Notes under the pieces: model-generated
Told to the model about the DNA's origin: nothing
Databases searched by the model: none
Seen by the model: the letters and a program-made list of their open reading frames with translations, nothing else
From: Arthrobacter sp. PsM3
GTDB taxonomy: Bacteria > Actinomycetota > Actinomycetes > Actinomycetales > Micrococcaceae
NCBI RefSeq assembly: GCF_030433895.1
Contig: NZ_JARUXE010000016.1
Coordinates: 1-64,000, forward strand
Length of the DNA stretch: 64,000 nt
Reading direction: 5' to 3'
Translations under genes and position numbers: made by a program
Shown here: positions 1-64,000 of the stretch, in pieces
Numbering within the stretch: the stretch's first letter is position 1
How the letters are laid out: the number at the start of each line of letters is the position of its first letter

Positions 1-1197
1 CCGCCGCATTCGCATCCAAGGGCATCAGCCCCCCCCCCCCCCGCCCCGGGTGCCGATCTCCCACGCCTCCTGGCCGCACTGCGCACGGGCAAGGAGCCGG
101 CCTCGCGGCGCTGGAAGGAGGATGTCCGGCGGATGGAGGCGATCGCACGGCACGAGAGTTCCGGCGTGAAGGGTCCTCCGCTGACCTCCCCGGTCACGCC
201 TCGGGAGGCGGTCGGCTTCGTCGTCGCCCTCGCGTTCCCGGACCGCGTTGCGCGCCGGGTCCCCGGCGGCGGGCCGGAGCGCTACCTGCTCAGCTCAGGG
301 ACGCGGGCAGGTCTTCCGGCCGGAAGCTCGCTGTCCGGGCACGAATGGCTCGCCGTCGCTGAGGTCTCCCGGGCCCAGGGGCGCGACGCGGCCGGCACCG
401 GCGCCGTCATCCGTTCCGCTGCCCCGCTGACGGCGGACACGGCCGAGGCCGCCGCCCGGCACCTCCTGGCTGACACCGTGGAGGCCCAGTTCAGCCAGGG
501 CCGGGTGACCGCCCGGAAGGAACGCCGGCTGGGCGCGATTGTGCTTTCCTCCACGCCGGTCCGTCCCTCCGCCGCCGAGGGCCGTGCGGCAGTCGCCCGG
601 GCGCTGGCGAAGGAGGGGCTCGGAACCATTGGATGGTCGACGGCGGCCGGGGCCTTGCGCCGCCGTCTTGCCCTGGTGCACCGGGAACTCGGGGACCCGT
701 GGCCTGACGTGTCCGAGCCGGGACTGCTGGCCCGCCTCGACGAGTGGCTGGCCCCGGAACTCGAGGCGCTGGCCGGCGGCGCTTCCACGAGCGGGATCGA
801 CCTGGCAGACCCGCTGCGGCGCCTGCTGCCGTGGCCCGACGCGGCCCGGCTCGGTGAGCTGGTCCCGGAGCGGCTGGAGGTGCCGAGCGGTTCCTGGGTG
901 AAGATCGACTATCCCGAAGTCGGTGACGACGGCGCGCGCCCGGTTGTCGCCGTCAAGCTTCAGGAGTGCTTCGGCTGGGACCGGACGCCGCGCCTTGTGG
1001 GCGGCAGGGTACCGGTGCTGTTCCATCTGCTCTCGCCTGCCCGGCGGCCCCTGGCCGTCACGGACGACCTCGCCTCGTTCTGGTCCGGGCCCTACGCGCA
1101 GGTCCGTGCCGAGATGCGCGGCCGGTACCCCAGGCATCCCTGGCCGGAGGACCCGTGGACGGCGCCGGCGACCGCCCGGACCAAGAACCGGAACTGA
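1..1197 (+). CDS. hrpB: ATP-dependent helicase HrpB, C-terminal part (partial at left edge)
   Basis: This is the 3' part of a DEAH-box RNA helicase-like protein of the HrpB family; the helicase core lies outside the window. The reading frame is open from base 1, and the segment from about base 43 onward resembles HrpB, including the family-typical tail with RYPRHPWPEDP near the C-terminus and a basic TARTKNR end. An internal ATG at 133 could be mistaken for a start, but homologous-looking sequence (LPRLLAALRTGKEPASRRW) continues upstream of it. Just before that is a run of 14 C (29-42). Upstream of the run a different frame (AAFASKGIS) looks more like HrpB, so the frame may shift in the run. 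Cellular role is poorly defined; probably RNA processing. Confidence 0.8.
   Translation, partial: PPHSHPRASAPPPPAPGADLPRLLAALRTGKEPASRRWKEDVRRMEAIARHESSGVKGPPLTSPVTPREAVGFVVALAFPDRVARRVPGGGPERYLLSSGTRAGLPAGSSLSGHEWLAVAEVSRAQGRDAAGTGAVIRSAAPLTADTAEAAARHLLADTVEAQFSQGRVTARKERRLGAIVLSSTPVRPSAAEGRAAVARALAKEGLGTIGWSTAAGALRRRLALVHRELGDPWPDVSEPGLLARLDEWLAPELEALAGGASTSGIDLADPLRRLLPWPDAARLGELVPERLEVPSGSWVKIDYPEVGDDGARPVVAVKLQECFGWDRTPRLVGGRVPVLFHLLSPARRPLAVTDDLASFWSGPYAQVRAEMRGRYPRHPWPEDPWTAPATARTKNRN
29..42 (+). repeat. 14-C homopolymer tract inside hrpB
   Basis: Fourteen consecutive C residues. Codons before the tract look protein-like in one frame (AAFASKGIS) and codons after it in another (APGADLPRLL). 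One C fewer would join the two. This is either a slippage-prone site or a base-calling error. Confidence 0.85.
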
Positions 1198-1303
1198 TTT
1201 GCGGGCAGCTATTACGTAATTGTGACGCAGCCCACGGCGCGTTGGCTATCCTAGAAGAGGTCATGCAGTCGGCCGCACATGCTTCACAGGGGACCTTTTT
1301 ATT

Positions 1304-1576
1304 ATGACCAGCAAACTCGGCATCACCGTCGCTGTCGACCTCAGTTCGGAATCCGCACTCGTTTCACCGGTGGGCCAACTCACCGTTCGCAATGTTCCAA
1401 GCCTTATCGCGGTCGCCCACCGGGCAGAATCTTTTGGGTATGGCCTCCAGGTGGTGATGGACCTGCGGAAGCTGACCGCCGCAGATTCTCAGGCCGTGGC
1501 CATGATCCGGGATTCGGGATGGCGCGGGAACATATTGATCGGCACTGGAAAGACCGGCCGGGGGCGTGCGGCATGA
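1304..1576 (+). CDS. Small STAS-like hypothetical protein (90 aa)
   Basis: The ATG at 1304 has a purine-rich site (AGGGGA) about ten bases upstream. The protein has an alternating strand/helix pattern (ITVAVDLSSESALVSPVGQLTVRN, VVMDLRKLTAADSQAVAMIRDSGW) that loosely recalls STAS or anti-sigma antagonist domains, with the phrase VVMDLRKLTAADSQA where such domains carry their conserved D-S/T-x-G loop; the canonical loop is not clear. No signal peptide or membrane segment is visible. Its stop overlaps the start of the next frame (ATGA at 1573-1576), so the two are probably translated together. Function unknown; the STAS comparison is weak. Confidence 0.55.
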   Translation: MTSKLGITVAVDLSSESALVSPVGQLTVRNVPSLIAVAHRAESFGYGLQVVMDLRKLTAADSQAVAMIRDSGWRGNILIGTGKTGRGRAA

Positions 1577-1872
1577 GGCCCGAACTGGCCGTCGGGTACG
1601 GGTCCGTCGCCCATGCCCATGGTGCCGGATTGATCTTTGACTCCTTCCGCCGTTGGCCCCTGGTGCCCTCCTCGCAGTTGGTGCGGCTCCGCTCGGCCCT
1701 GCTGCAGTGCGTTGAAATGGCCTCGCCGGACAACGGCAGGGACCTCTCGGAGTCTGCCGGAAAGCTGCTGCGGCTCGTCACCGACGAGCTGGAGCGCCGA
1801 AGCGGAACCCCGGGCCGGCCAGCCGTCCCGCCGGCAGGATTCCGGCACGCCAGGCGGCTGCCTCACGCGTAG
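1573..1872 (+). CDS. Hypothetical protein (99 aa), coupled to the STAS-like gene
   Basis: It starts with ATG overlapping the previous stop codon by four bases, a common sign of translational coupling. The product is helical and leucine-rich in the middle (SSQLVRLRSALLQCVEMASPD, GKLLRLVTDELERRSG) with a proline/arginine-rich C-terminus. I do not recognise a family. The last ten bases overlap the 3' end of convergent pncB, unusual for an unrelated real gene, so the C-terminal part should be treated cautiously. Confidence 0.45.
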   Translation: MRPELAVGYGSVAHAHGAGLIFDSFRRWPLVPSSQLVRLRSALLQCVEMASPDNGRDLSESAGKLLRLVTDELERRSGTPGRPAVPPAGFRHARRLPHA

Positions 1873-3185
1873 ATGGTCGGTATGGCGGGTTCCCCGCGCT
1901 GGAGCCGGGTCACGACGGCGGGCAGCTCGGCCATGGTGTCGGCGTGCCGGCGGCGGCCCCGTGCCACGGCCTCCGGGCCGGTCCATCCCGGCAGGAGTTC
2001 GCCAGCGCGGATGAACTGCTGCAACAGTGGCCTGGCGCTGGGTTCGTCCGCTGGCAGGCGCCCTACCCCCAGGACCTCGTGGGTGGCTGTGCCGGAGCGG
2101 TCGAGCCTGCGTACCGGATGCTTCCGCCCGCCGACGTTGATCTTGTTCTTGGAGCTCTTGGCCACCGAGGTGAACTCCCCGGCGTCGTTGGTGCGGCTGA
2201 CCAGTTTGTAGACCATCCCGGCGGTGGGGGCACCGGAACCGGTGACCAGCGCCGTTCCGATGCCGTACGAATCGGCCGGCGCCGCCCGCAGGGCAGCTAC
2301 GGAATATTCGTCGAGGTCGGACGTGACCACGATCTTCGTGTGGACGTTGCCCAGGCTGTCCAGCAGTTCACGGACCCACCTCGCCTGCGCCAGCAGGTCA
2401 CCGGAATCGAGCCGCACGGCCCCCAGCTTGTCCCCGGCGAGCTCGACGGCGGTCCGGACGGCCGCTTCGACGTCGTACGTGTCGACCAGGAGGGTGGTCC
2501 CGGGCCCCAGCGAGTCCAGCTGCGCCCGGAAGGCATCCCGTTCGGTGTCGTGCAGGAGCGTAAAGGAATGCGCAGCTGTGCCCACCGTTCGGAGCCCGAA
2601 GCGCCGGCCGGCTTCCAGGTTCGACGTTCCGGCGAAGCCCGCGATGACGGCGGCGCGGGCAGCCGCGGCGGCGGCCTCCTCCTGGGCCCGGCGTGAACCC
2701 ATCTCAAGGCAGGGCCTTCCTCCTGCCGCGCTGACCATCCGGGAAGCCGCCGAGGCTATGGCGCTGTCATGGTTGAGGACGGACAGCACGAACGTCTCCA
2801 GGATGCAGGCTTCGGCAAAGCTGGATTCCACGATCAGGACGGGGGAGTAGGGAAAATACGCCTCTCCCTCGGGGTAGCCCCAAATGTCGCCGGAGAACCG
2901 GAAGTCCGCGAGGCGGGCCAGGGTTTCCCCGTTGACGACGCCGGTCCGGTCCAGGAACTCCAGCTCCGACGGGCCGAAGCGGAAGCCGGCAAGGCCCTCC
3001 AGCAGCCTCCCCGTCCCGGCGACGATCCCGTAGCGGCGGCCCTCCGGCAAGGCCCGGGCGAACGCCTCAAAGACGGTTCTCCGCTCCGCCGCCCCGGAAT
3101 GAAGGGCCGCCTGCAGCATGGTCAGTTCGTAATGGTCGGTGTAGAGGGACGTAATGCGGCCGTCCCGGGCCGGCGTGGTGTCCAT
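1863..3185 (-). CDS. pncB: Nicotinate phosphoribosyltransferase
   Basis: Converts nicotinate and PRPP to nicotinate mononucleotide with ATP hydrolysis in the Preiss-Handler NAD salvage pathway (cytosolic). The 440-aa protein has normal family length. Visible motifs are FSGDIWGYPEGE (about 97-108), GTAAHSF (His206, the position of the phosphorylated histidine in the family), LLVDTYDV (about 232-239) and RLDSGDLL (about 258-265), followed by the GAPTAGMVYKLV region. ATG start at 3185 with AGGG a few bases upstream. It converges with the small gene at 1573-1872 and is divergent from the LigD-type polymerase gene. Confidence 0.95.
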   Translation of the reverse strand: MDTTPARDGRITSLYTDHYELTMLQAALHSGAAERRTVFEAFARALPEGRRYGIVAGTGRLLEGLAGFRFGPSELEFLDRTGVVNGETLARLADFRFSGDIWGYPEGEAYFPYSPVLIVESSFAEACILETFVLSVLNHDSAIASAASRMVSAAGGRPCLEMGSRRAQEEAAAAAARAAVIAGFAGTSNLEAGRRFGLRTVGTAAHSFTLLHDTERDAFRAQLDSLGPGTTLLVDTYDVEAAVRTAVELAGDKLGAVRLDSGDLLAQARWVRELLDSLGNVHTKIVVTSDLDEYSVAALRAAPADSYGIGTALVTGSGAPTAGMVYKLVSRTNDAGEFTSVAKSSKNKINVGGRKHPVRRLDRSGTATHEVLGVGRLPADEPSARPLLQQFIRAGELLPGWTGPEAVARGRRRHADTMAELPAVVTRLQRGEPAIPTIYA

Positions 3186-3281
3186 GATTCACCCTAGTCC
3201 TCAGCACCCGGAGGGTCAGCAGGCAGTGATTGTGCACGGCCTGCTATTCAGTTGACCCCGTCCGGAGGGTACCTTGTCCCC

Positions 3282-4304
3282 ATGGCCAGGGAAGAAGTCA
3301 CCGTCACTGTCAGCAGCCCCAGCGGCAACCGCGAACTGAGGATCTCCAGCCCCCGCCGGGTCCTCTGGCCGGATCTCGGGTTGACCAAGCTGGATCTCGC
3401 ACGTTACATGATCGACGTCGGCGACTGTTTCCTGGCGGCGAACGGCGACCGTCCGGTGACTCTGCAGCGGTTCTCCGGCAACATCGAGGGCGAGCAGTTC
3501 TTCTCGAAGAATCCGCCCCGGGGCGCCCCGGACTTTGTGCGCTCGGTGATGGTGGTTTACCCCAGCGGTCGCTCGCACCCCCAACTGGTGATTGATGAGA
3601 TCGCCGCCGCCGTCTGGGCGGTCCAGATGAACACGGTGGTGTTCCACCCCTGGGCCTCGCGGGCCGGCAACCCGGACAACCCGGACCAGCTCCGGATCGA
3701 CCTCGACCCGCAGCCGGGCACCGGCTTCGAGGATGCCGTGACTGCCGCGCTGGAACTGCGCTCCGTGCTGTCCGAGGCCGGCCTGGAGTCGTTCATCAAG
3801 ACCTCGGGCAACCGGGGACTGCACGTGTTCTCCCCGATAGAACCCAGCCATGAGTTCCTCGAGGTACGGCACGCCGTAATCGCCGCCGCCCGCGAACTGG
3901 AGCGCCGGATGCCGCGGGCGGTCACCACCGCGTGGTGGAAAGAGGAACGCGGAACCCGGATCTTCGTCGACTTCAACCAGGCGAACCGCGACCGCACCAT
4001 GGCCGGGGCTTACAGTCCGCGTGCGCTGCCCGGCGCGACAGTTTCGTGCCCCATCGGCTGGGACGAACTGGAGCGCGTCGACACCAAGGACTTCACCATC
4101 ACCACGGTGCCGCAGCGGCTCAAGGCCACCGGGGACCCGTGGGCGGACATGCACGCGACGCCGGGCACGATCGACGTCCTCCTGGGGTGGTGGAAGCGGG
4201 ACCTTGCGGCCGGGCTGGGGGAGATGCCGTTCCCGCCGGACTTCCCGAAGATGCCGGGCGAGCCGATGCGGGTGCAGCCCAGCCGGGCCAGAACCAAGGA
4301 CTAG
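3282..4304 (+). CDS. Stand-alone LigD-type polymerase (archaeo-eukaryotic primase family)
   Basis: Resembles the polymerase domain of DNA ligase D, which fills ends during Ku-dependent non-homologous end joining. The ATG at 3282 is preferred (GGAGGG about 12 bases upstream); a TTG at 3252 would add ten residues without a good site. The three AEP motifs are present: RIDLDP (Asp140, Asp142), SGNRGLHV (about 175-182) and RIFVDFNQ (Asp230). At 340 aa it is the polymerase domain alone, with neither ligase nor phosphoesterase domain. No ku gene is in the window. It may work with separately encoded Ku and ligase, as in other actinobacteria with split LigD functions. Confidence 0.9.
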   Translation: MAREEVTVTVSSPSGNRELRISSPRRVLWPDLGLTKLDLARYMIDVGDCFLAANGDRPVTLQRFSGNIEGEQFFSKNPPRGAPDFVRSVMVVYPSGRSHPQLVIDEIAAAVWAVQMNTVVFHPWASRAGNPDNPDQLRIDLDPQPGTGFEDAVTAALELRSVLSEAGLESFIKTSGNRGLHVFSPIEPSHEFLEVRHAVIAAARELERRMPRAVTTAWWKEERGTRIFVDFNQANRDRTMAGAYSPRALPGATVSCPIGWDELERVDTKDFTITTVPQRLKATGDPWADMHATPGTIDVLLGWWKRDLAAGLGEMPFPPDFPKMPGEPMRVQPSRARTKD

Positions 4305-4311
4305 GCGGGAA

Positions 4312-5238
4312 TCAGACGCCCAGCAGCCGCTGGCCGTTGAACCAGCAGACGGCGCGCAGCCAGTCGTCGTCGAGGCGGGGGTCCTTGTCGCGGAGCCGTT
4401 CCAGAGCCTCCAGCTGATGGGCGTAGGCGTACGGGATGTTCGGGAAGTCGCTGCCAAGAACAATCCGCTCCGGCATCGCGGCCAGCCGTGGCAGCAGCTC
4501 AGGCGGGAAGGGCGCGGCCGCCTCGAAGAAATCCGTGAAGACCATGGTCGTGTCCAGGTGCACCTGGGGGTATCTCTCCGCCAGGTCCAGGAATTCGCCG
4601 TACTCCGGTGCCCCCATATGGGCGACGACGGCGGTCAGCCGGGGATGGCGGCGCAGCACCCCCTCAAGTTTGTCCGGACCGGTAAAGCCGGGGCGTGGAA
4701 CCGGGCCGCTGCCGACGTGCACTACAACCGGAACGCCGGCTTCGGCCAGCAGCCCCCAGACCGGGTCGAGCACCGGCTCGCGCAGATCGAACCCGCCCAC
4801 CTGCGCGTGGATCTTGAAGACCCGCGCCCCGCGTGCCAACGCCGACTGCACCTGGTCCAGGACGCCGTCTTCGGGGAAGAACGTGGCGCTCGGGACACAG
4901 TCCGGCTCGGCGGCGGCTAGCTCGAGAGCGAAATCGGTGAGGTCGGCCGCCATGCCCGGACGGTGCGCATAGGTCAGTGCGGTAAAGTGCCGCAGTCCAA
5001 GCTGGCGCAGCCGGTCCAGCCTGCCCGCCTCGTCCGTCCGGTAGGTGATGGGCCAGGGGCGGCCAATCAGGGGGCCCGCCTCATCGAAGTGCGCCCACAC
5101 TCGCCGCAGCATCCGCTCGGGGAGGAAGTGCGTATGGATGTCGATCAGGCCCGGAAGTCCGAGTCCTGTCCACCACCGGGGCACGTCAGCATCCTGCATC
5201 GTTTCCGCCGGCTCGTCCGTTACGTTGTTCACGCCCAC
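4312..5238 (-). CDS. Amidohydrolase family 2 metal-dependent hydrolase
   Basis: TIM-barrel amidohydrolase of the ACMSD/amidohydrolase_2 type. The N-terminal metal-binding pattern GLIDIHTHFLP, a central VVVHVGSG segment, VVAHMGAPEYGEFLDLAERYP and the late IVLGSDFPNIPY aspartate region are all visible. About 308 aa from a GTG start at 5238; GTG 5232 or ATG 5199 are alternatives, and no strong ribosome site separates them. The substrate cannot be told from sequence. It stands alone, converging on the LigD-type gene with an 8-bp gap. Confidence 0.85.
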   Translation of the reverse strand: MGVNNVTDEPAETMQDADVPRWWTGLGLPGLIDIHTHFLPERMLRRVWAHFDEAGPLIGRPWPITYRTDEAGRLDRLRQLGLRHFTALTYAHRPGMAADLTDFALELAAAEPDCVPSATFFPEDGVLDQVQSALARGARVFKIHAQVGGFDLREPVLDPVWGLLAEAGVPVVVHVGSGPVPRPGFTGPDKLEGVLRRHPRLTAVVAHMGAPEYGEFLDLAERYPQVHLDTTMVFTDFFEAAAPFPPELLPRLAAMPERIVLGSDFPNIPYAYAHQLEALERLRDKDPRLDDDWLRAVCWFNGQRLLGV

Positions 5239-5304
5239 AGTGTGTCACGCCGGCCTTTTGTCCGGGCGGGCGCCCCGCCGGGGAAACGGGGGACCAGGGT
5301 CTGC

Positions 5305-5577
5305 TCAGTTCAGGGCGGGGTACGTGGCCAGGATGTAATCGGTGGCCGCCGGACCCGCCATGCGGAGCCTGCTGCGGCCGGGGTTGATGCGGTGGGCCCT
5401 GAGTGCCGCCCAAAAGCCGGAAAACGGGTGCGGTGCGTCGTCGTGCAGCAGGCACCAGCTGATGTAGAGGCCATAGAGCTGGTCTTTCCTCAGCGAGGGG
5501 CCATCGTCGGTTCCTGCGATGGTGGCCTCCGCGAGGAAGCGGACGATGTGGGCAGGGGGAGTCGGTGAAGCGGCCAT
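5305..5577 (-). CDS. Hypothetical small protein (90 aa)
   Basis: ATG start with GAAGAGAG upstream. The sequence (LRKDQLYGLYISWCLLHDDAPHPFSGFWAALR, then RINPGRSRLRMAGPAATDYI) resembles a winged-helix-like module seen at the C-termini of some phage primases and in small actinobacterial proteins, but this is a weak impression. No membrane segment or metal motif is visible. It faces the long intergenic stretch before the TetR gene. Confidence 0.6.
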   Translation of the reverse strand: MAASPTPPAHIVRFLAEATIAGTDDGPSLRKDQLYGLYISWCLLHDDAPHPFSGFWAALRAHRINPGRSRLRMAGPAATDYILATYPALN

Positions 5578-5892
5578 GGTTGGCTCTCTTCCGGGCTGTG
5601 CAGTGGATGCTGCCGTGTGGCTACAGCAGCGGTTAGTTCCGCGCCGTGCACAGGGCGCCGAAGGTCTTGGTCCGAAGGTCAGCCTTCCGCGGCCCGACGT
5701 GCCCTAAGGCAGTCAGCGGGCGATCCCGAAAGGCCGGGGACGGACCGGGGTACCCTCTCCCGGTTTCCATGTCCATGAACACGTCATCCGGGGAAGTCTA
5801 CATCGTAGATATTAGGCGTAGACTACAACTCTGGCAAGTGGCGCCGCAGTCGCGGTGCGTTGGCCCAAGGCTTGAGGAAGTGGCAAGTTATT
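5578..5892. other. Intergenic region between divergent genes (315 bp)
   Basis: No convincing coding frame. It contains the candidate TetR operator at 5796-5826 and otherwise nothing I recognise. Confidence 0.6.
5796..5826 (+). promoter_or_regulatory. Candidate TetR-type operator
   Basis: A cluster of TCTAC/GTAGA half-sites: GTCTAC at 5796-5801, GTAGA at 5805-5809, then GTAGAC at 5818-5823 running into CTAC at 5823-5826. GTCTAC and GTAGAC form an inverted repeat with a 16-bp spacer, and shorter nested repeats lie inside. It is about 65 bp upstream of the TetR start, a common place for an autorepressor operator. Confidence 0.5.
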
Positions 5893-6609
5893 ATGGCAAC
5901 CCCGCAGCAACCCGCAGGCGACGAAGGCCGCAGTGTTACCCGGAAGATCCGCCTCAGCCGTGAGATTGTGCTGGAAGCCGCCCTGAAACTTGTCGACGAA
6001 GAGGGGCTGGAGGCGTTGACCATGCGCCGGCTGGGGCAGGCCCTGCACCGGGACCCCATGGGGCTGTACCGCTACGCAGCCAACCGGGCCGCGCTCCTGG
6101 ACGGCGTCACGGAGCTGGTCCTGAACGAGCTGGCCATTTTTGCTGACGACCCCGACTGGCAGGGACAGCTGCGGCGCATCGCGCACGATCTCCGGCTACT
6201 CGCGCTCCGCCACCCCAACGTGGTTCCGCTGCTGGTGACCCGGCCGCTCTCGACCCCGCTGGGTCTCCGTCCGCTGGGCACCCTCCGGCCGCTGGAGCAG
6301 ATTCTTGGCCTGCTGATTGACGCTGGCTTTACCGCCTCCGATGCCCTGCACGTCTACCGGGCCTACTACGGATTCCTCTACGGCCACATCCTGAACGAAC
6401 TTCAGGAGTTCATCGTGGACCCCGATGAAAACGAGGCCTTGCTGCGCCTTGGACTGCACCGTCTGCCGCCGAAAGAGTTCCCGCGGCTCCGTGCCCTGGC
6501 TCCCGCGCTCGCTGACTACGACGGCGCCGCAGAGCTGGACGAGGGACTCACCATCCTGTTGTCCGGGCTCGCGGCACACCTGTCCGCACCGCCGGTCAAG
6601 AAAGGCTGA
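5893..6609 (+). CDS. TetR/AcrR family transcriptional regulator
   Basis: An N-terminal helix-turn-helix is visible (LSREIVLEAALKLVDEEGLEALTMRRLGQALHRDPMGLYRYAANR), followed by a ligand-binding all-helical domain of the tetracycline-repressor C-terminal type (LLVTRPLSTPLGLRPL, YRAYYGFLYGHILNELQEF). I chose ATG 5893 (238 aa), with GAGGAAG about 12 bases upstream, over the in-frame start at 5860. A candidate operator lies upstream. The following zinc-ribbon gene begins 7 bp after the stop and may be co-transcribed. The regulated target and the inducer are unknown. Confidence 0.85.
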   Translation: MATPQQPAGDEGRSVTRKIRLSREIVLEAALKLVDEEGLEALTMRRLGQALHRDPMGLYRYAANRAALLDGVTELVLNELAIFADDPDWQGQLRRIAHDLRLLALRHPNVVPLLVTRPLSTPLGLRPLGTLRPLEQILGLLIDAGFTASDALHVYRAYYGFLYGHILNELQEFIVDPDENEALLRLGLHRLPPKEFPRLRALAPALADYDGAAELDEGLTILLSGLAAHLSAPPVKKG

Positions 6610-6616
6610 GGACCCA

Positions 6617-6847
6617 ATGTTCATTCTCTTCGGCCTCAAGACTGTGGAGCATCCGCTGCCCGGGCGTCCGGCCACCTGCCAGCGTTGCGGACGCGTGTGT
6701 CACCACGGGCTGGAAGAACGGGCCACCAGGTTGACGCTCTTCCTTATCCCGGTGTTCACCACCTCGCGGTCCTACCGCATCATGTGCTCGAATTGCGGCA
6801 CCGTCAACACCCTGACGCGGCGGCAGAAGAACTCCCTGTCCGTTTAG
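6617..6847 (+). CDS. Zinc-ribbon family small protein (76 aa)
   Basis: Two CxxC knuckles (Cys21/Cys24 in CQRCG and Cys57/Cys60 in CSNCG) bracket a hydrophobic stretch (LTLFLIPVFTTS), matching the small zinc-ribbon proteins common in actinobacteria. ATG 6617 lies 7 bp after the TetR stop, so the two genes are likely one transcript. Function unknown; the hydrophobic stretch between the knuckles could associate with the membrane. Confidence 0.75.
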   Translation: MFILFGLKTVEHPLPGRPATCQRCGRVCHHGLEERATRLTLFLIPVFTTSRSYRIMCSNCGTVNTLTRRQKNSLSV

Positions 6848-6853
6848 TGCCAT

Positions 6854-6886
6854 CCCGCGGTGGCACCGCGCCAGTGCCACCGCGGG
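6854..6886. terminator. Strong hairpin between convergent genes
   Basis: A perfect 13-bp stem (6854-6866 pairing with 6874-6886) with a 7-base loop, just after the zinc-ribbon gene and just before the 3' end of the GerW-family gene. There is no T-run, which is common for terminators in high-GC actinobacteria. Confidence 0.7.
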
Positions 6887-6905
6887 GGCACGCTTCGCTG
6901 TGGCG

Positions 6906-7334
6906 TCAGCGGCGATGAAGGGCTCGGAGCGCTCCGCGTACCGCGATTCCCACGGCACACACCAGCGGAACCAGTCCGGCAAGTACGGCGATGCTGTTGG
7001 GCCGGAACGCCACCCGCCCGTTCCGCCCGCGGCAGTACACGCCCAGCGGAAGCACAAAGCCGCCTCCGCCGCCACCCGCCGCGTTTTCCGGGCTGCCGTC
7101 CAGGGGGGCGTTCCCGGCGGCGTTTCCGGCGACCGCGTTCCCGCCGACTGCTTTTCGGCCGGCCGCGTCCCCGCCGCCGGCGGATTGGCCGCCGCCAAAG
7201 CCGAAGGACACCAGGGCCACCGGGATCAGCTCCTCGCCCTCCACCGTGACGGCCGGACCGTAGGCCCTGGACACACCCACATTCTTGAATGCCTCCGCGA
7301 GAGACGAGAGAGCTTCAGTCATGGCAATGACCAT
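6906..7334 (-). CDS. GerW/YtfJ-family sporulation-type protein
   Basis: 142 aa from ATG 7334, which has AGGA five bases upstream; ATG 7322 is an alternative. The N-terminus (MTEALSSLAEAFKNVGVSRAYG) and the core (VEGEELIPVALVSFGFGGG, GGGGGFVLPLGVY) match the GerW (YtfJ) family. It carries an alanine/glycine-rich insert in the middle and a C-terminal hydrophobic segment (SIAVLAGLVPLVCAVGIAV) likely to be membrane-inserted. In Bacillus this family affects spore germination. The likely host does not sporulate, so the role here is unknown. Confidence 0.75.
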   Translation of the reverse strand: MVIAMTEALSSLAEAFKNVGVSRAYGPAVTVEGEELIPVALVSFGFGGGQSAGGGDAAGRKAVGGNAVAGNAAGNAPLDGSPENAAGGGGGGFVLPLGVYCRGRNGRVAFRPNSIAVLAGLVPLVCAVGIAVRGALRALHRR

Positions 7335-7463
7335 AGGCGTCCTGCCTTGTGAGCGCCAGAGGCACGGGCCCCGGACGGAAGCGACGTCAGGGCCATCCGG
7401 CCCCTGTTCTGGAGCGGAGCATCGAATTAGATTGGGACGGAATGTTGCATCGGACGAAAGGCC

Positions 7464-8753
7464 ATGATCATGACGAAGGAATTTGGGGCGGCGCCACGGC
7501 TGGCTGAAGTACTCGCCATCGTCCTTGGCACGGAGGACATCCCGCTCCGGCTCAAGGCCTGGGACGGTTCGGAAGCCGGTGCGGCGGGAGCACCGGTCGT
7601 GGAGTTCCGCTCCCGGCGGGCCCTGCGCCGGATGCTGTGGTCTCCCGGACAGCTTGGACTGAGCCGCGCATACGTTGCCGGGGACATTGATGCCCCGGGC
7701 GACGTCTTCGCCACCTTCGCCGCCCTGAGTTCCGCCGGCAAGTTCGCCGAACCCGGGCCGTTCCGGCGTCCCACTGTGCGAGAAGTGGTGACCATCCTCA
7801 AGAATGCCGCGCTGCTCGGAGCACTGGGCCCCAATCCTGCTCCGCCGCCGGAGGAAGCAAAAATCGTCCGCGCCGGCCGGCGGCACACGCGGAAGCGCGA
7901 CGCTGCGGCCATCTCCCACCACTATGACGTCGGCAACGACTTCTACGCCCTGGTCCTCGGCCCGTCCATGGTTTACTCCTGCGCGGTGTGGGAGGACGTA
8001 GACACCGGTCTGGGCTCTGCGCAGGACGCCAAGATCGATCTGGTCTGCCGGAAGCTGGGACTCCAGCCCGGCATGAGGGTGCTGGATGTCGGATGTGGAT
8101 GGGGGAGCTTTGCCCTGCGGGCGGCCCAAAACTATGGAGTCGACGTCGTGGGCGTGACGCTTTCGCGTGAACAGGCGGCCATGGCGGGAAAGCGGGTGGC
8201 AGACGCCGGCCTGACTGACCGCGTTTCCATCCGCGTCCAGGACTACCGCGACGTCGCCGACGGCCCTTACGACGCGATCAGTTCCATCGGCATGTCCGAG
8301 CACGTGGGCCGCGAGCAGATGCCCGAGTACGTCGCCAGGCTGCACGGCCTGCTCCGGCCAGGCGGGCGGCTCCTCAACCACGCCATTTCCTGGAACGCCG
8401 GACCCACAGCGCCGGATCCGGACTCCTTCATCCCCCGCTACGTGTTCCCGGACGGGGAGATGCTCGGCCTGGCCGAAATGGTTGGGGCCCTTGAATCCGG
8501 CGGACTGGAAGTGCTCGACGTCGAGGCCCTGCGCCGGCACTACGCACTCACCCTCCGGGTCTGGGTGCGGAACCTCGAGGACCACTGGAGCGAGGCCGTG
8601 CAGCTTGCCGGCGAAGGGCGTGCCCGGGTCTGGCGGCTCTACATGGCCGCCAGCGCCCTGGGCTTCGAAACGGGACTGACTGGCGTCAACCAGATCCTGG
8701 TCCAGCGGCCCGGCGGCACCGAACCCCCGCTGCGACGGACCGGATGGCTCTGA
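7464..8753 (+). CDS. Cyclopropane-fatty-acyl-phospholipid synthase family methyltransferase
   Basis: SAM-dependent enzyme that modifies unsaturated acyl chains of membrane lipids. The N-terminal lipid-binding part (about 1-140) precedes ISHHYDVGNDFYALVLGPSMVYSCA (about 150-173) and the SAM motif VLDVGCGWGSFA (about 206-217), then SIGMSEHVG and RHYALTLRVW typical of the CFA family. About 429 aa, close to the usual length. ATG 7464 or 7470, with GAAAGG upstream. It converges on the alpha/beta hydrolase gene with a shared terminator hairpin at the stops. Confidence 0.9.
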   Translation: MIMTKEFGAAPRLAEVLAIVLGTEDIPLRLKAWDGSEAGAAGAPVVEFRSRRALRRMLWSPGQLGLSRAYVAGDIDAPGDVFATFAALSSAGKFAEPGPFRRPTVREVVTILKNAALLGALGPNPAPPPEEAKIVRAGRRHTRKRDAAAISHHYDVGNDFYALVLGPSMVYSCAVWEDVDTGLGSAQDAKIDLVCRKLGLQPGMRVLDVGCGWGSFALRAAQNYGVDVVGVTLSREQAAMAGKRVADAGLTDRVSIRVQDYRDVADGPYDAISSIGMSEHVGREQMPEYVARLHGLLRPGGRLLNHAISWNAGPTAPDPDSFIPRYVFPDGEMLGLAEMVGALESGGLEVLDVEALRRHYALTLRVWVRNLEDHWSEAVQLAGEGRARVWRLYMAASALGFETGLTGVNQILVQRPGGTEPPLRRTGWL

Positions 8754-8769
8754 GGCGGCGGAGCCTCAG
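8750..8769. terminator. Small hairpin overlapping both convergent stops
   Basis: CTGAGGC (8750-8756) pairs with GCCTCAG (8763-8769) across a six-base loop, spanning the stop of the CFA synthase gene and reaching that of the hydrolase gene; likely a bidirectional terminator. Confidence 0.5.
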
Positions 8770-9437
8770 CCGGAGTGGTGTGAGGCGATGAAGGCCGCGG
8801 CCGGCCCGGCAAGTGATGCCCCGACCTCCTCCGGGCTGCGCCTCGTTCCCTTGACCTCGAAGGTGTGGCCCCCGCCGTCGCGCCACTCCAGGGTTGCTGA
8901 CGGGCCGATGCGGGCCACCACGGCCTCCAACAGTTCGGGCGTGGCAAACGGGTCGCGCGTGCCCTGGAGGAAAAGCATCGGCAGGGTCAGCCCGTAGAGG
9001 TGCTCATCCCGCATCTTTTCAGGCTTACCAAGGGGATGCAGCGGGTAGCCGAGGTAGACGAGACCGGCCGCGGGCATTCCCTCGGCAACGGCCATCGAGG
9101 CCATGCGTCCACCAAAGGACTTGCCCCCGGCCCAGAGCGGCTCGCCCGCGGACCTGGCGGCGGCCTCAGCCATGGCGGCCCGCCAGGCAGCAATGGCTGC
9201 CGGAGGTCTGTCGGGGAACTTCCGGCCGGCCTCGCGGTAGGGGAAGTTGAAGCGGAGCGTCGCGACGCCCAGCCCGTCCAGGGCGCGGGCGAACCCGGCA
9301 AGGAACGGGTGATCCATGCCGGCCCCCGCCCCGTGGGCGAGCACCAGCGCAGCAAGGGGCTTCTCGGGCCGGGTATAGATGCCCGAGATGACGGATTCGC
9401 CCACGGCAATGGTGACGGGCAACTCGGCGATGGTCAT
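8766..9437 (-). CDS. Alpha/beta hydrolase (dienelactone hydrolase / KANL3-Tex30-like)
   Basis: Serine-hydrolase fold: LVLAHGAGAGMDHPF forms the oxyanion region, WAGGKSFGGRMAS holds the nucleophile-elbow serine, LFLQGTRDPFATPE the acid, and DGGGHTFEV the histidine. The Gly-Lys-Ser-Phe-Gly elbow is typical of the KANL3/Tex30-like branch. I chose ATG 9437 (223 aa); a TTG at 9482 is possible but adds non-conserved residues. The substrate is unknown. It is divergent from the pirin gene. Confidence 0.8.
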   Translation of the reverse strand: MTIAELPVTIAVGESVISGIYTRPEKPLAALVLAHGAGAGMDHPFLAGFARALDGLGVATLRFNFPYREAGRKFPDRPPAAIAAWRAAMAEAAARSAGEPLWAGGKSFGGRMASMAVAEGMPAAGLVYLGYPLHPLGKPEKMRDEHLYGLTLPMLFLQGTRDPFATPELLEAVVARIGPSATLEWRDGGGHTFEVKGTRRSPEEVGASLAGPAAAFIASHHSG

Positions 9438-9486
9438 AACTCCATCATGACGCTTGGAGAGGCTGCGGCTACCGCAGTTCAATCGC

Positions 9487-9492
9487 TAGGCT
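9487..9492 (+). promoter_or_regulatory. Candidate -10 box of a leaderless pirin transcript
   Basis: TAGGCT (fits TANNNT) ends seven bases before the ATG at 9500, so transcription would begin at or next to the start codon. No ribosome-binding site is seen. The -35 is not clear. Confidence 0.4.
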
Positions 9493-9499
9493 GTCATTT

Positions 9500-10498
9500 A
9501 TGAGCAATACCGAGGTGGCCCCCCAGGAGATCCTTTGTGCAACGGACGACAGCTGTGTCGGGGTGGAAATTCTCGCCCCCCGGCAGGTCCCGCTGGGCGG
9601 ACCGCGGGCCATGGACGTGAGACGGACCCTGCCTCAGCGCCGGCGAAGCCTCATCGGTGCCTGGTGTTTCCTGGACCACTACGGTCCGGACCGGGTTGGC
9701 GAGTCCGGGGGCATGCACGTGCCGCGCCATCCGCACACGGGGCTGCAGACGGTCAGTTGGCTCTTTACCGGCGAGATAGAACACCGCGATTCGGCCGGCT
9801 TCCACGCCGCCGTGCGGCCGGGCGAGGTCAACCTGATGACCGCCGGCCGAGGCATCAGCCACTCGGAATTTTCCACTCCCGGCACCGACGTCCTGCATGG
9901 TGCACAGCTGTGGGTGGCGTTGCCGGACAGCGCCCGGCAGATGGAGCCCACGTTTGAGCACTACCGCCCCGACCCACTGTCCGGACCCGGCTGGACCATG
10001 CGGGTCTTCCTGGGATCAATCGCCGGGGCCAGTTCGCCGGTCACCACCCACACGCCGCTGCTTGGAGTTGAGATCCTGCTGGATGCCGGAACCACCCTGA
10101 GCCTGGACACCGATCCGTCGTTTGAACATGGATTGTTGGTGGACACCGGGGTCCTTATGCTCGATGGTCATCCGGTGGCCAAGGATTACCTCGCCTACCT
10201 GCCGGTGGGGCGCACGTCCCTCGTCCTGCAGGCCGGCGCCGACCCACTCCGGGCACTGCTGATCGGCGGCGAACCCCTCGGCGAACAGATCGTGATGTGG
10301 TGGAACTTTGTGGGACGAAGCCACGAGGAAATCGTCCGGTACCGGGCACAGTGGCAGGCGGAGATCGGCGTCGAGGACGGCCGCCCCGCTGCCGGGACGG
10401 AAACCACTGGCCCGCGGTTCGGTACTTTCCCTCCCGGGGAACCCGCCCCGCTGCCGGCGCCCGCACTGCCCAATGCCCGGCTCCGTCCCCGTGCCTGA
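9500..10498 (+). CDS. Pirin family protein
   Basis: Bicupin protein of 332 aa. The N-terminal cupin holds the metal-binding pattern RHPHTGLQTVSWLFTGEIEHRDS and the late glutamate region (RGISHSEFS); the C-terminal cupin is less conserved. Pirins are iron-binding proteins, some with quercetinase-like activity, others of unclear function. ATG 9500 follows a TAGGCT box and lacks a ribosome site, so it may be leaderless. The following small acetyltransferase may be in the same transcript. Confidence 0.88.
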   Translation: MSNTEVAPQEILCATDDSCVGVEILAPRQVPLGGPRAMDVRRTLPQRRRSLIGAWCFLDHYGPDRVGESGGMHVPRHPHTGLQTVSWLFTGEIEHRDSAGFHAAVRPGEVNLMTAGRGISHSEFSTPGTDVLHGAQLWVALPDSARQMEPTFEHYRPDPLSGPGWTMRVFLGSIAGASSPVTTHTPLLGVEILLDAGTTLSLDTDPSFEHGLLVDTGVLMLDGHPVAKDYLAYLPVGRTSLVLQAGADPLRALLIGGEPLGEQIVMWWNFVGRSHEEIVRYRAQWQAEIGVEDGRPAAGTETTGPRFGTFPPGEPAPLPAPALPNARLRPRA

Positions 10499-10564
10499 CG
10501 CCGGTCTCTGCGGCGGCAGTCCACCCGCGTTGACCTCGCACGCCCCACGAGAAGCGAGAAGCTT

Positions 10565-10906
10565 TTGAACGAAATCACCATCCGCAACAATCCGGAACGG
10601 CTGCGCTTCGAAGTGCTCGACGGCGGCACGCGCATCGGCCAGGCGGCGTACGTGGACGACGGCGGCGGCCACCGGATTTTTTACCACACGGTCATCGACA
10701 GGGAATACGGCGGCCAGGGCCTGGCCGGCCGGCTCGCGGCGCAGGCGCTCGACGAGACGGTTGCCGCCGGCTTGAAGATTGTCCCGGTGTGCCCGTACAT
10801 CAAGAAATATCTCGGGAAGCACACCCAGTACGCGGCGAGCATCCAAAATCCCACTCCGGCACTCCTGGCAGTTCTGAAGGCGCTGGCGGAGCGCGCCCGG
10901 CGCTGA
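10565..10906 (+). CDS. Small GNAT-type N-acetyltransferase (YjdJ-like)
   Basis: 113 aa with the pattern of the compact acetyltransferase family lacking most of the standard GNAT N-terminus: YVDDGGGHRIFYHTVIDREYGGQGLAGRLA (acetyl-CoA-binding loop Y-G-G-Q-G-L-A) and a later VCPYIKKYLGKH. Starts at TTG 10565 with a weak GAGAAG site; I see no ATG or GTG that keeps the conserved N-terminus. It lies 66 bp after pirin and 127 bp before the GH15 gene. Substrate unknown. Confidence 0.8.
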   Translation: MNEITIRNNPERLRFEVLDGGTRIGQAAYVDDGGGHRIFYHTVIDREYGGQGLAGRLAAQALDETVAAGLKIVPVCPYIKKYLGKHTQYAASIQNPTPALLAVLKALAERARR

Positions 10907-11033
10907 GCCGACTTCAGCTGCGGGGCCCGGCCCGCACGGGGCCGTGCCGCCGTCGGGCTTGTGGTCTCCGTGGCCGGACAGGTGGAGAATATAGGGAGGA
11001 AGCCGCACAAGGAGATTGAAGGAGTCCGCAGTA

Positions 11034-12881
11034 GTGTTCCCTGCTGCGCACATGCGTTCGATTGTTCGCCGGGACGGGTACCTGCCCATCGAGGACCACG
11101 GACTCATCGGCGATGGGTCCACTTGCGCACTCGTGGGACGGGACGGCGGAATTTCCTGGCTCTGCATCCCGGAGTTCGACAGCCCGCCCTTCCTCGCCGG
11201 AATCCTTGACGCGGAGAATGGCGGACTCTTCGAAATCGCTCCGGTTTCGCTCCAATCATCGGCCCAGCGGTACATGGAGGACTCCTGCGTCCTGGTCACC
11301 ACGCTTGCCTCTGACCGTGGCCTGCTCCAAATCACGGATTGCCTGACGCTGCGCTCCGGCGCCGAGTTGGTCGAGCCTGTCCCGGCCGGCCGCAGCGAGC
11401 TGCTCCGGTTTGTCCAGGCGGTGGGAGGGGATGTGCGCCTCCGCATCCGGCTGGTCCCCAGGGCCGGCGTCACTTTTGACGAGCTCGCCGGGGGCTGGCG
11501 CTTCGCGTGGGAGAGCGGCCGCGTTTCGGAGGTGTATCTGTGGTCGTCGGTGGAACTGGCTCCGGACGGGCGGGGATTGTCGGCGGAGCTGACGTTGCGG
11601 GCCGGCGAAACGATCACCGCAGCCCTGCACTGGTCGGGGCGTTTCCGGCTCCGGCAGCACCCGGATTCGCGGAAGCTCATCGACCAGACCGTTGCCGCGT
11701 GGCGGCGCTGGGCCTCGGGGCTGGACTGCCAGGGGTCGCAGGCCGAACTGATGAAGCGATCGGCGCTGACGCTGAAGCTGCTGGACCATGCAGAGACGGG
11801 TGCCATCATGGCAGCGGCCACCTCGTCGCTGCCGGAGTGGCCTGGGGCGCCGCGAAACTGGGATTACCGCTACACCTGGGTGCGCGACGCGTCGTTCTCG
11901 AACTATGTGTTCCGGCGTATCGGTGACCCCAGCGATGCGGATGTCTTCCTCGCGTGGGTGCTGACGAACGTTGAAAGGGATGGCGCACCGCATGTGATGT
12001 ATGCGCTGGACGGCTCGCAACCGCCGGACGAGGTCCAGGACCCGGTGCTGCGCGGCTACCGCGGCTCGGCCCCGGTCCGGTGGGGGAACGGTGCCATTCA
12101 TCAGCTCCAGCACGACGTCTACGGCGAGATCATCGATATCGCCTACCAGTGGTCGAACAGCGGAGGGCGCGTGGATGGCCGGCTTTGGGCCGCGCTGGTC
12201 CCCATCGTCGAACTCGCCATCGCCCGCTGGCGGACCCCGGACAGCGGACCATGGGAGATCCGGTCCGAGGGGCGTACGTTTACCTACTCGGCGGCACTTT
12301 GTTACGTGGCCGTGGATCGCGGCATCCAGATTGCACGCAGGCACGGACTGTCCTACCCCAGGGGGAGATGGGAAGCCGCCGCCAAAGACATCCGCGAAGC
12401 CGCGCTGACACAGTCGTGGAACCCCGACCTTCAGACATTCACGGAAAACCTCGGCGGCGCTGGTGGTCTCGACGCGGCACTGCTGACGCTGCCCGTCCGC
12501 AATGTCATCGCCTTCGACGACCCACGGATGATCTCAACCACCAGGGCAATCATGGAAGGGCTCGACGCCGGCAACGGGCTGCTCTTCCGGTACCGCCCCG
12601 AAGTGTCACCCGATGGTCTGCCGGGAGGCGAGGGCGCCTTCCTGCTGTGCAGCTTCTGGCTGGTGGACAACCTCGCCGGTCAAGGCAGGATCGATGAGGC
12701 CTACGCGCTGTACGAGGCTCTCTGCGGCCGCGCGAACCCGCTCGGTTTGCTGCCGGAGCAAATCCATCCAGGCACGGGGGAGTTCCTTGGGAATTTTCCT
12801 CAGGCCTTCAGCCACGTGGGCGTCCTTGCCAGCGGGTTGCGCCTGCTGAAAGCCGGACGGCGGGCCGCCTCAGGAATCTGA
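11034..12881 (+). CDS. Glycoside hydrolase family 15 protein (glucoamylase/trehalase type)
   Basis: Cytosolic alpha-glucan hydrolase, probably a trehalase as for several actinobacterial GH15 members. The N-terminal beta-sandwich contains GYLPIEDHGLIGDGSTCALVGRDG and the typical IPEFDSPPFLA phrase. The (alpha/alpha)6 barrel includes RNWDYRYTWVRDASF, the proposed catalytic-acid region GPWEIRSEGRTFTYS, and the base region LLPEQIHPGTGEFLGNFPQAFSH. About 615 aa; I chose GTG 11034 because GAAGGAG lies nine bases upstream. TTG 11016 and ATG 11052 are alternatives. Its 3' end overlaps that of the convergent GGDEF-EAL gene by 12 bp. Confidence 0.88.
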   Translation: MFPAAHMRSIVRRDGYLPIEDHGLIGDGSTCALVGRDGGISWLCIPEFDSPPFLAGILDAENGGLFEIAPVSLQSSAQRYMEDSCVLVTTLASDRGLLQITDCLTLRSGAELVEPVPAGRSELLRFVQAVGGDVRLRIRLVPRAGVTFDELAGGWRFAWESGRVSEVYLWSSVELAPDGRGLSAELTLRAGETITAALHWSGRFRLRQHPDSRKLIDQTVAAWRRWASGLDCQGSQAELMKRSALTLKLLDHAETGAIMAAATSSLPEWPGAPRNWDYRYTWVRDASFSNYVFRRIGDPSDADVFLAWVLTNVERDGAPHVMYALDGSQPPDEVQDPVLRGYRGSAPVRWGNGAIHQLQHDVYGEIIDIAYQWSNSGGRVDGRLWAALVPIVELAIARWRTPDSGPWEIRSEGRTFTYSAALCYVAVDRGIQIARRHGLSYPRGRWEAAAKDIREAALTQSWNPDLQTFTENLGGAGGLDAALLTLPVRNVIAFDDPRMISTTRAIMEGLDAGNGLLFRYRPEVSPDGLPGGEGAFLLCSFWLVDNLAGQGRIDEAYALYEALCGRANPLGLLPEQIHPGTGEFLGNFPQAFSHVGVLASGLRLLKAGRRAASGI

Positions 12882-15128
12882 AGACCCAGCCCGGGCCGGC
12901 GGCTGGAGCCGGGCACCGGAGGCGAGGAGTGCCTCGATCAGTGGTGCCGGGCCGGGACGGGACAGGAAATACCCCTGCCCCAGGCGGCAGCCCAGGTCCC
13001 GGAGCAGAGCCAGCTGCCCGAGGTCCTCGATCCCTTCGGCGACCGCCTCGAGGTTGAGCTTATGGGCCAGTCCAAGGATGCCTTCGAGCATGGCGGCGGA
13101 GGGCCCGTCGGAGCTGCTGGCGGAGAGGAAGGAACGGTCGATCTTGAGGATGTCCGCGGGCAGGTCGGCCAGGGTGCTCAAGGAGGAGTACCCGGTTCCA
13201 AAGTCATCGATGGCGATGCGGACCCCGCAGCTCTTCAGCCGGTGGAGCGCCGTGATGCCGCCATCGACGCTGCTGGCCAATGCCGTTTCGGTGACTTCCA
13301 GAACAACCTTGTCCGCTTGGGATGCGGGATCCATCAGGATGCTTTCGATCGCGGCCAGGTTCCGCGGGCTGGGCAACTGCAGCGTGGACAGGTTGACGGA
13401 GACCCAAAGGTTTTCGCAGTGGCCGATCGACGCCCGCCAGGCCGCGGCCTGCCGGGTGGCGGTTCTCAACACCCAGCGGCCGATCGCTTCGATGTCCCCG
13501 GTCTCCTCGGCCAGGGGGATGAAAGCTGCGGGCAACAGCAGCCCCAGCGTGGGGTGATTCCAACGCACGAGCGCCTCCACTCCCAGGATGTCCCCGGTGC
13601 GCAGATCGGCCACCGGCTGGTATTCGAGCCGAAGCTCCCGCCGGGTCACTGCGGTGGCAAGGTCGGCCCGGAGGGCAGCGTGGTACGTCATCTTCTTGTA
13701 GCCCTCGGCGTCGAAGAGCTGGTAGCGGCCCTTGCCGCCTTGTTTGGCCATGTACATCGCAAAGTCGGCCTGCCGCATCAGTTCGGCGGAATCACCGGTT
13801 CCCCGGTGCCACTGTGCCGCGCCCATGCTGACCGAGACCTTCAACCGGACTTCGCCGACGGAGAACGGTGCCCGCAGCGCATCATGAATCCGCTCGGCGA
13901 TCCCGGCGGTGACGGAACCGTCGGCGTCGTCCGTGACCACAATCGCAAACTCGTCCCCGCCCAGACGGGCGGCCAGGTCGCTGGCGCGCACGCAGCCCTG
14001 GAGCCGGACCGCCAGCTGGACCAGCAGCAGGTCGCCGCCTTCGTGCCCCAGTGAGTCGTTGACGTCCTTGAAGTCATCGACGTCGATCATCAGCAGACAT
14101 TCGTGCCGGGACCCAAAGTTCGAACCCGGATTCAACACTGCCGACAGGCGCTCCCTCAATGCCGCACGGTTGGCCAGACCCGTCAACGGGTCATGGGTGG
14201 CCCGGTGGGTCAGGGCCAGGTGGCTGTGGTGCACGGCTCCGGCCATGGAGTTGAAGGCCTCCGCCAACTCGCCCAGCTCGTCGTACCGGGCGACAGCGAT
14301 GCGGTGGGTGTAGTCGCCGGTCTGCAGTTTATGGACACCGCGGTGCAGGTCTTCCACCGGCCGGATCAGGAATTTGACGATCCTGTTCCGGAAATAGACG
14401 ACACCGACCGCGGCCAACCCAAATAGAGCGCTGCGGGCCGCGATCACGATCTGCTGGAGTTCGGCACTGTACGCCAGGCCCGAATCCAGGGATTCAAGGG
14501 CCGAGCTCTGGATCCCGTCCAGCAACGCGCGGACGCCCGCCCCGGACGCGGCGAGGTCCGGGGACTCGGCCACTCGGTTTCCCGAGAGAGTCTGCACCCC
14601 GCTGCCCCACAGACCGTGTTTCGCGAGGCCAGCCTGCCACTCGGTGAGGGCCTCGCTCGCGGTGGCGCGCATGTCCCTTTCGGACGGAAGGACCCGGACG
14701 GCGTCGTCGAAACGGCGCGAGATGTCCTGTTGCTGCTGCAGGAACGCGGTTCGGTCGACTGGCGCGTTGGACAGAAGTTCGTGGCCGGTCTGCTCATGGG
14801 CGTCAAGGGCGGAGCGTAATCCCGCCACGGCATCCGACTCACGGTGCAGCTGGGCTGCCGTTGCCTGGACCTGGTCTGTGACCACCCTCAGTCCGACAAC
14901 TGTCGCGAGAGCCCCAAGAAGCAGCGCCACCAGCATGAGCGCGAACGCCCTGGACCATTCGGTCTTGAGGCTCCCGCCGCGTCCGAAGCGCCGGGCCTCC
15001 GCGCCAACGGCAACAGCTCCGGTACCGGTGCTGCCGGTGCCGAAGCTGTCGAAAACGAGCCGGTCATCAGCGGGGGCGTCAGCCTCTGTGTGAGCAGGGT
15101 CGTCCCGTTTAGTACTCCAGCTCCGCAT
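12870..15128 (-). CDS. GGDEF-EAL bifunctional cyclic-di-GMP signalling protein
   Basis: 752 aa. An N-terminal membrane anchor (AFALMLVALLLGALATVVGL), an extracytoplasmic helical sensor of the four-helix type, a second segment near 230, a HAMP-like linker (LIRPVEDLHRGVHKLQTGDYTHRI), then a GGDEF domain with intact GGDEF at 390-394, and an EAL domain with EAL at 518-520 and DDFGTGYSSLSTLADLP. Both catalytic signatures are complete, so it could make and degrade c-di-GMP. ATG 15128. It converges with the GH15 gene, overlapping by 12 bp. The input signal is unknown. Confidence 0.93.
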   Translation of the reverse strand: MRSWSTKRDDPAHTEADAPADDRLVFDSFGTGSTGTGAVAVGAEARRFGRGGSLKTEWSRAFALMLVALLLGALATVVGLRVVTDQVQATAAQLHRESDAVAGLRSALDAHEQTGHELLSNAPVDRTAFLQQQQDISRRFDDAVRVLPSERDMRATASEALTEWQAGLAKHGLWGSGVQTLSGNRVAESPDLAASGAGVRALLDGIQSSALESLDSGLAYSAELQQIVIAARSALFGLAAVGVVYFRNRIVKFLIRPVEDLHRGVHKLQTGDYTHRIAVARYDELGELAEAFNSMAGAVHHSHLALTHRATHDPLTGLANRAALRERLSAVLNPGSNFGSRHECLLMIDVDDFKDVNDSLGHEGGDLLLVQLAVRLQGCVRASDLAARLGGDEFAIVVTDDADGSVTAGIAERIHDALRAPFSVGEVRLKVSVSMGAAQWHRGTGDSAELMRQADFAMYMAKQGGKGRYQLFDAEGYKKMTYHAALRADLATAVTRRELRLEYQPVADLRTGDILGVEALVRWNHPTLGLLLPAAFIPLAEETGDIEAIGRWVLRTATRQAAAWRASIGHCENLWVSVNLSTLQLPSPRNLAAIESILMDPASQADKVVLEVTETALASSVDGGITALHRLKSCGVRIAIDDFGTGYSSLSTLADLPADILKIDRSFLSASSSDGPSAAMLEGILGLAHKLNLEAVAEGIEDLGQLALLRDLGCRLGQGYFLSRPGPAPLIEALLASGARLQPPARAGSSDS

Positions 15129-15255
15129 GGTTCCTGCCTCCGGCTACTTGCCGGCATGCGGCGCATCGTCAAAGAGGAGCGTATCGGGAACGTGCCGGAC
15201 ATGGCATGCCCGGCGTCGTAGCGGTCGAAATGTGAAGCGGGGCTAATTGATGCAG

Positions 15256-15558
15256 TTAGCTCATGCAGTCAGCGCAGTACGAATGGCCTGCCTTTTCGCG
15301 GGCCAGCTGCGAGCGGTGCCGGACCAGGAAGCACGAGTAGCAAGTGAACTCGTCTTCCTTCTGTGGAATGACGGTAACCGTCAGTTCCTCGCCGGACAGG
15401 TCGGCGCCCGGCAGTTCGACGCCTTCGGAGGTGTCAGCCTCGTCGAGCTCACGGGTTACGCTGCGGGCGTCCGGCGCGTTCGCGGAGCGGAGGGCCTCCA
15501 GCGAGGCGTTGCGTGATTCCGCAACGTCGGATCGGACTTCGTCATAGTCGGTTGCCAC
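15256..15558 (-). CDS. DUF4193 family zinc protein
   Basis: 100 aa with the family hallmark start MATDYD, the ELPGADLSGEELTVTVIPQKEDEFTC core and two zinc knuckles (Cys73/Cys76, Cys95/Cys98) around FLVRHRSQLA. GTG start at 15558. DUF4193 proteins are widely conserved in actinobacteria; no biochemical role is known to me. Stand-alone gene. Confidence 0.88.
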   Translation of the reverse strand: MATDYDEVRSDVAESRNASLEALRSANAPDARSVTRELDEADTSEGVELPGADLSGEELTVTVIPQKEDEFTCYSCFLVRHRSQLAREKAGHSYCADCMS

Positions 15559-15792
15559 CTGGTTAATTCTCGATTCCGTTGTTCTGGGTTTCCCGGAATT
15601 GAACGGTACAGCATCCGACCGTTAATTTGCTGGGTGTAAGGGGGCTGCGTGCAGTGACACTGACAACACCCGGGTGTGGCCGCCACCGGGTGCCCGCCTG
15701 ATGTTCGACGATCGTCGTCCGGATTTCACGTGGCGTTCATGCCGCGGTCCTAGGCTGATTCTTCAAGCACCGTCCGCCAGAAGGGATTCGCG

Positions 15793-16059
15793 ATGGCCGA
15801 TATCGCTGCAGTACTCGGAAGGCTCACGCCGGAGGAATTTGATGGACTCCGGGCCCTCGGCCCGGCCGGGCACCTGCCCAGACACCTCACCGAGGCCCTC
15901 GACCGCGCAGCGGGCGGCCCGGGCGCAGGTCGCGGTTATTACGTTCCCACCGGCAGTGTCAGCGCAACGGGCGGACCCCATTTGGTGCTGCGCAGCGACG
16001 TCGCCGGCTGGCTTTTCGGTCCCGCTACCCAGGTGCCGCAATCACACGGGGACGCATAG
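15793..16059 (+). CDS. Hypothetical protein (88 aa)
   Basis: ATG 15793 with GAAGGG upstream. The short sequence begins with a helical stretch (IAAVLGRLTPEEFDGLRALG) and ends with GYYVPTGSVSATGGPHLVLRSDVAGWLFGP. No known family or metal motif. It converges on the amylosucrase-like gene. Confidence 0.5.
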   Translation: MADIAAVLGRLTPEEFDGLRALGPAGHLPRHLTEALDRAAGGPGAGRGYYVPTGSVSATGGPHLVLRSDVAGWLFGPATQVPQSHGDA

Positions 16060-16117
16060 GGCCAGCCGGCGCGTGCAAGCCGCGGTTCGGAGCGTCCGAA
16101 GCCCTAGGACACCGGCG

Positions 16118-17803
16118 TTACCCTGAGCCAGACGAACTGCCAGGGCTGGAGCCAATTCCTTGCTCAAGCCCCATCAGGTTTCCGGTCAGGACATTGACGG
16201 CGCGAGCCGCGAATCCGGAGAGGGTCAGCGCGGGCACTTTCCGTGCCGGGTCGCTGAAGTTGGCGAGGGCCAGTATCCGGGTTCCGTCGCAGGGCCGCTG
16301 GTAGCCGAGGACCCCCGGAATGCCGGTGGCAAAGTCCAGCAGCTTCGTCCCGGCCATTTCCGGCGTGCGGGACCGGACCGAAATCATGGTCCGGAGCCCG
16401 GCGAATACGGCGCCCTCGGAGCTGGAGGGGTCGCCGCGTCGGGCATACCGGTCGGCCGGGAAATGCGGCAGTCTCCCGTCCGGGGATTGTCCTGGAACGG
16501 GACGCCATGGGCGAAACTGCCCGGGAATCGGTGGCGTAGAAGCATTCAGGAACCTGCGGTGGTCGAATCCGTTGATGCCCAACCCGGCGGCGTCCTCGTC
16601 GGCAAAGGTCCAGCCGATGTCGTCGTGGCTCCGGACGTAGTTCACCCGGGACGTTCCCTCCGGGATGTTGTGCCGGTGCTCCAGGGCCTGCGCCAGGAGG
16701 GAAACGTCCCGGGTGGCCATGGCTTCCCAGGTGAGGGCCATCTGCAGGGGGTTGTAGGAGAGCTGGTATTCGGCCGGGTCGATGTACTGCGCCACTTCGT
16801 CGGGGTGCACGATCGCCTCGGACTTGAACAGCAGGGAGGGTGCGGAGAGCCGGCAAACGGCGTTGAAGGCCCGCAGCAGGAGGTGGGCCTCCGGCAGGTT
16901 CTCGCAGGGCGTTCCCAACTGTTTCCAGATAAAGGCGACCGCATCCATCCGGAGGATGTCCACTCCCTGGTTAGCGAGGAAGAGCATCTCGCCCGCCATC
17001 GCCCGGAAGACCTCAGGGTTGGAGTAGTTCAGGTCCCATTGGAAGGTGTGGAATGTCGCCCAGACCCAGCGACCGTCGAGCATTGGCACGAATGAGCCCG
17101 GATGATCATCCGGGAAGATCTCCCGCACCTCTGTCTCGAACGCGTCCGGCATGGTCCGGTCGGGATAGATCCAGTAGTAGTCGCTGTAGCCAGGATCGCC
17201 GGCGGAAGCCTTGCAGGCCCACTCGTGTTCATCGGAGGTGTGGTTGAAGATCAAGTCCAGGACGAGGCTGATGCCGTTGGCCCGGAGCTCGCCGGCCAGG
17301 GTGCGCAACTGTTCCTTGGTGCCGCGCTTGGGGTTGACTTCGCGGTAGCTGGAGACGGCATAGCCGCCGTCGGAGTGCGGTTCGGGTGCCAGGAACAGGG
17401 GCATCAGGTGCAGGTAGTTGAGCCCAAGTTCCTTGAAGTAGGGGATCTGGGCCCGGACGCCCTCCAGATCCCCGGCGTAACGGTCGACGTAGCACACTCC
17501 GCCGAGCATCTGGTTGGACAGGAACCAGCCGCTGTTGTCCTCGCGGGCGGCGTCGAGGGCCTTCAGCTCCGCTGGGCGCACCGCCCACGACTGGGCGGCC
17601 TGGTTGACGAGGGCAGCGAGCTGGTCCAGCCAGTCGGTCCGCGTCCCGTAGAGACCGTGGAATAATCGGGCGAGGTCGGGGAGGTGGGCGTCAAGACGGC
17701 GCCGGAAGTCGGCCGTGTCCTGGTCATCCGGCGACGGTCCCCTGTCCAGAGCGGCGAGCACATGCCGGCAGGCTGCTTCAACAGCGTCCGTGGCTTCCAC
17801 CAT
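16118..17803 (-). pseudogene. Amylosucrase-like GH13 enzyme, damaged by frameshifts and an internal deletion
   Basis: The reading frame stays open for 561 codons from ATG 17803 (AAGGAG upstream). Residues 1-420 are a good GH13 amylosucrase: GLNYLHLMPLF, VLDLIFNHTSDEH, DILRMDAVAF (Asp287 nucleophile), FKSEAIVHPDEV (Glu329 acid/base) and RSHDDIGW (Asp394). After FLN420 the frame is wrong: the expected continuation is found in the other two frames (FYATD, then [20 protein letters not shown]), and the next roughly 70 residues, including the usual LLYMGDE segment, are missing. The original frame resumes at about [13 protein letters not shown] (452) to the C-terminus. So two single-base losses plus a larger deletion restored the frame by chance. 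I treat it as a pseudogene or an assembly problem; if real, activity is doubtful. Confidence 0.75.
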
Positions 17804-17830
17804 TGAAGTTCTCCTTTGAGGTTCCGCGGG

Positions 17831-18334
17831 CTAGCCGGCGATCCGGATGAACACTGGATCCATCGGCTGCCCGGCGGCATACTGGCCGTCGAAGAGTTCG
17901 GACCCCTCCGGGGAAATGACGACGTCGACGTGTTCCCAGACCAGGGATCCGCCGGCTTCGTGCGGGGTGGAAGGGCTGAGGAAACCGACGGTGGTGCGGT
18001 CCTGGCCGCCGCCGTCGCCCGAGCTGATGGAGAGCACGCCGCTGCCGCTCGTGAAGGTGATCCAGGGGTCCAGGAGCCGGACCAGCAGCATGCCGTGGTG
18101 GCCGGCGAGCCGGACATCCCCGCGGAAGCGCAGCACCCCGGTGCCGCGCGCGGGGTCGTAGTCCGAGGATTCGGGACTGAAGCAGAAAAGCGACGCTGCG
18201 GCGACGGTCGCCCCGCCGGTCGCCGAAACGGACCCGTCCGGCAGGCTGGTGATGTAGTCGATGAAGCTGCGCTTGATGCCCCAGCTCAGGCCCAGCGGAG
18301 GCAGCGGTTCGGGTGAAGCGGACGCTGGGTTCAC
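17831..18334 (-). CDS. HtaA-domain protein without signal peptide
   Basis: 167 aa with the features of the HtaA haem-binding domain (LSWGIKRSFIDYI near the N-terminus, then a GVLRFRGDVRLAGHHGMLLVRLLDPWI core). The conserved tyrosine and histidine regions used for haem in Corynebacterium HtaA are visible (DYI, GHHG). Corynebacterial HtaA proteins are secreted or anchored, but this one has no signal peptide or membrane anchor. GTG 18334 with AGGAG seven bases upstream. It is directly upstream of the amylosucrase-like gene (27-bp gap), so the two probably shared a transcript; the link is unexplained. Confidence 0.7.
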   Translation of the reverse strand: MNPASASPEPLPPLGLSWGIKRSFIDYITSLPDGSVSATGGATVAAASLFCFSPESSDYDPARGTGVLRFRGDVRLAGHHGMLLVRLLDPWITFTSGSGVLSISSGDGGGQDRTTVGFLSPSTPHEAGGSLVWEHVDVVISPEGSELFDGQYAAGQPMDPVFIRIAG

Positions 18335-18516
18335 GTAGGTTCTCCTGTGGCTGAAAGTCTGGTCTCCTCTGAGCCTAGCGGCGGAACGCCGTCCGGATTA
18401 ACTGCCGCCCTGGGGGCCCGACTTCCGGCGTAGTTCTCTGAGGGCGTAGGGGGCGCCGGACTACCCCTGCCCTGCCGGTGGTTGACTTGGATAAGTACCA
18501 GTTCAGGAGGTGCGCT

Positions 18517-19497
18517 GTGGCCACTGCGATCAGCCGGGTCCCTGGCCCCGAGGCGTCCGAGGACCCCCTCGATTCCTACTCCGCAACAGTGATTCGCGTC
18601 GCGGCTGCGGTGACGCCCCATGTGGCGGCACTCGAAGTGACAGGCGCCGGGCGGAACGGGCGATTCCGGATGGGCGCCGGCTCTGCCGTCCTGTTCACCT
18701 CCGACGGGTACCTCCTCACCAACGCCCACGTCGTGGGTGGCGCCCGGGCCGGCAGCGCGGTGTTCTCCGACGGGACGCCCACGGCCGTGGAAGTGGTCGG
18801 CTCGGACCCACTCTCGGACCTGGCAGTCGTGCACGGCAGGGCCCCCACGGCGGCGCCGGCGGAGCTCGGCGATGCGGAGTCACTCAGGGTGGGGCAGCTG
18901 GTCATCGCGGTCGGGAACCCCTTGGGCCTCTCAGGCTCCGTGACCGCAGGTGTCGTCAGCGGGCTGGGCCGCTCCATTCCCGTCCGGTCCGGACGCAACC
19001 GCCGCATCATCGAAGACGTGATCCAGACGGACGCGGCACTGAACCCGGGAAGTTCCGGCGGGGCGCTGGCGGACGCGCGCGGCAGGATCGTTGGCATCAA
19101 TACGGCGGTGGCCGGGGCCGGGTTGGGTCTGGCGGTTCCTGTCAACGCCACGTCGCGGCGGATCATCGCCGCGCTGCTCAAGGACGGACGGGTCCGGCGT
19201 GCCTATCTGGGGCTCGTCAACACCCCTGTCCAGCTGCCGCCAAGCTCTGTGGTCCGGACCGGACACCGGGAAGGGCTCCTCGTGGTCGAGGTCCTGGTGG
19301 ACTCGCCCGCCGAGCGGGCAGGACTTCGGTCCGGCGACGTGCTCCTCAGAGTCGGTGAAAAAGCCGTGTCCAATGCCGAGAGCCTGCAAAAGCTGCTGTT
19401 TGCCGAGGCGATTGGTGTGCCGTTGGAATTGGTGGTGCTGCGGGACGGATCGGAAATCCGGATACTCACCGTTCCCGAGGAAATGAACGATAAGTGA
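18517..19497 (+). CDS. HtrA-like trypsin-family serine protease with PDZ domain, apparently cytosolic
   Basis: Protease domain then one PDZ domain. The catalytic triad is intact: His71 in LLTNAHVV, Asp101 in LSDLAVV, Ser180 in NPGSSGGAL. The PDZ domain follows (LLVVEVLVDSPAERAGLRSGDVLLRVG). GTG 18517 is chosen because AGGAGG is six bases upstream; a GTG at 18478 would add 13 residues but has no site. No signal peptide or membrane helix is present, unlike most DegP/HtrA proteins, so it should act in the cytoplasm (or is missing an anchor). Stand-alone. The downstream region is a pseudogene zone. Confidence 0.85.
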   Translation: MATAISRVPGPEASEDPLDSYSATVIRVAAAVTPHVAALEVTGAGRNGRFRMGAGSAVLFTSDGYLLTNAHVVGGARAGSAVFSDGTPTAVEVVGSDPLSDLAVVHGRAPTAAPAELGDAESLRVGQLVIAVGNPLGLSGSVTAGVVSGLGRSIPVRSGRNRRIIEDVIQTDAALNPGSSGGALADARGRIVGINTAVAGAGLGLAVPVNATSRRIIAALLKDGRVRRAYLGLVNTPVQLPPSSVVRTGHREGLLVVEVLVDSPAERAGLRSGDVLLRVGEKAVSNAESLQKLLFAEAIGVPLELVVLRDGSEIRILTVPEEMNDK

Positions 19498-20458
19498 TGG
19501 ATTCGCCCCACCCTTGAATGTGAATAGCAGAGCTATTTCGCTCGTCTATGGCAGTGCCATCTGGTCTGCGAGGGGACGAGAACGGAACCGTTCGGTCGTC
19601 GTCGCAAGGCAAACACCGGCATGTGCAGGAAGTGAGCCTTTATGAGTGCGACATCGGCACAACCGCCTCGATAGCGCCGTGCACGTGCAGCTGGCTCGCA
19701 ATTGCTCATGGAACAGTTCCTGCCAGGACTCGATTTCTCCGTGGCGCATTCCGACATCTTCCCGGGCACCCGCCGCCAGTGCTCCGAGGCAGCTCGTGAG
19801 ATGGACTTCTTTCAGGCGTCGCTGGTTCGGACACTGCTCGGCATCCGGGCCCTGCCACAGCGTCTCGCGTGCAGCATGAGGGGACGCAGGACGACAACGG
19901 CTCCTGAAGCATCCCGGCGCACGTTTCGGCTGAAGGATCTGGTCGGTCTGGGTTGGATCTCGCTCGGCGAGCCCCCGGCCATGGAAATGGCCCTTGGCCA
20001 AGTGAGTGGCCCCTGGAAGTAGGTCGTGGCCGCCGCCTGTTCAGCCGCGACTGGGTGCCTGCCCCTTTAGCTCACTCATCCGTCGAAGAGCGCCGCATGC
20101 TCGCGAAACAACTTCGACGGCCGGATCCGGGCAGGCCGAAGGACGGCAAATCGGACCGCCTACACTAGCGGGGGCTCGCGACGGAGTTCGGAGAAGTGTG
20201 CGGCAGGGCGGTTCTGCAATACTTTGACTCGGTCAGACTACTCACACTAGCTCCGGTGAATACTTAGTGGCGCTCCCGGGTGTACTCGACTTTCCGCAGC
20301 ATAAAAAGTCGGGTAGCGTCATTGCTTGTGGCCCCTTGTTTCGCGTGGCAGGGTTTTCATAGAAAGTCGGATGGGAAGTGAGTCTCGGCACGTTTCTGTA
20401 ATTCTTTCCGGCTCTCCGAAAAGCGAATACGTATTGGGTGGGGAAATCGGAGATCAAT
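19498..20458. other. Gene-poor region with a decayed gene (961 bp)
   Basis: No intact gene. It holds the SRPBCC-like remnant at 19708-20125 and then sequence with no recognisable coding content up to the BTAD regulator. Confidence 0.6.
19708..20125 (+). pseudogene. Remnant of an SRPBCC/DUF2867-like protein
   Basis: The N-terminal half is readable from ATG 19708 (MEQFLPGLDFSVAHSD, ASLVRTLLGIRALPQRL, DLVGLGWISLGEPPAMEMALG) and stops after about 104 codons at 20022. Two further family-like pieces follow in other frames: PFSSLIRR in one frame around 20065-20090 and RRMLAKQLRR in another around 20093-20120. The family is normally about 170-180 aa, so the middle is lost and frames are shifted. The assignment is from memory of the family pattern. 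Confidence 0.5.
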
Positions 20459-21397
20459 GTGGTTAATTTGGGCGGTCTCACGCCAGGAATTTCGGTCAGA
20501 TTATTCGGGACATTCGAGATCCGCAGAAATGACGCCGTGCTCACGGCGGCAGACATGGGCGGCTGCAAGGCCCGGCACATTCTGGAAATTCTCTTGCTGA
20601 ATCTGGGGACCCCTGTGTCCAAGACACGCCTCGTGGAGATCCTCTGGGGACCCCAGGCCAGCGATGGGTCAATCGCCACGCTGGAGAGCTATGTCAGCGG
20701 CATACGCAGGGCGATCCAGCCCGGCAACACTAAGAAGGGTCCGCTTCGCACCGCCAACAGCGGCTATGTCCTGGACCCGCAACTTGTGGAACTGGATCTT
20801 TCGATGTTTCGCCAGCTGGTCCAAGCGGCCCGGCAGTCGGCGCCGGCCGAGGCCCACCTGCTCTCCATGCAGGCTCTGGAACTGGCTGCTGAGCCGTTGC
20901 TCGGCTTTGAACTCGTGGCTGACTGGGCAGAGGAAGCGCGGGCGCGGCATGCGGCCGAGAAGGTCGGCGCCCAGATTCTCGCGGCAGAGACTGCGGCCTT
21001 CCTCGACAATCCCCAGCTGGCCATTTCGCTGGCACAGGCTGCCATCCGGTCCGAGCCGTTGAACGAACGGGCTTGGACCCTTCTGGTCGCGGGATACGAG
21101 CAGGCCAGCCTGCCGGTGGAGGGGCTCTCAGCGTACGAGCGTTGCCGCCGCCTGTTCGACCGGGACCTGGGTTGCGCCCCGGGACCGGCCCTTCAGGCCG
21201 CCCACCTGAGGCTGCTGCGGCAGCGTGCCGAGGGAAACACCGAACTCTCCGAAGTCCTGGCGGCGCTGCTTTACCTGGGCGAGCGGCTGCATGGGCCCAA
21301 GTGCACCCCGCTCGCCGAGGCGGAGTCCCGGCGCTTGCAGGAGAAGGCTGGCCGTGTCCTGGGCTCCTTCCTGCAGCAGGCGCTGGCCGCCGTCTAA
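20459..21397 (+). CDS. BTAD-domain transcriptional regulator (AfsR/SARP type)
   Basis: N-terminal winged-helix DNA-binding domain (ISVRLFGTFEIRRNDAVLTAADMGGCKARHILEILLLNLG, TRLVEILWG, LESYVSGIRRAIQPG) followed by a bacterial transcriptional activation domain (FRQLVQAARQSAPAEAHLLSMQALELAAEPLLGFE and tetratricopeptide-like helices to about 270). About 312 aa from GTG 20459, which has GGAG six bases upstream; GTG 20438 is an alternative start. SARP-type regulators activate gene clusters or stress genes; no obvious target lies next to it, as its neighbours are pseudogenes. Confidence 0.85.
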   Translation: MVNLGGLTPGISVRLFGTFEIRRNDAVLTAADMGGCKARHILEILLLNLGTPVSKTRLVEILWGPQASDGSIATLESYVSGIRRAIQPGNTKKGPLRTANSGYVLDPQLVELDLSMFRQLVQAARQSAPAEAHLLSMQALELAAEPLLGFELVADWAEEARARHAAEKVGAQILAAETAAFLDNPQLAISLAQAAIRSEPLNERAWTLLVAGYEQASLPVEGLSAYERCRRLFDRDLGCAPGPALQAAHLRLLRQRAEGNTELSEVLAALLYLGERLHGPKCTPLAEAESRRLQEKAGRVLGSFLQQALAAV

Positions 21398-21448
21398 TAA
21401 CGGGGGAGGACGCCAACCCGCCTGACCCGGAGAATGCCTACCAGGCAT

Positions 21449-21962
21449 TTACGCGGCCTTGACGATGGGAACCTCGGCCCAGTGCGCCGTGTACCGGGGG
21501 GCAGCATGTCGCGCTTCATGCTCCAGTCCGGGCCGCCCCGGACTCCCGCGTGACCCAGGCCGATCGAACCCCGGCCGTACTTCCGGCTGACCTCCTCCAG
21601 GATCGAGCCGATGCCGCGTTCCTCGTGCGGATCTCCAAGACCGGCAGGGGTGCCTGGTTGCCTTTGGGGCGCAGGTCGGTGACCATGATCCCGGCACGGA
21701 CGTACTTGACGCCGTCGTCGATCCGGGGGAGCAGGTCGTACGCCGCCCTCGCCAGGAGGACCGGGTCAGCGGTGGGCATCGGCAACGGAACGCAGACAGA
21801 GGGGCACGGGCCGGCCTGGGTGCTGAAGTAGGACGTGGCGGCGAACGCAGTCAGCACCTTGGCCTGCAGCCCATGTTTCGCCTGGCGGGCGCTGGCCTGC
21901 TGGGCGTAGACGCCAAGCCCCTGGCGAAGCCCGGCGCCGGTGGTGATCGGGGCGGCGTGGGA
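21449..21962 (-). pseudogene. umuC: UmuC-type Y-family DNA polymerase, C-terminal remnant with two frameshifts
   Basis: The little-finger half of a UmuC-like error-prone polymerase is spread over three frames: ITTGAGLRQGLGVYAQQ through GVKYVRAGIMVTDLRP in one, IGSILEEVSRKYGRG and GLGHAGVRGGPDWSMKRDM in the next, and RYTAHWAEVPIVKAA plus stop in the third. The catalytic N-terminal two-thirds is gone. The remaining DNA shows single-base indels only. No umuD is nearby. Confidence 0.8.
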
Positions 21963-22152
21963 ACGCCCAGTTGCACCGGATGCATGCTCGGCGCGATGTG
22001 GCGGTGCATGAGTAGACTCGGAATGCCGTCCGGGCTTACTGTCACCTTTGAACCCCTCAGGACTCTCCCGCGTTTGATGCAGAAATATTGCGGCTGAAGG
22101 GAGCTGATTGCCTCTGACTCGGGCCTGGCGTGTCCGACGATAGACTCCCGTT

Positions 22153-22353
22153 ATGGGAATGGGGGAAAACCGCACCAAGCGTGGGGGCCAGAGACGCCTG
22201 GTTTGGATTCTTGTCACTGCACTGCTGCTGGTCGGCCTCGCCACCTGCCAGATGAGGCGTGACCCTAACCCTGTGATCCAAAGGTGCAAAGACGCTGGCG
22301 GAACCTGGATTGGGGCAGAATTCGGCCCCAACCCTCACTGCGCTCTGGGTTAA
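22153..22353 (+). CDS. Small membrane or lipoprotein-like hypothetical (66 aa)
   Basis: A basic N-terminus, one hydrophobic helix (LVWILVTALLLVGLATC) ending in a cysteine that resembles a lipobox, then a short polar tail (VIQRCKDAGGTWIGAEFGPNPHC). A TAGACT box lies six bases before the ATG, suggesting a leaderless transcript. Family unknown. It follows the umuC remnant and precedes another membrane protein. Confidence 0.45.
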   Translation: MGMGENRTKRGGQRRLVWILVTALLLVGLATCQMRRDPNPVIQRCKDAGGTWIGAEFGPNPHCALG

Positions 22354-22434
22354 GATGCGCCAGGGCGGAGCGTTTGGGGGACCATATCTGGGGGTCAGCC
22401 CTGCTCCTTTTTTGCTGCTGCCATCTCCAGCTGG

Positions 22435-22965
22435 GTGAGCTTCTACTTCTCGGCACATCCTCTGGCTCCCGATGGTCAGCGGCTCATTTTTTTCTGGGGG
22501 ATTGAAGGGGCCGCAGTAGTTGGCCTGACCTACCTGGTCGGCGGCCTGGTCGGTTGCGCCGGGCTTCTTCTCCTGCTTCCGTCGCTGATTCGCCGGGTCC
22601 CCCTCCGCTGGCTTCGAGTGACAACAGGGTGGGCAACAGTCGTGGCCGCTATTGCCGCAGCCCCGTTCGTGGGGCCATTTCTGCTGGTCTCATTGATCCT
22701 CTGCTTCGGGACTACTGTCCGTGAAGTCGCCCCGGACGGGCGCTCGATCATCGTCACCCAGGATCAATTTGATGGCGATGCAGTCCATATCTACACGGAA
22801 TTCGATGCCTTCCACTACAGGTGGTACAGGGAGGCGCCGGAGCTCTCCGGCCCGCGGACCATCAGCAGCGAGAACTGCCACCTCGAGTCCTCCGGGGAAG
22901 GACTTGTACTTAGTTGTGGCGCAGGCACGGTGACGATCCACTCCGACCAGCGCCCCGCCGGCTGA
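22435..22965 (+). CDS. Hypothetical membrane protein (176 aa)
   Basis: GTG 22435. At least three hydrophobic segments are visible in the first half (GAAVVGLTYLVGGLVGCAGLLLLLP, TTGWATVVAAIAAAPFVGPFLLVSLIL), followed by a soluble beta-rich tail (FDAFHYRWYREAPEL, VLSCGAGTVTIHS). I do not recognise a family. It appears intact in the middle of the pseudogene zone. Confidence 0.55.
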   Translation: MSFYFSAHPLAPDGQRLIFFWGIEGAAVVGLTYLVGGLVGCAGLLLLLPSLIRRVPLRWLRVTTGWATVVAAIAAAPFVGPFLLVSLILCFGTTVREVAPDGRSIIVTQDQFDGDAVHIYTEFDAFHYRWYREAPELSGPRTISSENCHLESSGEGLVLSCGAGTVTIHSDQRPAG

Positions 22966-23068
22966 AAAGCACCCGTAAACCGCCGAAGGTGCCCTGCCGG
23001 GGAGCTATTCGTTCAAAAAAGGCACGAAGACGGCCACCGCGCCTTCCGGCGCCACCGGGGGTATTCGA

Positions 23069-23570
23069 ATGCGCAAGATCATCCTCATGATGTCGGTCTC
23101 CTCCGCCACTTGAACGGGCAGCTCCGGACGGTGGGAGCCTTCATGTTCGGACGCGTTACCCATGAGCTGATGGCCGGATACTGGCCCACTGCCGACCAGG
23201 ACCCGGACATGCCGGCGGAACTGGTTGAGTTCGTGGGGATCTGGCGCGCGATGCCCAAATTTGTCTTTCGCGGACACTCACGCGTGCGGACTGGCGCACC
23301 ACGGTGATTCACGACGTCGTGCCTGAACAAATCGCGGAACTGAAGGCGCAGCCCGGGGGCGACATCGCCCTTAGCGGCGCCAATCTGGCCGCGACGTTCC
23401 TGCGGCACGGCCTGATCGACGAATTTCGGATTCTCGTCCTTCCCGTGGTCCTGGGTCAGGGCCGGCCGCTGTTCGAGGCCCCTGATGTCCGGATGGACTG
23501 CAGACTCGAGGGGACGCGGGCGTTCGGCAACGGCGTGGTATTGCTTCACTACGCGAACGACCGCGCCTGA
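23069..23570 (+). pseudogene. RibD/dihydrofolate reductase-family protein, deleted and frameshifted
   Basis: ATG 23069 starts MRKIILMMSVS, then jumps over about 25-30 residues of the expected N-terminus into LLRHLNGQLRTVGAFMFGRVTHELMAGYW in another frame, reads to about 23275, then shifts again into LSRTLTRADWRTTVIHDVV and continues to the stop at 23570 (GGDIALSGANLAATF, VLGQGRPLFEAPDVRMDC, FGNGVVLLHYAND). Two separate lesions, so not translatable as one protein. The intact DHFR-family gene at 58027 is a different homologue. Confidence 0.8.
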
Positions 23571-23609
23571 AATGCGGACCGGCCCGGGCCGATTTCCGCC
23601 CAACCGCCC

Positions 23610-24106
23610 CTACGGGATGATGGTCATTGGCTTCATTGGCATCACACACGACGCCCGTTGCAGAGACGCAGCGGCTCCATCGGCACGGTTGTTCTTGCCG
23701 GTGTCATCGCACCAGTCGATGTTGTACGGTATGGCCGTGACCGCCGCGTCGCCGACGGCCGTTTGAGATGGGACCTCAAAGGTGTAGGTGAACCCGCCGG
23801 CGTCATCCATCGGGGCAGTTGCGTCGATGACCTTCGCGTTCGTTGCGTCGATGACGGTTACTTGGATACGGGCGTTGACGCCGTAACGGGGATTGCAGTC
23901 AGCATCCGGCGCGGTGACCGTCACTCTCTCCCCGGCTTGCGCAGTCGCCGGCTTCACGAGAAATCAAGGCGGAAACACGGCGGTTCGCCGTTCCCTGTGG
24001 AAGCAGCGCATCCGGATGCAGCACCTACGAGCAGGACGACACCGGCCGCCATGAAAACCGGCATGCTGTAACTTCGAACTCGATACCTGGGAGCGAGCGC
24101 CATTTC
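23610..24106 (-). pseudogene. Small lipoprotein gene with one-base frameshift
   Basis: The first frame, from ATG 24106, gives MALAPRYRVRSYS followed by a signal-peptide-like helix and a lipobox (VVLLVGAASGC), then PCFRLDFS and a stop. The next frame takes over at GTG 23957 (VKPATAQAGERVTVTAPDADCNPRYG) through GGFTYTFEVPSQ and YNIDWCDDTGKNN to the stop at 23610. One missing base near 23958 joins the two parts (DF-SVKPATA). Probably a secreted beta-rich lipoprotein in the ancestor. Confidence 0.7.
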
Positions 24107-24334
24107 CTTATTATCGGCTGGTTGGCAGCGAGCGAATACACCCACCCGATATTCGTCCCCGTATCGCTGCCGGAGTCTCCTGCTGACTCTGCAAATTCGG
24201 AGAGCAATTCAGTCAAAAACTGCCCCGCGGGCAACCGTTTCCGCCTATGTTTGCACCGGATGAAGTCTCGTTGACGGCACGCTCGGGGGCCGAATCCTCC
24301 GCGGAATGACGTCGGTCGATTGAGCGTCGGCTTG

Positions 24335-24555
24335 TTAGTGGATTATCCGACAGCGCACGTGGGTGACGAGGCGGGTCCCGCTCACTTCCGTCGGCTCAAG
24401 CTTAAGGTTCGCGACGCCATCCAGCAGCCGCTCGCCCGCTCCCAGGACGATAGGCGCGATGTGGAGCCGCAACTCGTCAATCAGCCCCGCCGGAAGGTGT
24501 TGGCGGACCGTCGACGCGCCTCCGGCATCCGCCACGTACTTGCTGCCAGCGTCGT
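24335..24555 (-). pseudogene. C-terminal fragment of a second RibD/DHFR-family protein
   Basis: Only the last roughly 70 residues remain (VADAGGASTVRQHLPAGLIDELRLHIAPIVLGAGERLLDGV through GTRLVTHV), fused in frame to the decayed methyltransferase upstream. It differs from the copy at 23069-23570. The N-terminal half is absent. Confidence 0.7.
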
Positions 24556-24619
24556 GTGGCGGAGAAAGGAAGGAGCCCCTGGTAGCGTCAGCGAGCCTGC
24601 CGGCGCTCGTGGAAGGGCT

Positions 24620-25073
24620 TCTGCGCGCGATCATCGCCGTCTGGGGACGCCGGCCTGGATCGGTCCGCGTCTGCACGGCAACGACTTCGAGACCGGCGCG
24701 GACGAGTCTCGCAGCCATGGCATCAGCGGACCAGAAGTAGGCGGTGGTCACCACGTGGGGGAAGGCTTCGCCGTCCGCACCATCAAAGAACCCCGTCAGG
24801 AGGGTTCCTCCCGGGCCAAGGCAGCGCCCGAACTCGACCAGAGCGGACGGAAGGTCTTCTGGACGGAGGTGGATAAGGGAGTACCAAGCGAGGATCCCCC
24901 CGATCTGCCCGACTTGGAGCCCGAGGCCCGTGAACGACGCGACCCGGAACCGACTTCGCCCAGTGCGCGACAAGCCGCTGGTCCTGCTCGTTCGCCTTAT
25001 CCACCGATCCGAACAGCGAGATGTATTCGGACGCGCGCTTGATACACGCATCACGAACCTCTGTCTCCATCAT
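24620..25073 (-). pseudogene. SAM-dependent methyltransferase remnant lacking motif I
   Basis: The N-terminus reads MMETEVRDACIKRASEYISLFGSVDKANEQDQRLVAHW from about 25073, and the C-terminal part reads in another frame (IGGILAWYSLIHLRPEDLPSALVEF, LLTGFFDGADGEAFPHVV, AYFWSADAMAARLVRAGLEVV, TAMIARR). The SAM-binding glycine-rich motif expected between the two is missing, so a deletion and a frameshift have occurred. Confidence 0.72.
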
Positions 25074-25209
25074 CGGCTCCGAGCCGATACGACCCTGTCC
25101 CGCCCGAGCGGCATACTTTGCTTGAGCAGAAGCAGCGGATCGCCAGACGGCACGCCCTGACCCGTATCGCTGACAGAACCGCACCACTGAGCTGGCCAGC
25201 TTCGGGCAG

Positions 25210-25509
25210 TTGTTATTCGGCATGGCCATGGGAGTCGAAGGGCCACTGGAAATTGGCTGCCAGCAGGCTGTGACGCCGGACAGGCTCATAGCCAGCATGA
25301 GTGCCACGAGGCGTTCGGTGAACCGGGGAATGATCGTCATCGGAGCCCCCTTGGGCGGCGTCATGGCCACCGTCGCGGGTACCGGTACGGCGCTCTGGGC
25401 GGCCGCCGCGTTCCTCCTCCTGGCCTCTCTGGTGCTTCCGTTCTCGAGGTTCAGAGACGCGCGGATAGAAGTCCAACAACTTTCCGACGAGGAAGCACTC
25501 ATTCCCTGA
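25210..25509 (+). pseudogene. C-terminal fragment of an MFS transporter
   Basis: About 100 residues resemble the end of an MFS exporter: MAMGVEGPLEIGCQQAVTPDRLIASMSATRRSVNRGMIVIGAPLGGVMA, followed by the last helix (ALWAAAAFLLLASLVLPFSRF). The rest of the transporter is not present upstream. Confidence 0.6.
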
Positions 25510-25642
25510 GCGGTGACCGCGCGCATGGCCCGATGTTAGCTTCGTCACGTGCCGGGTTTTCGTCGAAAATCCGGCTGCGGCGGGCCTCATACTTGAGATG
25601 ACTCCGGCGGACATTCCCCACCGCCAGGCATGAGGAGGGTCC

Positions 25643-25936
25643 ATGAAAACCTTGAAAATCCTTCAGAGCACTGCGAATAGCACTGTGACGAACGAGTACT
25701 TTCCCGCGGCGGCGGTGCTGGCCGGAGTGATCCTGTTCTGGGGCCTCGGGCTCTTCGGTGGCCTGTCACTGCTGAGCGACCACCAGTCGATGCTGACCAC
25801 GCTCACCTGGTTGCTGTTCGTCTACGCCGCTGCGGTGCTCACGCCCATTGCAGGACTGGTTGCGGTAGTGGACCTCTCACGCCGCTGGGTGCGCAACCGG
25901 GCGTCGGGCGTCGCAGGGCCAACCGAGACGGCGTAG
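25643..25936 (+). CDS. Small membrane protein (97 aa), unknown
   Basis: ATG 25643 with a strong GAGGAGGG site just upstream. Two transmembrane helices (AAAVLAGVILFWGLGLFGGLSLL and TLTWLLFVYAAAVLTPIAGLVAVV) and a short basic tail. It looks intact despite the decay around it. Family not recognised. It converges on the YciO-type gene. Confidence 0.65.
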   Translation: MKTLKILQSTANSTVTNEYFPAAAVLAGVILFWGLGLFGGLSLLSDHQSMLTTLTWLLFVYAAAVLTPIAGLVAVVDLSRRWVRNRASGVAGPTETA

Positions 25937-25950
25937 GCCGCCAAACGGGG

Positions 25951-25978
25951 TATTCGAACCGGGGCTATTCGAACCGGG
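25951..25978. repeat. Short tandem duplication at the 3' end of the YciO-type gene
   Basis: A 13-base unit TATTCGAACCGGG occurs at 25951-25963 and 25966-25978. The second copy encodes the last residues and stop of the YciO-type protein; the first lies just beyond. Confidence 0.6.
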
Positions 25979-26585
25979 CCGGGTCGCCCATGCCGCGCCT
26001 GACGACTTCGGCCACGCCGCTGGAGTAGTCGATCACCGTGGTCGGCTCCGCGCCGCAGTCGCCGGAGTCAATCACGGCGTCCACCACGTGCTCCAGCCGT
26101 TCCTTGATTTCCCAGCCCTGGGTCAGCGGCTCGTCCTCATCCGGCAGCAACAGCGTGCTGGAGAGCAGCGGCTCGCCCAGCTCGGCCAGCAACGCCTGGA
26201 CCACCCGGTTGTCCGGGATGCGCACGCCGACCGTCTTCTTCTTCGGGTGCAGCAGCCGCCGGGGGACCTCCTTGGTGGCAGGCAGGATAAAGGTGTAGCT
26301 GCCGGGAGTGACGGCCTTGATGCTGCGGAACACATCGTTGTCGATCTGCACGAACTGGCCCAGCTGGGCGAAGTCCTTGCAGACCAAGGTGAAGTGGTGC
26401 TTGTCATTGAGGTGGCGGATGGCCCGGATCCGGTCGAGTGCGTCCTTGTTCCCCAGCTGCGCGCCAAGCGCATAACAGGAGTCGGTGGGATAGGCGATGA
26501 GCCCACCGGAACGGACGATCTCCACGGCCTGGCTGATGGAGCGTGCCTGGGGGTTTTCGGGGTGAACATCGAAGTATCTCGCCAT
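25965..26585 (-). CDS. Sua5/YciO/YrdC-family protein (YciO-like)
   Basis: 206 aa double-stranded RNA-binding fold of the threonylcarbamoyladenylate synthase superfamily. The motif set fits the YciO branch: GGLIAYPTDSCYALGAQLGNKDALDRIRAIR, a KHHFTLVCKD segment, TPGSYTFILPATKEVPRR, KTVGVRIPDN and PTTVIDYSSG. Threonylcarbamoyl-AMP synthases share the fold, but the YciO branch may not make t6A. ATG 26585. The neighbours are remnants, so no operon is seen. Confidence 0.85.
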   Translation of the reverse strand: MARYFDVHPENPQARSISQAVEIVRSGGLIAYPTDSCYALGAQLGNKDALDRIRAIRHLNDKHHFTLVCKDFAQLGQFVQIDNDVFRSIKAVTPGSYTFILPATKEVPRRLLHPKKKTVGVRIPDNRVVQALLAELGEPLLSSTLLLPDEDEPLTQGWEIKERLEHVVDAVIDSGDCGAEPTTVIDYSSGVAEVVRRGMGDPARFE

Positions 26586-26679
26586 GGGAAGAGCTTACGC
26601 CCGACGGCGGCCCGGCCGTCCAACGTCCGGCCCACCAGTCAGCCTCCGGTCCCCGCGGCGGAGTACGCCGCCCGATTCC

Positions 26680-26930
26680 GTGGACTTGAGTGCGCAGCCG
26701 CCTACCCGGACCGACGCGTCGACGCCGCCCGGGAGCAGGAGCTCTTGCGTGAGCATGACACCATCGTGTTGCAGTTCCCCTGGCACTGGTGTTCGGTTCC
26801 TGGCGTGCTGAAGGAATGGATGGACCAGGTCATCACCTACGGCTTCGCCTACGGTGCCGGCGGGGACGCTTTGCACGGCAGGCGGCTGCAGCTGGTCATC
26901 TCAACACCGGGAGCTGCTTTCCCCGGTGAC
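26680..26930 (+). pseudogene. NAD(P)H:quinone oxidoreductase (flavodoxin-like) remnant
   Basis: A middle slice of a flavodoxin-2-type quinone reductase is readable: AYPDRRVDAAREQELLREHDTIVLQF, WHWCSVPGVLKEWMDQVITYGFAYG, GGDALHGRRLQLVIST. Both the N-terminal flavin-binding start and the C-terminal third are missing, and there is no start codon at a sensible position. Confidence 0.72.
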
Positions 26931-26986
26931 GGCAACCGCCGGCCGCTGATTGCCCGGACGCGGCCCGCACGCGGCCCTTGCCGGTG

Positions 26987-27682
26987 TCACGCCGTGAGCG
27001 CCGCGAACATAACCGCCATCGACGCCGCACCAACGACGTCGAGGATGGTGTCCGCACGGCGCCGGCCGTGGAGGGAGCCGGGCCGCCGGAGCAGGTGCAC
27101 GGTCCACACCGCTGTCGCCAGGCCGAACGCCACGGCCAGAACCAGCGCGGTCTGGCTGCTCCAGCCCTGGTCTGGGCCCGGCAGCGCCAGCCCCGGGGCT
27201 GGGACGCCGCCGTGGTGCACGGCCTGGCCCAGGCTGCCGGCAGCTTGGACGCCGGCAGCCTGGATACCGGCAGCTTCCGGGACATGGTCACTGCGGAGGT
27301 CCATGGCCGCGAGCATGTAGGCCATGGCAGCCATGGTCAGCGCGTAGTAGAGCAGGCGGCCGCGGCCGGCGGGTCCCGGGCTGCGGCCCGTCCCGGGCCC
27401 GGCGGCGGGAACAGGCCGCCCGGCCAGGGTTACGGAATGGCGGGAGACAGTGCGGAGGATGTACCACCATGCGGCGAGGCCGAAGAAGAGTATCTGGGGC
27501 AGGACCACCCACCGGACTCCCGGGTTGAGCATCAGCACCATGGCCGCCATCATTGCAGCGTGGAGTCCAAAACCGATCCGGGTGGCCGCCGCCGACTTGC
27601 GGCCGGCGCGGAAGGCCGCGTACAGCAGCGCTGCCAGCAGCAGTGCCGTCAGCGCGCAGCGCAGGAGATCGTTCCCGATCAA
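26987..27682 (-). CDS. DUF5134 domain-containing membrane protein
   Basis: About 231 aa with five or six predicted membrane helices (LLRCALTALLLAALLYAAF, IGFGLHAAMMAAMVLMLNPGVRWVVLPQILFFGLAAWWYIL, YYALTMAAMAYMLAAM, TALVLAVAFGLATAVWTVHLL, DVVGAASMAVMFAALTA). It is the last gene of the cox operon; a possible ATT or TTG start lies close to, or overlaps, the end of the XdhC gene, so the 27682 (TTG) start is a guess. Function unknown; the position suggests a membrane accessory role for CO oxidation, but this is inference. Confidence 0.6.
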   Translation of the reverse strand: MIGNDLLRCALTALLLAALLYAAFRAGRKSAAATRIGFGLHAAMMAAMVLMLNPGVRWVVLPQILFFGLAAWWYILRTVSRHSVTLAGRPVPAAGPGTGRSPGPAGRGRLLYYALTMAAMAYMLAAMDLRSDHVPEAAGIQAAGVQAAGSLGQAVHHGGVPAPGLALPGPDQGWSSQTALVLAVAFGLATAVWTVHLLRRPGSLHGRRRADTILDVVGAASMAVMFAALTA

Positions 27683-27692
27683 CGGTGCCCGG

Positions 27693-28820
27693 TCAATGCT
27701 GCTCGTCGTGGTGGATGCGCTCCCCGAGCTCCCGGAGTGGTTCCCCGCTCCCGCTCCACTGCTCGGCGATGAACTCCGCGGCGATGGACACGGCCGTCTC
27801 CTCCGGGGTCCGGGCGCCCAGGTCGAGGCCCACCGGGCTGTGCAGCCGGGCCAGCGCCTCCTCGCCCAGGCCTGCCTCACGCAGCCTCGCAATCCGGTCG
27901 GCGTGCGTCCGGCGGGAACCCATGGCACCGATGAAGGCGATCGGCGGGGCCCGCAGGGCGACGTCCAGCAGCGGAATGTCGAACTTCGGATCGTGCGTGA
28001 GGACGCACATCACGGTGCGTTCATCCACCAGGCCCTTGTCCAGCTGCTCAGCGAAGTAGCGGTGCGGCCAGGCGTTGACTACCTCGGCCGCGTCGGGAAA
28101 GCGTGCGGGGGTCGCGAAAACCGCCCGGGCGTCACACACCGTGACGCGGTAGCCCAGGAAGGTTCCCAGCCGGGCCAGCGCCGAGGCGAAGTCGATGGCG
28201 CCGAAGACCAGCATCCGCGGCGGCGGGGCGTAGCTGGCGAAGAAGATCCGCATTCCGGCGTCCAGCCGCTCCCCGTCGGGGCCGTAGCTGAGGATGCCCG
28301 AGCGGCCGGCGGCCAGCAGGCCCCGGGTGTCATCGCCCACGGCGTGGTTCGCCCGCTCGGACCCGAGGTCGCCCTCGAAGCCGTCCGGCCGCACAACCAG
28401 GTGCCGGCCCAGCCAGCTGGCGTCCGGGTGTTCGATCACGGTGGCGACACCCACGCGCCGCTCCCCGGCGACGTCCTGCCGCACGGCGTCGAGTTCGGGG
28501 AAGCTGCGCCGGGAGACCGGCTCGACGAAGATGTCGATGATCCCGCCGCAGGTCAGGCCGACGGCGAACGCGTCGTCGTCGCTGATCCCGTAGCGCACCA
28601 GAACCGGAATGCCGTCCTCCCTGACCTGGGTGGCCAGCTCGTACACGGCGCCCTCGACGCAGCCGCCGGAGACCGATCCGGTTGCCTCCCCGCCGGCGGT
28701 GACGAGCATGGATGCGCCAGGGAGCCGCGGGGCCGACTTGAAGGTGCTCACCACGGTGGCCAGGCCGGCGGTGTCACCCTTCTGCCAGCCCGGCATCATG
28801 GCCGCCAGGACATCACGCAC
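27693..28820 (-). CDS. XdhC/CoxI-family molybdenum-cofactor insertion factor
   Basis: 375 aa. The N-terminal XdhC domain (STFKSAPRLPGASMLVTAGGEATGSVSGGCVEGAVYE) and C-terminal NAD(P)-binding-like domain (RMLVFGAIDFASALARLGTFLGYRVTVCDAR, ERTVMCVLTHDPKFDIPLL, FIGAMGSRRTHADRIARL, GLDLGARTPEETAVSI) are both present. XdhC proteins bind and sulfurate Mo cofactor and hand it to xanthine/CO dehydrogenases. GTG 28820 overlaps the coxG stop by eight bases. Second XdhC-type gene in this operon. Confidence 0.9.
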   Translation of the reverse strand: MRDVLAAMMPGWQKGDTAGLATVVSTFKSAPRLPGASMLVTAGGEATGSVSGGCVEGAVYELATQVREDGIPVLVRYGISDDDAFAVGLTCGGIIDIFVEPVSRRSFPELDAVRQDVAGERRVGVATVIEHPDASWLGRHLVVRPDGFEGDLGSERANHAVGDDTRGLLAAGRSGILSYGPDGERLDAGMRIFFASYAPPPRMLVFGAIDFASALARLGTFLGYRVTVCDARAVFATPARFPDAAEVVNAWPHRYFAEQLDKGLVDERTVMCVLTHDPKFDIPLLDVALRAPPIAFIGAMGSRRTHADRIARLREAGLGEEALARLHSPVGLDLGARTPEETAVSIAAEFIAEQWSGSGEPLRELGERIHHDEQH

Positions 28821-29676
28821 GGTCGATCTTCAGCCTTCCGATCGCGCGGATCATCCGGAACGCGGACAGGCGTCCCGTCCAGTAGGAGAGGCACGCCACG
28901 ACCGCCACCAGCGCCAGGACCTTCCCGGGGCTGGAAAGCTGCTCCGCCGCGATCCCCTTTGCGAGGCTGAGGGCGTCCAGGCTGCCGGCCGGCGCCGGTG
29001 CGGGCGACGCTGCAGCGGCCCGGGCGGGTGCGGGGGCGGGCCGGGCCGCTGCGGGCAGGGCTCTCGGAGGCAGGCCGGGAAGTTCGGACGCCGGAGCCGG
29101 GGCAGCCGCCGCGGCGACCTTGGCCGCGGCCGCCTGTGCCTCCGCCTCCGCGTCGAGCCCGGCTGCGGGCACGGGCTCCGGCGCCCCGCCCGCTTCCAAC
29201 GGTCCGGCGGCTGGAGTTCCGGCGGCCGGCGCGGTGACCAGGGCCTGGAGATTGCTGGCGAACAGGGCCATCATCTGTTCGGTGACGCTGCCGATCACGC
29301 CCTTGCCCATTGCCGCGGCCTTGCCGGACAGCGACAGGTCGGCGTTGACGGTGCCCCGGGTGGTGCCGCCGGGCTCTTCCGCCAGCAGCAGGGTCACCGT
29401 GGCCTCGGCGGTTCCCTGGCCGCGGGTTTCCTGGGCTTTGCCGCCCAGCACGGCCCGGTGTTCGGCGGAGTTGCGCTCCACGACGTTCAGCAGGCCCTTG
29501 TACTGCATGTTGACCGGGCCCAGCTTTACGGTCATGCCTACCTGGTAGGCGTCGTCGGAGAGTTTGTTCAGGATCTTGGCGCCGGGGACGCAGCCGGCCA
29601 CGCGCTCGAAGTCCATGATGGTGTCCCAGACCGTGTCGATCGGTGCGACGACCGAGAAAGTGCTGTCTATCTGCAT
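28813..29676 (-). CDS. coxG: CO dehydrogenase accessory protein CoxG (SRPBCC, membrane-anchored)
   Basis: 287 aa. An N-terminal SRPBCC/CoxG domain (MQIDSTFSVVAPIDTVWDTIMDFERVAGCVPGAKI through MALFASNLQALV, about 1-147) is followed by an unusually long alanine/proline-rich linker (about 150-235) and a C-terminal membrane helix (VLALVAVVACLSYWTG). CoxG is thought to help link CO dehydrogenase to the membrane and respiratory chain. The ATG overlaps the coxE stop by one base (TAATG). Confidence 0.88.
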   Translation of the reverse strand: MQIDSTFSVVAPIDTVWDTIMDFERVAGCVPGAKILNKLSDDAYQVGMTVKLGPVNMQYKGLLNVVERNSAEHRAVLGGKAQETRGQGTAEATVTLLLAEEPGGTTRGTVNADLSLSGKAAAMGKGVIGSVTEQMMALFASNLQALVTAPAAGTPAAGPLEAGGAPEPVPAAGLDAEAEAQAAAAKVAAAAAPAPASELPGLPPRALPAAARPAPAPARAAAASPAPAPAGSLDALSLAKGIAAEQLSSPGKVLALVAVVACLSYWTGRLSAFRMIRAIGRLKIDRA

Positions 29677-30941
29677 TAGCTGTTCCCTCTTTCCTTGCGT
29701 AATGGCTGGCCGTCGCCGCGGATTGCGGCTGCCACCTCTGCCAAAGCCGTGTAGTTGTGTCCGCTGACGAAGGCATCGCAATACGGCAGGGCCGCCGCCA
29801 TTCCGCCCGCCAGCGGCTGGTAACCCGGGGCGCTCTTGCGCGGATTGACCCAGATGATCCGGTGCGCGAGCCGGCGCAGCCGCGCCATCTGCGCCGCCAC
29901 CTCTCCGGGGTCCTCCTGCGCCCAGCCGTCCGAGAAGATCACCACGACCGCGCCGCGGGCCACGCCGCGGCGGCCGTGTTCGTCGACGAAGTGCCGGATG
30001 CTGTCGGCTATCCGGGTGCCGCCGGCCCAGTCCGGGGCTGCTTCCGCGGCGCGGGCCAGGGCCTCGTCCGGATCGCGGAGCGCCAGCTGCCGGGTCAGGC
30101 GCGTCAGCCGGGTGGAGAAAACGAAGGCCTCGGCACCGGCAGTTGCCACCGCCCCCTGCAGCAGCGACACGAAGACCCGGGAGTACGGTTCCATCGACCC
30201 GGAGACATCGCACAGCATGACCAGCTTGCGGCGCTGCTCCCGGCGTCGTGCGTACAACAGCCGGGTGGTGTCGGTGCCGGAGCGCCGGGCCGCGCGGACC
30301 GTGGCGCGGACGTCCAGCCGGGCGCTGCTGTGCTCTGATTTGCGGGTGCGGCGGCTCAGTCGCCTGGGGGTGGCGAGCAGCAGCCGGGACGCCAGCCGCC
30401 TGATCTCGAGCACTTCCGCGTCCGAGAGTTGGGCGAACGACATCTGGTGCAGCCGCTCCTCTGTGGAGGCCACGGCCAGCACGGCCTCCCGCTCCGGGGT
30501 GTTGCGGTCCCCGCCGTCCGGTCCTGCGCTGGCAACCACGGGCGCCGTCCGCGGTTGCGGCGGCGCCTGTCCCGGGGCGCGGTCCTCGGCCGGGGAGGGC
30601 CGGGTGCGTGCCTGCTCCGGGCCGCCGGGTGGTGGCGCGGCGGGGGCCACGGGACTGCCGGACCGCGCAGCGGGGTCGAAGCCGCCGCGGAACACCGCGG
30701 AGAAGACGGCGTCGAAGACCGGCAGCTGCTCGCGGGTTGACACCAGCACCACCCGGCACGCCCAGTAAAGCTTGTCGGCATCGCTGGGCGGGATCAGGCT
30801 CAGGGCCTCGGCCAGCCGGACCGCCCGGTCCGGCGAGCAGGAAAGCCCTGCCCGGCGCAGAGCAGAGAGGAACGCCGCTGCCAGGCTGGCCGACTCCACC
30901 GCGGGGAGTGCTGCGGCCGTGGGCTGCAGGGTGCCGGCCAT
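29676..30941 (-). CDS. coxE: VWA-domain protein CoxE
   Basis: 421 aa. The N-terminal helical region (about 1-100), a proline-rich linker, and a C-terminal von Willebrand A domain with an intact MIDAS motif (DVSGSM, Asp245/Ser247/Ser249) and later RIADSIRHFVDEHGRRG and VVVIFSDGW. CoxE pairs with the AAA+ CoxD and is needed for maturation of the Mo-Cu active site in Oligotropha. ATG 30941 overlaps the coxD stop by one base (TGATG). Confidence 0.9.
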   Translation of the reverse strand: MAGTLQPTAAALPAVESASLAAAFLSALRRAGLSCSPDRAVRLAEALSLIPPSDADKLYWACRVVLVSTREQLPVFDAVFSAVFRGGFDPAARSGSPVAPAAPPPGGPEQARTRPSPAEDRAPGQAPPQPRTAPVVASAGPDGGDRNTPEREAVLAVASTEERLHQMSFAQLSDAEVLEIRRLASRLLLATPRRLSRRTRKSEHSSARLDVRATVRAARRSGTDTTRLLYARRREQRRKLVMLCDVSGSMEPYSRVFVSLLQGAVATAGAEAFVFSTRLTRLTRQLALRDPDEALARAAEAAPDWAGGTRIADSIRHFVDEHGRRGVARGAVVVIFSDGWAQEDPGEVAAQMARLRRLAHRIIWVNPRKSAPGYQPLAGGMAAALPYCDAFVSGHNYTALAEVAAAIRGDGQPLRKERGNS

Positions 30942-31873
30942 CAAGGGGTCCCCCCGCCCGTTCCGGCCACGAGCCAGTCGGCCCCGCGGGCGCCGACCAG
31001 TTCCAGGTCGTCGCGGTTCTTGACGACTGCGCCGAGGGTCTGTTCCGCCGTCGTGGCGTCGATCTGTCCGATGCCCAGCACGGCGAGGGCGGAGACCCAG
31101 TCGATGGCCTCGGAGATCCCGGGCGCTTTGGCGAGGTCCAGGGTGCGGAGCTTCGTGATCACCGCGGCGGCCTGCAGGGCCAGCGGGCCGCTGCTGGCCG
31201 GCACGCGGCGGCGCACGATCTCCGCGATCCGTTCCGGGCCGGGGTAGTCGATCCAGTGGTAGAGGCAGCGCCGGGTCAGGGCGTCGTGCAGGTCCCGCGT
31301 CCGGTTGGAGGTCAGGATGACGATCGGCGGGTGGGTCGCCCGGATGGTGCCGAGCTCCGGGATGGTGACCGCGGCCTCGGCGAGCAGTTCGAAGGTGAAG
31401 GCCTCGAACTCGGCGTCGGCGCGGTCGATCTCGTCCAGCAGGAGGACGGCGGGGCGCGGCCCGGGATGTTCGATCGCCTGCAGCAGCGGCCTCCGCAGCA
31501 GGTACTCCGGGCTGTAGAGGTCGGTTTCGGTGACGGAGGCGTCCCGGACTTCCGCGAGCCGGATCCCGAGCAGCTGCCGCTGGTGGTTCCACTCGTAGAG
31601 GGCCTCACCGGCGTCGATTCCCTCGTAGCACTGCAGCCGGTACAGCGGTGTGTCCAGCAGCTGGGCCAGGGCCTTCGCCGCCTCGGTCTTGCCGACGCCC
31701 GCCTCGCCCTCCAGCAGGATGGGCTGCGGCAGCCGGACGGCCAGGAACAGTGCCGTGGCCAGTCCGACGTCGGCCAGGTAGTCGTTGCGGTCCAGAGCCG
31801 AGATCAGCGAAGCGACGTCGGGGATCCGCCGCTGGACATCCTCCTCCGCACCGGTGCGCGCCGCGGTATTCAT
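30941..31873 (-). CDS. coxD: MoxR-family AAA+ ATPase CoxD
   Basis: 310 aa. Walker A GEAGVGKT (about 56-63), Walker B LLLDEIDRAD, sensor 1 region VILTSNRTRDL and the arginine-finger-like RRCLYHWIDYP mark a MoxR AAA+ ATPase. In CO-oxidising bacteria CoxD acts with CoxE in building the [CuSMoO2] centre. ATG 31873 overlaps the upstream cytidylyltransferase stop by four bases (ATGA). Confidence 0.92.
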   Translation of the reverse strand: MNTAARTGAEEDVQRRIPDVASLISALDRNDYLADVGLATALFLAVRLPQPILLEGEAGVGKTEAAKALAQLLDTPLYRLQCYEGIDAGEALYEWNHQRQLLGIRLAEVRDASVTETDLYSPEYLLRRPLLQAIEHPGPRPAVLLLDEIDRADAEFEAFTFELLAEAAVTIPELGTIRATHPPIVILTSNRTRDLHDALTRRCLYHWIDYPGPERIAEIVRRRVPASSGPLALQAAAVITKLRTLDLAKAPGISEAIDWVSALAVLGIGQIDATTAEQTLGAVVKNRDDLELVGARGADWLVAGTGGGTP

Positions 31874-32520
31874 AACGCGCCTTCGAGTGCGGCCAGGGCC
31901 CGGCGGTAGTCCTCTTCCGTGTCGACGTCGGGCGGCACCGGTCCCGGAATATCGAGTGCGGCAACCTCGTCTGCGCGCTGCTCCAGCAGCTTCCAGACTC
32001 CCTTGTCGCCGTGCAGGGCCGCCAGTTCCGGCAGCATCCGCCGGGCGAACGCCAGGGGATGGCCCACGCCGTCGTCGTAGCGGCAGACGGCAATGCCGGG
32101 GACGCGCCGGCCGCTGCCGGGCTCTCCGGTGAACAGGAGCTCCAGCAGCGCCCGGACGGTGTCGCCCCGGACCCCCGGCTGGTCGCCGAGCAGCAGGACC
32201 ACGGCGTCCGTGGCGGGGTGGAGCGCGGCGAGGCCGGCGGCGATCGAGGAGGAACAGCCCCCGCCGGAGTCCGGGTTGGGCACGATCTCGCAGCCGGTCG
32301 TGTCCACCGCCCGCTGCACCTCCCCGGCCGCACCTCCCAAAACCAGCACGGTCTGGTCGAAGCCGCAGCCCCGGGCGGTCGCCAGCACGGCGTCGAGCAG
32401 GACGCCGTGGCCGTAGGGGAGCAGTTGCTTGGGCCGGCCCAGGCGCCGCGACGCCCCGGCCGCGAGGACCAGGCCCGCCGTCCGGTGCGGTGCGGGCGGG
32501 CGTTCAGAGGGTGAGGGCAT
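31870..32520 (-). CDS. MobA-like nucleotidyltransferase (MCD synthase-type)
   Basis: 216 aa. Pattern AGLVLAAGASRRLGRPKQLLPYGHGVLLDAVL near the start, GGCSSSIAAGL, and VVLLLGDQPGV followed by PLAFARRMLPELAALHGDKG is typical of CTP:molybdopterin cytidylyltransferases, which make the MCD cofactor used by CO dehydrogenase. I chose ATG 32520, which has GGAG upstream and overlaps the end of the XdhC-YHS gene by 17 bp. The longer start at 32583 has no support. Confidence 0.88.
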   Translation of the reverse strand: MPSPSERPPAPHRTAGLVLAAGASRRLGRPKQLLPYGHGVLLDAVLATARGCGFDQTVLVLGGAAGEVQRAVDTTGCEIVPNPDSGGGCSSSIAAGLAALHPATDAVVLLLGDQPGVRGDTVRALLELLFTGEPGSGRRVPGIAVCRYDDGVGHPLAFARRMLPELAALHGDKGVWKLLEQRADEVAALDIPGPVPPDVDTEEDYRRALAALEGAL

Positions 32521-33433
32521 AGCGCTCCGGATCTTTGCGGAAGGCCGCGCGGCAGCCAGGCGAGCAGAAGTACACGGTGGCACCGTTGTGCTCGAGCCGC
32601 AGGGTGGATTCGCTGGCGGCGACGGTCATGCCGCAGACGGGGTCGGTCGCCGTCGCCGCCGCAGCAGGCGCGGATACCGGCGCAGGTTGTGCCGCCGGGC
32701 CGGTGTGCCGGCTCTTCGCCCGCTCCTGGATGAGCTGGGCCAGGATCGAGAGGGCGATCTCGCCGGGGGTGCGGGCGCCCAGCTGCAGGCCGGCCGGGGT
32801 GAAGACGCGGGCGCGCTGCGCCGGGTCGACGTCGAGGGATTCCAGCACCGCGGCGCCCCGGGTTCCGCTCGCCACGAGTGCGACGTACGGAACTCCGGCG
32901 CGGAGGGCCGCCTCAAGCGCGATCTCCTCCGCCTTGCCGTGTGAGGCCACGATCAGCGCCGCATCGTCGGCCCGCGGCGCCGCTGATTCACCGTCGGTGA
33001 GTTCCATGGCCAGGCCGACCCCGGAGCCGAGGGTTTCCAGGGCCTGCGCCACCGGCGTCGTGCCGACCACGAGCACCCGGGGCGCGGGGATGCGAGGCTG
33101 GAGGAAGATCTCGATGGCCCCGCCGCTCAGGCAGGGGTTGGAAACCTCCACCGCGCCGTCCCCGGCGCTGCGGGACGGCTCGCCGGGGACCACGCGCAGC
33201 AGCAGCGGTTCCTGAGACGCCAGGACCTGCAGGCTGTACTCCCGCACCGAGGACTCGACGCAGTTGCCGCCCACGAAGCCCTGGATCTCACCGCTGGGCA
33301 TGACCAGGGCCGTGTCCCCCGCGTGGGCGCTGGTGGGATGCTGGGCGCGGACCACCGTGGCGTGCACAAAAGGCTCACGGCGGGAGGCAAGGTCGTTCGC
33401 GCGGGCTGTAAGGATGTCAACAGTGGGTGTCAT
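32504..33433 (-). CDS. XdhC-like protein fused to a C-terminal YHS domain
   Basis: 309 aa. Residues about 1-230 are an XdhC-like region (LVMPSGEIQGFVGGNCVESSVREY, RVLVVGTTPVAQALETLGSG, VASHGKAEEIALEAALRAGVPYVALVAS, GLQLGARTPGEIALSILAQL). After a proline/alanine linker, the last 45 residues form a YHS domain (DPVCGMTV, VYFCSPGCRAAFRKDPERY) of the kind that binds metals such as copper. Adjacent to coxL (1-bp gap). A copper-binding YHS domain would fit assembly of the Mo-Cu site, though this is inference. Confidence 0.85.
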   Translation of the reverse strand: MTPTVDILTARANDLASRREPFVHATVVRAQHPTSAHAGDTALVMPSGEIQGFVGGNCVESSVREYSLQVLASQEPLLLRVVPGEPSRSAGDGAVEVSNPCLSGGAIEIFLQPRIPAPRVLVVGTTPVAQALETLGSGVGLAMELTDGESAAPRADDAALIVASHGKAEEIALEAALRAGVPYVALVASGTRGAAVLESLDVDPAQRARVFTPAGLQLGARTPGEIALSILAQLIQERAKSRHTGPAAQPAPVSAPAAAATATDPVCGMTVAASESTLRLEHNGATVYFCSPGCRAAFRKDPERYALTL

Positions 33434-33434
33434 C

Positions 33435-35828
33435 TTAGATCGGCGGCCTTGCCCGGCCCTGCATGGCGGCCCAGACCCGGGCCGGGGTGCAGGGCATATC
33501 CATGTGGACCACGCCGTAGGGGGCCAGCGCGTCGACGACCGCGTTCACGATCGCCGGCGGCGAGCCGACAGTGGCTGACTCGCCGATGCCTTTCGCACCG
33601 ATGGGGTGGTGCGGTGACGGGGTGACGGTAAAGCCGGTTTCCCAGTCCGGCACCTCCATCGCGGTGGGGATCAGGTAGTCCATGAAGGACCCGCCCAGGC
33701 AGTTTCCGTCGGCGTCGAACTCGATGATCTCCATCAGGGCCATCCCGACGCCGTCGGTGAGTCCGCCGTGCACCTGGCCCTCGATGATCATCGGGTTGAT
33801 CCGGGTGCCGCAGTCGTCCACGGCGATGAAGCGGCGCACCTTGACGTGCCCGGTGCCCGGGTCGATGTCGACCACGCAGATGTAGGCGCCGAAGGGGAAG
33901 GTCAGGTTCGGTGGGTCGTACGTGACCTCGGCGTCGAGATTACCGTCGACCCCTTCGGGCAGCGTCATGGTGCCGTGGGCAGCCATGGCGATTTCGGAGA
34001 TGGTCTTCCCGGCGCTGGGATCGCCCTTGACGAACCAGCGGCCCTTCTCCCACTCGAGGTCCTCCGGTCGGGTCTCCAGCATGGCCGCGGCGATCAGCTT
34101 CGCCTTCTCGCGGACCTTGCGGGCCACGAGGGCGACGGCGCCGCCGCTGACCGGCGTCGAACGGCTCCCGTACGTGCCAAGGCCAAAGGGCGTCTGGTCG
34201 GTGTCCCCGTGGACGACGTCGATGTCCTCCGGCGGGATGCCGAGTTCCTCCGCGACGATCTGCGCGAAGGTGGTCTCGTGGCCCTGCCCCTGGCTTTGCA
34301 CCGAGAGACGGACGACGGCCTTGCCGGTCGGGTGGACCCGCAGCTCGGCGCCGTCGGCCATGCCAAGGCCCACGATGTCGAAGTGTTTGCGCGGGCCGGC
34401 GCCGACGGTTTCGGTGAAGAAGGAGATACCGATCCCCATGAGTTCGCCGCGCCCACGCTTCTCCTGCTGCTCGCGGCGGAGCTCGTCGTAGCCGGCCAGC
34501 TTCATGGACAGCCGCATGGCCGGCTCGTAGTTGCCGGAGTCGTAGACCCACCCGGTCTTGTTGGCGTAGGGGAACTGCTCGGGCTTGATGAAGTTCTTCA
34601 GCCTGAGCTCCGCCGGGTCCATTTCCAGCTTGCGGGCCAGGATGTCCACCATCCGCTCGACAAGGTAGACGGCCTCCGTGACCCGGAAGGAACAGGCATA
34701 GGCGACGCCGCCCGGTGCCTTGTTCGTGTAGACGCCCGTGACGGAGCAGTAGGCGGCCTTGATGTCGTAGCTCCCGGTGAAGATGGAGAAGAAGCCCGCG
34801 GGGTACTTGGTGGGCTGGGCGGTAGCGTTGAACGCGCCGTGGTCCGCCAGGACGCTGGTGCGGACCGCGAGGATCTTGCCGTCCTTCGTGGCCGCGATCT
34901 CGCCCTGCATGATGTAGTCGCGGGCGAAGGAGGTGGACATCAGGTTCTCCGAGCGGTCCTCCACCCATTTCACCGGCTTGCCGGTGACGATCGAGCCGAC
35001 GACGGCAAGGATATAGCCGGGGTAGATGCCGACCTTGTTGCCGAAGCCGCCGCCAATGTCCGGGGACACCACGCGGATCTTGTGCTCCGGGATCCCGGCG
35101 ACGATCGCGAACAGGGTGCGGTGCGCGTGCGGGGCCTGGGTCGTTTCGTAGAGGGTCAGCTTGCCGTCCACGGCGTCGAAGTCGGCGATCGCCCCGCAGG
35201 TCTCCATCGGCGCGGGGTGCACCCGCGGGTAGACCATCTCCTGGGAGACCACGACGTCGGCGCTCGCGAAGACCGCCTCGGTCTCGGCCTTGTCGCCCAT
35301 CTCCCAGTCGAAGATGTGGTTATCCGTCCGGCCCTCGATCTCGTCGCGGATCACTGGGGCATCGGCGTCGAGGGCCTTCCTGGCGTCGATGACCGGGGGC
35401 AGGACATCGTATTCAACGTCGATCAGTTCCAGCGCGTCCCGAGCGGCGTAGCGGTCCTCGGCCACGACGAACGCCACCTCCTGGCCCTGGAAGCGCACTT
35501 TGTCGGTGACCAGGACTGCCTGGACATCCGCGGAGAGGGTGGGGGCCCAGGCGAGATTGAGGCCCAGCAGGTCCTTCCCGGTGATGACGGCGAGGACCTT
35601 CGGGTGGGCCAGGGCGTTGGTGGTGTCGATGGAGACCAGCCGGGCGTGGGCCACGGGGGCGCGCAGGATGGCGCCGTGCAGCATGCCGGGCAGGACGATG
35701 TCGTCCAGGTAGTTGCCTTTGCCGCGGACGAAGCGCGGATCTTCCTTCCGCTGGATCCGGCCGTAGCCGATCGGGCGGTCCGCGTCGCCGGCCGCCGGAT
35801 TGCTGGGCCGTTCGTGGATGACGGTCAT
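33435..35828 (-). CDS. coxL: Aerobic carbon monoxide dehydrogenase large subunit, form I
   Basis: 797 aa catalytic subunit. The MCD-binding fold is complete: PDIGGGFGNKVG, YGSRSTPVSGGA, and a late GAKGIGESATVGSPP with the catalytic-base glutamate. The active-site loop reads AYACSFR at residues 376-382 with the copper-binding cysteine at 379, matching the form I signature AYxCSFR rather than AYRGAGR of form II. Length and motif spacing match Oligotropha CoxL. It overlaps coxS by four bases (ATGA). Oxidises CO to CO2, passing electrons through coxS and coxM. Confidence 0.97.
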   Translation of the reverse strand: MTVIHERPSNPAAGDADRPIGYGRIQRKEDPRFVRGKGNYLDDIVLPGMLHGAILRAPVAHARLVSIDTTNALAHPKVLAVITGKDLLGLNLAWAPTLSADVQAVLVTDKVRFQGQEVAFVVAEDRYAARDALELIDVEYDVLPPVIDARKALDADAPVIRDEIEGRTDNHIFDWEMGDKAETEAVFASADVVVSQEMVYPRVHPAPMETCGAIADFDAVDGKLTLYETTQAPHAHRTLFAIVAGIPEHKIRVVSPDIGGGFGNKVGIYPGYILAVVGSIVTGKPVKWVEDRSENLMSTSFARDYIMQGEIAATKDGKILAVRTSVLADHGAFNATAQPTKYPAGFFSIFTGSYDIKAAYCSVTGVYTNKAPGGVAYACSFRVTEAVYLVERMVDILARKLEMDPAELRLKNFIKPEQFPYANKTGWVYDSGNYEPAMRLSMKLAGYDELRREQQEKRGRGELMGIGISFFTETVGAGPRKHFDIVGLGMADGAELRVHPTGKAVVRLSVQSQGQGHETTFAQIVAEELGIPPEDIDVVHGDTDQTPFGLGTYGSRSTPVSGGAVALVARKVREKAKLIAAAMLETRPEDLEWEKGRWFVKGDPSAGKTISEIAMAAHGTMTLPEGVDGNLDAEVTYDPPNLTFPFGAYICVVDIDPGTGHVKVRRFIAVDDCGTRINPMIIEGQVHGGLTDGVGMALMEIIEFDADGNCLGGSFMDYLIPTAMEVPDWETGFTVTPSPHHPIGAKGIGESATVGSPPAIVNAVVDALAPYGVVHMDMPCTPARVWAAMQGRARPPI

Positions 35829-36385
35829 GACTTCACCTCTGCGTCCTGGGTTTCCGCTGCGATGTCTTCGACCGCGGTGTCCGTGCCGTCGATGACCTCA
35901 TCCACCGTGGCGTCGGTGTCGCCGCCGGCCGGGTGGGCGGCGGCCCACTGGACCGAGCGGACAATCGTGGCGTAACCGGTGCACCGGCAAATCTGGCCCG
36001 AAATGGCCTTCCGGATCTCGGTGGTGTCCGGGTGCGGGTTCTTATCGAGCAGGGCGCGGGCGGTCAGCATCATCCCGGGAGTGCAGAAGCCGCATTGCAG
36101 CCCGTGTTCCTCCATAAAGCCCTGCTGGACGGGGTCCAGGGTGGCGCCGCTGGCGAGTCCCTCGACCGTACGGATGTCGTGTCCGGCAGCCATCGCCGCG
36201 AGGACGGTGCAGGACTTCACCGGCTGGCCGTCCATCAGCACCACGCAGGTCCCGCAGTTGCTGGTATCGCATCCCCAGTGGGTCCCGGTCAGGCCGAGGA
36301 CCTCGCGGATGTAGTGGACCAGGAGCACACGGGGCTCGATGTCGGACGTGACTTCGTTGCCGTTGACGGTCATGTTGATCTGCAT
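35825..36385 (-). CDS. coxS: Aerobic carbon monoxide dehydrogenase small subunit (2Fe-2S)
   Basis: 186 aa with two [2Fe-2S] clusters: Cys39, Cys44, Cys47, Cys59 in the plant-type N-terminal domain and Cys98, Cys101, Cys133, Cys135 in the alpha-helical C-terminal domain. It has an extra acidic tail of about 25 residues after AAAHPAGG, not usual for the family core. ATG 36385; ends inside the first codon of coxL. Confidence 0.96.
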   Translation of the reverse strand: MQINMTVNGNEVTSDIEPRVLLVHYIREVLGLTGTHWGCDTSNCGTCVVLMDGQPVKSCTVLAAMAAGHDIRTVEGLASGATLDPVQQGFMEEHGLQCGFCTPGMMLTARALLDKNPHPDTTEIRKAISGQICRCTGYATIVRSVQWAAAHPAGGDTDATVDEVIDGTDTAVEDIAAETQDAEVKS

Positions 36386-36390
36386 CCGCT

Positions 36391-37269
36391 TCAGCCTTCC
36401 TGGGTCCGCGCGGCGCGGGCACAGGCTTGCCGCAGTACCCGCCGGGTGAGTTCGTCGGCGAGATGCCGTTTGTAGTCAATCGGGCCGCGCTGGTCGGCCA
36501 CGGGATCACAGGCTGCCGCGGCGAGCCGTCCGGCCTCCACGAAAAGTTCCTCCCGGGGCTGCTGGCCGCGGAGCAGGCCGGCGGCCTCCGCGACGGTGTG
36601 GGCAAGCCCGAGGGCGGTGAGTCCGACGGCGGCGTCGGCGATGGTGCCGTCCGCTGCAAGGGTCACGGACGCGCCGGCGGCACCGACGGCCCAGTCTCCC
36701 ACCCGGCGTTCGACCTTCTCGTAGGCGCTGCCGGCACGGGGGCGGATCGGGAATCGGAGCTCGCACAACAATTCGTCCTGGCCCACCGCCGTTTCATACG
36801 GCCCGCGGTGGAAGTCGGCCATCGCCAGGATGCGCTCGCCGGCGGGTCCCCGGATCACGGCTTCCGCACCCAGCACGTCGCACACCGTGGACAGGTCCTC
36901 TGCGGGGTCGGCCTGGCAGAGCGACCCGCCGATGGTTCCGCGGTTGCGGACGACCGGATCGGCGATCACGGCTTCTGCGTCGCGGACGATGGGAAAGAGC
37001 GCCGCAATTTCGTCCGACTCCAGCAGTGTCGTGTGCCGCGTCAGCGCACCGACGCGCAGTTTGTCGCCGTCGCGGAGGATGAAGTCGAGTTCGTAGAGGT
37101 CATTGATGTCGATCAGCCACTCGGGCCGGGAAAGCCGGAGCTTCATCATCGGCAGGAGGCTGTGGCCGCCGGCGATGACCCGTGACTCCGCGCCGTGGCG
37201 CGAGAGGAGTTCCAGGGCGTTGTCCACGGAAGTGGCCCGCACGTAGTCGAAAGGAGCCGGAATCTGCAT
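36391..37269 (-). CDS. coxM: Aerobic carbon monoxide dehydrogenase medium subunit (FAD)
   Basis: 292 aa. The FAD-binding PCMH motifs AGGHSLLPMMKLRL (about 33-46) and GTIGGSLCQADPAEDL (about 110-125) are present, then a C-terminal CO dehydrogenase flavoprotein domain. First gene of the operon in the order M-S-L, as in form I clusters. Its upstream region is shared with the divergent LysR gene. Confidence 0.95.
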   Translation of the reverse strand: MQIPAPFDYVRATSVDNALELLSRHGAESRVIAGGHSLLPMMKLRLSRPEWLIDINDLYELDFILRDGDKLRVGALTRHTTLLESDEIAALFPIVRDAEAVIADPVVRNRGTIGGSLCQADPAEDLSTVCDVLGAEAVIRGPAGERILAMADFHRGPYETAVGQDELLCELRFPIRPRAGSAYEKVERRVGDWAVGAAGASVTLAADGTIADAAVGLTALGLAHTVAEAAGLLRGQQPREELFVEAGRLAAAACDPVADQRGPIDYKRHLADELTRRVLRQACARAARTQEG

Positions 37270-37338
37270 AGTCCCACCTCACGCCAGGGCGCTGGCAACG
37301 TCGCGCAGCACCGATTTCAGGCCAGTCTTGCCCTGCCT

Positions 37339-37357
37339 GATACGGAGTGTCAATATC
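37339..37357. promoter_or_regulatory. Second symmetric element in the cox/LysR intergenic region
   Basis: GATA (37339-37342) and TATC (37354-37357) form a short inverted repeat across 11 bp, just before the longer operator. Weak on its own; LysR regulators usually contact two adjacent sites. Confidence 0.3.
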
Positions 37358-37379
37358 GTCATAAGCGAAAGGTTATGAC
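37358..37379. promoter_or_regulatory. Candidate LysR operator between coxM and the regulator
   Basis: Perfect inverted repeat GTCATAA (37358-37364) and TTATGAC (37373-37379) with an 8-bp spacer. It lies immediately before the LysR start (GTG 37382) and about 90 bp upstream of coxM, placing it well for autorepression and for control of the cox operon. Confidence 0.6.
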
Positions 37380-37381
37380 CC

Positions 37382-38377
37382 GTGTCGATGACGTTGAGCC
37401 AGCTGCGCACGTTCGCCCTCGTGGCCCGTCTGGGCTCGCTCCACGCTGCCGCGGAGACGCTCGGCGTCAGCGAACCCGCTGTTTCCGCCGCCTTGACGGC
37501 GCTCCGGCAGGACCTCGGCGATCCGCTCTTCGTGCGCGCCGGAGGCGGCATTGCGCTGACCCCGGGCGGCCGGGCGCTGGCCGATTATGCCCAGGACATC
37601 GTCGGGCTGGCGGACCAGGCCCGCTGGGAAGTGTCCCACGCCAAGAACGACGCCGGCCGGCTGAAGATCGCTGCCACCGCCCCTTTTGCCGAACATGCGG
37701 CCGGCCGGCTGCTGGACCTTTTCACCAAACGTGTTCCCGGCGCTTCGGTGGATGTGGTGGTCAAGTCCGCCGAGGACCTTGCCTCGCTCCTGCAGGAACG
37801 GGCGTACGACATCGCCCTGGGTGCCCGGCCGGTGGTGCCAGTCGCCCCGGCCGGGACTGACGGGACGCATCCGGGCCTGGATTGTGTTCCGTTCCTGCGC
37901 TACCAGCGCACCCTGGTCGCGGCGCCAGGGCATCCGCTGTCCCGGCTTCCCGGGCCGGTCTCCGTGGCCCGGCTGCTGGACCGGCCGTGGTTTGCCGGAC
38001 CGGCGGGCATCCAGGACAGTTCGGAGGAGGGCCGTTGGCTGGCGTCGACGGGGGTGGTGCCGGAGATCATCCGGCTCAGCAGCGAGACGGAAGCGCTGGC
38101 GGCGGTCCGCGCGGGGGAGGGCATCATGCTGGCACTCGGCCACATCGTCCGCGCCGAACTGCAGAGCGGGGTCCTCGTCCGGCTGCCCGTCGTCGGGACG
38201 CCGGTCACCGGCCTGTGGTGGGCGAGCACCCTAAACAACCACCGGACCACCACGATGGCGCGGACGCTGCAGCGGTTCGCCGGCACCGCCGACGCGACAG
38301 CAGCGATGGTTGCCCCCGGCGGCTCCCGGGGACTTGAACGCCGGGGATCGAAGTTCCACGTCGCGTTGTGGAGCTGA
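37382..38377 (+). CDS. LysR-family transcriptional regulator, divergent from cox operon
   Basis: N-terminal LysR helix-turn-helix (LSQLRTFALVARLGSLHAAAETLGVSEPAVSAALTALRQDLGDPLFVR) and a periplasmic-binding-like effector domain (about 92-300). 331 aa from GTG 37382; ATG 37388 is possible. It is divergently placed from coxM with a palindrome in the gap. Likely regulates CO oxidation; the effector is unknown. Confidence 0.88.
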   Translation: MSMTLSQLRTFALVARLGSLHAAAETLGVSEPAVSAALTALRQDLGDPLFVRAGGGIALTPGGRALADYAQDIVGLADQARWEVSHAKNDAGRLKIAATAPFAEHAAGRLLDLFTKRVPGASVDVVVKSAEDLASLLQERAYDIALGARPVVPVAPAGTDGTHPGLDCVPFLRYQRTLVAAPGHPLSRLPGPVSVARLLDRPWFAGPAGIQDSSEEGRWLASTGVVPEIIRLSSETEALAAVRAGEGIMLALGHIVRAELQSGVLVRLPVVGTPVTGLWWASTLNNHRTTTMARTLQRFAGTADATAAMVAPGGSRGLERRGSKFHVALWS

Positions 38378-38502
38378 CGCAGTTCCGGGACGGCGGTTTC
38401 TGGTGCCCGGATTTTCGTGTGTCGCGTTGCGGAACCCTGGTGTCGGTGCTAACCCTTGTGGGGAAGCTAATCAACTGACGCACCCTACTACGAGGAGTAA
38501 CC

Positions 38503-38820
38503 ATGACTTTGACCCGGGACGAAGACAGCGCGCTGCGGCACTGGAGTACCCGCCTGATCCAGGCGCTGCAGATCCTTGATCTGGAAGTGGACCACGAGAA
38601 CATCGTCCAGCTCGCGGACGAGTCGCTGAAAGCCGTCGGGCCGCACGCGGATGCCATCAGCGCCTTCATCGTCGGCTACGCCGCGGGAACCGCGTCCACC
38701 GACGGCCGGAAGAGCACGCAGGACGCCGTCCACGCCGCGTCCAACAAGGTCATTGAGCTGTGTGAGCACGGCGAGTCCGGCGGCCCCGATGAAGAGGGCT
38801 GGGCCAAGCGGGCCCAGTAG
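38503..38820 (+). CDS. DUF6457 family protein
   Basis: 105 aa, mainly helical (LRHWSTRLIQALQILDLEVDHENIVQLADESLKAVGPHADAISAFIVGYAAG). ATG 38503 with GAGGAG upstream. Members of this small family are often found next to molybdenum cofactor or formate dehydrogenase genes, as here. Function unknown. Confidence 0.8.
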   Translation: MTLTRDEDSALRHWSTRLIQALQILDLEVDHENIVQLADESLKAVGPHADAISAFIVGYAAGTASTDGRKSTQDAVHAASNKVIELCEHGESGGPDEEGWAKRAQ

Positions 38821-38832
38821 CCTCAGCACCGC

Positions 38833-39019
38833 GGGGGACATGCCCTCCTTTTGCGCGCAGGAATGGACATGGTGGCATTGTGTCCATTGGCCGCGGCCAG
38901 GAATGGGCATGTCCTGTGGAGTGGGAATTAACCCCCGGGGGACATGCCCTCCCGTGGCACGGACTGATGGACATAGTGCCACTATGTCCACCGGGCGCGA
39001 TTAGGGCTGGGCATGTCCC
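38833..39019. repeat. Two copies of a palindromic repeat unit (~82 bp each)
   Basis: Unit 1 spans 38833-38914 and unit 2 spans 38937-39019. Each begins with GGGGGACATGCCC, has a central dyad (38864-38886; 38968-38990, the latter perfect with 11-bp arms around one base), and closes with GGGCATGTCC. The outer arms can pair. The 22-base gap between units ends in CCCCC. The two units share ends and dyad but differ in the filler between them. Confidence 0.85.
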
Positions 39020-39032
39020 TCGGGGGTGGGGC

Positions 39033-41384
39033 CTAACTTGTCCGGGCCGCGCCGGACGCCAGGGCAGTTGAACTGTCCGGGGTCTGGTCCTCGCTGCGTT
39101 CGAGCCTGACGATCACAGCCTTGGATACCGGGGTGTTGCTGCCTTCGGCCGTGTGGTTCAGCGGTACGAGCACGTTGGCTTCCGGGTAGTAAGCGGCCGC
39201 GCAGCCGCGCGCGGTCGGGTAGGAGACCACCCGGAACTTGCGGAGCACACGCTCCAGGCCGTCCTGGTACTCGCCCCTGATATCGACAAACATTCCATCG
39301 GCCAGACCAAGCTCCGCGATGTCCTCCGGATTTACGAAGACTACATGGCGGCCCTTCTTGATGCCGCGGTAGCGGTCGTTGTGGCCGTAGATGGTGGTGT
39401 TGAACTGGTCATGGGAGCGCATGGTCTGCAGGATCAGCGTGCCTGCGGGCTTCTCCACGTGCTCCAGCTCGTTGACGGTGAGCACGGCTTTGCCTGTCGG
39501 TGTGGGGAAGGTGCGCGAATCCCGCGGCCCGTTTTCCAGAACGAAGCCGCCTTCGTGCCGGATCCGCTCGTTGTAGTCCTCGCAGCCACCCACGACGTGT
39601 GAGATGTGGTCCCGGATCAGGTCGTAGTTCCGCTCGAACCCGTCCCAGTCGGCTTTGATCCTGTCCCCGACCAGCGCCTTGCCCAGCCGGCTGACAATCA
39701 CGGGCTCAGAGAGCAGGTGGTGCGAGACGGGTTCGACACTGCCCCAGGAGGGGTGCACGGCACAGACGGTGTCCTCCACCGAAACGAACTGCGGCCCCGA
39801 CGCCTGGATGTCGATCTCCGTCCGCCCCATCGTGGGCAGAATCAGGGCCTCGGCGCCGGTCACTGTGTGGGAGCGGTTGAGTTTCGTGGAAATCTGCACC
39901 GAAAGTTCGGTGCTTTCCATGGCCGCCTCGGTGGCGTTGGTGTCCGACATGGCGCCAACGAAGTTGCCTCCGAGCGCCACAAACGCCTTGATCCCGCCGT
40001 CGCGCATTTTGTTGATGGTTTCGACGGCGTCCACGCCGTGATCGCGGGGCGGCTCAAAGCCGAACTCCTCGCCAAGGGCTTCCATAAAGGACTGCGGCAT
40101 CTGCTCCCAGATGCCCATGGTGCGGTCGCCCTGGACGTTGCTGTGGCCCCGGATGGGGGAGGCGCCGGCGCCAGGCTTGCCCATGTTGCCGCGCAGCAGG
40201 AGCAGGTTGATGATCTCCTTAATCGTGGCCACGCCCTTCTTCTGCTGCGTGATGCCCATGGCCCAGGTGATGATGACTTTCTCGGCCCTCAGGTACCGGG
40301 CGGCGAGTTCGTCGATTTCCTCGGTGCGCAGACCGGTCGCTGCCAGGACCGCCTCATCGTCCAGGAGGCTGAGGTGCTCGCGCAGCTCAGCCAGGCCCTC
40401 GCAGTGCTCGGCGAGGAACGCGTGGTCCAGCACCGTGCCCGGCTTGCGCGCCTCGGCCTCGAGCACTCGTTTGGAGACCGCCTGCAGCAGCGCCATGTCG
40501 CCGCCGATACGGATATGCAGGAACTGGTCCGCGATCTGCGTGCCGTGGCCGACGATGCCCTTGACCTTCTGCGGGTTCTTGTACCGGCGCAGGCCTGCCT
40601 CCGGCAGGGGATTGACGGCGACGATTTCCCCGCCGTTTTCCTTGCACGCTTCCAGCTCGGTCAGCATCCGCGGGTGGTTGGTGCCCGGGTTCTGCCCCAT
40701 GATGATGATCAGGTCAGCTTTGGCGTAATCGTCAAAGCTGACAGTGGCCTTGCCGATGCCAATGGTCTGGCCCATCCCCCAGCCGGACGATTCGTGGCAC
40801 ATGTTGGAGCAATCCGGCAGGTTGTTGGTGCCATAGCCGCGGACCATCAGCTGATAGAGGAAGGCTGCCTCATTGGAGGTGCGGCCGCTGGTGTAGAAGG
40901 CTGCCTCGTCCGGAGAGTCCAGGCCCTTGAGCTTGTCCGCGATGATCCGGATCGCTTCGGGCCAGGTCACCGGCTTGTAGTGGTCCTCACCCGCCGGCTT
41001 GTGGACCGGTTCAGTGAGCCGTCCCTGCATCCCCAGCCAGTACTCGGAGTGCTTCCGCAGTTCACTGACGGAATGTTCGGCCCAGAACTCCCGGCCGATG
41101 ACCACCGGTGTCGCCTCCCAGGTGACGGCCTTCGCGCCGTTTTCGCAGAACTCGAAGGCCTTGCGGTGGTTCGGGTCCGGCCACGCGCAGCTGGGGCAGT
41201 CGAAGCCGTCCTTCTGGTTCATCGCCAGCACCGTCTTGCGCGTACGGTTCAAGCCCATATGTTCGATCGCGGGCTTCATGGAGTGCAGCACCCCCGGGAT
41301 GCCGGCGGCCCAGTCCTTTGGACCGTCGCCGACCACGAGGTCCTTTTCGTCGTTTTCCTCGACTTGGGGATTCTTGCTGGTCAC
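39033..41384 (-). CDS. FdhF/YdeP-family molybdopterin oxidoreductase
   Basis: 783 aa. The molybdopterin-binding domain is clear (SGRTSNEAAFLYQLMVRGYGTNNLPDCSNMCHESSG, IIIMGQNPGTNHPRML, GNMGKPGAGASPIRGHSNVQGDRTMGI) and the C-terminal dinucleotide domain follows (TLILQTMRSHDQFNTTIYGHNDRYRGI). The N-terminus holds a CPSC motif but not the full four-cysteine cluster of classical FdhF, as in the YdeP branch. GTG 41384 with AGGGAAG upstream. Its partner subunits are absent. Substrate unknown; formate is not established. Confidence 0.88.
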   Translation of the reverse strand: MTSKNPQVEENDEKDLVVGDGPKDWAAGIPGVLHSMKPAIEHMGLNRTRKTVLAMNQKDGFDCPSCAWPDPNHRKAFEFCENGAKAVTWEATPVVIGREFWAEHSVSELRKHSEYWLGMQGRLTEPVHKPAGEDHYKPVTWPEAIRIIADKLKGLDSPDEAAFYTSGRTSNEAAFLYQLMVRGYGTNNLPDCSNMCHESSGWGMGQTIGIGKATVSFDDYAKADLIIIMGQNPGTNHPRMLTELEACKENGGEIVAVNPLPEAGLRRYKNPQKVKGIVGHGTQIADQFLHIRIGGDMALLQAVSKRVLEAEARKPGTVLDHAFLAEHCEGLAELREHLSLLDDEAVLAATGLRTEEIDELAARYLRAEKVIITWAMGITQQKKGVATIKEIINLLLLRGNMGKPGAGASPIRGHSNVQGDRTMGIWEQMPQSFMEALGEEFGFEPPRDHGVDAVETINKMRDGGIKAFVALGGNFVGAMSDTNATEAAMESTELSVQISTKLNRSHTVTGAEALILPTMGRTEIDIQASGPQFVSVEDTVCAVHPSWGSVEPVSHHLLSEPVIVSRLGKALVGDRIKADWDGFERNYDLIRDHISHVVGGCEDYNERIRHEGGFVLENGPRDSRTFPTPTGKAVLTVNELEHVEKPAGTLILQTMRSHDQFNTTIYGHNDRYRGIKKGRHVVFVNPEDIAELGLADGMFVDIRGEYQDGLERVLRKFRVVSYPTARGCAAAYYPEANVLVPLNHTAEGSNTPVSKAVIVRLERSEDQTPDSSTALASGAARTS

Positions 41385-41454
41385 GTGTACTTCCCTTCTG
41401 CAACCACCGCCTGTTCAGGCCGGCGCTTCACTAACTACTACGCACCCTACCGTT

Positions 41455-41473
41455 AGGCCTATTACAGGCCTAT
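41455..41473. repeat. AGGCCTAT direct repeat upstream of the FdhF-type gene
   Basis: AGGCCTAT at 41455-41462 and again at 41466-41473, spaced 11 bp start-to-start (one helical turn). It lies in the gap between the FdhF-type gene and the divergent hydrolase gene, so it may be a regulator site. Confidence 0.4.
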
Positions 41474-41599
41474 CAGCTGGCCCGGAGCGCCGCAAGGGAT
41501 CTGCTGTCGACGGCGGCGCCGCAGTTCCGTAGCATGTGCGGTACGCGGGGCGGCTCTGGTGGGCCGAAGCACAACGCCCCGGGACCGAGGGGGACGTCC

Positions 41600-42445
41600 A
41601 TGCCGGAGCAAGGGGAGGAGTCGAAGCGAGGGGAAACGCTGGATGGCTTCACCGAATCGACCTTCAGCCACGACGGCATCAGCCACCAGGTTTTCCGGGG
41701 CGGTGCCGGCCCGGCCGTGATCCTCATCCATGAGGTCCCCGGCATCCATCCGGGGGTGCTGGACCTCGCCCGCCGCTTCATCGATCGCGGCTACACCGTC
41801 TACCTTCCCTCCATGTTCGGGCGGCCCGGCGGGAAAGCGGGTGAGGGCATCGTGAAGTCCATCGCCAAGGTCTGCATTTCCCGCGAATTCGCCGTCCTGG
41901 CGAACCGGAGCAGCCCGGCGACGGGCTGGCTGCGGGCCCTCGCCGCCAAGGCGCACCGGGAGTGCGGCGGTCCCGGGGTCGGGGCCATCGGGATGTGCAT
42001 GACCGGCAGCTTCGCCCTCGCCATGGCCCTGGACCCGGCCGTCATCGCCCCGGTCATGAGCCAGCCCGCGCTGCCGGCGGGTCTCACCGCCCGCGGTCGT
42101 GCCGCCGTCGGGCTGGACGACGGCGAGCTGGCGCAGGTGAAGGCGCGGACCAGCCAGGGACTCCGGCTGCTCGGCCTGCGGTTCAGCAATGACCGGGCGT
42201 GCCCGGCGGAGCGCTTCGCCACCATGCGGCGGGAATTCGGTGCGGGTTTTGAAAGCATCGAAATCGACTCGTCACCGGGAAATCCGTTCGGAATAGCAGA
42301 GTCCGCGCACTGCGTCCTGACCGTCGACCTGGTGGACACCCCGGGGCACCCGACGAAGGCGGCCCTGGACCGGACCATCGAGTTTATCGGCGAACGCCTG
42401 CGCCCGGGTACGGCGGCAACCACACGAACAGAGGAGCAGCAATGA
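41600..42445 (+). CDS. Dienelactone hydrolase family protein
   Basis: 281 aa from ATG 41600 (GAGGGGG upstream). The fold resembles dienelactone hydrolase: VILIHEVPGIHPGVLDLARRF, then the nucleophile GAIGMCMTGSFAL with a cysteine in the serine position, and a late ESAHCVLT histidine. The acid is less clear. The cysteine nucleophile is typical of the dienelactone hydrolase branch. Substrate unknown. Overlaps TspO by four bases. Confidence 0.85.
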   Translation: MPEQGEESKRGETLDGFTESTFSHDGISHQVFRGGAGPAVILIHEVPGIHPGVLDLARRFIDRGYTVYLPSMFGRPGGKAGEGIVKSIAKVCISREFAVLANRSSPATGWLRALAAKAHRECGGPGVGAIGMCMTGSFALAMALDPAVIAPVMSQPALPAGLTARGRAAVGLDDGELAQVKARTSQGLRLLGLRFSNDRACPAERFATMRREFGAGFESIEIDSSPGNPFGIAESAHCVLTVDLVDTPGHPTKAALDRTIEFIGERLRPGTAATTRTEEQQ

Positions 42446-42954
42446 AAGCAATGACAGCGGTATGGACGGCGGCGGCGACCGCCGCGACGGCAGCGGCCGG
42501 CGGAGCAGCGACGGATCCGGGCAGCGGCTGGTACCGGCGGCTGCGCAAACCGGACTGGCAGCCGCCCGCCATCGCCTTTCCCGTGGTCTGGACGGCGCTC
42601 TACGCCGACCTCGCCGTGACAACCGCCGTCGCGTTGAACAGCCAGGAAGCGGGGGACACCCCCGGCAACGAAACCAGGGAGCAGCAGCTCCGTGCCTACC
42701 GGGGCGCCCTGGCCGCGAACCTCGTTCTCAATGCGGCGTGGAGCTGGCTCTTCTGGCGTGCCCGCCGGCCGTGGCTGGCCGCGGCGGAATGCGCCGTGCT
42801 GGCGGCGAGCAGCGCCGACCTGGTGCGGCGCACCCACCAGTTGAACCGCGCCGCCGGAGTCGCCCTGGCCCCCTACGCCCTGTGGTGCGGATTCGCCACG
42901 GTCTTGTCCACGGCAATCGCCAGGCTCAATCCCGGCGCGCGCCGCGGCCAGTAG
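42442..42954 (+). CDS. tspO: TspO/MBR family membrane protein
   Basis: 170 aa with five predicted helices. Family motifs GWYRRLRKPDWQPPAIAFPVVWTALYADLA and ANLVLNAAWSWLFWRARRPWLAAAECAVL are visible. TspO proteins bind porphyrins and affect stress and tetrapyrrole handling. The ATG overlaps the hydrolase stop by four bases (ATGA). Confidence 0.92.
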   Translation: MKAMTAVWTAAATAATAAAGGAATDPGSGWYRRLRKPDWQPPAIAFPVVWTALYADLAVTTAVALNSQEAGDTPGNETREQQLRAYRGALAANLVLNAAWSWLFWRARRPWLAAAECAVLAASSADLVRRTHQLNRAAGVALAPYALWCGFATVLSTAIARLNPGARRGQ

Positions 42955-42963
42955 TCCGCCGGT

Positions 42964-44739
42964 TCAGCGTCCCGCCACGAGGGTGTCGCGGATCTCGCGG
43001 CGGAGGACCTTGCCGATGAGGGACCGGGGCAGCGAATCGAGGACCACTACGCGGCGCGGCACCTTGTAGGCGGTCAGCTGCTCCCGGGCAAAGGCCAGGA
43101 GTGCCTCCGGATCGATGGTGGTGCCCGGGATCGGCACGACGGCGGCGACCACGTCCTCGCCCCCTCCCGGGCGGGGAAGCCCGACCACGGAGACGTCCGC
43201 GATCCCCGGGAACGTGGCGAGGACGTCCTCCACCTCGCTGGGGGAGACGTTGAAGCCGCCCGTAATGATCAGTTCCTTGATCCGGTCCCGGATCGTGACG
43301 AAGTAGTCGTCGTCCACGGAGACGATGTCGCCGGTGCGGAACCAGCCGCCCTCGAGCAGGGCCTCCTCGGTCTCCTCCGGCCGGTTCCAGTAGCCGGAGA
43401 ACACCTGGGGGCCTCGGATCAGGAGTTCGCCCTCCTCGCCGGGGACGCGGTCCAGCGCGACATTCCTGGGGTCCACCACCCGGATGTCGGTCAGCGGGAA
43501 CGGGACACCCACTGTTCCCGGCTTGCGGCTGGGGCCGAAGGGGTTTCCGATTGCGATCGGTGAGGTTTCGGTCAGCCCGTAGCCCTCAATCAGGTAGCCG
43601 CCGGTCGCCTTCTCCCAGGTCTCCACGGTCGCCGTCGGCAGGTTCATGGCGCCGGAGATGGAGAAACGGATGCTTTCCAGGCTGATGCCGCGTTCTGCCG
43701 CCGCGGCGGCGATGCGGTCGTAGATCGGCGGTACGGCCGGCAGGAAGGTTGCCGGGGACTTCTTGAGCGCCTTCAGCACCAGGTCGACGTCGAACTTGGG
43801 GAAGAGGACCAGCTTCGCGCCGATGCTCAACGCGAAGGTCATGCAGAGCGTCAGGCCGTAGGCGTGGAACATCGGCAGCACCGCGTACACGGTTTCCCGG
43901 CCGTCCTTGAGCCCCGGCACCCAGGCCCGGCCCTGCGCGGCGTTCGCCTGCAGGTTGGCGTGGCTAAGCATGGCGGCCTTGGGCAATCCCGTGGTGCCGG
44001 ACGTGTACTGGAGGACGGCGAGGTCCTGGGCGGAGGGTCGGGGATGCTTCTTCCTCAGCTCCCCGGCGTCGAGGAGCTCACGCCACGGCAGCACGGGCCG
44101 CAGGGCCGGCGCCGGCCGGCCCTGCGGCTGCCTTTTGCCGACCGTCAGGGCAGCGCGTGCCTTGCGGGCCGCGGCAACCGGAAGCCGCAGCGCCAGCCGC
44201 TGCAGCAGCGGCATCGCGGGAATCAGCTCCACGGAGACGATGCTGCGCAGTCCGACGTCGGGCGGCAGCTGCCGGACCCGCTCCACCGCCTTGTCCCAGA
44301 CGATCGCGACGGCGGCCCCGTGGTCCTCGAACTGGTGGCGCAGTTCCCGGTCGGTGTAGAGCGGATTGTGCTCGACCACGACGGCGCCGAGGCGCAGCAC
44401 GGCATGAAAGGCAACGATGTGCTGCGGGCAGTTCGGCATTACCAGGGCAACCCTGTCGCCTGCCTTGACGCCCAGTTTCGCGAGGCCTGCGGCCGCCCTG
44501 CTGATCAGAGCGCCGAGCTCGCGGTAGCTCGTGCGGGCACCGAAGAACTCCAGGGCGGGCTTCGATCCGTAGCGGCGCACGCAGCTGTCCATGAGGTCCA
44601 CGAGCGAGCCCTCGGGGAGCACCAGGTCCGCCGGAACACCCGGCCCGTAGGAACGGGTCCACGGCCGGTCGCTCCACAACGCCGCAGGCTGTTGTGCCGT
44701 GGCCCTGGGCGCCGTCCGCATGGATTTCTTCTTCATCAT
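42964..44739 (-). CDS. Long-chain fatty-acid--CoA ligase
   Basis: 591 aa AMP-forming acyl-CoA synthetase. Motifs: LQYTSGTTGLPKAAMLSH (about 240-260), YGLTETSPIA, FRTGDIVSVDDDYFVTIRDRIKELIITGGFNVSPSEVE and the C-terminal lysine region (RSLIGKVLRREIR). ATG 44739. It converges on tspO with a 9-bp gap. Likely in fatty-acid uptake or degradation. Confidence 0.92.
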   Translation of the reverse strand: MMKKKSMRTAPRATAQQPAALWSDRPWTRSYGPGVPADLVLPEGSLVDLMDSCVRRYGSKPALEFFGARTSYRELGALISRAAAGLAKLGVKAGDRVALVMPNCPQHIVAFHAVLRLGAVVVEHNPLYTDRELRHQFEDHGAAVAIVWDKAVERVRQLPPDVGLRSIVSVELIPAMPLLQRLALRLPVAAARKARAALTVGKRQPQGRPAPALRPVLPWRELLDAGELRKKHPRPSAQDLAVLQYTSGTTGLPKAAMLSHANLQANAAQGRAWVPGLKDGRETVYAVLPMFHAYGLTLCMTFALSIGAKLVLFPKFDVDLVLKALKKSPATFLPAVPPIYDRIAAAAAERGISLESIRFSISGAMNLPTATVETWEKATGGYLIEGYGLTETSPIAIGNPFGPSRKPGTVGVPFPLTDIRVVDPRNVALDRVPGEEGELLIRGPQVFSGYWNRPEETEEALLEGGWFRTGDIVSVDDDYFVTIRDRIKELIITGGFNVSPSEVEDVLATFPGIADVSVVGLPRPGGGEDVVAAVVPIPGTTIDPEALLAFAREQLTAYKVPRRVVVLDSLPRSLIGKVLRREIRDTLVAGR

Positions 44740-44962
44740 CAGTCCTAGCCGCTGGAATCCGCCGGGTGGTAGCGGGCCAAAGAGCCTGCCCGGAAAATCC
44801 TACCGGTGCAGGCCGCCGGACCTGCGCCGGCGCCGGGCGTTGGTGACCTTTGGCCCTACGGGCAGGGCCGCCACGGGCGGAAGCTGGGGATACGTCGCCT
44901 GCGCGGGTCAGCCGTGCCCCCTCGCATCGATGCCGGTAATTCCTCGCGGAAACGGGAGCACC

Positions 44963-46345
44963 ATGAAGCACCAGCAGCCCACCCTCCGTTTCCTCGGAGC
45001 CACCGACACCGTCACCGGCTCCCGGTACCTGCTCGAGGCCGGCGGGAAACGGGTGCTGGTGGACTGTGGGCTCTTCCAGGGGTACAAACGCAGCCGCGAG
45101 CGCAACCGGACGCCCTTCCCGGTGCGGCCGGACTCGATCGACGCCGTGGTGCTGAGCCACGCGCACCTGGACCACACCGGTTATGTTCCTGCCCTGGTCC
45201 GGGACGGGTTCACCGGTCCGGTCATCGCCACCGACGGCACCACGGACCTGTGCAAGCTGCTTCTGCCCGACAGCGGCTACCTGCAGGAGGAAGAGGCCCG
45301 CTACGCGACGCACCGCGGATCAACCGCGCACAGCCCGGCACTCCCGCTCTACACCGCGGCCGACGCTGTCAAGTCCCTCAACAGTTTCAAAATCCACGGT
45401 TTCGACGAGCCCATGGACCTGGGCGGCGGAATGGAAATGACGTTCCTGCCCGCCGGCCACATCCTTGGCGCCGCCCAGGTCCACGTGCGCCTCGGCTCAC
45501 GTTCGGTGCACTTCACCGGCGACCTGGGCCGGACGGACGACCCGCTGATGTACCCGCCGCGCCCCCTGGGGGAGACCGAGGTGCTCGTCACGGAGTCCAC
45601 CTACGGGAACCGGAAGCACTCCACCGTGGATCCCGAAAAGCAGCTGGGGGACATCATCAACAGGGTCGCGAAGCGCGGCGGCGTCGTGCTGTTCGCCGCG
45701 TTCGCCGTCGGCCGCGCCGAAACCCTGATGCTGCACCTCTCCCGCCTCCGCAGCAAGAACCTGATCCCCGACATCCCGGTGTACCTCAACAGCCCGATGG
45801 CCATTGACGCGTCCGGGATGTACCAGCGACACCCCGAGGAGCACCGGCTCAAGGAGGCGGAATACCTTAACATGTACAAACTCGCGAAGCTGACCCGCTC
45901 GGTCGATGAATCCAAGCTGCTGAACCTTCGCGGCGGCCCGATGATCATCATCTCCGCCAGCGGAATGCTCACCGGCGGAAGGATCCTGCACCATCTGGCC
46001 GCCTACGGGCCGGATCCGAAGAACGCCGTGATCCTCAGCGGCTACCAGGCCGGAGGCACCCGCGGCGCCAGCCTGGCTGCCGGCGAGCGCGAGCTCCGCA
46101 TCTACGGTGAGGACGTCAAGATCCGGGCCGAGGTGATCCAGATGGAAAGCCTCTCGGCGCATGCTGACGCGGACGGGATCATCTCGTGGCTGAAGGCTGC
46201 GGAACGGGAACCCCGGATGACGTACATCACGCACGGTGAACCGGACGCATCGGATGCCCTGCGCATCCGGATCAAGCGGGAGCTGGGCTGGCGTGCGCGG
46301 GTTCCGGAACACCTTGAACAAATCTCTCTTGAGGAGCCCCGATGA
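44963..46345 (+). CDS. Beta-CASP metallo-beta-lactamase fold hydrolase
   Basis: 460 aa. HxHxDH metal site (His66, His68, Asp70, His71 in SHAHLDHTG), later GHILGAAQVHV, FTGDLGRTDDPLM, ESTYGNRKH and the beta-CASP part (ISASGMLTGGRILHHL, YQAGGTRGASLAAGE, SAHADADGIISWL). RNase/exonuclease-type or Ysh1-like family; probably an RNA processing enzyme. ATG 44963 with GGGAG upstream. Overlaps the next gene by four bases. Confidence 0.88.
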   Translation: MKHQQPTLRFLGATDTVTGSRYLLEAGGKRVLVDCGLFQGYKRSRERNRTPFPVRPDSIDAVVLSHAHLDHTGYVPALVRDGFTGPVIATDGTTDLCKLLLPDSGYLQEEEARYATHRGSTAHSPALPLYTAADAVKSLNSFKIHGFDEPMDLGGGMEMTFLPAGHILGAAQVHVRLGSRSVHFTGDLGRTDDPLMYPPRPLGETEVLVTESTYGNRKHSTVDPEKQLGDIINRVAKRGGVVLFAAFAVGRAETLMLHLSRLRSKNLIPDIPVYLNSPMAIDASGMYQRHPEEHRLKEAEYLNMYKLAKLTRSVDESKLLNLRGGPMIIISASGMLTGGRILHHLAAYGPDPKNAVILSGYQAGGTRGASLAAGERELRIYGEDVKIRAEVIQMESLSAHADADGIISWLKAAEREPRMTYITHGEPDASDALRIRIKRELGWRARVPEHLEQISLEEPR

Positions 46346-47655
46346 CATCCGGTGTTGCCAAATCCGCTGTGCTGGCGGAAATCCACTCGCTGGCCCGCCC
46401 GCTAAAGACCGACCGGGACCTCAACGGACTGGTCCGGCGCGCGGCCGACTGCCGCTTCGTCGCGATCGGCGAAGCCTCCCACGGCACGCACGAGTTCTAC
46501 ACCTGGCGGGACACACTCAGCAGGCGCCTGATCGAGGAGGAAGGCTACAACTGGATCGGGGTGGAGGGCGACTGGCCGGACTGCTGGCGGATCAACCGCT
46601 GGGTGCGGGGCGAGGCCGGGCAGGACCAGGGCGTCCACGCGCTGCTCAGCGGCTTCGAACGCTGGCCCACGTGGATGTGGGCGAACGAGGAAGTCGCAGC
46701 CTTCCTGGACTGGCTCCGCAGCTGGAATCTCGGCCAGCCGCTGAGCCAGCGCGTCGGCTTCTACGGGCTGGACGTGTACTCGCTCTGGGATTCGCTCCGC
46801 GAGATCATCGGCTGGCTGGAGCAGAACGTTCCCGACGCCGTCCCCGCCGCCATGCGCGCTTGGCAGTGCTTCCTGCCGCACCACGAGGACCCGCACAAGT
46901 ACGCCTGGAGCACGCGGCTGGTGCCGCAGTCCTGCGAAGCGGACGTCATCGCCCTCCTTACCGAGGTCAGGAACCGGGTATCCAGCCCGGGGGACCACGG
47001 CGAAGGCGCGTTCGACGCCGTGCAGAACGCCGAGGTGGCCGCCAACGCCGAGCACTACTACCGCATCATGGTTCGCGGCGACCGCCAGTCCTGGAACATC
47101 CGCGACCACCACATGGCCGACACCATCGACCGGCTCAGCAGGCATCTCGGTCCCGCATCCAAAGGCCTCATCTGGGAGCACAACACCCACGTGGGGGACG
47201 CCCGGGCCACCGACATGGCCCAGGACGGGCTGGTCAACGTGGGGCAGCTGCTGCGTGAGCGGCACGCCGCGGACGGCGTGATGCTGGTGGGCTTTGCTTC
47301 CCACCGGGGCGAGGTGATCGCCGCGGACGCCTGGGGCAGCCCGGAACGGATCATGCCGGTTCCGCCGGCGCGCCCGGGAAGCCATGAGGACTTCCTGCAC
47401 GAGGCGCTGGGGGTGCCGTCGGTGCTGGAGTTTGGTGAGGACAGGTCCGGGCCCTGGCTTTCCACCTGGCTCGGCCACCGGGCGATCGGTGTGGTCTACC
47501 ATCCCGAGCGGGAGCTCGGGAACTACGTCCCGACCCGGATTGGCGAACGCTACGACGCGCTGGTCTGGTTCGAGCACACTGCCGCACTGCGCCCGGTGCA
47601 CCACGAAGGTCCACCCCGGGAACCGGAATTCGAGACGGAACCGACGGGCTTCTAA
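46342..47655 (+). CDS. Erythromycin esterase family protein
   Basis: 437 aa. Conserved family motifs RFVAIGEASHGTHEFYTWRDTL, YNWIGVEGDWPDCWRINRWV, LIWEHNTHVGDAR and VGFASHRGEVIAA are all present. Members include EreA-type macrolide esterases, but most homologues have unknown substrates. ATG overlaps the beta-CASP stop (ATGA), so the pair is co-translated. Confidence 0.85.
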   Translation: MTSGVAKSAVLAEIHSLARPLKTDRDLNGLVRRAADCRFVAIGEASHGTHEFYTWRDTLSRRLIEEEGYNWIGVEGDWPDCWRINRWVRGEAGQDQGVHALLSGFERWPTWMWANEEVAAFLDWLRSWNLGQPLSQRVGFYGLDVYSLWDSLREIIGWLEQNVPDAVPAAMRAWQCFLPHHEDPHKYAWSTRLVPQSCEADVIALLTEVRNRVSSPGDHGEGAFDAVQNAEVAANAEHYYRIMVRGDRQSWNIRDHHMADTIDRLSRHLGPASKGLIWEHNTHVGDARATDMAQDGLVNVGQLLRERHAADGVMLVGFASHRGEVIAADAWGSPERIMPVPPARPGSHEDFLHEALGVPSVLEFGEDRSGPWLSTWLGHRAIGVVYHPERELGNYVPTRIGERYDALVWFEHTAALRPVHHEGPPREPEFETEPTGF

Positions 47656-48040
47656 TCTGCTGCCCGCCGTCCGGCAGCATGTAGCTCCGCAGCACCTCGG
47701 TGGCCGCCCGGTCGAGGTGGACTTGAAGAGACGGTGTGCCAGCAGCAGCCCAGCCGTGCGGTCCGCTGCGGCCCGGGCCGCAGGATCGCCGCTGGCTTTC
47801 CAGTATGCGTGGAGTCCCGTGGCTGCTCCAGTGCTGAGTGCCGTGCAGCCACACAAGCACCGTCCCCGCAGCGTCCGGCAGGCCGGACGCTACGCGCGGG
47901 GGCACGGGGAGTGAGGGGCTTAAGGCCCTAACCGGTGGTAGCCCCGGCGCGCACACTGAAGTGTCGGCGGCCTTTTGGTGCTGCCGCCCGGATCATGCGA
48001 TGCAGAACAGACCGCGCCATGGAAAAGAGCAGGATTCAGA
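47656..48040. other. Intergenic stretch (385 bp)
   Basis: No convincing intact gene. It contains a possible decayed fragment (47695-47817, minus) and the upstream region of the universal stress protein. Confidence 0.6.
47695..47817 (-). pseudogene. Possible terpene-cyclase-like fragment
   Basis: A 41-residue stretch on the minus strand (LHAYWKASGDPAARAAADRT followed by AGLLLAHRLFKS) resembles the internal region of proteins with prenyltransferase/squalene-oxidocyclase repeats. Nothing on either side supports a full gene. Weak. Confidence 0.3.
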
Positions 48041-48910
48041 ATGAATAAACCAATCGTCGTCGGTATCAACGGATCAGCTGGAAGCGAAGCCGCCCTGACA
48101 TGGGCTCTTGGGCGGGCGGCCCGGGACAAGCTTCCGGTGACCGTCATTCACGCTGTGGACGACCGCTGGATGTCCCCGGATTTCCAGTACCACGAGCTCA
48201 TCAGGCAAGCCGGCATGGAGTTGCTCCAGAAGGTACAGGCCAGCGCCGCAGAGCAGGCCCCCGACGTGAAAGTGGACATCCAGCTTCGTCATGGCAGCGG
48301 CGGCTCGGTTCTGCGCGAGGTGTCCAAGGAAGCGTCCATGGTGGTCGTCGGCGAGCATGACAAGCACTGGATGGACGGCGGACCGCTGACGGACCGGGCC
48401 CTGCAAATCGTCTCCGCCTCGGAAATACCCGCAGCGGTGATCCCGCTGAAGCGCAGCGCCGCCGACCACGGCGTCGTCGTTGGTGTGGACGGTTCGGAAG
48501 AGTCCCTGCAGGCCGTTGACTTCGCCGCCGCGGAAGCAGACCGGGGCGGTGACGAGTTGACCGTGGTCCTCGCCTTCCACCGGCCGGCCCGCTGGGTCGA
48601 GAACCAGTTGCCGAAAAGCGGGCTCGCCGAATCGATCCTCGAGGAGGACCGGATTGTTCTGGCTGAATCCGTGGCCGGGCTGGCCGACAAGTACCCGGAC
48701 CTCGTTGTCCACCAGCAGTTGGAGACCGACACCGAACCCGCCAAGGCACTGGTCGAGGCCGGCAAGAAGGCACGCCTCCTCGTGATCGGCAGCCGCGGCC
48801 GTGGTGGTTTCACCCGGATGGTGCTCGGCTCCACGGCCCACGCCGTCCTCGTCAATCTGCCGTGCCCGACCATCGTCACCCGGGTGCACAAGGTCAAGCA
48901 CGAGGACTGA
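48041..48910 (+). CDS. Universal stress protein (two Usp domains)
   Basis: 289 aa with tandem Usp domains (about 1-140 and 147-285). The second retains the ATP-binding loop pattern GSRGRGGFTRMVLGSTAHAVL; the first is degenerate there. Typical of actinobacterial tandem Usps, cytosolic, involved in stress or dormancy. ATG 48041. Followed by a strong terminator. Confidence 0.9.
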   Translation: MNKPIVVGINGSAGSEAALTWALGRAARDKLPVTVIHAVDDRWMSPDFQYHELIRQAGMELLQKVQASAAEQAPDVKVDIQLRHGSGGSVLREVSKEASMVVVGEHDKHWMDGGPLTDRALQIVSASEIPAAVIPLKRSAADHGVVVGVDGSEESLQAVDFAAAEADRGGDELTVVLAFHRPARWVENQLPKSGLAESILEEDRIVLAESVAGLADKYPDLVVHQQLETDTEPAKALVEAGKKARLLVIGSRGRGGFTRMVLGSTAHAVLVNLPCPTIVTRVHKVKHED

Positions 48911-48929
48911 CACCCGGGCAGCTGACCGC

Positions 48930-48970
48930 CAAAGGGAGTGCCCCCTCACACGAAGGGGGCACTCCCTTTG
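48930..48970 (+). terminator. Very strong hairpin after the universal stress protein gene
   Basis: Perfect 17-bp stem (48930-48946 paired with 48954-48970) and a 7-base loop. Arms start with CAAAGGG; the CTTTG end gives a short U-rich tail. Confidence 0.85.
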
Positions 48971-49015
48971 ACAGGCCCCTTGAGCCTGCCCGGACGCGGA
49001 TGGGAGGATGATGCG

Positions 49016-49699
49016 GTGGATCAGTTCTTCAATTACGTCGGGCACTTCTGGTGGCTCATCTTTCCGCTGAGCGGACTGGTTGGCGGCTGGGCGCGTTCCT
49101 GGTCCAGGGCCAGCGAACGCCGGCACCGGCGCCGGGTGGAGCTTTACCAGCTCCGCAACCGGGCCGCGGAGGTGGAGCACGCCAGCCGGTCCCAGGTCCG
49201 GCAGCTGATGGAGAGCCACGACGCCGTCAACCGGCGCTGGCTCGCCTACGAACTGGACGTAGGGAAACTGATCGACTTTCCGGTTATGACCGATGTCCGC
49301 GAACCGTTGACCGTGGCGTTCCTGCGTGCCAAGCGGCAGGCCGACGGACTGCGGCCGCGGGCCGCCGAGGACATCTCCACGGCAGCCGCGCTGGCGGAAT
49401 ACCGCGAAGCCGTCCACAGCTTTGAACTGGCGTTCGACGTCGCCGAGCGGGAAGCCCGGCGGATCAGGGACAGCAACTTCACCGGCCCGGAACGGGAGCG
49501 CCTCGCAACGGCCCGGAAGCTGCTGCGGATCGCCTCTGATGCCGCCGCCACACCGGCGGAGCGGCAAACGGCGTACAAGCGCGCCCGGCGCGAACTGGAT
49601 GGACTGATCGTGCTGCCGGACGCGACGCTGGCCGCGCTGGAGGAAAAGATCGCGGGGATGCTCGACGCCGGGAGGGCACCCGACCTCCACCAGGGCTGA
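49016..49699 (+). CDS. Membrane-anchored coiled-coil protein, unknown
   Basis: 227 aa from GTG 49016, with GGGAGG eight bases upstream. One N-terminal transmembrane helix (FFNYVGHFWWLIFPLSGLVGGWA), then a long charged helical region (LYQLRNRAAEVEHASRSQVRQLMESH and others) likely to form a coiled coil. No enzymatic motif. It may be a scaffold or envelope protein, but no homologue is recognised by me. Flanked by terminators on both sides, so monocistronic. Confidence 0.65.
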   Translation: MDQFFNYVGHFWWLIFPLSGLVGGWARSWSRASERRHRRRVELYQLRNRAAEVEHASRSQVRQLMESHDAVNRRWLAYELDVGKLIDFPVMTDVREPLTVAFLRAKRQADGLRPRAAEDISTAAALAEYREAVHSFELAFDVAEREARRIRDSNFTGPERERLATARKLLRIASDAAATPAERQTAYKRARRELDGLIVLPDATLAALEEKIAGMLDAGRAPDLHQG

Positions 49700-49724
49700 C
49701 GGAAACGGCTGCGGCAGCGCCCGG

Positions 49725-49766
49725 CCATGACGAAAGCCCCCTCGATTGAGGGGGCTTTCCTGGTCA
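49725..49766. terminator. Bidirectional hairpin between convergent genes
   Basis: A 12-bp perfect stem GAAAGCCCCCTC (49732-49743) with GAGGGGGCTTTC (49748-49759), four-base loop, and an outer extension CCATGAC/GTCATGG. It separates the coiled-coil protein gene and the end of the gentisate operon. Confidence 0.8.
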
Positions 49767-49788
49767 TGGGGGGATCAGGCGCTGCGGC

Positions 49789-50547
49789 TCAGATCCATTT
49801 CGGTGCGGCCGGCACCGAACTGGTGTTGGCTTCAGTGCCGGGGCCGGTGGCAGTCACGCCGGTGTTGCCGCGTCCTGCGGCCCATTCGACGACGGACGCG
49901 AGCGGTCCTGAAACCACCGTCGGGGACGCCGAGGTGGTGTCCCCGAAGGTGAGGTTCCGGTCCGTGACCTTGACGAGGAGGCCGGCATCGGTGCCGCGGG
50001 TGTGCCAGGCGCCGGTGATGTCCGTCAGGAGCCGTTCGAGCACGGGTTCCGGGATGTCCTGGAAGCTGGCGCCGTTGGCGAGGTCGACGGCGTGCATCCA
50101 GACTTCGCGGGTGCGCATCCAGACAGTTTCAGTGGCGGGCACTTCGCGGCCCTGGATGGTCCGGACTCTGTGGTGCCAGGCGTCCTCGGGCAGGTCGCGC
50201 CATTCGACGTTCAGATGCACGGCGGAGTGGTCGAAGAGGTGCCGCAGCGCGATCGGGGACAGGGTTGCCCCGAAGTCGATTTCGTGGTCCCGGACCTCGG
50301 TGGAGGCGTACATCGGGGTTTCCACCCCGGTGGCCGCCCACTCGACGAGCCGGGCGATCGCCCGGGCGTTGTAGCCGATGTGCGCCGTGATGTGGCGGCG
50401 GGTCCAGCCCGGCAGCAGCGTGTCGCCGTCGAGTTCCGCGTCGGTGAGTTCGTTGAGTTTGCGGGCGAAGAACGCCGTGCCCCGGCGGGCCTGTAGCAGC
50501 GCCGCGAGCAGCTCCGGGTCGGTGCTCTGGTCGTGGCGGGCGACCAT
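49789..50547 (-). CDS. Maleylpyruvate isomerase (mycothiol-dependent, DinB-like)
   Basis: 252 aa. DinB/MDMPI fold with GWTRRHITAHIGYNARAIARL near residues 46-65, containing the likely metal-binding histidines, and a later VWMRTREVWMHAVDLANG. Converts maleylpyruvate to fumarylpyruvate in gentisate degradation, using mycothiol. Start ATG 50547, overlapping the fumarylpyruvate hydrolase stop by one base (TGATG). Last gene of the operon. Confidence 0.88.
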   Translation of the reverse strand: MVARHDQSTDPELLAALLQARRGTAFFARKLNELTDAELDGDTLLPGWTRRHITAHIGYNARAIARLVEWAATGVETPMYASTEVRDHEIDFGATLSPIALRHLFDHSAVHLNVEWRDLPEDAWHHRVRTIQGREVPATETVWMRTREVWMHAVDLANGASFQDIPEPVLERLLTDITGAWHTRGTDAGLLVKVTDRNLTFGDTTSASPTVVSGPLASVVEWAAGRGNTGVTATGPGTEANTSSVPAAPKWI

Positions 50548-51380
50548 CAGGCTTCCTTGATGACGCGGTTCTTCAGTTCTCCGAGGCCCTCGATGGTGGT
50601 GACCAGGAGCTGGCCTTCCTGGAGGTAGCGCTTGGGGTCCTGGGCGTGGCCGACCCCGCCGGGGGTGCCGGTCGCGATCACATCTCCCGGGTTCAGGGTG
50701 ATGATGGTGGAGATGTAGGAGACCAGGAATTCGGGGGTGAAAACGACGTCGTTGGTGGGGGTCTGCTGCTGGATCTCGCCGTCGACCGCGGTGCTCATGA
50801 GGCCACCGCTGAACTCGTCCTTGGTGACCAGAGCGGGGCCGAACGGGGTGGATTTTTCCCAGGTCTTGCCCTGCAGCCACTGGATGGTGCGGAACTGGTA
50901 GTCGCGCATGGACACGTCGTTCAGGACGGCATAGCCGGCGATGTGGTCCGCGGCATCGGCTTCGGCGATCCGGCGGCCCGTTTTGCCGATCACGACGGCG
51001 AGTTCGGACTCCCAGTCCACAGCGTCGGATTCCTGCGGAAGGGCCAGGTCATCGTTCGGGCCGATCAGGGATTCCTGGTATTTGGCGAACAGGGTCGGGA
51101 ACTCCGGGACCTCCCGGCCCATTTCCTTGATGTGGTTGCGGTAGTTGTGGCCCACGCAGATGATCTTCGCCGGTGAGGGGACCACGGCGGCCAGGTCCGC
51201 GCCCTCGAGCGGGTGCGTGGCGCCGGATGCGGCCTTCGCGGTCGCTTCCCAGGTCGGGTCCTTCAGGAGGGCCCCGACGTCGGCGAAGCCGTCGATCTCG
51301 GTCAGGGTGTCGCCGTCCTGGCGCACGGCCTTGGTGAGGGTCTTTTCCCCTTGGGCGAGGCGGAGGGTGAGCAGTCTCAT
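50547..51380 (-). CDS. Fumarylpyruvate hydrolase (FAH family)
   Basis: 277 aa. FAH-fold motifs IICVGHNYRNHIKEMG, WESELAVVIGKTGRRI, GYAVLNDVSMRDYQFR and LNPGDVIATGTPGGVG are present. Cleaves fumarylpyruvate to fumarate and pyruvate. ATG 51380 overlaps the gentisate dioxygenase stop by one base (TAATG). Confidence 0.92.
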   Translation of the reverse strand: MRLLTLRLAQGEKTLTKAVRQDGDTLTEIDGFADVGALLKDPTWEATAKAASGATHPLEGADLAAVVPSPAKIICVGHNYRNHIKEMGREVPEFPTLFAKYQESLIGPNDDLALPQESDAVDWESELAVVIGKTGRRIAEADAADHIAGYAVLNDVSMRDYQFRTIQWLQGKTWEKSTPFGPALVTKDEFSGGLMSTAVDGEIQQQTPTNDVVFTPEFLVSYISTIITLNPGDVIATGTPGGVGHAQDPKRYLQEGQLLVTTIEGLGELKNRVIKEA

Positions 51381-52510
51381 TATTTGTTGCGTCCTTCGAT
51401 GTAGGTGCGGTTGAAGTTCAGCCGTTCGAAAATGGGGGCGTCGCTGAAGCGGAAGAGATCAAACTCGCTCGTGGCTTGCAGGGACCATTCGGCCCAGGAG
51501 GGGACGACGAACAGGTCGCCCTTCGCCAGGGTCCGGGTTTCACCGTTCAGGACCACCGTGCCGGAACCTTCGAAGACCTGCCACACGCTGGAGCCGACCT
51601 CACGGAGGACTTGCGTGGAGGCGCCAGGGCGGAGGCGGTGGAATTCGGCCCGGATGGTCGGCATCACGTCCCCGCCGGTGGTGGGGTTGGTGTAGCGGAC
51701 CGCGGCGTGGCCCTGGGACACGGTGGCCGGGTGCCCCTCGTCCTCGAGCAGGAGCTGTTCGGTCAGGGCACGGTCGGTGTATTCCCAGCGGTACGCCGCG
51801 ATCGGGGAGCTCGTGGTGTCATCCAGGCCCGAGAGCGGGCGCAGGCCCGGGTGCGCCCAGAGCCGCTCGGACCGGGAGATGTCCGGGGTCGCCTCGTCCG
51901 TGACACGCTCGGTGCCGAACTCGAAGAACCCGGCGTCGGCGTAGTGCACGAACGGGATGTCCAGGCCGTCGATCCAGGCCATCGGCTCATCGGTGTCGTT
52001 GTGGTGGCCGTGGAAGTTCCAGCCCGGGGTCAACAGGAAATCCCCGCGGGACATCCGGACCGGGTCCCCGTTCACCACCGTCCAGACGCCTTCGCCTTCG
52101 ACGACGAAGCGGAACGCGTTCTGCGAGTGGCGGTGCTCCGGCGCGGTCTCCCGGGCACCAAGGTACTGGATCGCCGCCCACAGCGTGGGGGTGGCATACG
52201 GGGTCCCGGCCAGGCCGGGGTTGGCCAGGGCAATCGCGCGGCGTTCGCCGCCCCGGCCCACCGGAACCAGATCCCCGGCGCGGGCGGCCAGCGGGTAGAG
52301 ATCGCTCCACCGCCAAACGTGGGGCACCGCTTTGGGGGTCGGGACCATCGGCATCAGGTCCGCGATCTCGGTCCAGAGCGGGATCAGGTTCTCCCGGTCA
52401 AAATCGCGGTACAGCTCCTTGAGCTGGGCAGCCTCTTCAGGCGTCGGCTCCGGGGCAGTATGCCCCGCGGCAACTGACTCATGAGTCGTGTTCTCGGCGC
52501 TGATGGACAC
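51380..52510 (-). CDS. Gentisate 1,2-dioxygenase
   Basis: 376 aa bicupin ring-cleaving enzyme. First cupin with the metal pattern RETAPEHRHSQNAFRFVVEGEG and HGHHNDTDEPM; second cupin with SVWQVFEGSGTVVLNGETRTLAKGDLFVVPSW. Opens gentisate to maleylpyruvate with Fe(II). GTG 52510 with GAGGAGG five bases upstream. First gene of the operon; candidate IclR operator about 80 bp upstream. Confidence 0.93.
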   Translation of the reverse strand: MSISAENTTHESVAAGHTAPEPTPEEAAQLKELYRDFDRENLIPLWTEIADLMPMVPTPKAVPHVWRWSDLYPLAARAGDLVPVGRGGERRAIALANPGLAGTPYATPTLWAAIQYLGARETAPEHRHSQNAFRFVVEGEGVWTVVNGDPVRMSRGDFLLTPGWNFHGHHNDTDEPMAWIDGLDIPFVHYADAGFFEFGTERVTDEATPDISRSERLWAHPGLRPLSGLDDTTSSPIAAYRWEYTDRALTEQLLLEDEGHPATVSQGHAAVRYTNPTTGGDVMPTIRAEFHRLRPGASTQVLREVGSSVWQVFEGSGTVVLNGETRTLAKGDLFVVPSWAEWSLQATSEFDLFRFSDAPIFERLNFNRTYIEGRNK

Positions 52511-52581
52511 GTGGGCCTCCTCGGTAGGGCGAACAGTTCTTTGGCGTAGTTCGACTCTACGGATCCGGCCGTGTGATCCCC

Positions 52582-52587
52582 AGCATA
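52582..52587 (-). promoter_or_regulatory. Candidate -10 box of the gentisate operon
   Basis: TATGCT on the minus strand (TANNNT) immediately downstream of the operator palindrome at 52587-52603. The -35 is weak, which would fit an activator-dependent promoter. Confidence 0.4.
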
Positions 52588-52603
52588 TTCTGCAGGGCAG
52601 AAT
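52587..52603. promoter_or_regulatory. Candidate IclR operator upstream of gentisate operon
   Basis: Inverted repeat with 7-bp arms ATTCTGC/GCAGAAT around three bases, containing TTCTG-N5-CAGAA. The same TTCTG-N5-CAGAA core occurs at the IclR/MFS divergent promoters (53466-53480). Confidence 0.65.
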
Positions 52604-52627
52604 TCATAGTACCGGCCTGCGCCGGAC

Positions 52628-53473
52628 TTAGTCCGGCTCGGCCGGATTCGCCGCGATATCGATCTCGAGCTGCCGGCAGCTTTCCCGCAGCGCGGGGACC
52701 AGTCCGGCGTCGAAGACCCTGCGGAAGCGGGTCGCCGGGGTTGCGACGCTGAGCGCCCCGACGACCTGTCCGTGCCGGTTGTGCAGGGCAATCCCCAGGG
52801 CGCTCACCCCGTCCTCCGTGCCCTCGAAGTTGGCCGCGAAGCCGTTGCTGCGGACGGATTCCAGCTCGCGCAGGAACGCCGGATATTCCTCGGCCGGGAT
52901 GGTGTCGCCGCCAATCTCGGCGTTGTGGCTGCGGAAGAGCTGGTCGATCATCTGGGGTTCGAGTTCGGCCAGCATCGCTTTGCCTCCCGACGTCCTGTTG
53001 GCGGGCATGACCGTCCCCTGCCGGTCGCCCACCCGCAACACGTTGTTTCCTTCCACCGTGGCCAGGAAACGGACTTTGGTGCCCACCCGCACCATGAGGT
53101 TCACCGTTTCGTTGAGCTGCGCGGAGAGCAGTTCCATGTGGGGCTGGGCAAGGGATCGGAGCAGCCTGGTCCAGCTCAGCCCGGCCGGCCCCACGCCCAT
53201 CGCCGGACCAGGCAGATAGCGGCGCGTTTCGTCCTGCACGGCGAAACCCCGGTAGACCAGCATCGCCAGCAGGCGGTGGGCTGTGGACGGGGCGACACCC
53301 AGCTCCGTTGCAGCGTCCTTGAGCCGCAACGCCCCGCCGTCACGCAGCAGCTGGAGAAGCTGCAGGGCGTTGTCGACTGCCTCCACGGAATAGCTTGGCC
53401 GCTTCTGCACGGGCTTCCGGGCTGATTTGGAGGTTGGCTTGGGGGTGGGCTTGGACGTTGGCTTGTTCTGCAC
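52628..53473 (-). CDS. IclR-family transcriptional regulator of the gentisate cluster
   Basis: 281 aa from GTG 53473; in-frame starts further upstream have no support. The winged helix (SYSVEAVDNALQLLQLLRDGGALRLKDAATELGVAPSTAHRLLAMLVYRGF) and the effector-binding domain (VMPANRTSGGKAMLAELEPQMIDQLF, NHRHGQVVGALSVATPATRF) are clear. It has a lysine/proline-rich N-terminal tail. TATAAT (53480-53485 on minus) lies six bases before the start, so transcript is probably leaderless, and the operator overlaps it. Confidence 0.88.
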   Translation of the reverse strand: MQNKPTSKPTPKPTSKSARKPVQKRPSYSVEAVDNALQLLQLLRDGGALRLKDAATELGVAPSTAHRLLAMLVYRGFAVQDETRRYLPGPAMGVGPAGLSWTRLLRSLAQPHMELLSAQLNETVNLMVRVGTKVRFLATVEGNNVLRVGDRQGTVMPANRTSGGKAMLAELEPQMIDQLFRSHNAEIGGDTIPAEEYPAFLRELESVRSNGFAANFEGTEDGVSALGIALHNRHGQVVGALSVATPATRFRRVFDAGLVPALRESCRQLEIDIAANPAEPD

Positions 53474-53480
53474 ATCAGAA
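53466..53480. promoter_or_regulatory. Candidate IclR operator overlapping its own start
   Basis: TTCTG (53466-53470) and CAGAA (53476-53480) form an inverted repeat with a 5-bp spacer. It covers the IclR start codon and sits in the spacer between -35 and -10 of the MFS promoter. Confidence 0.6.
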
Positions 53481-53485
53481 TTATA
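53480..53485 (-). promoter_or_regulatory. -10 box of iclR (leaderless)
   Basis: TATAAT on the minus strand, ending six bases before GTG 53473. Confidence 0.5.
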
Positions 53486-53521
53486 TTGTGGTTCACCTGC
53501 CCTGGCGGCGACGGTAGTGGT

Positions 53522-54916
53522 ATGAATCACACACCTTCCGCTGCAACGCCGCAACGGTCCGAGCCGGGAGCTCCGGCCCCCATTACTGCTGGCCGCACCC
53601 CCATACCGGCTGGCACTGCTGGCGGCCCCGCCGCCCGGTTCTCCAAAGCCTCGGCCGCTGCCGTCCTCGTCTGCTGGCTCCTCGTGGTCTTCGATGGTTA
53701 CGACCTCATTGTCTACGGCACCGTCCAGTCCTCCCTGATTAACGACACCGGCTGGGGCCTGACCAAGGCCACGGCCGGAACCATCGGCTCCATGGCCTTC
53801 GTCGGCATGATGATCGGGGCCATCTTCGCCGGCCGCATGGCCGACTCCTGGGGGCGCCGCCGCACCATCCTGGGCTGCGCCGTCATCTTCTCGATCTTCA
53901 CGATTCTTTGCGCTTTCGCCCCCAGCGCCGCCGTCTTCGGCGTGCTGCGGCTCCTCGCCGGCATCGGCCTCGGCGGTCTGGTGCCGTCGGCCAACGCCCT
54001 TGTCGCTGAACTGGTCCCCGCCAAATGGCGGTCAACCATCGCCACCCTGATGATGTCGGGTGTCCCGATCGGCGGTTCCATCGCCGCGCTCGTGGGGATC
54101 CAGCTGATCCCGGTCTATGGCTGGCAGGCGATGTTCCTCGTGGCCGTGCTCGCGCTGGTGATCGTGGTCCCGCTGGGACTGAAATACCTTCCGGAGACGC
54201 TGGCCCCGGTCAGCGCCACAGACAGTGCAACTAACAAAGCCACAGGCAAGGCCGCCCGCTTTGCCGGGCGCAGCGCCAGCGTCATCCGGGAGCCCTCCGG
54301 TTTCTCCTCCCTGCTCCGCGCACCGTACCTCGGTGTCAGTGTGCTGTTCGCCCTGGCGACGATCGCCACCCTGTTCGCCTGGTACGGACTGGGCACCTGG
54401 CTGCCCAACCTCATGCAGCTGGCCGGCTACAACCTGGGCTCCGCCCTGACCTTCGCCCTGGCCCTGAACCTGGGTGCGGTGGCCGGATCGGTGATCACGG
54501 CCTGGGCCGGGACCCGCTTTGGTCCGGTGCCAACCGCCATCGCCGCCGCCGCCGTCGCCGCCGGAGCGCTCGTGGTGCTGGTGACCGGACCGTCGGTCAC
54601 CGTCGTCTACCTCATGCTGGTCCTCGCGGGCGTCGGAACCCACGGCACGCAGTGCCTCATTATCGCCGCCGTCGCAAGCCACTATCCCGGACACCTGCGG
54701 GGGACCGCGCTGGGCTGGGCGCTGGGGACGGGCCGGATCGGCGCCGTCGCCGCACCCCAGGTGGGCGGCCTCCTGCTGGCCGCCAGTCTGGGCGTCAATT
54801 CCAATTTCCTCGCCTTCGCCGGTGCAGCCGCCATCGCGGCGGTCCTGCTGGCCGCCGTCGGCATCAAACTCAAGTCGAAAATCTCAATCACACCAACAGG
54901 AGCAAGCAATGTCTGA
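53522..54916 (+). CDS. MFS transporter, aromatic acid:H+ symporter type
   Basis: 464 aa, 12 predicted helices. The AAHS-family signature DGYDLIVYGTV is near residue 65, and GRMADSWGRRRT in loop 2-3. The family imports aromatic acids such as 3- or 4-hydroxybenzoate and gentisate. ATG 53522 is chosen; an in-frame ATG at 53486 lies inside the promoter. Overlaps the monooxygenase gene by eight bases, so uptake and first reaction are co-expressed. Confidence 0.9.
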   Translation: MNHTPSAATPQRSEPGAPAPITAGRTPIPAGTAGGPAARFSKASAAAVLVCWLLVVFDGYDLIVYGTVQSSLINDTGWGLTKATAGTIGSMAFVGMMIGAIFAGRMADSWGRRRTILGCAVIFSIFTILCAFAPSAAVFGVLRLLAGIGLGGLVPSANALVAELVPAKWRSTIATLMMSGVPIGGSIAALVGIQLIPVYGWQAMFLVAVLALVIVVPLGLKYLPETLAPVSATDSATNKATGKAARFAGRSASVIREPSGFSSLLRAPYLGVSVLFALATIATLFAWYGLGTWLPNLMQLAGYNLGSALTFALALNLGAVAGSVITAWAGTRFGPVPTAIAAAAVAAGALVVLVTGPSVTVVYLMLVLAGVGTHGTQCLIIAAVASHYPGHLRGTALGWALGTGRIGAVAAPQVGGLLLAASLGVNSNFLAFAGAAAIAAVLLAAVGIKLKSKISITPTGASNV

Positions 54917-56159
54917 GCACGCCACGTCCACCGATGTCCTCGTCATCGGAGGGGGGATGGCCGGACTGGCCGGAGCCCTCGCGCTGCGCGAAAACGGGGC
55001 CAACGTCACCCTCGTGGAGCGGGCGCCTGAATTCGGCGAGGTCGGTGCGGGCCTGCAGATGGCCCCCAACGCCTCCCGTGTCCTCCAGCGCTGGGGCCTG
55101 CTGGAAAAGGCACTGGAGATCGGTGTCCAGCCCAAGCACCTGGTCTTCCGCGACGCTGTCACCGGCGAGGAGCTCACCCGCCAGACCCTCGGCGGGGAAT
55201 TCGCGGAACGCTACGGCGCACCGTACGTCGTGATCCACCGCAGCGACCTGCACCGGGTGCTGCTGGAAGGCTGTGAGGCGGCAGGCGTCACCCTCATCAA
55301 CGACGTCATGGTCGAGAGCGTGGAAACCGTGAACGGCCGCGGCGTGGCCCACACCGCAGCCGGTGTGGACTACGAGGCCGACGTCGTGATCGGCGCCGAC
55401 GGGCTCAAGTCCACCCTGCGCCCGCTCGTGGCCAACGACGAGCCGGTCCCCTCCGCCTACGTCGCTTACCGCGGCACCGTTCCGATCACCGAAAACACGC
55501 CCAAGGCAGACCTCGAGGACGTCATCGTCTACCTCGGCCCGGACTGCCACCTCGTGCAGTACCCGCTGCGGAAGGGCGAGCTGCTGAACACGGTGGCTGT
55601 CTTCAAATCCGCGTCCTTCGAACGCGGCGAGGAGCAGTACGGCGGCGTCGACGAGCTCGAGGCAGCCTACAAGGACTGCGTACCCGCGGTGCAAGAAGCG
55701 CTGAAGAACCTGGCCACCGGCATCCGCTGGCCCATGTACGACCGTGACCCCATTGAAAACTGGGTCGCCGGCCGGATGGTGCTGATGGGTGACGCCGCGC
55801 ACCCGATGCTCCAGTACCTGGCCCAGGGCGCCTGCCAGGCCCTCGAGGACGCCGCCGTGCTGCAGGACGCCAGCAACGGGACCGTCTTCACCGCGGACGG
55901 CATCAACCCGGACGCCTGGGACGGAGCGATCAGGGAATTCAACAGCACCCGCGCTGCCCGCACCGCCCGGGTCCAGCGCACCGCCCGCGTCTGGGGCGAA
56001 TCCTGGCACGTCTCCGGACTGGCCCGGACCCTGCGCAACCTGCTCTTCAAGAGCCGGAAGGACAACGACTTCCAGTACAACGACTGGCTCTACGGCCAGG
56101 CCGGCGATGGCATCCCCTCGGCGGCGCGACCTGCAGCACGGGTGAAGCTGCCGGCCTGA
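54909..56159 (+). CDS. FAD-dependent monooxygenase, 3-hydroxybenzoate 6-hydroxylase type
   Basis: 416 aa. The N-terminal FAD motif GGGMAGLAGALALRENGANVTLVER, the middle VVIGADGLKSTLR and the late GRMVLMGDAAHPMLQYLAQGACQALEDA are intact. Homologous to 3-hydroxybenzoate 6-hydroxylase and salicylate hydroxylase; the gentisate neighbours support 3-hydroxybenzoate to gentisate. ATG 54909 with ACAGGAG upstream. Confidence 0.88.
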   Translation: MSEHATSTDVLVIGGGMAGLAGALALRENGANVTLVERAPEFGEVGAGLQMAPNASRVLQRWGLLEKALEIGVQPKHLVFRDAVTGEELTRQTLGGEFAERYGAPYVVIHRSDLHRVLLEGCEAAGVTLINDVMVESVETVNGRGVAHTAAGVDYEADVVIGADGLKSTLRPLVANDEPVPSAYVAYRGTVPITENTPKADLEDVIVYLGPDCHLVQYPLRKGELLNTVAVFKSASFERGEEQYGGVDELEAAYKDCVPAVQEALKNLATGIRWPMYDRDPIENWVAGRMVLMGDAAHPMLQYLAQGACQALEDAAVLQDASNGTVFTADGINPDAWDGAIREFNSTRAARTARVQRTARVWGESWHVSGLARTLRNLLFKSRKDNDFQYNDWLYGQAGDGIPSAARPAARVKLPA

Positions 56160-56185
56160 GGCGCCACGCGCCCGCCGGCAGTTTG

Positions 56186-56216
56186 AACGCCGGGCACCAT
56201 CGTGGTGCCCGGCGTT
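56186..56216 (+). terminator. Terminator after the monooxygenase gene
   Basis: Perfect 14-bp stem (56186-56199 and 56203-56216), three-base loop, followed by GTTT. Confidence 0.8.
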
Positions 56217-56381
56217 TGCCGTCTGCTGACCTTGTTTTACCCTGATGCCTTTCCCCCGTACGATTTAACGCGTCAGGCTACTTTGCTGAACGCCGTACAT
56301 CTTTCCAGTGAACCCCGGAAAAATGCTGCCGGCAGCGGGGAACGAAACTGCTGACCGTCGACTCTGCAGATTGGGCAACAG

Positions 56382-57677
56382 GTGGAAATCACCATCATGG
56401 TGGCGCTAGTAATATCGCTAGCGCTTTTTTTTGACTTCACCAACGGATTTCACGACACGGCCAACGCGATGGCCACCCCCATCGCCACCGGTGCAATCAA
56501 ACCCAAGACGGCAGTCGCCCTCGCGGCGGTGCTGAACCTGGTGGGGGCGTACCTTTCCACGGAAGTGGCCAAAACCGTGTCCGGCGGCATCATCAAAGAA
56601 GGATCGGACGGCATCCAGATCACCCCGGAGATCATCTTCGCGGGACTGATGGGAGCCATCCTCTGGAACATGATCACTTGGCTCAAGGGCCTGCCGTCCA
56701 GTTCCTCGCACGCACTCTTCGGCGGCCTGATCGGCGCCGCCATCGCAGGCATCGGCATTCACTCGATCAACTTCGAGAGCCTCATCCAGAAGGTCATACT
56801 CCCCGCCATCTTCGCGCCGATTATCGCCGGCGGCGTCGCCTACCTGTGCACGAAGCTGGCGTACGCGCTGACCTCCCGCCACGACCCGGAATCCGGCAGC
56901 AAGCTCACCCAGAAGCGCGGCGGCTTCCGGACCGGCCAGATCTTCACCTCGAGCCTCGTGGCCCTCGCCCACGGCACCAACGACGCACAGAAGACCATGG
57001 GCATCATCACCCTCGTGCTGATCTCCGCCGGCCTCCAGCAGCCCGGCTCCGGACCCCAGCTCTGGGTCATCACCACCTGCGCGCTTGCCATCGCGATCGG
57101 CACCTACTCGGGCGGGTGGAGGATCATCCGCACCATGGGATCCGGTCTCACCGACGTCAAGCCTGCCCAGGGCTTCGCGGCCGAAAGCAGCACCGCATCG
57201 GCCATCCTTGCCTCCTCGCACCTGGGGTTTGCACTGTCCACCACCCAGGTTGCCTCCGGCTCCGTGATCGGCTCGGGCATAGGCCGCCGCGGCACCACCG
57301 TACAGTGGGGAACAGCCGGAAAGATTGCGCTCGGCTGGCTGTTCACCCTCCCCGCCGCCGGGATCGTGGGTGCCCTCACCGCCCTGCTGGTGAAAACCGG
57401 CGTCGTTGGCGTCATCATCGCTGCCGTGGCCGGCACCGCTGCCGTGACCTACATGTTCCTCCACTCCAAGAAGTCACGCGTCGGCCACCACAACGCTGTC
57501 GAGGTCGAGGAAGCCGGCCAGGCTGTGCAGTTCCGCAAGAAGAAGAAAGCGGCTGCCGCCAGCCGCGCCAAGGACGAAGCCACTAGCGGCGTCGAACACG
57601 AACCGGTCGTCAGCGGCGTCGAACACGAACCGGTCGTCAGCGGCGTCAAGGACGAGCAGAAGGATGGGCCGTCATGA
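56382..57677 (+). CDS. pit: Inorganic phosphate transporter (PiT family)
   Basis: 431 aa. Two family repeats, FFDFTNGFHDTANAMATPI near the start and LVALAHGTNDAQKTMGII in the middle, mark a PiT phosphate/metal transporter with about 10-12 helices. The C-terminus ends with a charged, repetitive tail (SGVEHEPVV twice). GTG 56382 start; ATG 56397 alternative. Overlaps the following small gene by four bases. An inverted repeat with T8 (56403-56432) lies inside the 5' coding region. Confidence 0.92.
   Translation: MEITIMVALVISLALFFDFTNGFHDTANAMATPIATGAIKPKTAVALAAVLNLVGAYLSTEVAKTVSGGIIKEGSDGIQITPEIIFAGLMGAILWNMITWLKGLPSSSSHALFGGLIGAAIAGIGIHSINFESLIQKVILPAIFAPIIAGGVAYLCTKLAYALTSRHDPESGSKLTQKRGGFRTGQIFTSSLVALAHGTNDAQKTMGIITLVLISAGLQQPGSGPQLWVITTCALAIAIGTYSGGWRIIRTMGSGLTDVKPAQGFAAESSTASAILASSHLGFALSTTQVASGSVIGSGIGRRGTTVQWGTAGKIALGWLFTLPAAGIVGALTALLVKTGVVGVIIAAVAGTAAVTYMFLHSKKSRVGHHNAVEVEEAGQAVQFRKKKKAAAASRAKDEATSGVEHEPVVSGVEHEPVVSGVKDEQKDGPS
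56403..56432 (+). terminator. Terminator-like hairpin inside the pit coding region
   Basis: GCGCTAG (56403-56409) pairs with CTAGCGC (56418-56424), 8-base loop, followed by eight T (56425-56432). The T-run encodes conserved ALFFDF. It fits an attenuator; an effect on expression is inference. Confidence 0.55.
57585..57638 (+). repeat. 27-bp tandem repeat in the pit tail
   Basis: Two identical 27-bp units (57585-57611, 57612-57638) encoding SGVEHEPVV, with a partial third copy (SGV) after. In-frame, so expansion or loss would change only tail length. Confidence 0.85.
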
Positions 57678-57895
57678 AGTGGCTGGAACTGGTTCAAGTG
57701 GCGGGTGCAACGCTCATCGCGGCAGTGACCGTCGTGGTCCTGTACTCCCTGGGCGTCCGGCTGACCGCGATTGCCGGTGACGTCAGTGGACGAAAGCCGG
57801 TCTGGGTACGGCCGCTCGCGATCGTGTGCTTCGCCCTGTGCGGCCTCGCCGTGATGTTCGGGCTGTACCTGATCATTCCCTACTTCAGCAAGTAG
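57674..57895 (+). CDS. Small membrane protein coupled to pit
   Basis: 73 aa with two helices (VQVAGATLIAAVTVVVLYSLGVRL and AIVCFALCGLAVMFGLYLIIPYF). Its ATG overlaps the pit stop by four bases (ATGA). Commonly found next to pit genes in relatives; function unknown. Confidence 0.75.
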   Translation: MKWLELVQVAGATLIAAVTVVVLYSLGVRLTAIAGDVSGRKPVWVRPLAIVCFALCGLAVMFGLYLIIPYFSK

Positions 57896-58014
57896 CCGGC
57901 GCCGCTCCGCGCCCCCGCGGGGCCTCCGTCCCGACGTGGATGCCGTTCTCCGCTCTCGGCCCGGATACCGGCCTCCGCCCGGCGCGCAGGATGGGCACCC
58001 CGGCCTGGAGTGGC

Positions 58015-58020
58015 TAGGCT
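58015..58020 (+). promoter_or_regulatory. Candidate -10 box of a leaderless DHFR-family gene
   Basis: TAGGCT ends six bases before the ATG at 58027; same box and spacing as at pirin and polA. Confidence 0.4.
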
Positions 58021-58026
58021 GGGGAC

Positions 58027-58578
58027 ATGCCTGGTTTCCAGTATTTTGTGGCGTCCTCGCTGGACGGATTCATCGCCACCTCCGATGACAACCTGGACTG
58101 GTTGCTCCAGTTCGACGGGTTCGCCGGCGGCAAGGAAAGCTACGACGCCTTTATGGCGGACGTCGGCTGCATCGTGATGGGTGGTGAAACCTATGCCTGG
58201 CTGAGGAAGCACGAGCCTGGCAACTGGCCGTACCCCACCACGCCGTGCTGGGTGTTCACGCACCACGAACTCTCTGCGCCCAAAGGTGCCGACGTTACCT
58301 TTGTCCGCGGCCCCGTGGCCGAATTCGCCGAGGACCTCCGTGCCGTAGCGGGAGACCGGAACGTCTGGATCGTCGGCGGCGGGGTGCTCGCGGCCCAGTT
58401 TGCCGATGCCTCCGCGCTGGACGAGATCATCATCTCGATCATTCCGGTCGTGCTGGGCAGCGGCAAGGCGGTCCTGCCCCTTTCCCGGCCGACGGCGCCC
58501 CTTGAGCTGATCTCCTCGCACACCATGGGGCGGGGCATCGTGGAGCTGCACTACCGTTTCGGGCGCAGTCCGGCGTAG
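58027..58578 (+). CDS. Dihydrofolate reductase/RibD-family protein
   Basis: 183 aa. FQYFVASSLDGFIATSDDNLDWLL near the start, CIVMGGETYAWL and VWIVGGGVLAAQFADASALDEIIISIIPVVLGSGKAVLP match the YwjB/YyaP-type dihydrofolate reductase-like family. Not a true folate enzyme by motif. Intact, unlike its decayed relatives at 23 and 24 kb. Confidence 0.85.
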   Translation: MPGFQYFVASSLDGFIATSDDNLDWLLQFDGFAGGKESYDAFMADVGCIVMGGETYAWLRKHEPGNWPYPTTPCWVFTHHELSAPKGADVTFVRGPVAEFAEDLRAVAGDRNVWIVGGGVLAAQFADASALDEIIISIIPVVLGSGKAVLPLSRPTAPLELISSHTMGRGIVELHYRFGRSPA

Positions 58579-58597
58579 CGGATCCCCGGCGTCGTGC

Positions 58598-59062
58598 CTA
58601 CCCGGCGATGTCGCGGATCAGGTTGGTGATGCGGGCCGTGGACAGCCGGCGGCCGCTCTCGTCCGTCATGACGATCTCATGCGTTGTCAGGGTCCGCCCA
58701 AGGTGTATTGCCGTGCACGTCCCGGTGACAGTGCCCGTCGTGATGGCCCGGTGATGCGTCGCGCTGACATCGATCCCCAGTGCCTGGCCCTTCGGCCCGG
58801 CGTGCATGCCGGCGGCAAAGGAACCAAGGGTTTCCGCCAGGACCACATGGGCGCCGCCGTGCAGGATGCCGGCCACCTGGGTGTTGCCTTCCACCGGCAT
58901 GGTGCCCACGGTGCGCTCAGGACTCATCTCCAGGAAGTGGATCCCCATCTTCACCACCAGGGCGCCCACGCCGTATTGCCCCAGCCAGTCGTGCATTTCC
59001 TCGGGAATCCCGGCGGCCGCCAGTTCGGCCGCGTACGGGCCCGGCGTGAAATTGTCCATCAT
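58598..59062 (-). CDS. Hotdog-fold thioesterase (PaaI-like)
   Basis: 154 aa from ATG 59062. Motif VAGILHGGAHVVLAETLGSFAA with the conserved HGG and glutamate, then SATHHRAITTGTVTGTCTAIHLGRTLTTHEI. Hydrolyses acyl- or aryl-CoA thioesters; substrate unknown. It diverges from polA with only 19 bp between starts. Confidence 0.85.
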   Translation of the reverse strand: MMDNFTPGPYAAELAAAGIPEEMHDWLGQYGVGALVVKMGIHFLEMSPERTVGTMPVEGNTQVAGILHGGAHVVLAETLGSFAAGMHAGPKGQALGIDVSATHHRAITTGTVTGTCTAIHLGRTLTTHEIVMTDESGRRLSTARITNLIRDIAG

Positions 59063-59068
59063 GGGAAC

Positions 59069-59074
59069 TAGGCT
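59069..59074 (+). promoter_or_regulatory. Candidate -10 box of leaderless polA
   Basis: TAGGCT ends seven bases before GTG 59082. Confidence 0.4.
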
Positions 59075-59081
59075 GGCACCT

Positions 59082-61949
59082 GTGAGTGAAACTACCAAAC
59101 CGGCCCCTTCCCCCTCCGCAGTGGAGACTTCAGCAGACAACGCCGCAAGAACTGCCGCCGGCGCCGCGCCGGCCACGGACGGCTCGCCGGTCCTTGTGGC
59201 TGAGCGCGTGAAAAAGCCCCGCCGCACCGCCGCGGAGGTTTCCGCCACCGAGGCCCCGGTCATCCCCATTACCGACCAGCCCCGGCTGATGGTGCTCGAC
59301 GGACACTCCATGGCCTTCCGGGCCTTCTACGCCCTTCCGGCCGAGAATTTCGCCACATCGACAGGCCAGCACACGAACGCGGTCCACGGCTTCACCTCGA
59401 TGCTGATCAACCTGATCAAGGAGCAGAAGCCCACCCACGTCGCCGTGGCATTCGATGTCTCCGACGACACGACGTTCCGCAAAGCCGAATACGACGGCTA
59501 CAAAGGCGGGCGGAACGAGACGCCCCGGGAATTCAGCGGGCAGATCGACCTGATCGAAAAGGTCATGACCGCCTGGGGTATCAAGACCATCAGCATGCCC
59601 GGCTTCGAGGCCGACGACATTCTGGCCACGCTGGCAGCCCAGGGCGAAGCCGCGGGCTTCGAGGTGCTGCTCGTCTCCGGCGACCGCGACACCTTCCAGC
59701 TCATCACCGACAACGTCTTCGTGCTCTACCCGAAGACCGGCGTGAGCAACATCCCCCGGATGGACGCCGAGGCCATCGAGACCAAGTACTTCGTGACGCC
59801 CCCGCAGTATTCAGACCTTGCCGCGCTCGTGGGGGAGTCGGCGGACAACCTTCCCGGCGTGCCCGGCGTCGGGCCCAAAACTGCCGCGAAGTGGATCAAC
59901 CAATACGGGGGGCTGGAAGGCATCCTGGCGAACCTTGACTCGATCGGCGGCAAAGTCGGCGACGCGCTCCGGGAGCACATCGACTCCGTCAAGCGGAACC
60001 GCCGGCTGAACCGCCTTCTCACGGATCTGGAGCTGCCCGTCTCGCTCAAGGAGCTGGAGGAGCCGCGCCCCGACAACGATGCGATCGAAGAGATCTTTGA
60101 CCGGCTGGAGTTCAAAACGCTCCGCCCCCGGCTGTTCGCGCTCTACGCCAGCGACTCCGAGGATGCCGGGCAGGACAGCATCGATGTCCCTGAGTTCTCC
60201 GCCCTCAGCGACGCTGCGGAACTCAAGGCCTTCTTCGCCGCCGGCAAGGACCACCGCTCGGCCCTCGCCGTCGACTTCGCTCCCGGGCGGATTGCCGACG
60301 ACGCCCCGGCCATTGCCGTGCTCCGCGGCGACGCAGCCGCATACATCGACGTCACGGCGCTGGACGCCGAGGCCGAGGCCGTGCTGGCCGGCTGGCTGCT
60401 GGACCCAAAGGCGGCGAAGGTCACGCACGGTTTCAAGGCCGCCCTGAAGGCGTTCACTGCCCGGGGCCTCGGCCTGGACGGCGTCGTGGATGACACGTCC
60501 ATCTCCGGCTACCTGATCCAGCCGGACCGGCGCAGTTACGAACTTGCCGAGCTCGCGCAGCACCACCTGAAGATGGGTGTCTCCACCGCGGCCGCGAAGA
60601 CGGGCCAGCTGGAGCTTTCCTTCGGGGGAGAGGACGACGCCTCCGCCGGCGAGCTCGTGCAGCAGGCCGCCGTCGTGTTTGCCCTGAGCCACCACTTCGA
60701 AACGGAACTGAGGGTCCGGAAGGCGCAGGAGCTGCTGACCAGCCTGGAGCTTCCGGTCAGCCGGGTGCTGGCCCGGATGGAACTCGATGGCATCGGCGTG
60801 TCGATGGAGCGGATGAACGAACAGCTGGCCGACCTCGCCAAGGTGATCGACAACGCCCAGGAACTCGCGTTCGCCGCGATCGGCCACGAAGTGAACCTCG
60901 GCTCGCCCAAGCAGCTGCAGACCGTGCTGTTCGAGGAACTGGGGCTGCCCAAGACCAAGAAGATCAAGTCCGGCTACACCACGGACGCCGCCTCGCTGAA
61001 GTCGCTGCTGGAGAAGACCGGCCATGAATTCCTGGTCCAGCTCATGGCGCACCGTGAATCCGCGAAGCTGCGGCAGATGATCGAATCGCTGAAGAAGTCC
61101 GTCGCCGAGGACGGCCGGATCCACACCACCTATGCCCAGAATGTCGCCGCCACCGGGCGTATCTCCTCGAACAACCCGAACCTGCAGAACATCCCGATCC
61201 GCAGCGAGGAAGGCCGGCGCGTCCGCAGCATCTTTGTGGTGAGCGAGGGCTACGACTGCCTGCTCTCGGCGGACTATTCGCAGATCGAAATGCGGATCAT
61301 GGCGCACCTCTCCGGCGACCCCGGTCTGATCCAGGCCTACCAGGAGGGCGAGGACCTGCACCGCTTCGTCGGATCGCACATCTTCCATGTGCCCCCGGCC
61401 GAGGTCACGAGTGCGATGCGGTCCAAGGTCAAGGCGATGTCCTATGGCCTGGCCTACGGGCTGACGTCCTTTGGCCTGTCCAAGCAGCTCGAAATTTCCG
61501 TGGACGAGGCCCGGACGCTGATGAAGGAGTACTTTGAGCGTTTCGGCGCGGTCCGCGACTACCTCCGGGGCGTGGTGGAACAGGCACGGATCGACGGTTA
61601 CACCGCCACGATTGAGGGGCGGCGCCGCTACCTTCCGGACCTGACCAGCACCGACCGCCAGCTGCGCGAAATCGCGGAACGGGTGGCGTTGAACTCGCCG
61701 ATCCAGGGTTCCGCCGCGGACATCATCAAACGCGCCATGCTTGGAGTCTCCGGCGCTCTGGCCGAACAGGGCCTGAAATCGCGCATGCTGCTGCAGGTCC
61801 ATGATGAACTGGTCCTCGAAGTGGCGCACGGCGAGCGGGAGGCCGTGGAGCAGCTGGTAACGGAACAGATGGGCTCTGCGGCGCAGTTGACCGTTCCGCT
61901 GGACGTGCAGATCGGCATCGGCTCCAGCTGGTACGAGGCCGGGCACTGA
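59082..61949 (+). CDS. polA: DNA polymerase I
   Basis: 955 aa from GTG 59082, with a 65-residue polar N-terminal extension before the conserved VLDGHSMAFRAFYAL. The 5' nuclease domain is complete (LVSGDRDTFQLITDN, PGVPGVGPKTAAKW). The central 3'-5' exonuclease domain has lost its metal-binding residues (AVDFAPG where E. coli has DTET; HGFKAALKAF where it has HNxKxD), as in other actinobacteria. Polymerase motifs are intact: motif A Asp731 (SADYSQIEMRIMAHL), motif B RSKVKAMSYGLAYGL, motif C His907-Asp908 (QVHDELVLE). It lies in a conserved neighbourhood with rpsA. Confidence 0.96.
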   Translation: MSETTKPAPSPSAVETSADNAARTAAGAAPATDGSPVLVAERVKKPRRTAAEVSATEAPVIPITDQPRLMVLDGHSMAFRAFYALPAENFATSTGQHTNAVHGFTSMLINLIKEQKPTHVAVAFDVSDDTTFRKAEYDGYKGGRNETPREFSGQIDLIEKVMTAWGIKTISMPGFEADDILATLAAQGEAAGFEVLLVSGDRDTFQLITDNVFVLYPKTGVSNIPRMDAEAIETKYFVTPPQYSDLAALVGESADNLPGVPGVGPKTAAKWINQYGGLEGILANLDSIGGKVGDALREHIDSVKRNRRLNRLLTDLELPVSLKELEEPRPDNDAIEEIFDRLEFKTLRPRLFALYASDSEDAGQDSIDVPEFSALSDAAELKAFFAAGKDHRSALAVDFAPGRIADDAPAIAVLRGDAAAYIDVTALDAEAEAVLAGWLLDPKAAKVTHGFKAALKAFTARGLGLDGVVDDTSISGYLIQPDRRSYELAELAQHHLKMGVSTAAAKTGQLELSFGGEDDASAGELVQQAAVVFALSHHFETELRVRKAQELLTSLELPVSRVLARMELDGIGVSMERMNEQLADLAKVIDNAQELAFAAIGHEVNLGSPKQLQTVLFEELGLPKTKKIKSGYTTDAASLKSLLEKTGHEFLVQLMAHRESAKLRQMIESLKKSVAEDGRIHTTYAQNVAATGRISSNNPNLQNIPIRSEEGRRVRSIFVVSEGYDCLLSADYSQIEMRIMAHLSGDPGLIQAYQEGEDLHRFVGSHIFHVPPAEVTSAMRSKVKAMSYGLAYGLTSFGLSKQLEISVDEARTLMKEYFERFGAVRDYLRGVVEQARIDGYTATIEGRRRYLPDLTSTDRQLREIAERVALNSPIQGSAADIIKRAMLGVSGALAEQGLKSRMLLQVHDELVLEVAHGEREAVEQLVTEQMGSAAQLTVPLDVQIGIGSSWYEAGH

Positions 61950-62011
61950 CGCACTGCATCCTTGGGCGCTTAGTCGTTGGGCGCTGTCAGGATTTCTAGG
62001 GGGAGAACTAC

Positions 62012-63301
62012 ATGACAGAGAAGTATGAGATCCGTCGTTTCCGCGCGGCCGACAAAGGCGAACCCGGCTACGCGCTGGGGGTGGACTGGCTGCGCGGCGT
62101 CGGCGTCGGGTTCTACGACGAGCGGCACAAGGAAGAGTTTGTCGACAAGGTCATGACCATGTACCGGGTGGACAACCGCGAGATGACCGGGGTCTACCAG
62201 ACCGGCGCTGTGGCGGGCCGCTCCCTCCCGGCGGAGATCCCGGTCGCGACCTTCGGGACCCTGCGCAAGGACCTCAACATCGGCTACGGCCGTCAGCTCG
62301 AGGCACAGCTGATCACCGCCGTGACCGTCCGCGGAACCCACCGCAGGCAGGGGCTCCTGCGCCGGATGATGACCGAGGACCTCGCCGCGTCCAAAGCCGA
62401 CGGCCTGGCCATCGCGGCGCTGACGGCCTCGGAAGCGTCGATCTACGGCCGCTTCGGCTTTGGCGTCGCAACCTTCGAACGCAGCACCAAGGTCGACACC
62501 GGGCCGCGGTTCCGGCTGAGGCACACACCGGCCGGCTCGGTGGAAATCGCCGACCGCAAAGTCCTGCTGGAACTGGCTCCTGTGGTGTTCGAACGCGTCC
62601 ACCGCGTCACCCCGGGCTCAATCGTGCGGCAGGATGCCTACCGGCAGCGCAGCTCTGGAACCCTCGGCCAGGACGGCGCGGAGGACGAATCGATCAGGTG
62701 CGCCTTGCACTACGACGCCGACGGAAGAATCGACGGCTATGTGGCCTACAAGTTCTCCGGCTGGGACACCAAACCCCACACCATGGAAGTCATCGACCTC
62801 GTGGCGGCAACTGATTCCGGCTACCTGGACCTCTGGCAGTTCCTTGGCAGCCTCGACCTGATCCAGCGGGTCACCTGGGCCGAAGCGCCCGTCGACGATC
62901 CGCTGACGTGGGCGCTTGAGGACCCGCGCTGCATCGAGTCCACCGAGAACAGCGACATGCTCTGGCTCCGCATCCTTGACACGGCCAAGGCCCTTGGTGC
63001 TAGGCGTTACTCCTACGACGGCAGCCTGGTCCTGCGCATCACCGATGCCCTGGGCTTCGCGGACGGCACGTTCACACTGACCGTCACCGGCGGCGAGGCA
63101 CGGGTGGCGGCCGCTCCGGACGGCGCCGTTCCGGAGCTTTCCCTCGACGTCGCGGAACTCGGGTCCGTCTATCTGGGCGCTGTCTGCCCGGTGACGCTGG
63201 CAGCCGCCGGACGGATAACCGAGCACACACCGGGGGCGGCGCTGACGGCGCGACTCATGTTCGCCGTCGAACGTGCACCGCACTGCCTGACGCACTTCTA
63301 A
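62012..63301 (+). CDS. Eis-type GNAT acetyltransferase
   Basis: 429 aa. N-terminal GNAT domain with VTVRGTHRRQGLLRRMM, central GNAT-like region and a C-terminal SCP2-like domain; C-terminal phenylalanine, whose carboxylate is used as the base in Eis. Mycobacterial Eis acetylates aminoglycosides; the substrate here is unknown. ATG 62012 with GGGGGAG upstream. Confidence 0.88.
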   Translation: MTEKYEIRRFRAADKGEPGYALGVDWLRGVGVGFYDERHKEEFVDKVMTMYRVDNREMTGVYQTGAVAGRSLPAEIPVATFGTLRKDLNIGYGRQLEAQLITAVTVRGTHRRQGLLRRMMTEDLAASKADGLAIAALTASEASIYGRFGFGVATFERSTKVDTGPRFRLRHTPAGSVEIADRKVLLELAPVVFERVHRVTPGSIVRQDAYRQRSSGTLGQDGAEDESIRCALHYDADGRIDGYVAYKFSGWDTKPHTMEVIDLVAATDSGYLDLWQFLGSLDLIQRVTWAEAPVDDPLTWALEDPRCIESTENSDMLWLRILDTAKALGARRYSYDGSLVLRITDALGFADGTFTLTVTGGEARVAAAPDGAVPELSLDVAELGSVYLGAVCPVTLAAAGRITEHTPGAALTARLMFAVERAPHCLTHF

Positions 63302-63327
63302 ACGGGTCCCAACCATCCCGTTGCGCT

Positions 63328-63357
63328 TTGACCCGCGTTCCCGTATACGACTAGACT
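63328..63357 (+). promoter_or_regulatory. Candidate rpsA promoter
   Basis: TTGACC (63328-63333), 18-bp spacer, TAGACT (63352-63357). This would give about 135 bases of untranslated leader before the rpsA ATG. Confidence 0.5.
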
Positions 63358-63500
63358 AAACGGGCGTGTACTACGTGCGCGCATCTACAATCCACAAATC
63401 AGGATGACCCGGCGTTATGCCGTGTTCTGTGCCCGTGTCGCCGACGCGGGCGCAGCGGTTTGCCTGACCGACTAACTATCCACAACGGAGCCCCTACTAC

Positions 63501-64000
63501 ATGACCATCACCTCCACCGAGAAGCCCGGTACCCCCGTAGTCGCGATTAACGACATCGGTACCGCTGAGGACTTCCTCGCAGCAGTCGACGCCACCATCA
63601 AGTACTTCAACGACGGAGACCTCGTCGAAGGTACCGTCGTCAAGGTCGACCGCGATGAAGTTCTGCTCGACATCGGTTACAAGACCGAAGGTGTCATTCC
63701 CTCCCGCGAGCTGTCCATCAAGCACGATGTTGATCCCGGAGACGTCGTCTCCGTTGGCGATCTCGTCGAAGCCCTGGTGCTCACCAAGGAAGACAAAGAA
63801 GGCCGCCTGATCCTCTCCAAGAAGCGCGCTCAGTACGAGCGTGCCTGGGGCGACATCGAGAAGGTCAAGGAAGAAGACGGTGTCGTCACCGGTACCGTCA
63901 TCGAGGTTGTCAAGGGTGGTCTTATCCTCGACATCGGTCTGCGCGGCTTCCTGCCGGCATCCCTCGTCGAGATGCGCCGTGTGCGCGACCTTGCTCCGTA
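63501..64000 (+). CDS. rpsA: 30S ribosomal protein S1 (5' part, runs off the window)
   Basis: ATG 63501. The readable 166 residues cover the first S1/OB domain (VEGTVVKVDRDEVLLDIGYKTEGVIPSREL) and the second (VTGTVIEVVKGGLILDIGLRGFLPASLVE). Binds mRNA at the ribosome. The frame is open to the window edge. It follows polA and the Eis-like gene, the usual arrangement in the group. Confidence 0.95.
   Translation, partial: MTITSTEKPGTPVVAINDIGTAEDFLAAVDATIKYFNDGDLVEGTVVKVDRDEVLLDIGYKTEGVIPSRELSIKHDVDPGDVVSVGDLVEALVLTKEDKEGRLILSKKRAQYERAWGDIEKVKEEDGVVTGTVIEVVKGGLILDIGLRGFLPASLVEMRRVRDLAP

Follow-up and report, generated by a model that had tools for sequence, protein, structure and literature searches.

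The carbon monoxide (CO) dehydrogenase operon of Arthrobacter sp. PsM3 raises the question of what a YHS domain contributes when it is fused to CoxF, a maturation factor linked to insertion of copper into this enzyme. The earlier copper model (PMC4240915) drew on a single alphaproteobacterium and on a CoxF motif that is weak and putative. We analyzed a stretch of 64,000 nt (the window) from contig NZ_JARUXE010000016.1 (assembly GCF_030433895.1), with all coordinates numbered on its forward strand. A first-pass annotation had assigned positions 26987-37269 to a complete form I operon. Nine genes in the order coxM-S-L-F-mobA-D-E-G-I indeed occupy 27693-37269 on the minus strand, but the low end of that range, 26987-27682, encodes a DUF5134 membrane protein, which is no conserved cox gene. 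All genes named in that annotation were recovered on the minus strand from open reading frame translations and Pfam matches, as listed below with their neighbors.

26987-27682, minus strand: DUF5134 membrane protein (Pfam PF17197), co-directional, TTG start at 27682
27693-28820, minus strand: coxI, canonical XdhC protein with a CGG motif, without YHS (Pfam XdhC_CoxI and XdhC_C)
28813-29676, minus strand: coxG, SRPBCC domain (Pfam COXG)
29676-30941, minus strand: coxE, VWA protein (Pfam VWA_CoxE, 1.3e-57)
30941-31873, minus strand: coxD, AAA+ ATPase (Pfam AAA_5)
31870-32583, minus strand: MobA/MocA-like molybdenum cofactor cytidylyltransferase (Pfam NTP_transf_3; top NCBIfam match TIGR03310, below that model's cut-off)
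32504-33433, minus strand: coxF, XdhC_CoxI and XdhC_C with a C-terminal YHS domain (Pfam, conservation, AlphaFold2)
32516-32647, minus strand: YHS coding part of coxF, residues 263-306 (Pfam, ligand conservation)
33435-35828, minus strand: coxL, form I Mo-Cu catalytic subunit (TIGR02416, tree, residue counts)
35825-36385, minus strand: coxS, 2[2Fe-2S] subunit (Pfam Fer2_2 and Fer2)
36391-37269, minus strand: coxM, FAD subunit (Pfam FAD_binding_5 and CO_deh_flav_C)
37359-37378, no strand: putative operator for LysR, an inverted repeat (TCATAA-N8-TTATGA) in the coxM-lysR interval
37382-38377, plus strand: divergent LysR-type regulator adjoining coxM (Pfam)

Every cox junction overlaps or lies a few bases apart, which the first-pass annotation had described for nearly all of them: gaps of 5 bp and 1 bp separate coxM/coxS and coxL/coxF, and overlaps of 4, 4, 1, 1 and 8 bp join coxS/coxL, mobA/coxD, coxD/coxE, coxE/coxG and coxG/coxI. 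The MobA-like gene overlaps the end of coxF by 80 bp with its listed start (32583) or by 20 bp with an ATG at 32523, the likelier start. By eye, the coxG translation has a Pro/Ala-rich linker and a hydrophobic stretch at its C-terminus. The same genes occur together in many further actinobacterial loci; the cluster is therefore not a chance assembly, and it belongs, as an ordinary representative, to a known operon type that is usual in soil actinobacteria. The word "complete" is correct as regards structural and maturation genes, but no MHYT-type regulator of the kind found in alphaproteobacterial clusters appeared among the window proteins scanned.

The LysR-type protein likely regulates the operon; a LysR homolog lies divergent and less than 900 bp from coxM in 23 of 176 loci. 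Allowing up to 2 mismatches, the inverted repeat occurs once in the window (0.08 expected), and it is kept in 3 of 205 loci (L179-L181). A scan for sigma-70 promoters returned no site, the 4 terminator-like sites are in line with shuffled sequences, and the viral contigs scanned yielded 5 pattern matches and no relative. The DUF5134 gene starts 10 bp downstream of coxI; its candidacy as the operon's copper importer was dropped, with a match in 1 of 176 loci (L179, a genome of the same genus with a 97% identical CoxF).

The coxM-S-L order and the AYACSFR motif with Cys379 in CoxL were both confirmed, and CoxL reaches 1377.9 bits with TIGR02416, the equivalog model for aerobic CO dehydrogenase (cut-off 991.15), with the active-site residues Cys379, Gln231 and Glu750 retained. 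The copper-ligand cysteine is present in all 159 form I CoxL rows, which were picked by CSFR, and position X of AYXCSFR is occupied by A (103 rows), R (54) or S (2). On the choice between form I and form II, which the first-pass annotation had left to a CoxL phylogeny, a rapid tree built from 53 CoxL-like proteins has a branch, supported at 100% SH-aLRT, that sets the 35 form I rows, window CoxL included, apart from the rest. The signature motif of form II CoxL is AYRGAGR; by residue counts and tree, window CoxL has neither this motif nor a place in the form II clade. We regard the identity of the cluster as a form I Mo-Cu CO dehydrogenase operon, taken by itself, as nearly certain. A molybdenum hydroxylase acting on a different substrate (aldehyde or xanthine; form II) is extremely improbable: in its favor, CoxM and CoxS also match glyceraldehyde and xanthine dehydrogenase models, below their cut-offs, but CoxL has the score, clade and residues just described.

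The two XdhC proteins reported in the operon are both present but are not alike: the first, CoxF, alone carries a YHS domain at its C-terminus, which the first-pass annotation had overlooked. This protein combines XdhC_CoxI and XdhC_C, adjoins a form I coxL and contains the CxSxG motif of CoxF. Its YHS domain matches Pfam PF04945 at 48.3 bits (cut-off 30.3), with predicted metal ligands D264, C267, C290 and C294, the same D, C, C, C set as in PMC4626032. It is the sole YHS match in the 4.7 Mb genome, and the AlphaFold2 model of CoxF has a mean pLDDT of 92.2. Oligotropha carboxidovorans CoxF consists of two XdhC domains only; because of the added domain, we term the window protein a CoxF variant. 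A Foldseek search with CoxF was uninformative for the YHS part, the rows shown comprising six XdhC chains and weak matches. Our literature search found no work that links YHS or TRASH to XdhC or to CO dehydrogenase.

The cox cluster on pHCG3 of Oligotropha (Afipia) carboxidovorans OM5 shares homologs of coxMSL, coxD, coxE, coxF, coxG and coxI with the window, and its CoxL is 58% identical with the same active-site residues. There, CoxF follows CoxE and lacks YHS, and MHYT proteins are annotated; in the window, coxF with YHS directly follows coxL, no MHYT protein was seen, and the in-operon MobA-like gene and the divergent LysR gene by coxM are distinguishing features. Form I operons of Arthrobacter, Cryobacterium, Geodermatophilus and Mycobacterium begin M-S-L-F, in many cases followed by MobA, and continue with D accompanied by E and G; their CoxL is 75-92% identical to that of the window, and most of their CoxF carry YHS. 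They differ among themselves in the position of coxI and the order of coxE and coxG. The YHS domain of a Mycobacterium phlei adenylyl cyclase, as described in PMC4626032, is likewise C-terminal with D, C, C, C ligands and C-x3-C spacing, but it is fused to a cyclase and described as a sensor, whereas the window domain is fused to an XdhC-type maturation factor.

The locus samples were assembled as follows. A set of 80 loci is the best 80 of 583 and is therefore biased toward near kin; a phylum sample of 396 actinobacterial genomes is fairer. From the latter, 53 regions were fetched of 62 places at least 54% identical, leaving out the window, G065, G045, G054, partial G196, G122, G050, G313 and G185; for G144 the contig carrying CoxF was taken. 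Alpha-, beta- and gammaproteobacterial, archaeal and Chloroflexota loci were sampled via plasmid records, hand-picked from 30 listed rows. The YHS and XdhC profiles were built from the very loci they scored. Alignment A3 has 74 rows, and A4 has 62 CoxF rows, every one YHS-bearing, with plasmid records excluded. The Pfam YHS model (E 0.001) matched 48 of the 74 A3 rows and the related TRASH model 16; 70 are counted here as YHS, those beyond Pfam's 48 having been called by the home-made profile from the same loci.

Across the 176 fetched loci, YHS is present on 117 of 150 CoxF reading frames and on none of 94 CoxI or other XdhC frames, 22 of which have a form II gene as their nearest same-strand CoxL-like neighbor (Fisher p 1.9e-41 for 117/28 versus 0/94, with cut frames dropped and with relatedness and a few twice-fetched loci ignored). 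The CxSxG motif divides the same frames, 147/150 against 0/94. The 33 CoxF frames without YHS include 5 cut by contig ends, all 9 alphaproteobacterial ones examined, O. carboxidovorans among them, and 19 more that are uncut (18 distinct, L086 and L139 being one locus); some of those lacking YHS, including some mycobacterial ones, bear Cys/His-rich tails in its place. One form I locus, L095, has no CoxF frame within the fetched flank. The 53 regions of the phylum sample gave 50 CoxF frames, 46 with YHS, 3 without and 1 cut. A CoxF query matched in 60/60 genomes of the 396 with form I CoxL (54% identity or more), 0/14 with only 44-48% identical CoxL, and 6/322 others. Mapped on a rapidly built tree of 110 rows, presence or absence of YHS takes 9 changes versus 18.7 in shuffles; the figure of 9 may be too high, as contig ends cut 3 of the 20 rows without YHS (L092, L106, L177). 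Among frames with 4 kb or more of room, CoxE was found in the loci of 82/98 CoxF with YHS versus 15/25 without (Fisher p 0.014, relatedness ignored). The notion that YHS loss merely results from coxE loss is weak: 15 CoxF without YHS have CoxE, and 16 keep YHS without CoxE in view.

The ligands themselves are strongly conserved. D264, P265, C267, M269, V271, C290 and C294 are invariant in 62/62 A4 rows, and the pattern D-x2-C...C-x3-C occurs in 112 of 115 distinct YHS domains, two others having N for D and one, from Deinococcus, being degenerate. The domain might instead bind another metal, such as zinc, or none, and have a structural or docking function in CoxF. A TRASH domain was solved with cadmium and the YHS of toluene-4-hydroxylase without metal, according to PMC4626032, and the Deinococcus copy keeps the domain with its ligands lost. 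Yet 114/115 domains keep the pattern with D or N first, and the Cys/His-rich tails fit metal binding better than docking, and we hold this reading to be quite improbable.

We favor, as fairly probable, the reading that this is a form I operon in which the YHS domain of CoxF serves as a tethered copper site for completing the Cu-S-Mo center. By homology, CoxMSL would oxidize CO to CO2 with Mo, S and Cu in the predicted active site, passing electrons to the respiratory chain; the MobA-like protein would convert the cofactor to its cytosine dinucleotide form, CoxD would sulfurate the molybdenum, CoxE together with CoxF would insert copper, CoxG would link the enzyme to the membrane, and CoxI would act as a standard XdhC chaperone. 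We infer that a copper ion could be held by Asp264, Cys267, Cys290 and Cys294 of the YHS domain, tethered by a flexible linker of ~20 residues, and passed via the CoxF-specific Cys101 site of the XdhC domain to Mo-SH of CoxL, giving the Cu-S-Mo center at Cys379.

In O. carboxidovorans, PMC4240915 reports that coxE and coxF mutants make CO dehydrogenase without copper; CoxE protein is also lost in the coxF mutant, so the contribution of CoxF itself cannot be told apart. That organism makes the copper enzyme and alphaproteobacterial CoxF lack YHS; therefore, the domain is not needed in every lineage. MHYT proteins were considered as the alphaproteobacterial copper donor in place of YHS, an idea set aside since CoxC, an MHYT protein, is a CO-responsive repressor that uses copper for sensing (PMC11347149). 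The YHS domain makes the mycobacterial adenylyl cyclase respond to copper and not to the other metals tried, according to PMC4626032. Such copper binding switches an enzyme on in that YHS protein, which would also suit a sensor or gate that switches CoxF so that maturation proceeds only when copper is present, the inserted copper coming from elsewhere, and alphaproteobacterial CoxF manage without YHS. We find this unlikely: CoxF is already tied to copper insertion (PMC4240915), and Pfam matches of the remaining operon proteins offer no other candidate donor.

We tentatively propose, at somewhat less than even confidence, that the YHS domain on CoxF is the ancestral copper-donor site for Cu-S-Mo building, common to actinobacteria, Thermomicrobia, haloarchaea and Burkholderiaceae, that the alphaproteobacterial CoxF are a derived YHS-less exception, and that some mycobacteria swapped YHS for a Cys/His-rich tail.

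CO use, affinity and expression in starvation are likewise predicted by homology; the first-pass terms "atmospheric" and "in starvation" extrapolate from related organisms, Mycobacterium smegmatis and Thermomicrobium roseum among them (PMC6794299). A search of the genome found no match to the RuBisCO large chain; CO would therefore supply energy rather than support growth on CO2 via RuBisCO. The YHS domain, carried by most actinobacterial CoxF examined and a few from other groups, is a definite candidate copper site and suggests a route of copper to the enzyme. The CoxF query, which marked form I carriers and no form-II-like-only genome among the 396 searched, could help genome surveys to separate the two.

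The cox genes named by the first-pass annotation were all found on the minus strand of the window, and their junctions are overlaps or gaps of 1 or 5 bases. The range assigned to them, 26987-37269, takes in more than the cox genes: its low end is a membrane protein gene that begins 10 bp after coxI. Features of the region are as follows.

37382, start of a lysR gene divergent from coxM
36391-37269, minus strand, coxM, first gene of the operon
35825-36385, minus strand, coxS
33435-35828, minus strand, coxL
32504-33433, minus strand, CoxF-type XdhC protein
31870-32583, minus strand, MobA/MocA-like gene
30941-31873, minus strand, coxD
29676-30941, minus strand, coxE
28813-29676, minus strand, coxG
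27693-28820, minus strand, CoxI-type XdhC protein, last cox gene
27682 (TTG) to 26987, minus strand, DUF5134 membrane protein with Met-rich helices
25965-26585, intact Sua5/YciO/YrdC gene

The operon is real, of form I, and ordinary. With a score of 1377.9 bits, CoxL clears the TIGR02416 cut-off of 991.15. Of the best 30 matches among 1117 in plasmid records, 19 had CoxL identity of 55-75% and the other 11 at most 44%. A quick tree was built from 53 CoxL-like proteins; there the window's CoxL grouped not with form II but within the 35 form I rows, which a branch of SH-aLRT 100 separates from all others, and the rows named as long branches lay outside this clade. Residues Gln231, Cys379, Ser380, Phe381, Arg382 and Glu750 correspond to Gln240, Cys388, Ser389, Phe390, Arg391 and Glu763 of O. 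carboxidovorans, which we take to be the active site, and are kept in 158-159 of the 159 CoxL rows that hold CSFR. The residue preceding the active-site Cys is Ala in the window (103/159 rows), whereas it is Arg in O. carboxidovorans (54/159). Given the score, the clade and the kept residues, the original form I identification stands. No RuBisCO large chain match was found in the genome, which fits a carboxydovore.

Operons of this kind are very usual. At least 583 CoxL relatives were confirmed in genome_contigs, the best 80 being retained. The order M-S-L-F is largely common to actinobacterial loci, often followed by MobA and then by D together with E and G. The operon is patchily distributed among genomes of the window's genus, 6 of 24 giving a full-length CoxF match (G012, G014, G018, G019, G022 and G024). 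In M. smegmatis and T. roseum, such enzymes oxidise atmospheric CO under starvation (PMC6794299).

Between coxM and lysR lies an inverted repeat, TCATAA-N8-TTATGA (37359-37378), a putative LysR operator; it recurs at the same place in L179, L180 and L181, and is absent from L182 and L040, both with a LysR gene nearby. The DUF5134 protein was matched in only one of 176 fetched loci (L023-L198), the same-genus L179. Around the intact Sua5/YciO/YrdC gene, 24300-26900 holds gene fragments (Flavodoxin_2; RibD_C plus a weak methyltransferase piece; a weak MFS piece) and has the appearance of a border, adjoining the operon, that has decayed or recombined; GC is lower at 22-26 kb. Nearby are an FdhF/YdeP-type molybdoenzyme (39033-41384, TIGR01701 above cut-off) and a DUF6457 gene (38503-38820), and an erythromycin esterase family protein lies at 46342-47655 (Pfam, 2.2e-117).

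Both XdhC proteins of the first-pass annotation are present, but a C-terminal YHS domain on the first, CoxF, had been overlooked (PF04945, E 9.9e-13, 48.3 bits, cut-off 30.3). At E 0.01 no second YHS match appears anywhere in the genome; this search also finds YHS in 5 of the 14 genomes taken as controls. Both YHS and TRASH are metal modules, and an M. phlei adenylyl cyclase responds through its YHS domain to Cu, with no response to Zn, Fe, Cr, Co or Ni; the probable ligands are one Asp and three Cys, the last two spaced C-x3-C (PMC4626032). Window CoxF has the same pattern in its predicted ligands D264, C267, C290 and C294, which are invariant in an alignment of 62 YHS-bearing CoxF rows drawn from outside the plasmid records, and conserved at 90% or above in one of 74 rows, 4 of them without YHS. 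The AlphaFold2 model (mean pLDDT 92.2) is confident in the XdhC and YHS parts; in the linker, around residues 241-260, confidence drops to block means of 67 and 59. In the same-genus genomes L017 and L013, other YHS domains occur as tandem copies in a membrane permease frame, at its end or close to it.

We divided the XdhC-family frames of the 176 loci by best match to window CoxF or CoxI. YHS was present in 117 of 150 CoxF-type frames (it was absent from 28, and contig ends cut the other 5) and in 0 of 94 CoxI-type or other frames, for 22 of which the nearest same-strand CoxL-like gene was form II. Counts with, without and cut were 5/10/0 in plasmid records, 59/15/4 in genome_contigs, 7/0/0 in close relatives and 46/3/1 in the phylum sample. 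With 2 duplicates removed, the first ligand of the 115 distinct domains was D in 112 and N in 2, and one (Deinococcus, L027) was degenerate. A CxSxG motif surrounds Cys101, itself invariant in the 74-row alignment, in 147/150 CoxF frames and 0/94 others, of which 61 have CGG instead. It falls exactly inside MCPSHGTM of O. carboxidovorans CoxF, a "suspected Cu-binding site" (PMC4240915), although window CoxF (PCLSGGAI) does not keep the Met and His. In the loci examined, YHS is thus restricted to CoxF beside form I.

Across 396 actinobacterial genomes (CoxF query E 1e-15, CoxL matches E 1e-200, counted by hand), CoxF was matched in 60/60 genomes with a CoxL match at least 54% identical, in 0/14 with only 44-48% identical CoxL, and in 6 of the remaining 322. 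Of these six, all with the YHS motif and outside the 150 frames, four (L200, L201, L202, L205) directly adjoin a CoxL piece cut by a contig end; L204 itself lies on a contig edge, and L203 is a short piece, with no CoxL across 11.6 kb. The pairing is imperfect: L095 has form I coxMSL, coxD and coxE, and its fetched flank shows no CoxF frame.

CoxF lacks YHS in all 9 alphaproteobacterial loci examined, and in L024, L067, L099-L101, L103 and L107 (Nonomuraea and kin, form I coxMSL, M-S-L-F), which have no coxD or coxE in the fetched flank; a further 16 loci with no coxE in view retain YHS. It is also missing from mycobacterial L046, L055, L057, L070 and L071, and from L192 and L194, the last perhaps with a broken end, since its match runs past a stop codon. 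Cys/His-rich tails (HHCDAHGH, CHGHG, HHRCH, HCAAHGH, CCGHG, GGGHCCG) stand in place of YHS in L046, L057, L070, L192, L086 (= L139) and L091; in the first four these look like substitutes for the metal site. L055, L071 and L105 have neither, and L080 is degenerate. YHS is present on CoxF in single loci of T. roseum, Natronorubrum, Paraburkholderia and Caballeronia. A quick tree of CoxF XdhC domains requires 9 changes of YHS state, against 18.7 in shuffles. Because this unrooted tree does not distinguish gain from loss, we infer from the spread over phyla that YHS may be ancestral. The locus of T. roseum, a demonstrated atmospheric CO oxidiser (L026; PMC6794299), has no coxD or coxE in the fetched flank.

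Domain databases likely list this architecture. In a literature collection with few subscription journals and preprints, we found no papers pairing carbon monoxide dehydrogenase with YHS, XdhC with YHS, or TRASH with CO dehydrogenase. The available text of PMC4626032 names no XdhC among YHS proteins, and a word search of the main text of a 2026 CO dehydrogenase survey (PMC13240472) returned no CoxF, XdhC, YHS, CoxE or maturation. The variant is widespread in sequence data, with no discussion found in the literature reached.

Mutants of coxE and of coxF in O. carboxidovorans yield CO dehydrogenase without Cu, with Mo-SH or Mo-oxo sites; CoxD is required for the sulfur, and CoxE protein is also missing when coxF is mutated (PMC4240915). 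We propose that the YHS domain binds and transfers Cu: where present, it would carry Cu, the linker would swing this Cu close to Cys101 in the XdhC part, and CoxF would pass it to the Mo-SH of CoxL. A less likely alternative is that YHS only senses Cu and thereby gates CoxF. The YHS variant of CoxF bears on the question of copper insertion into CO dehydrogenase.
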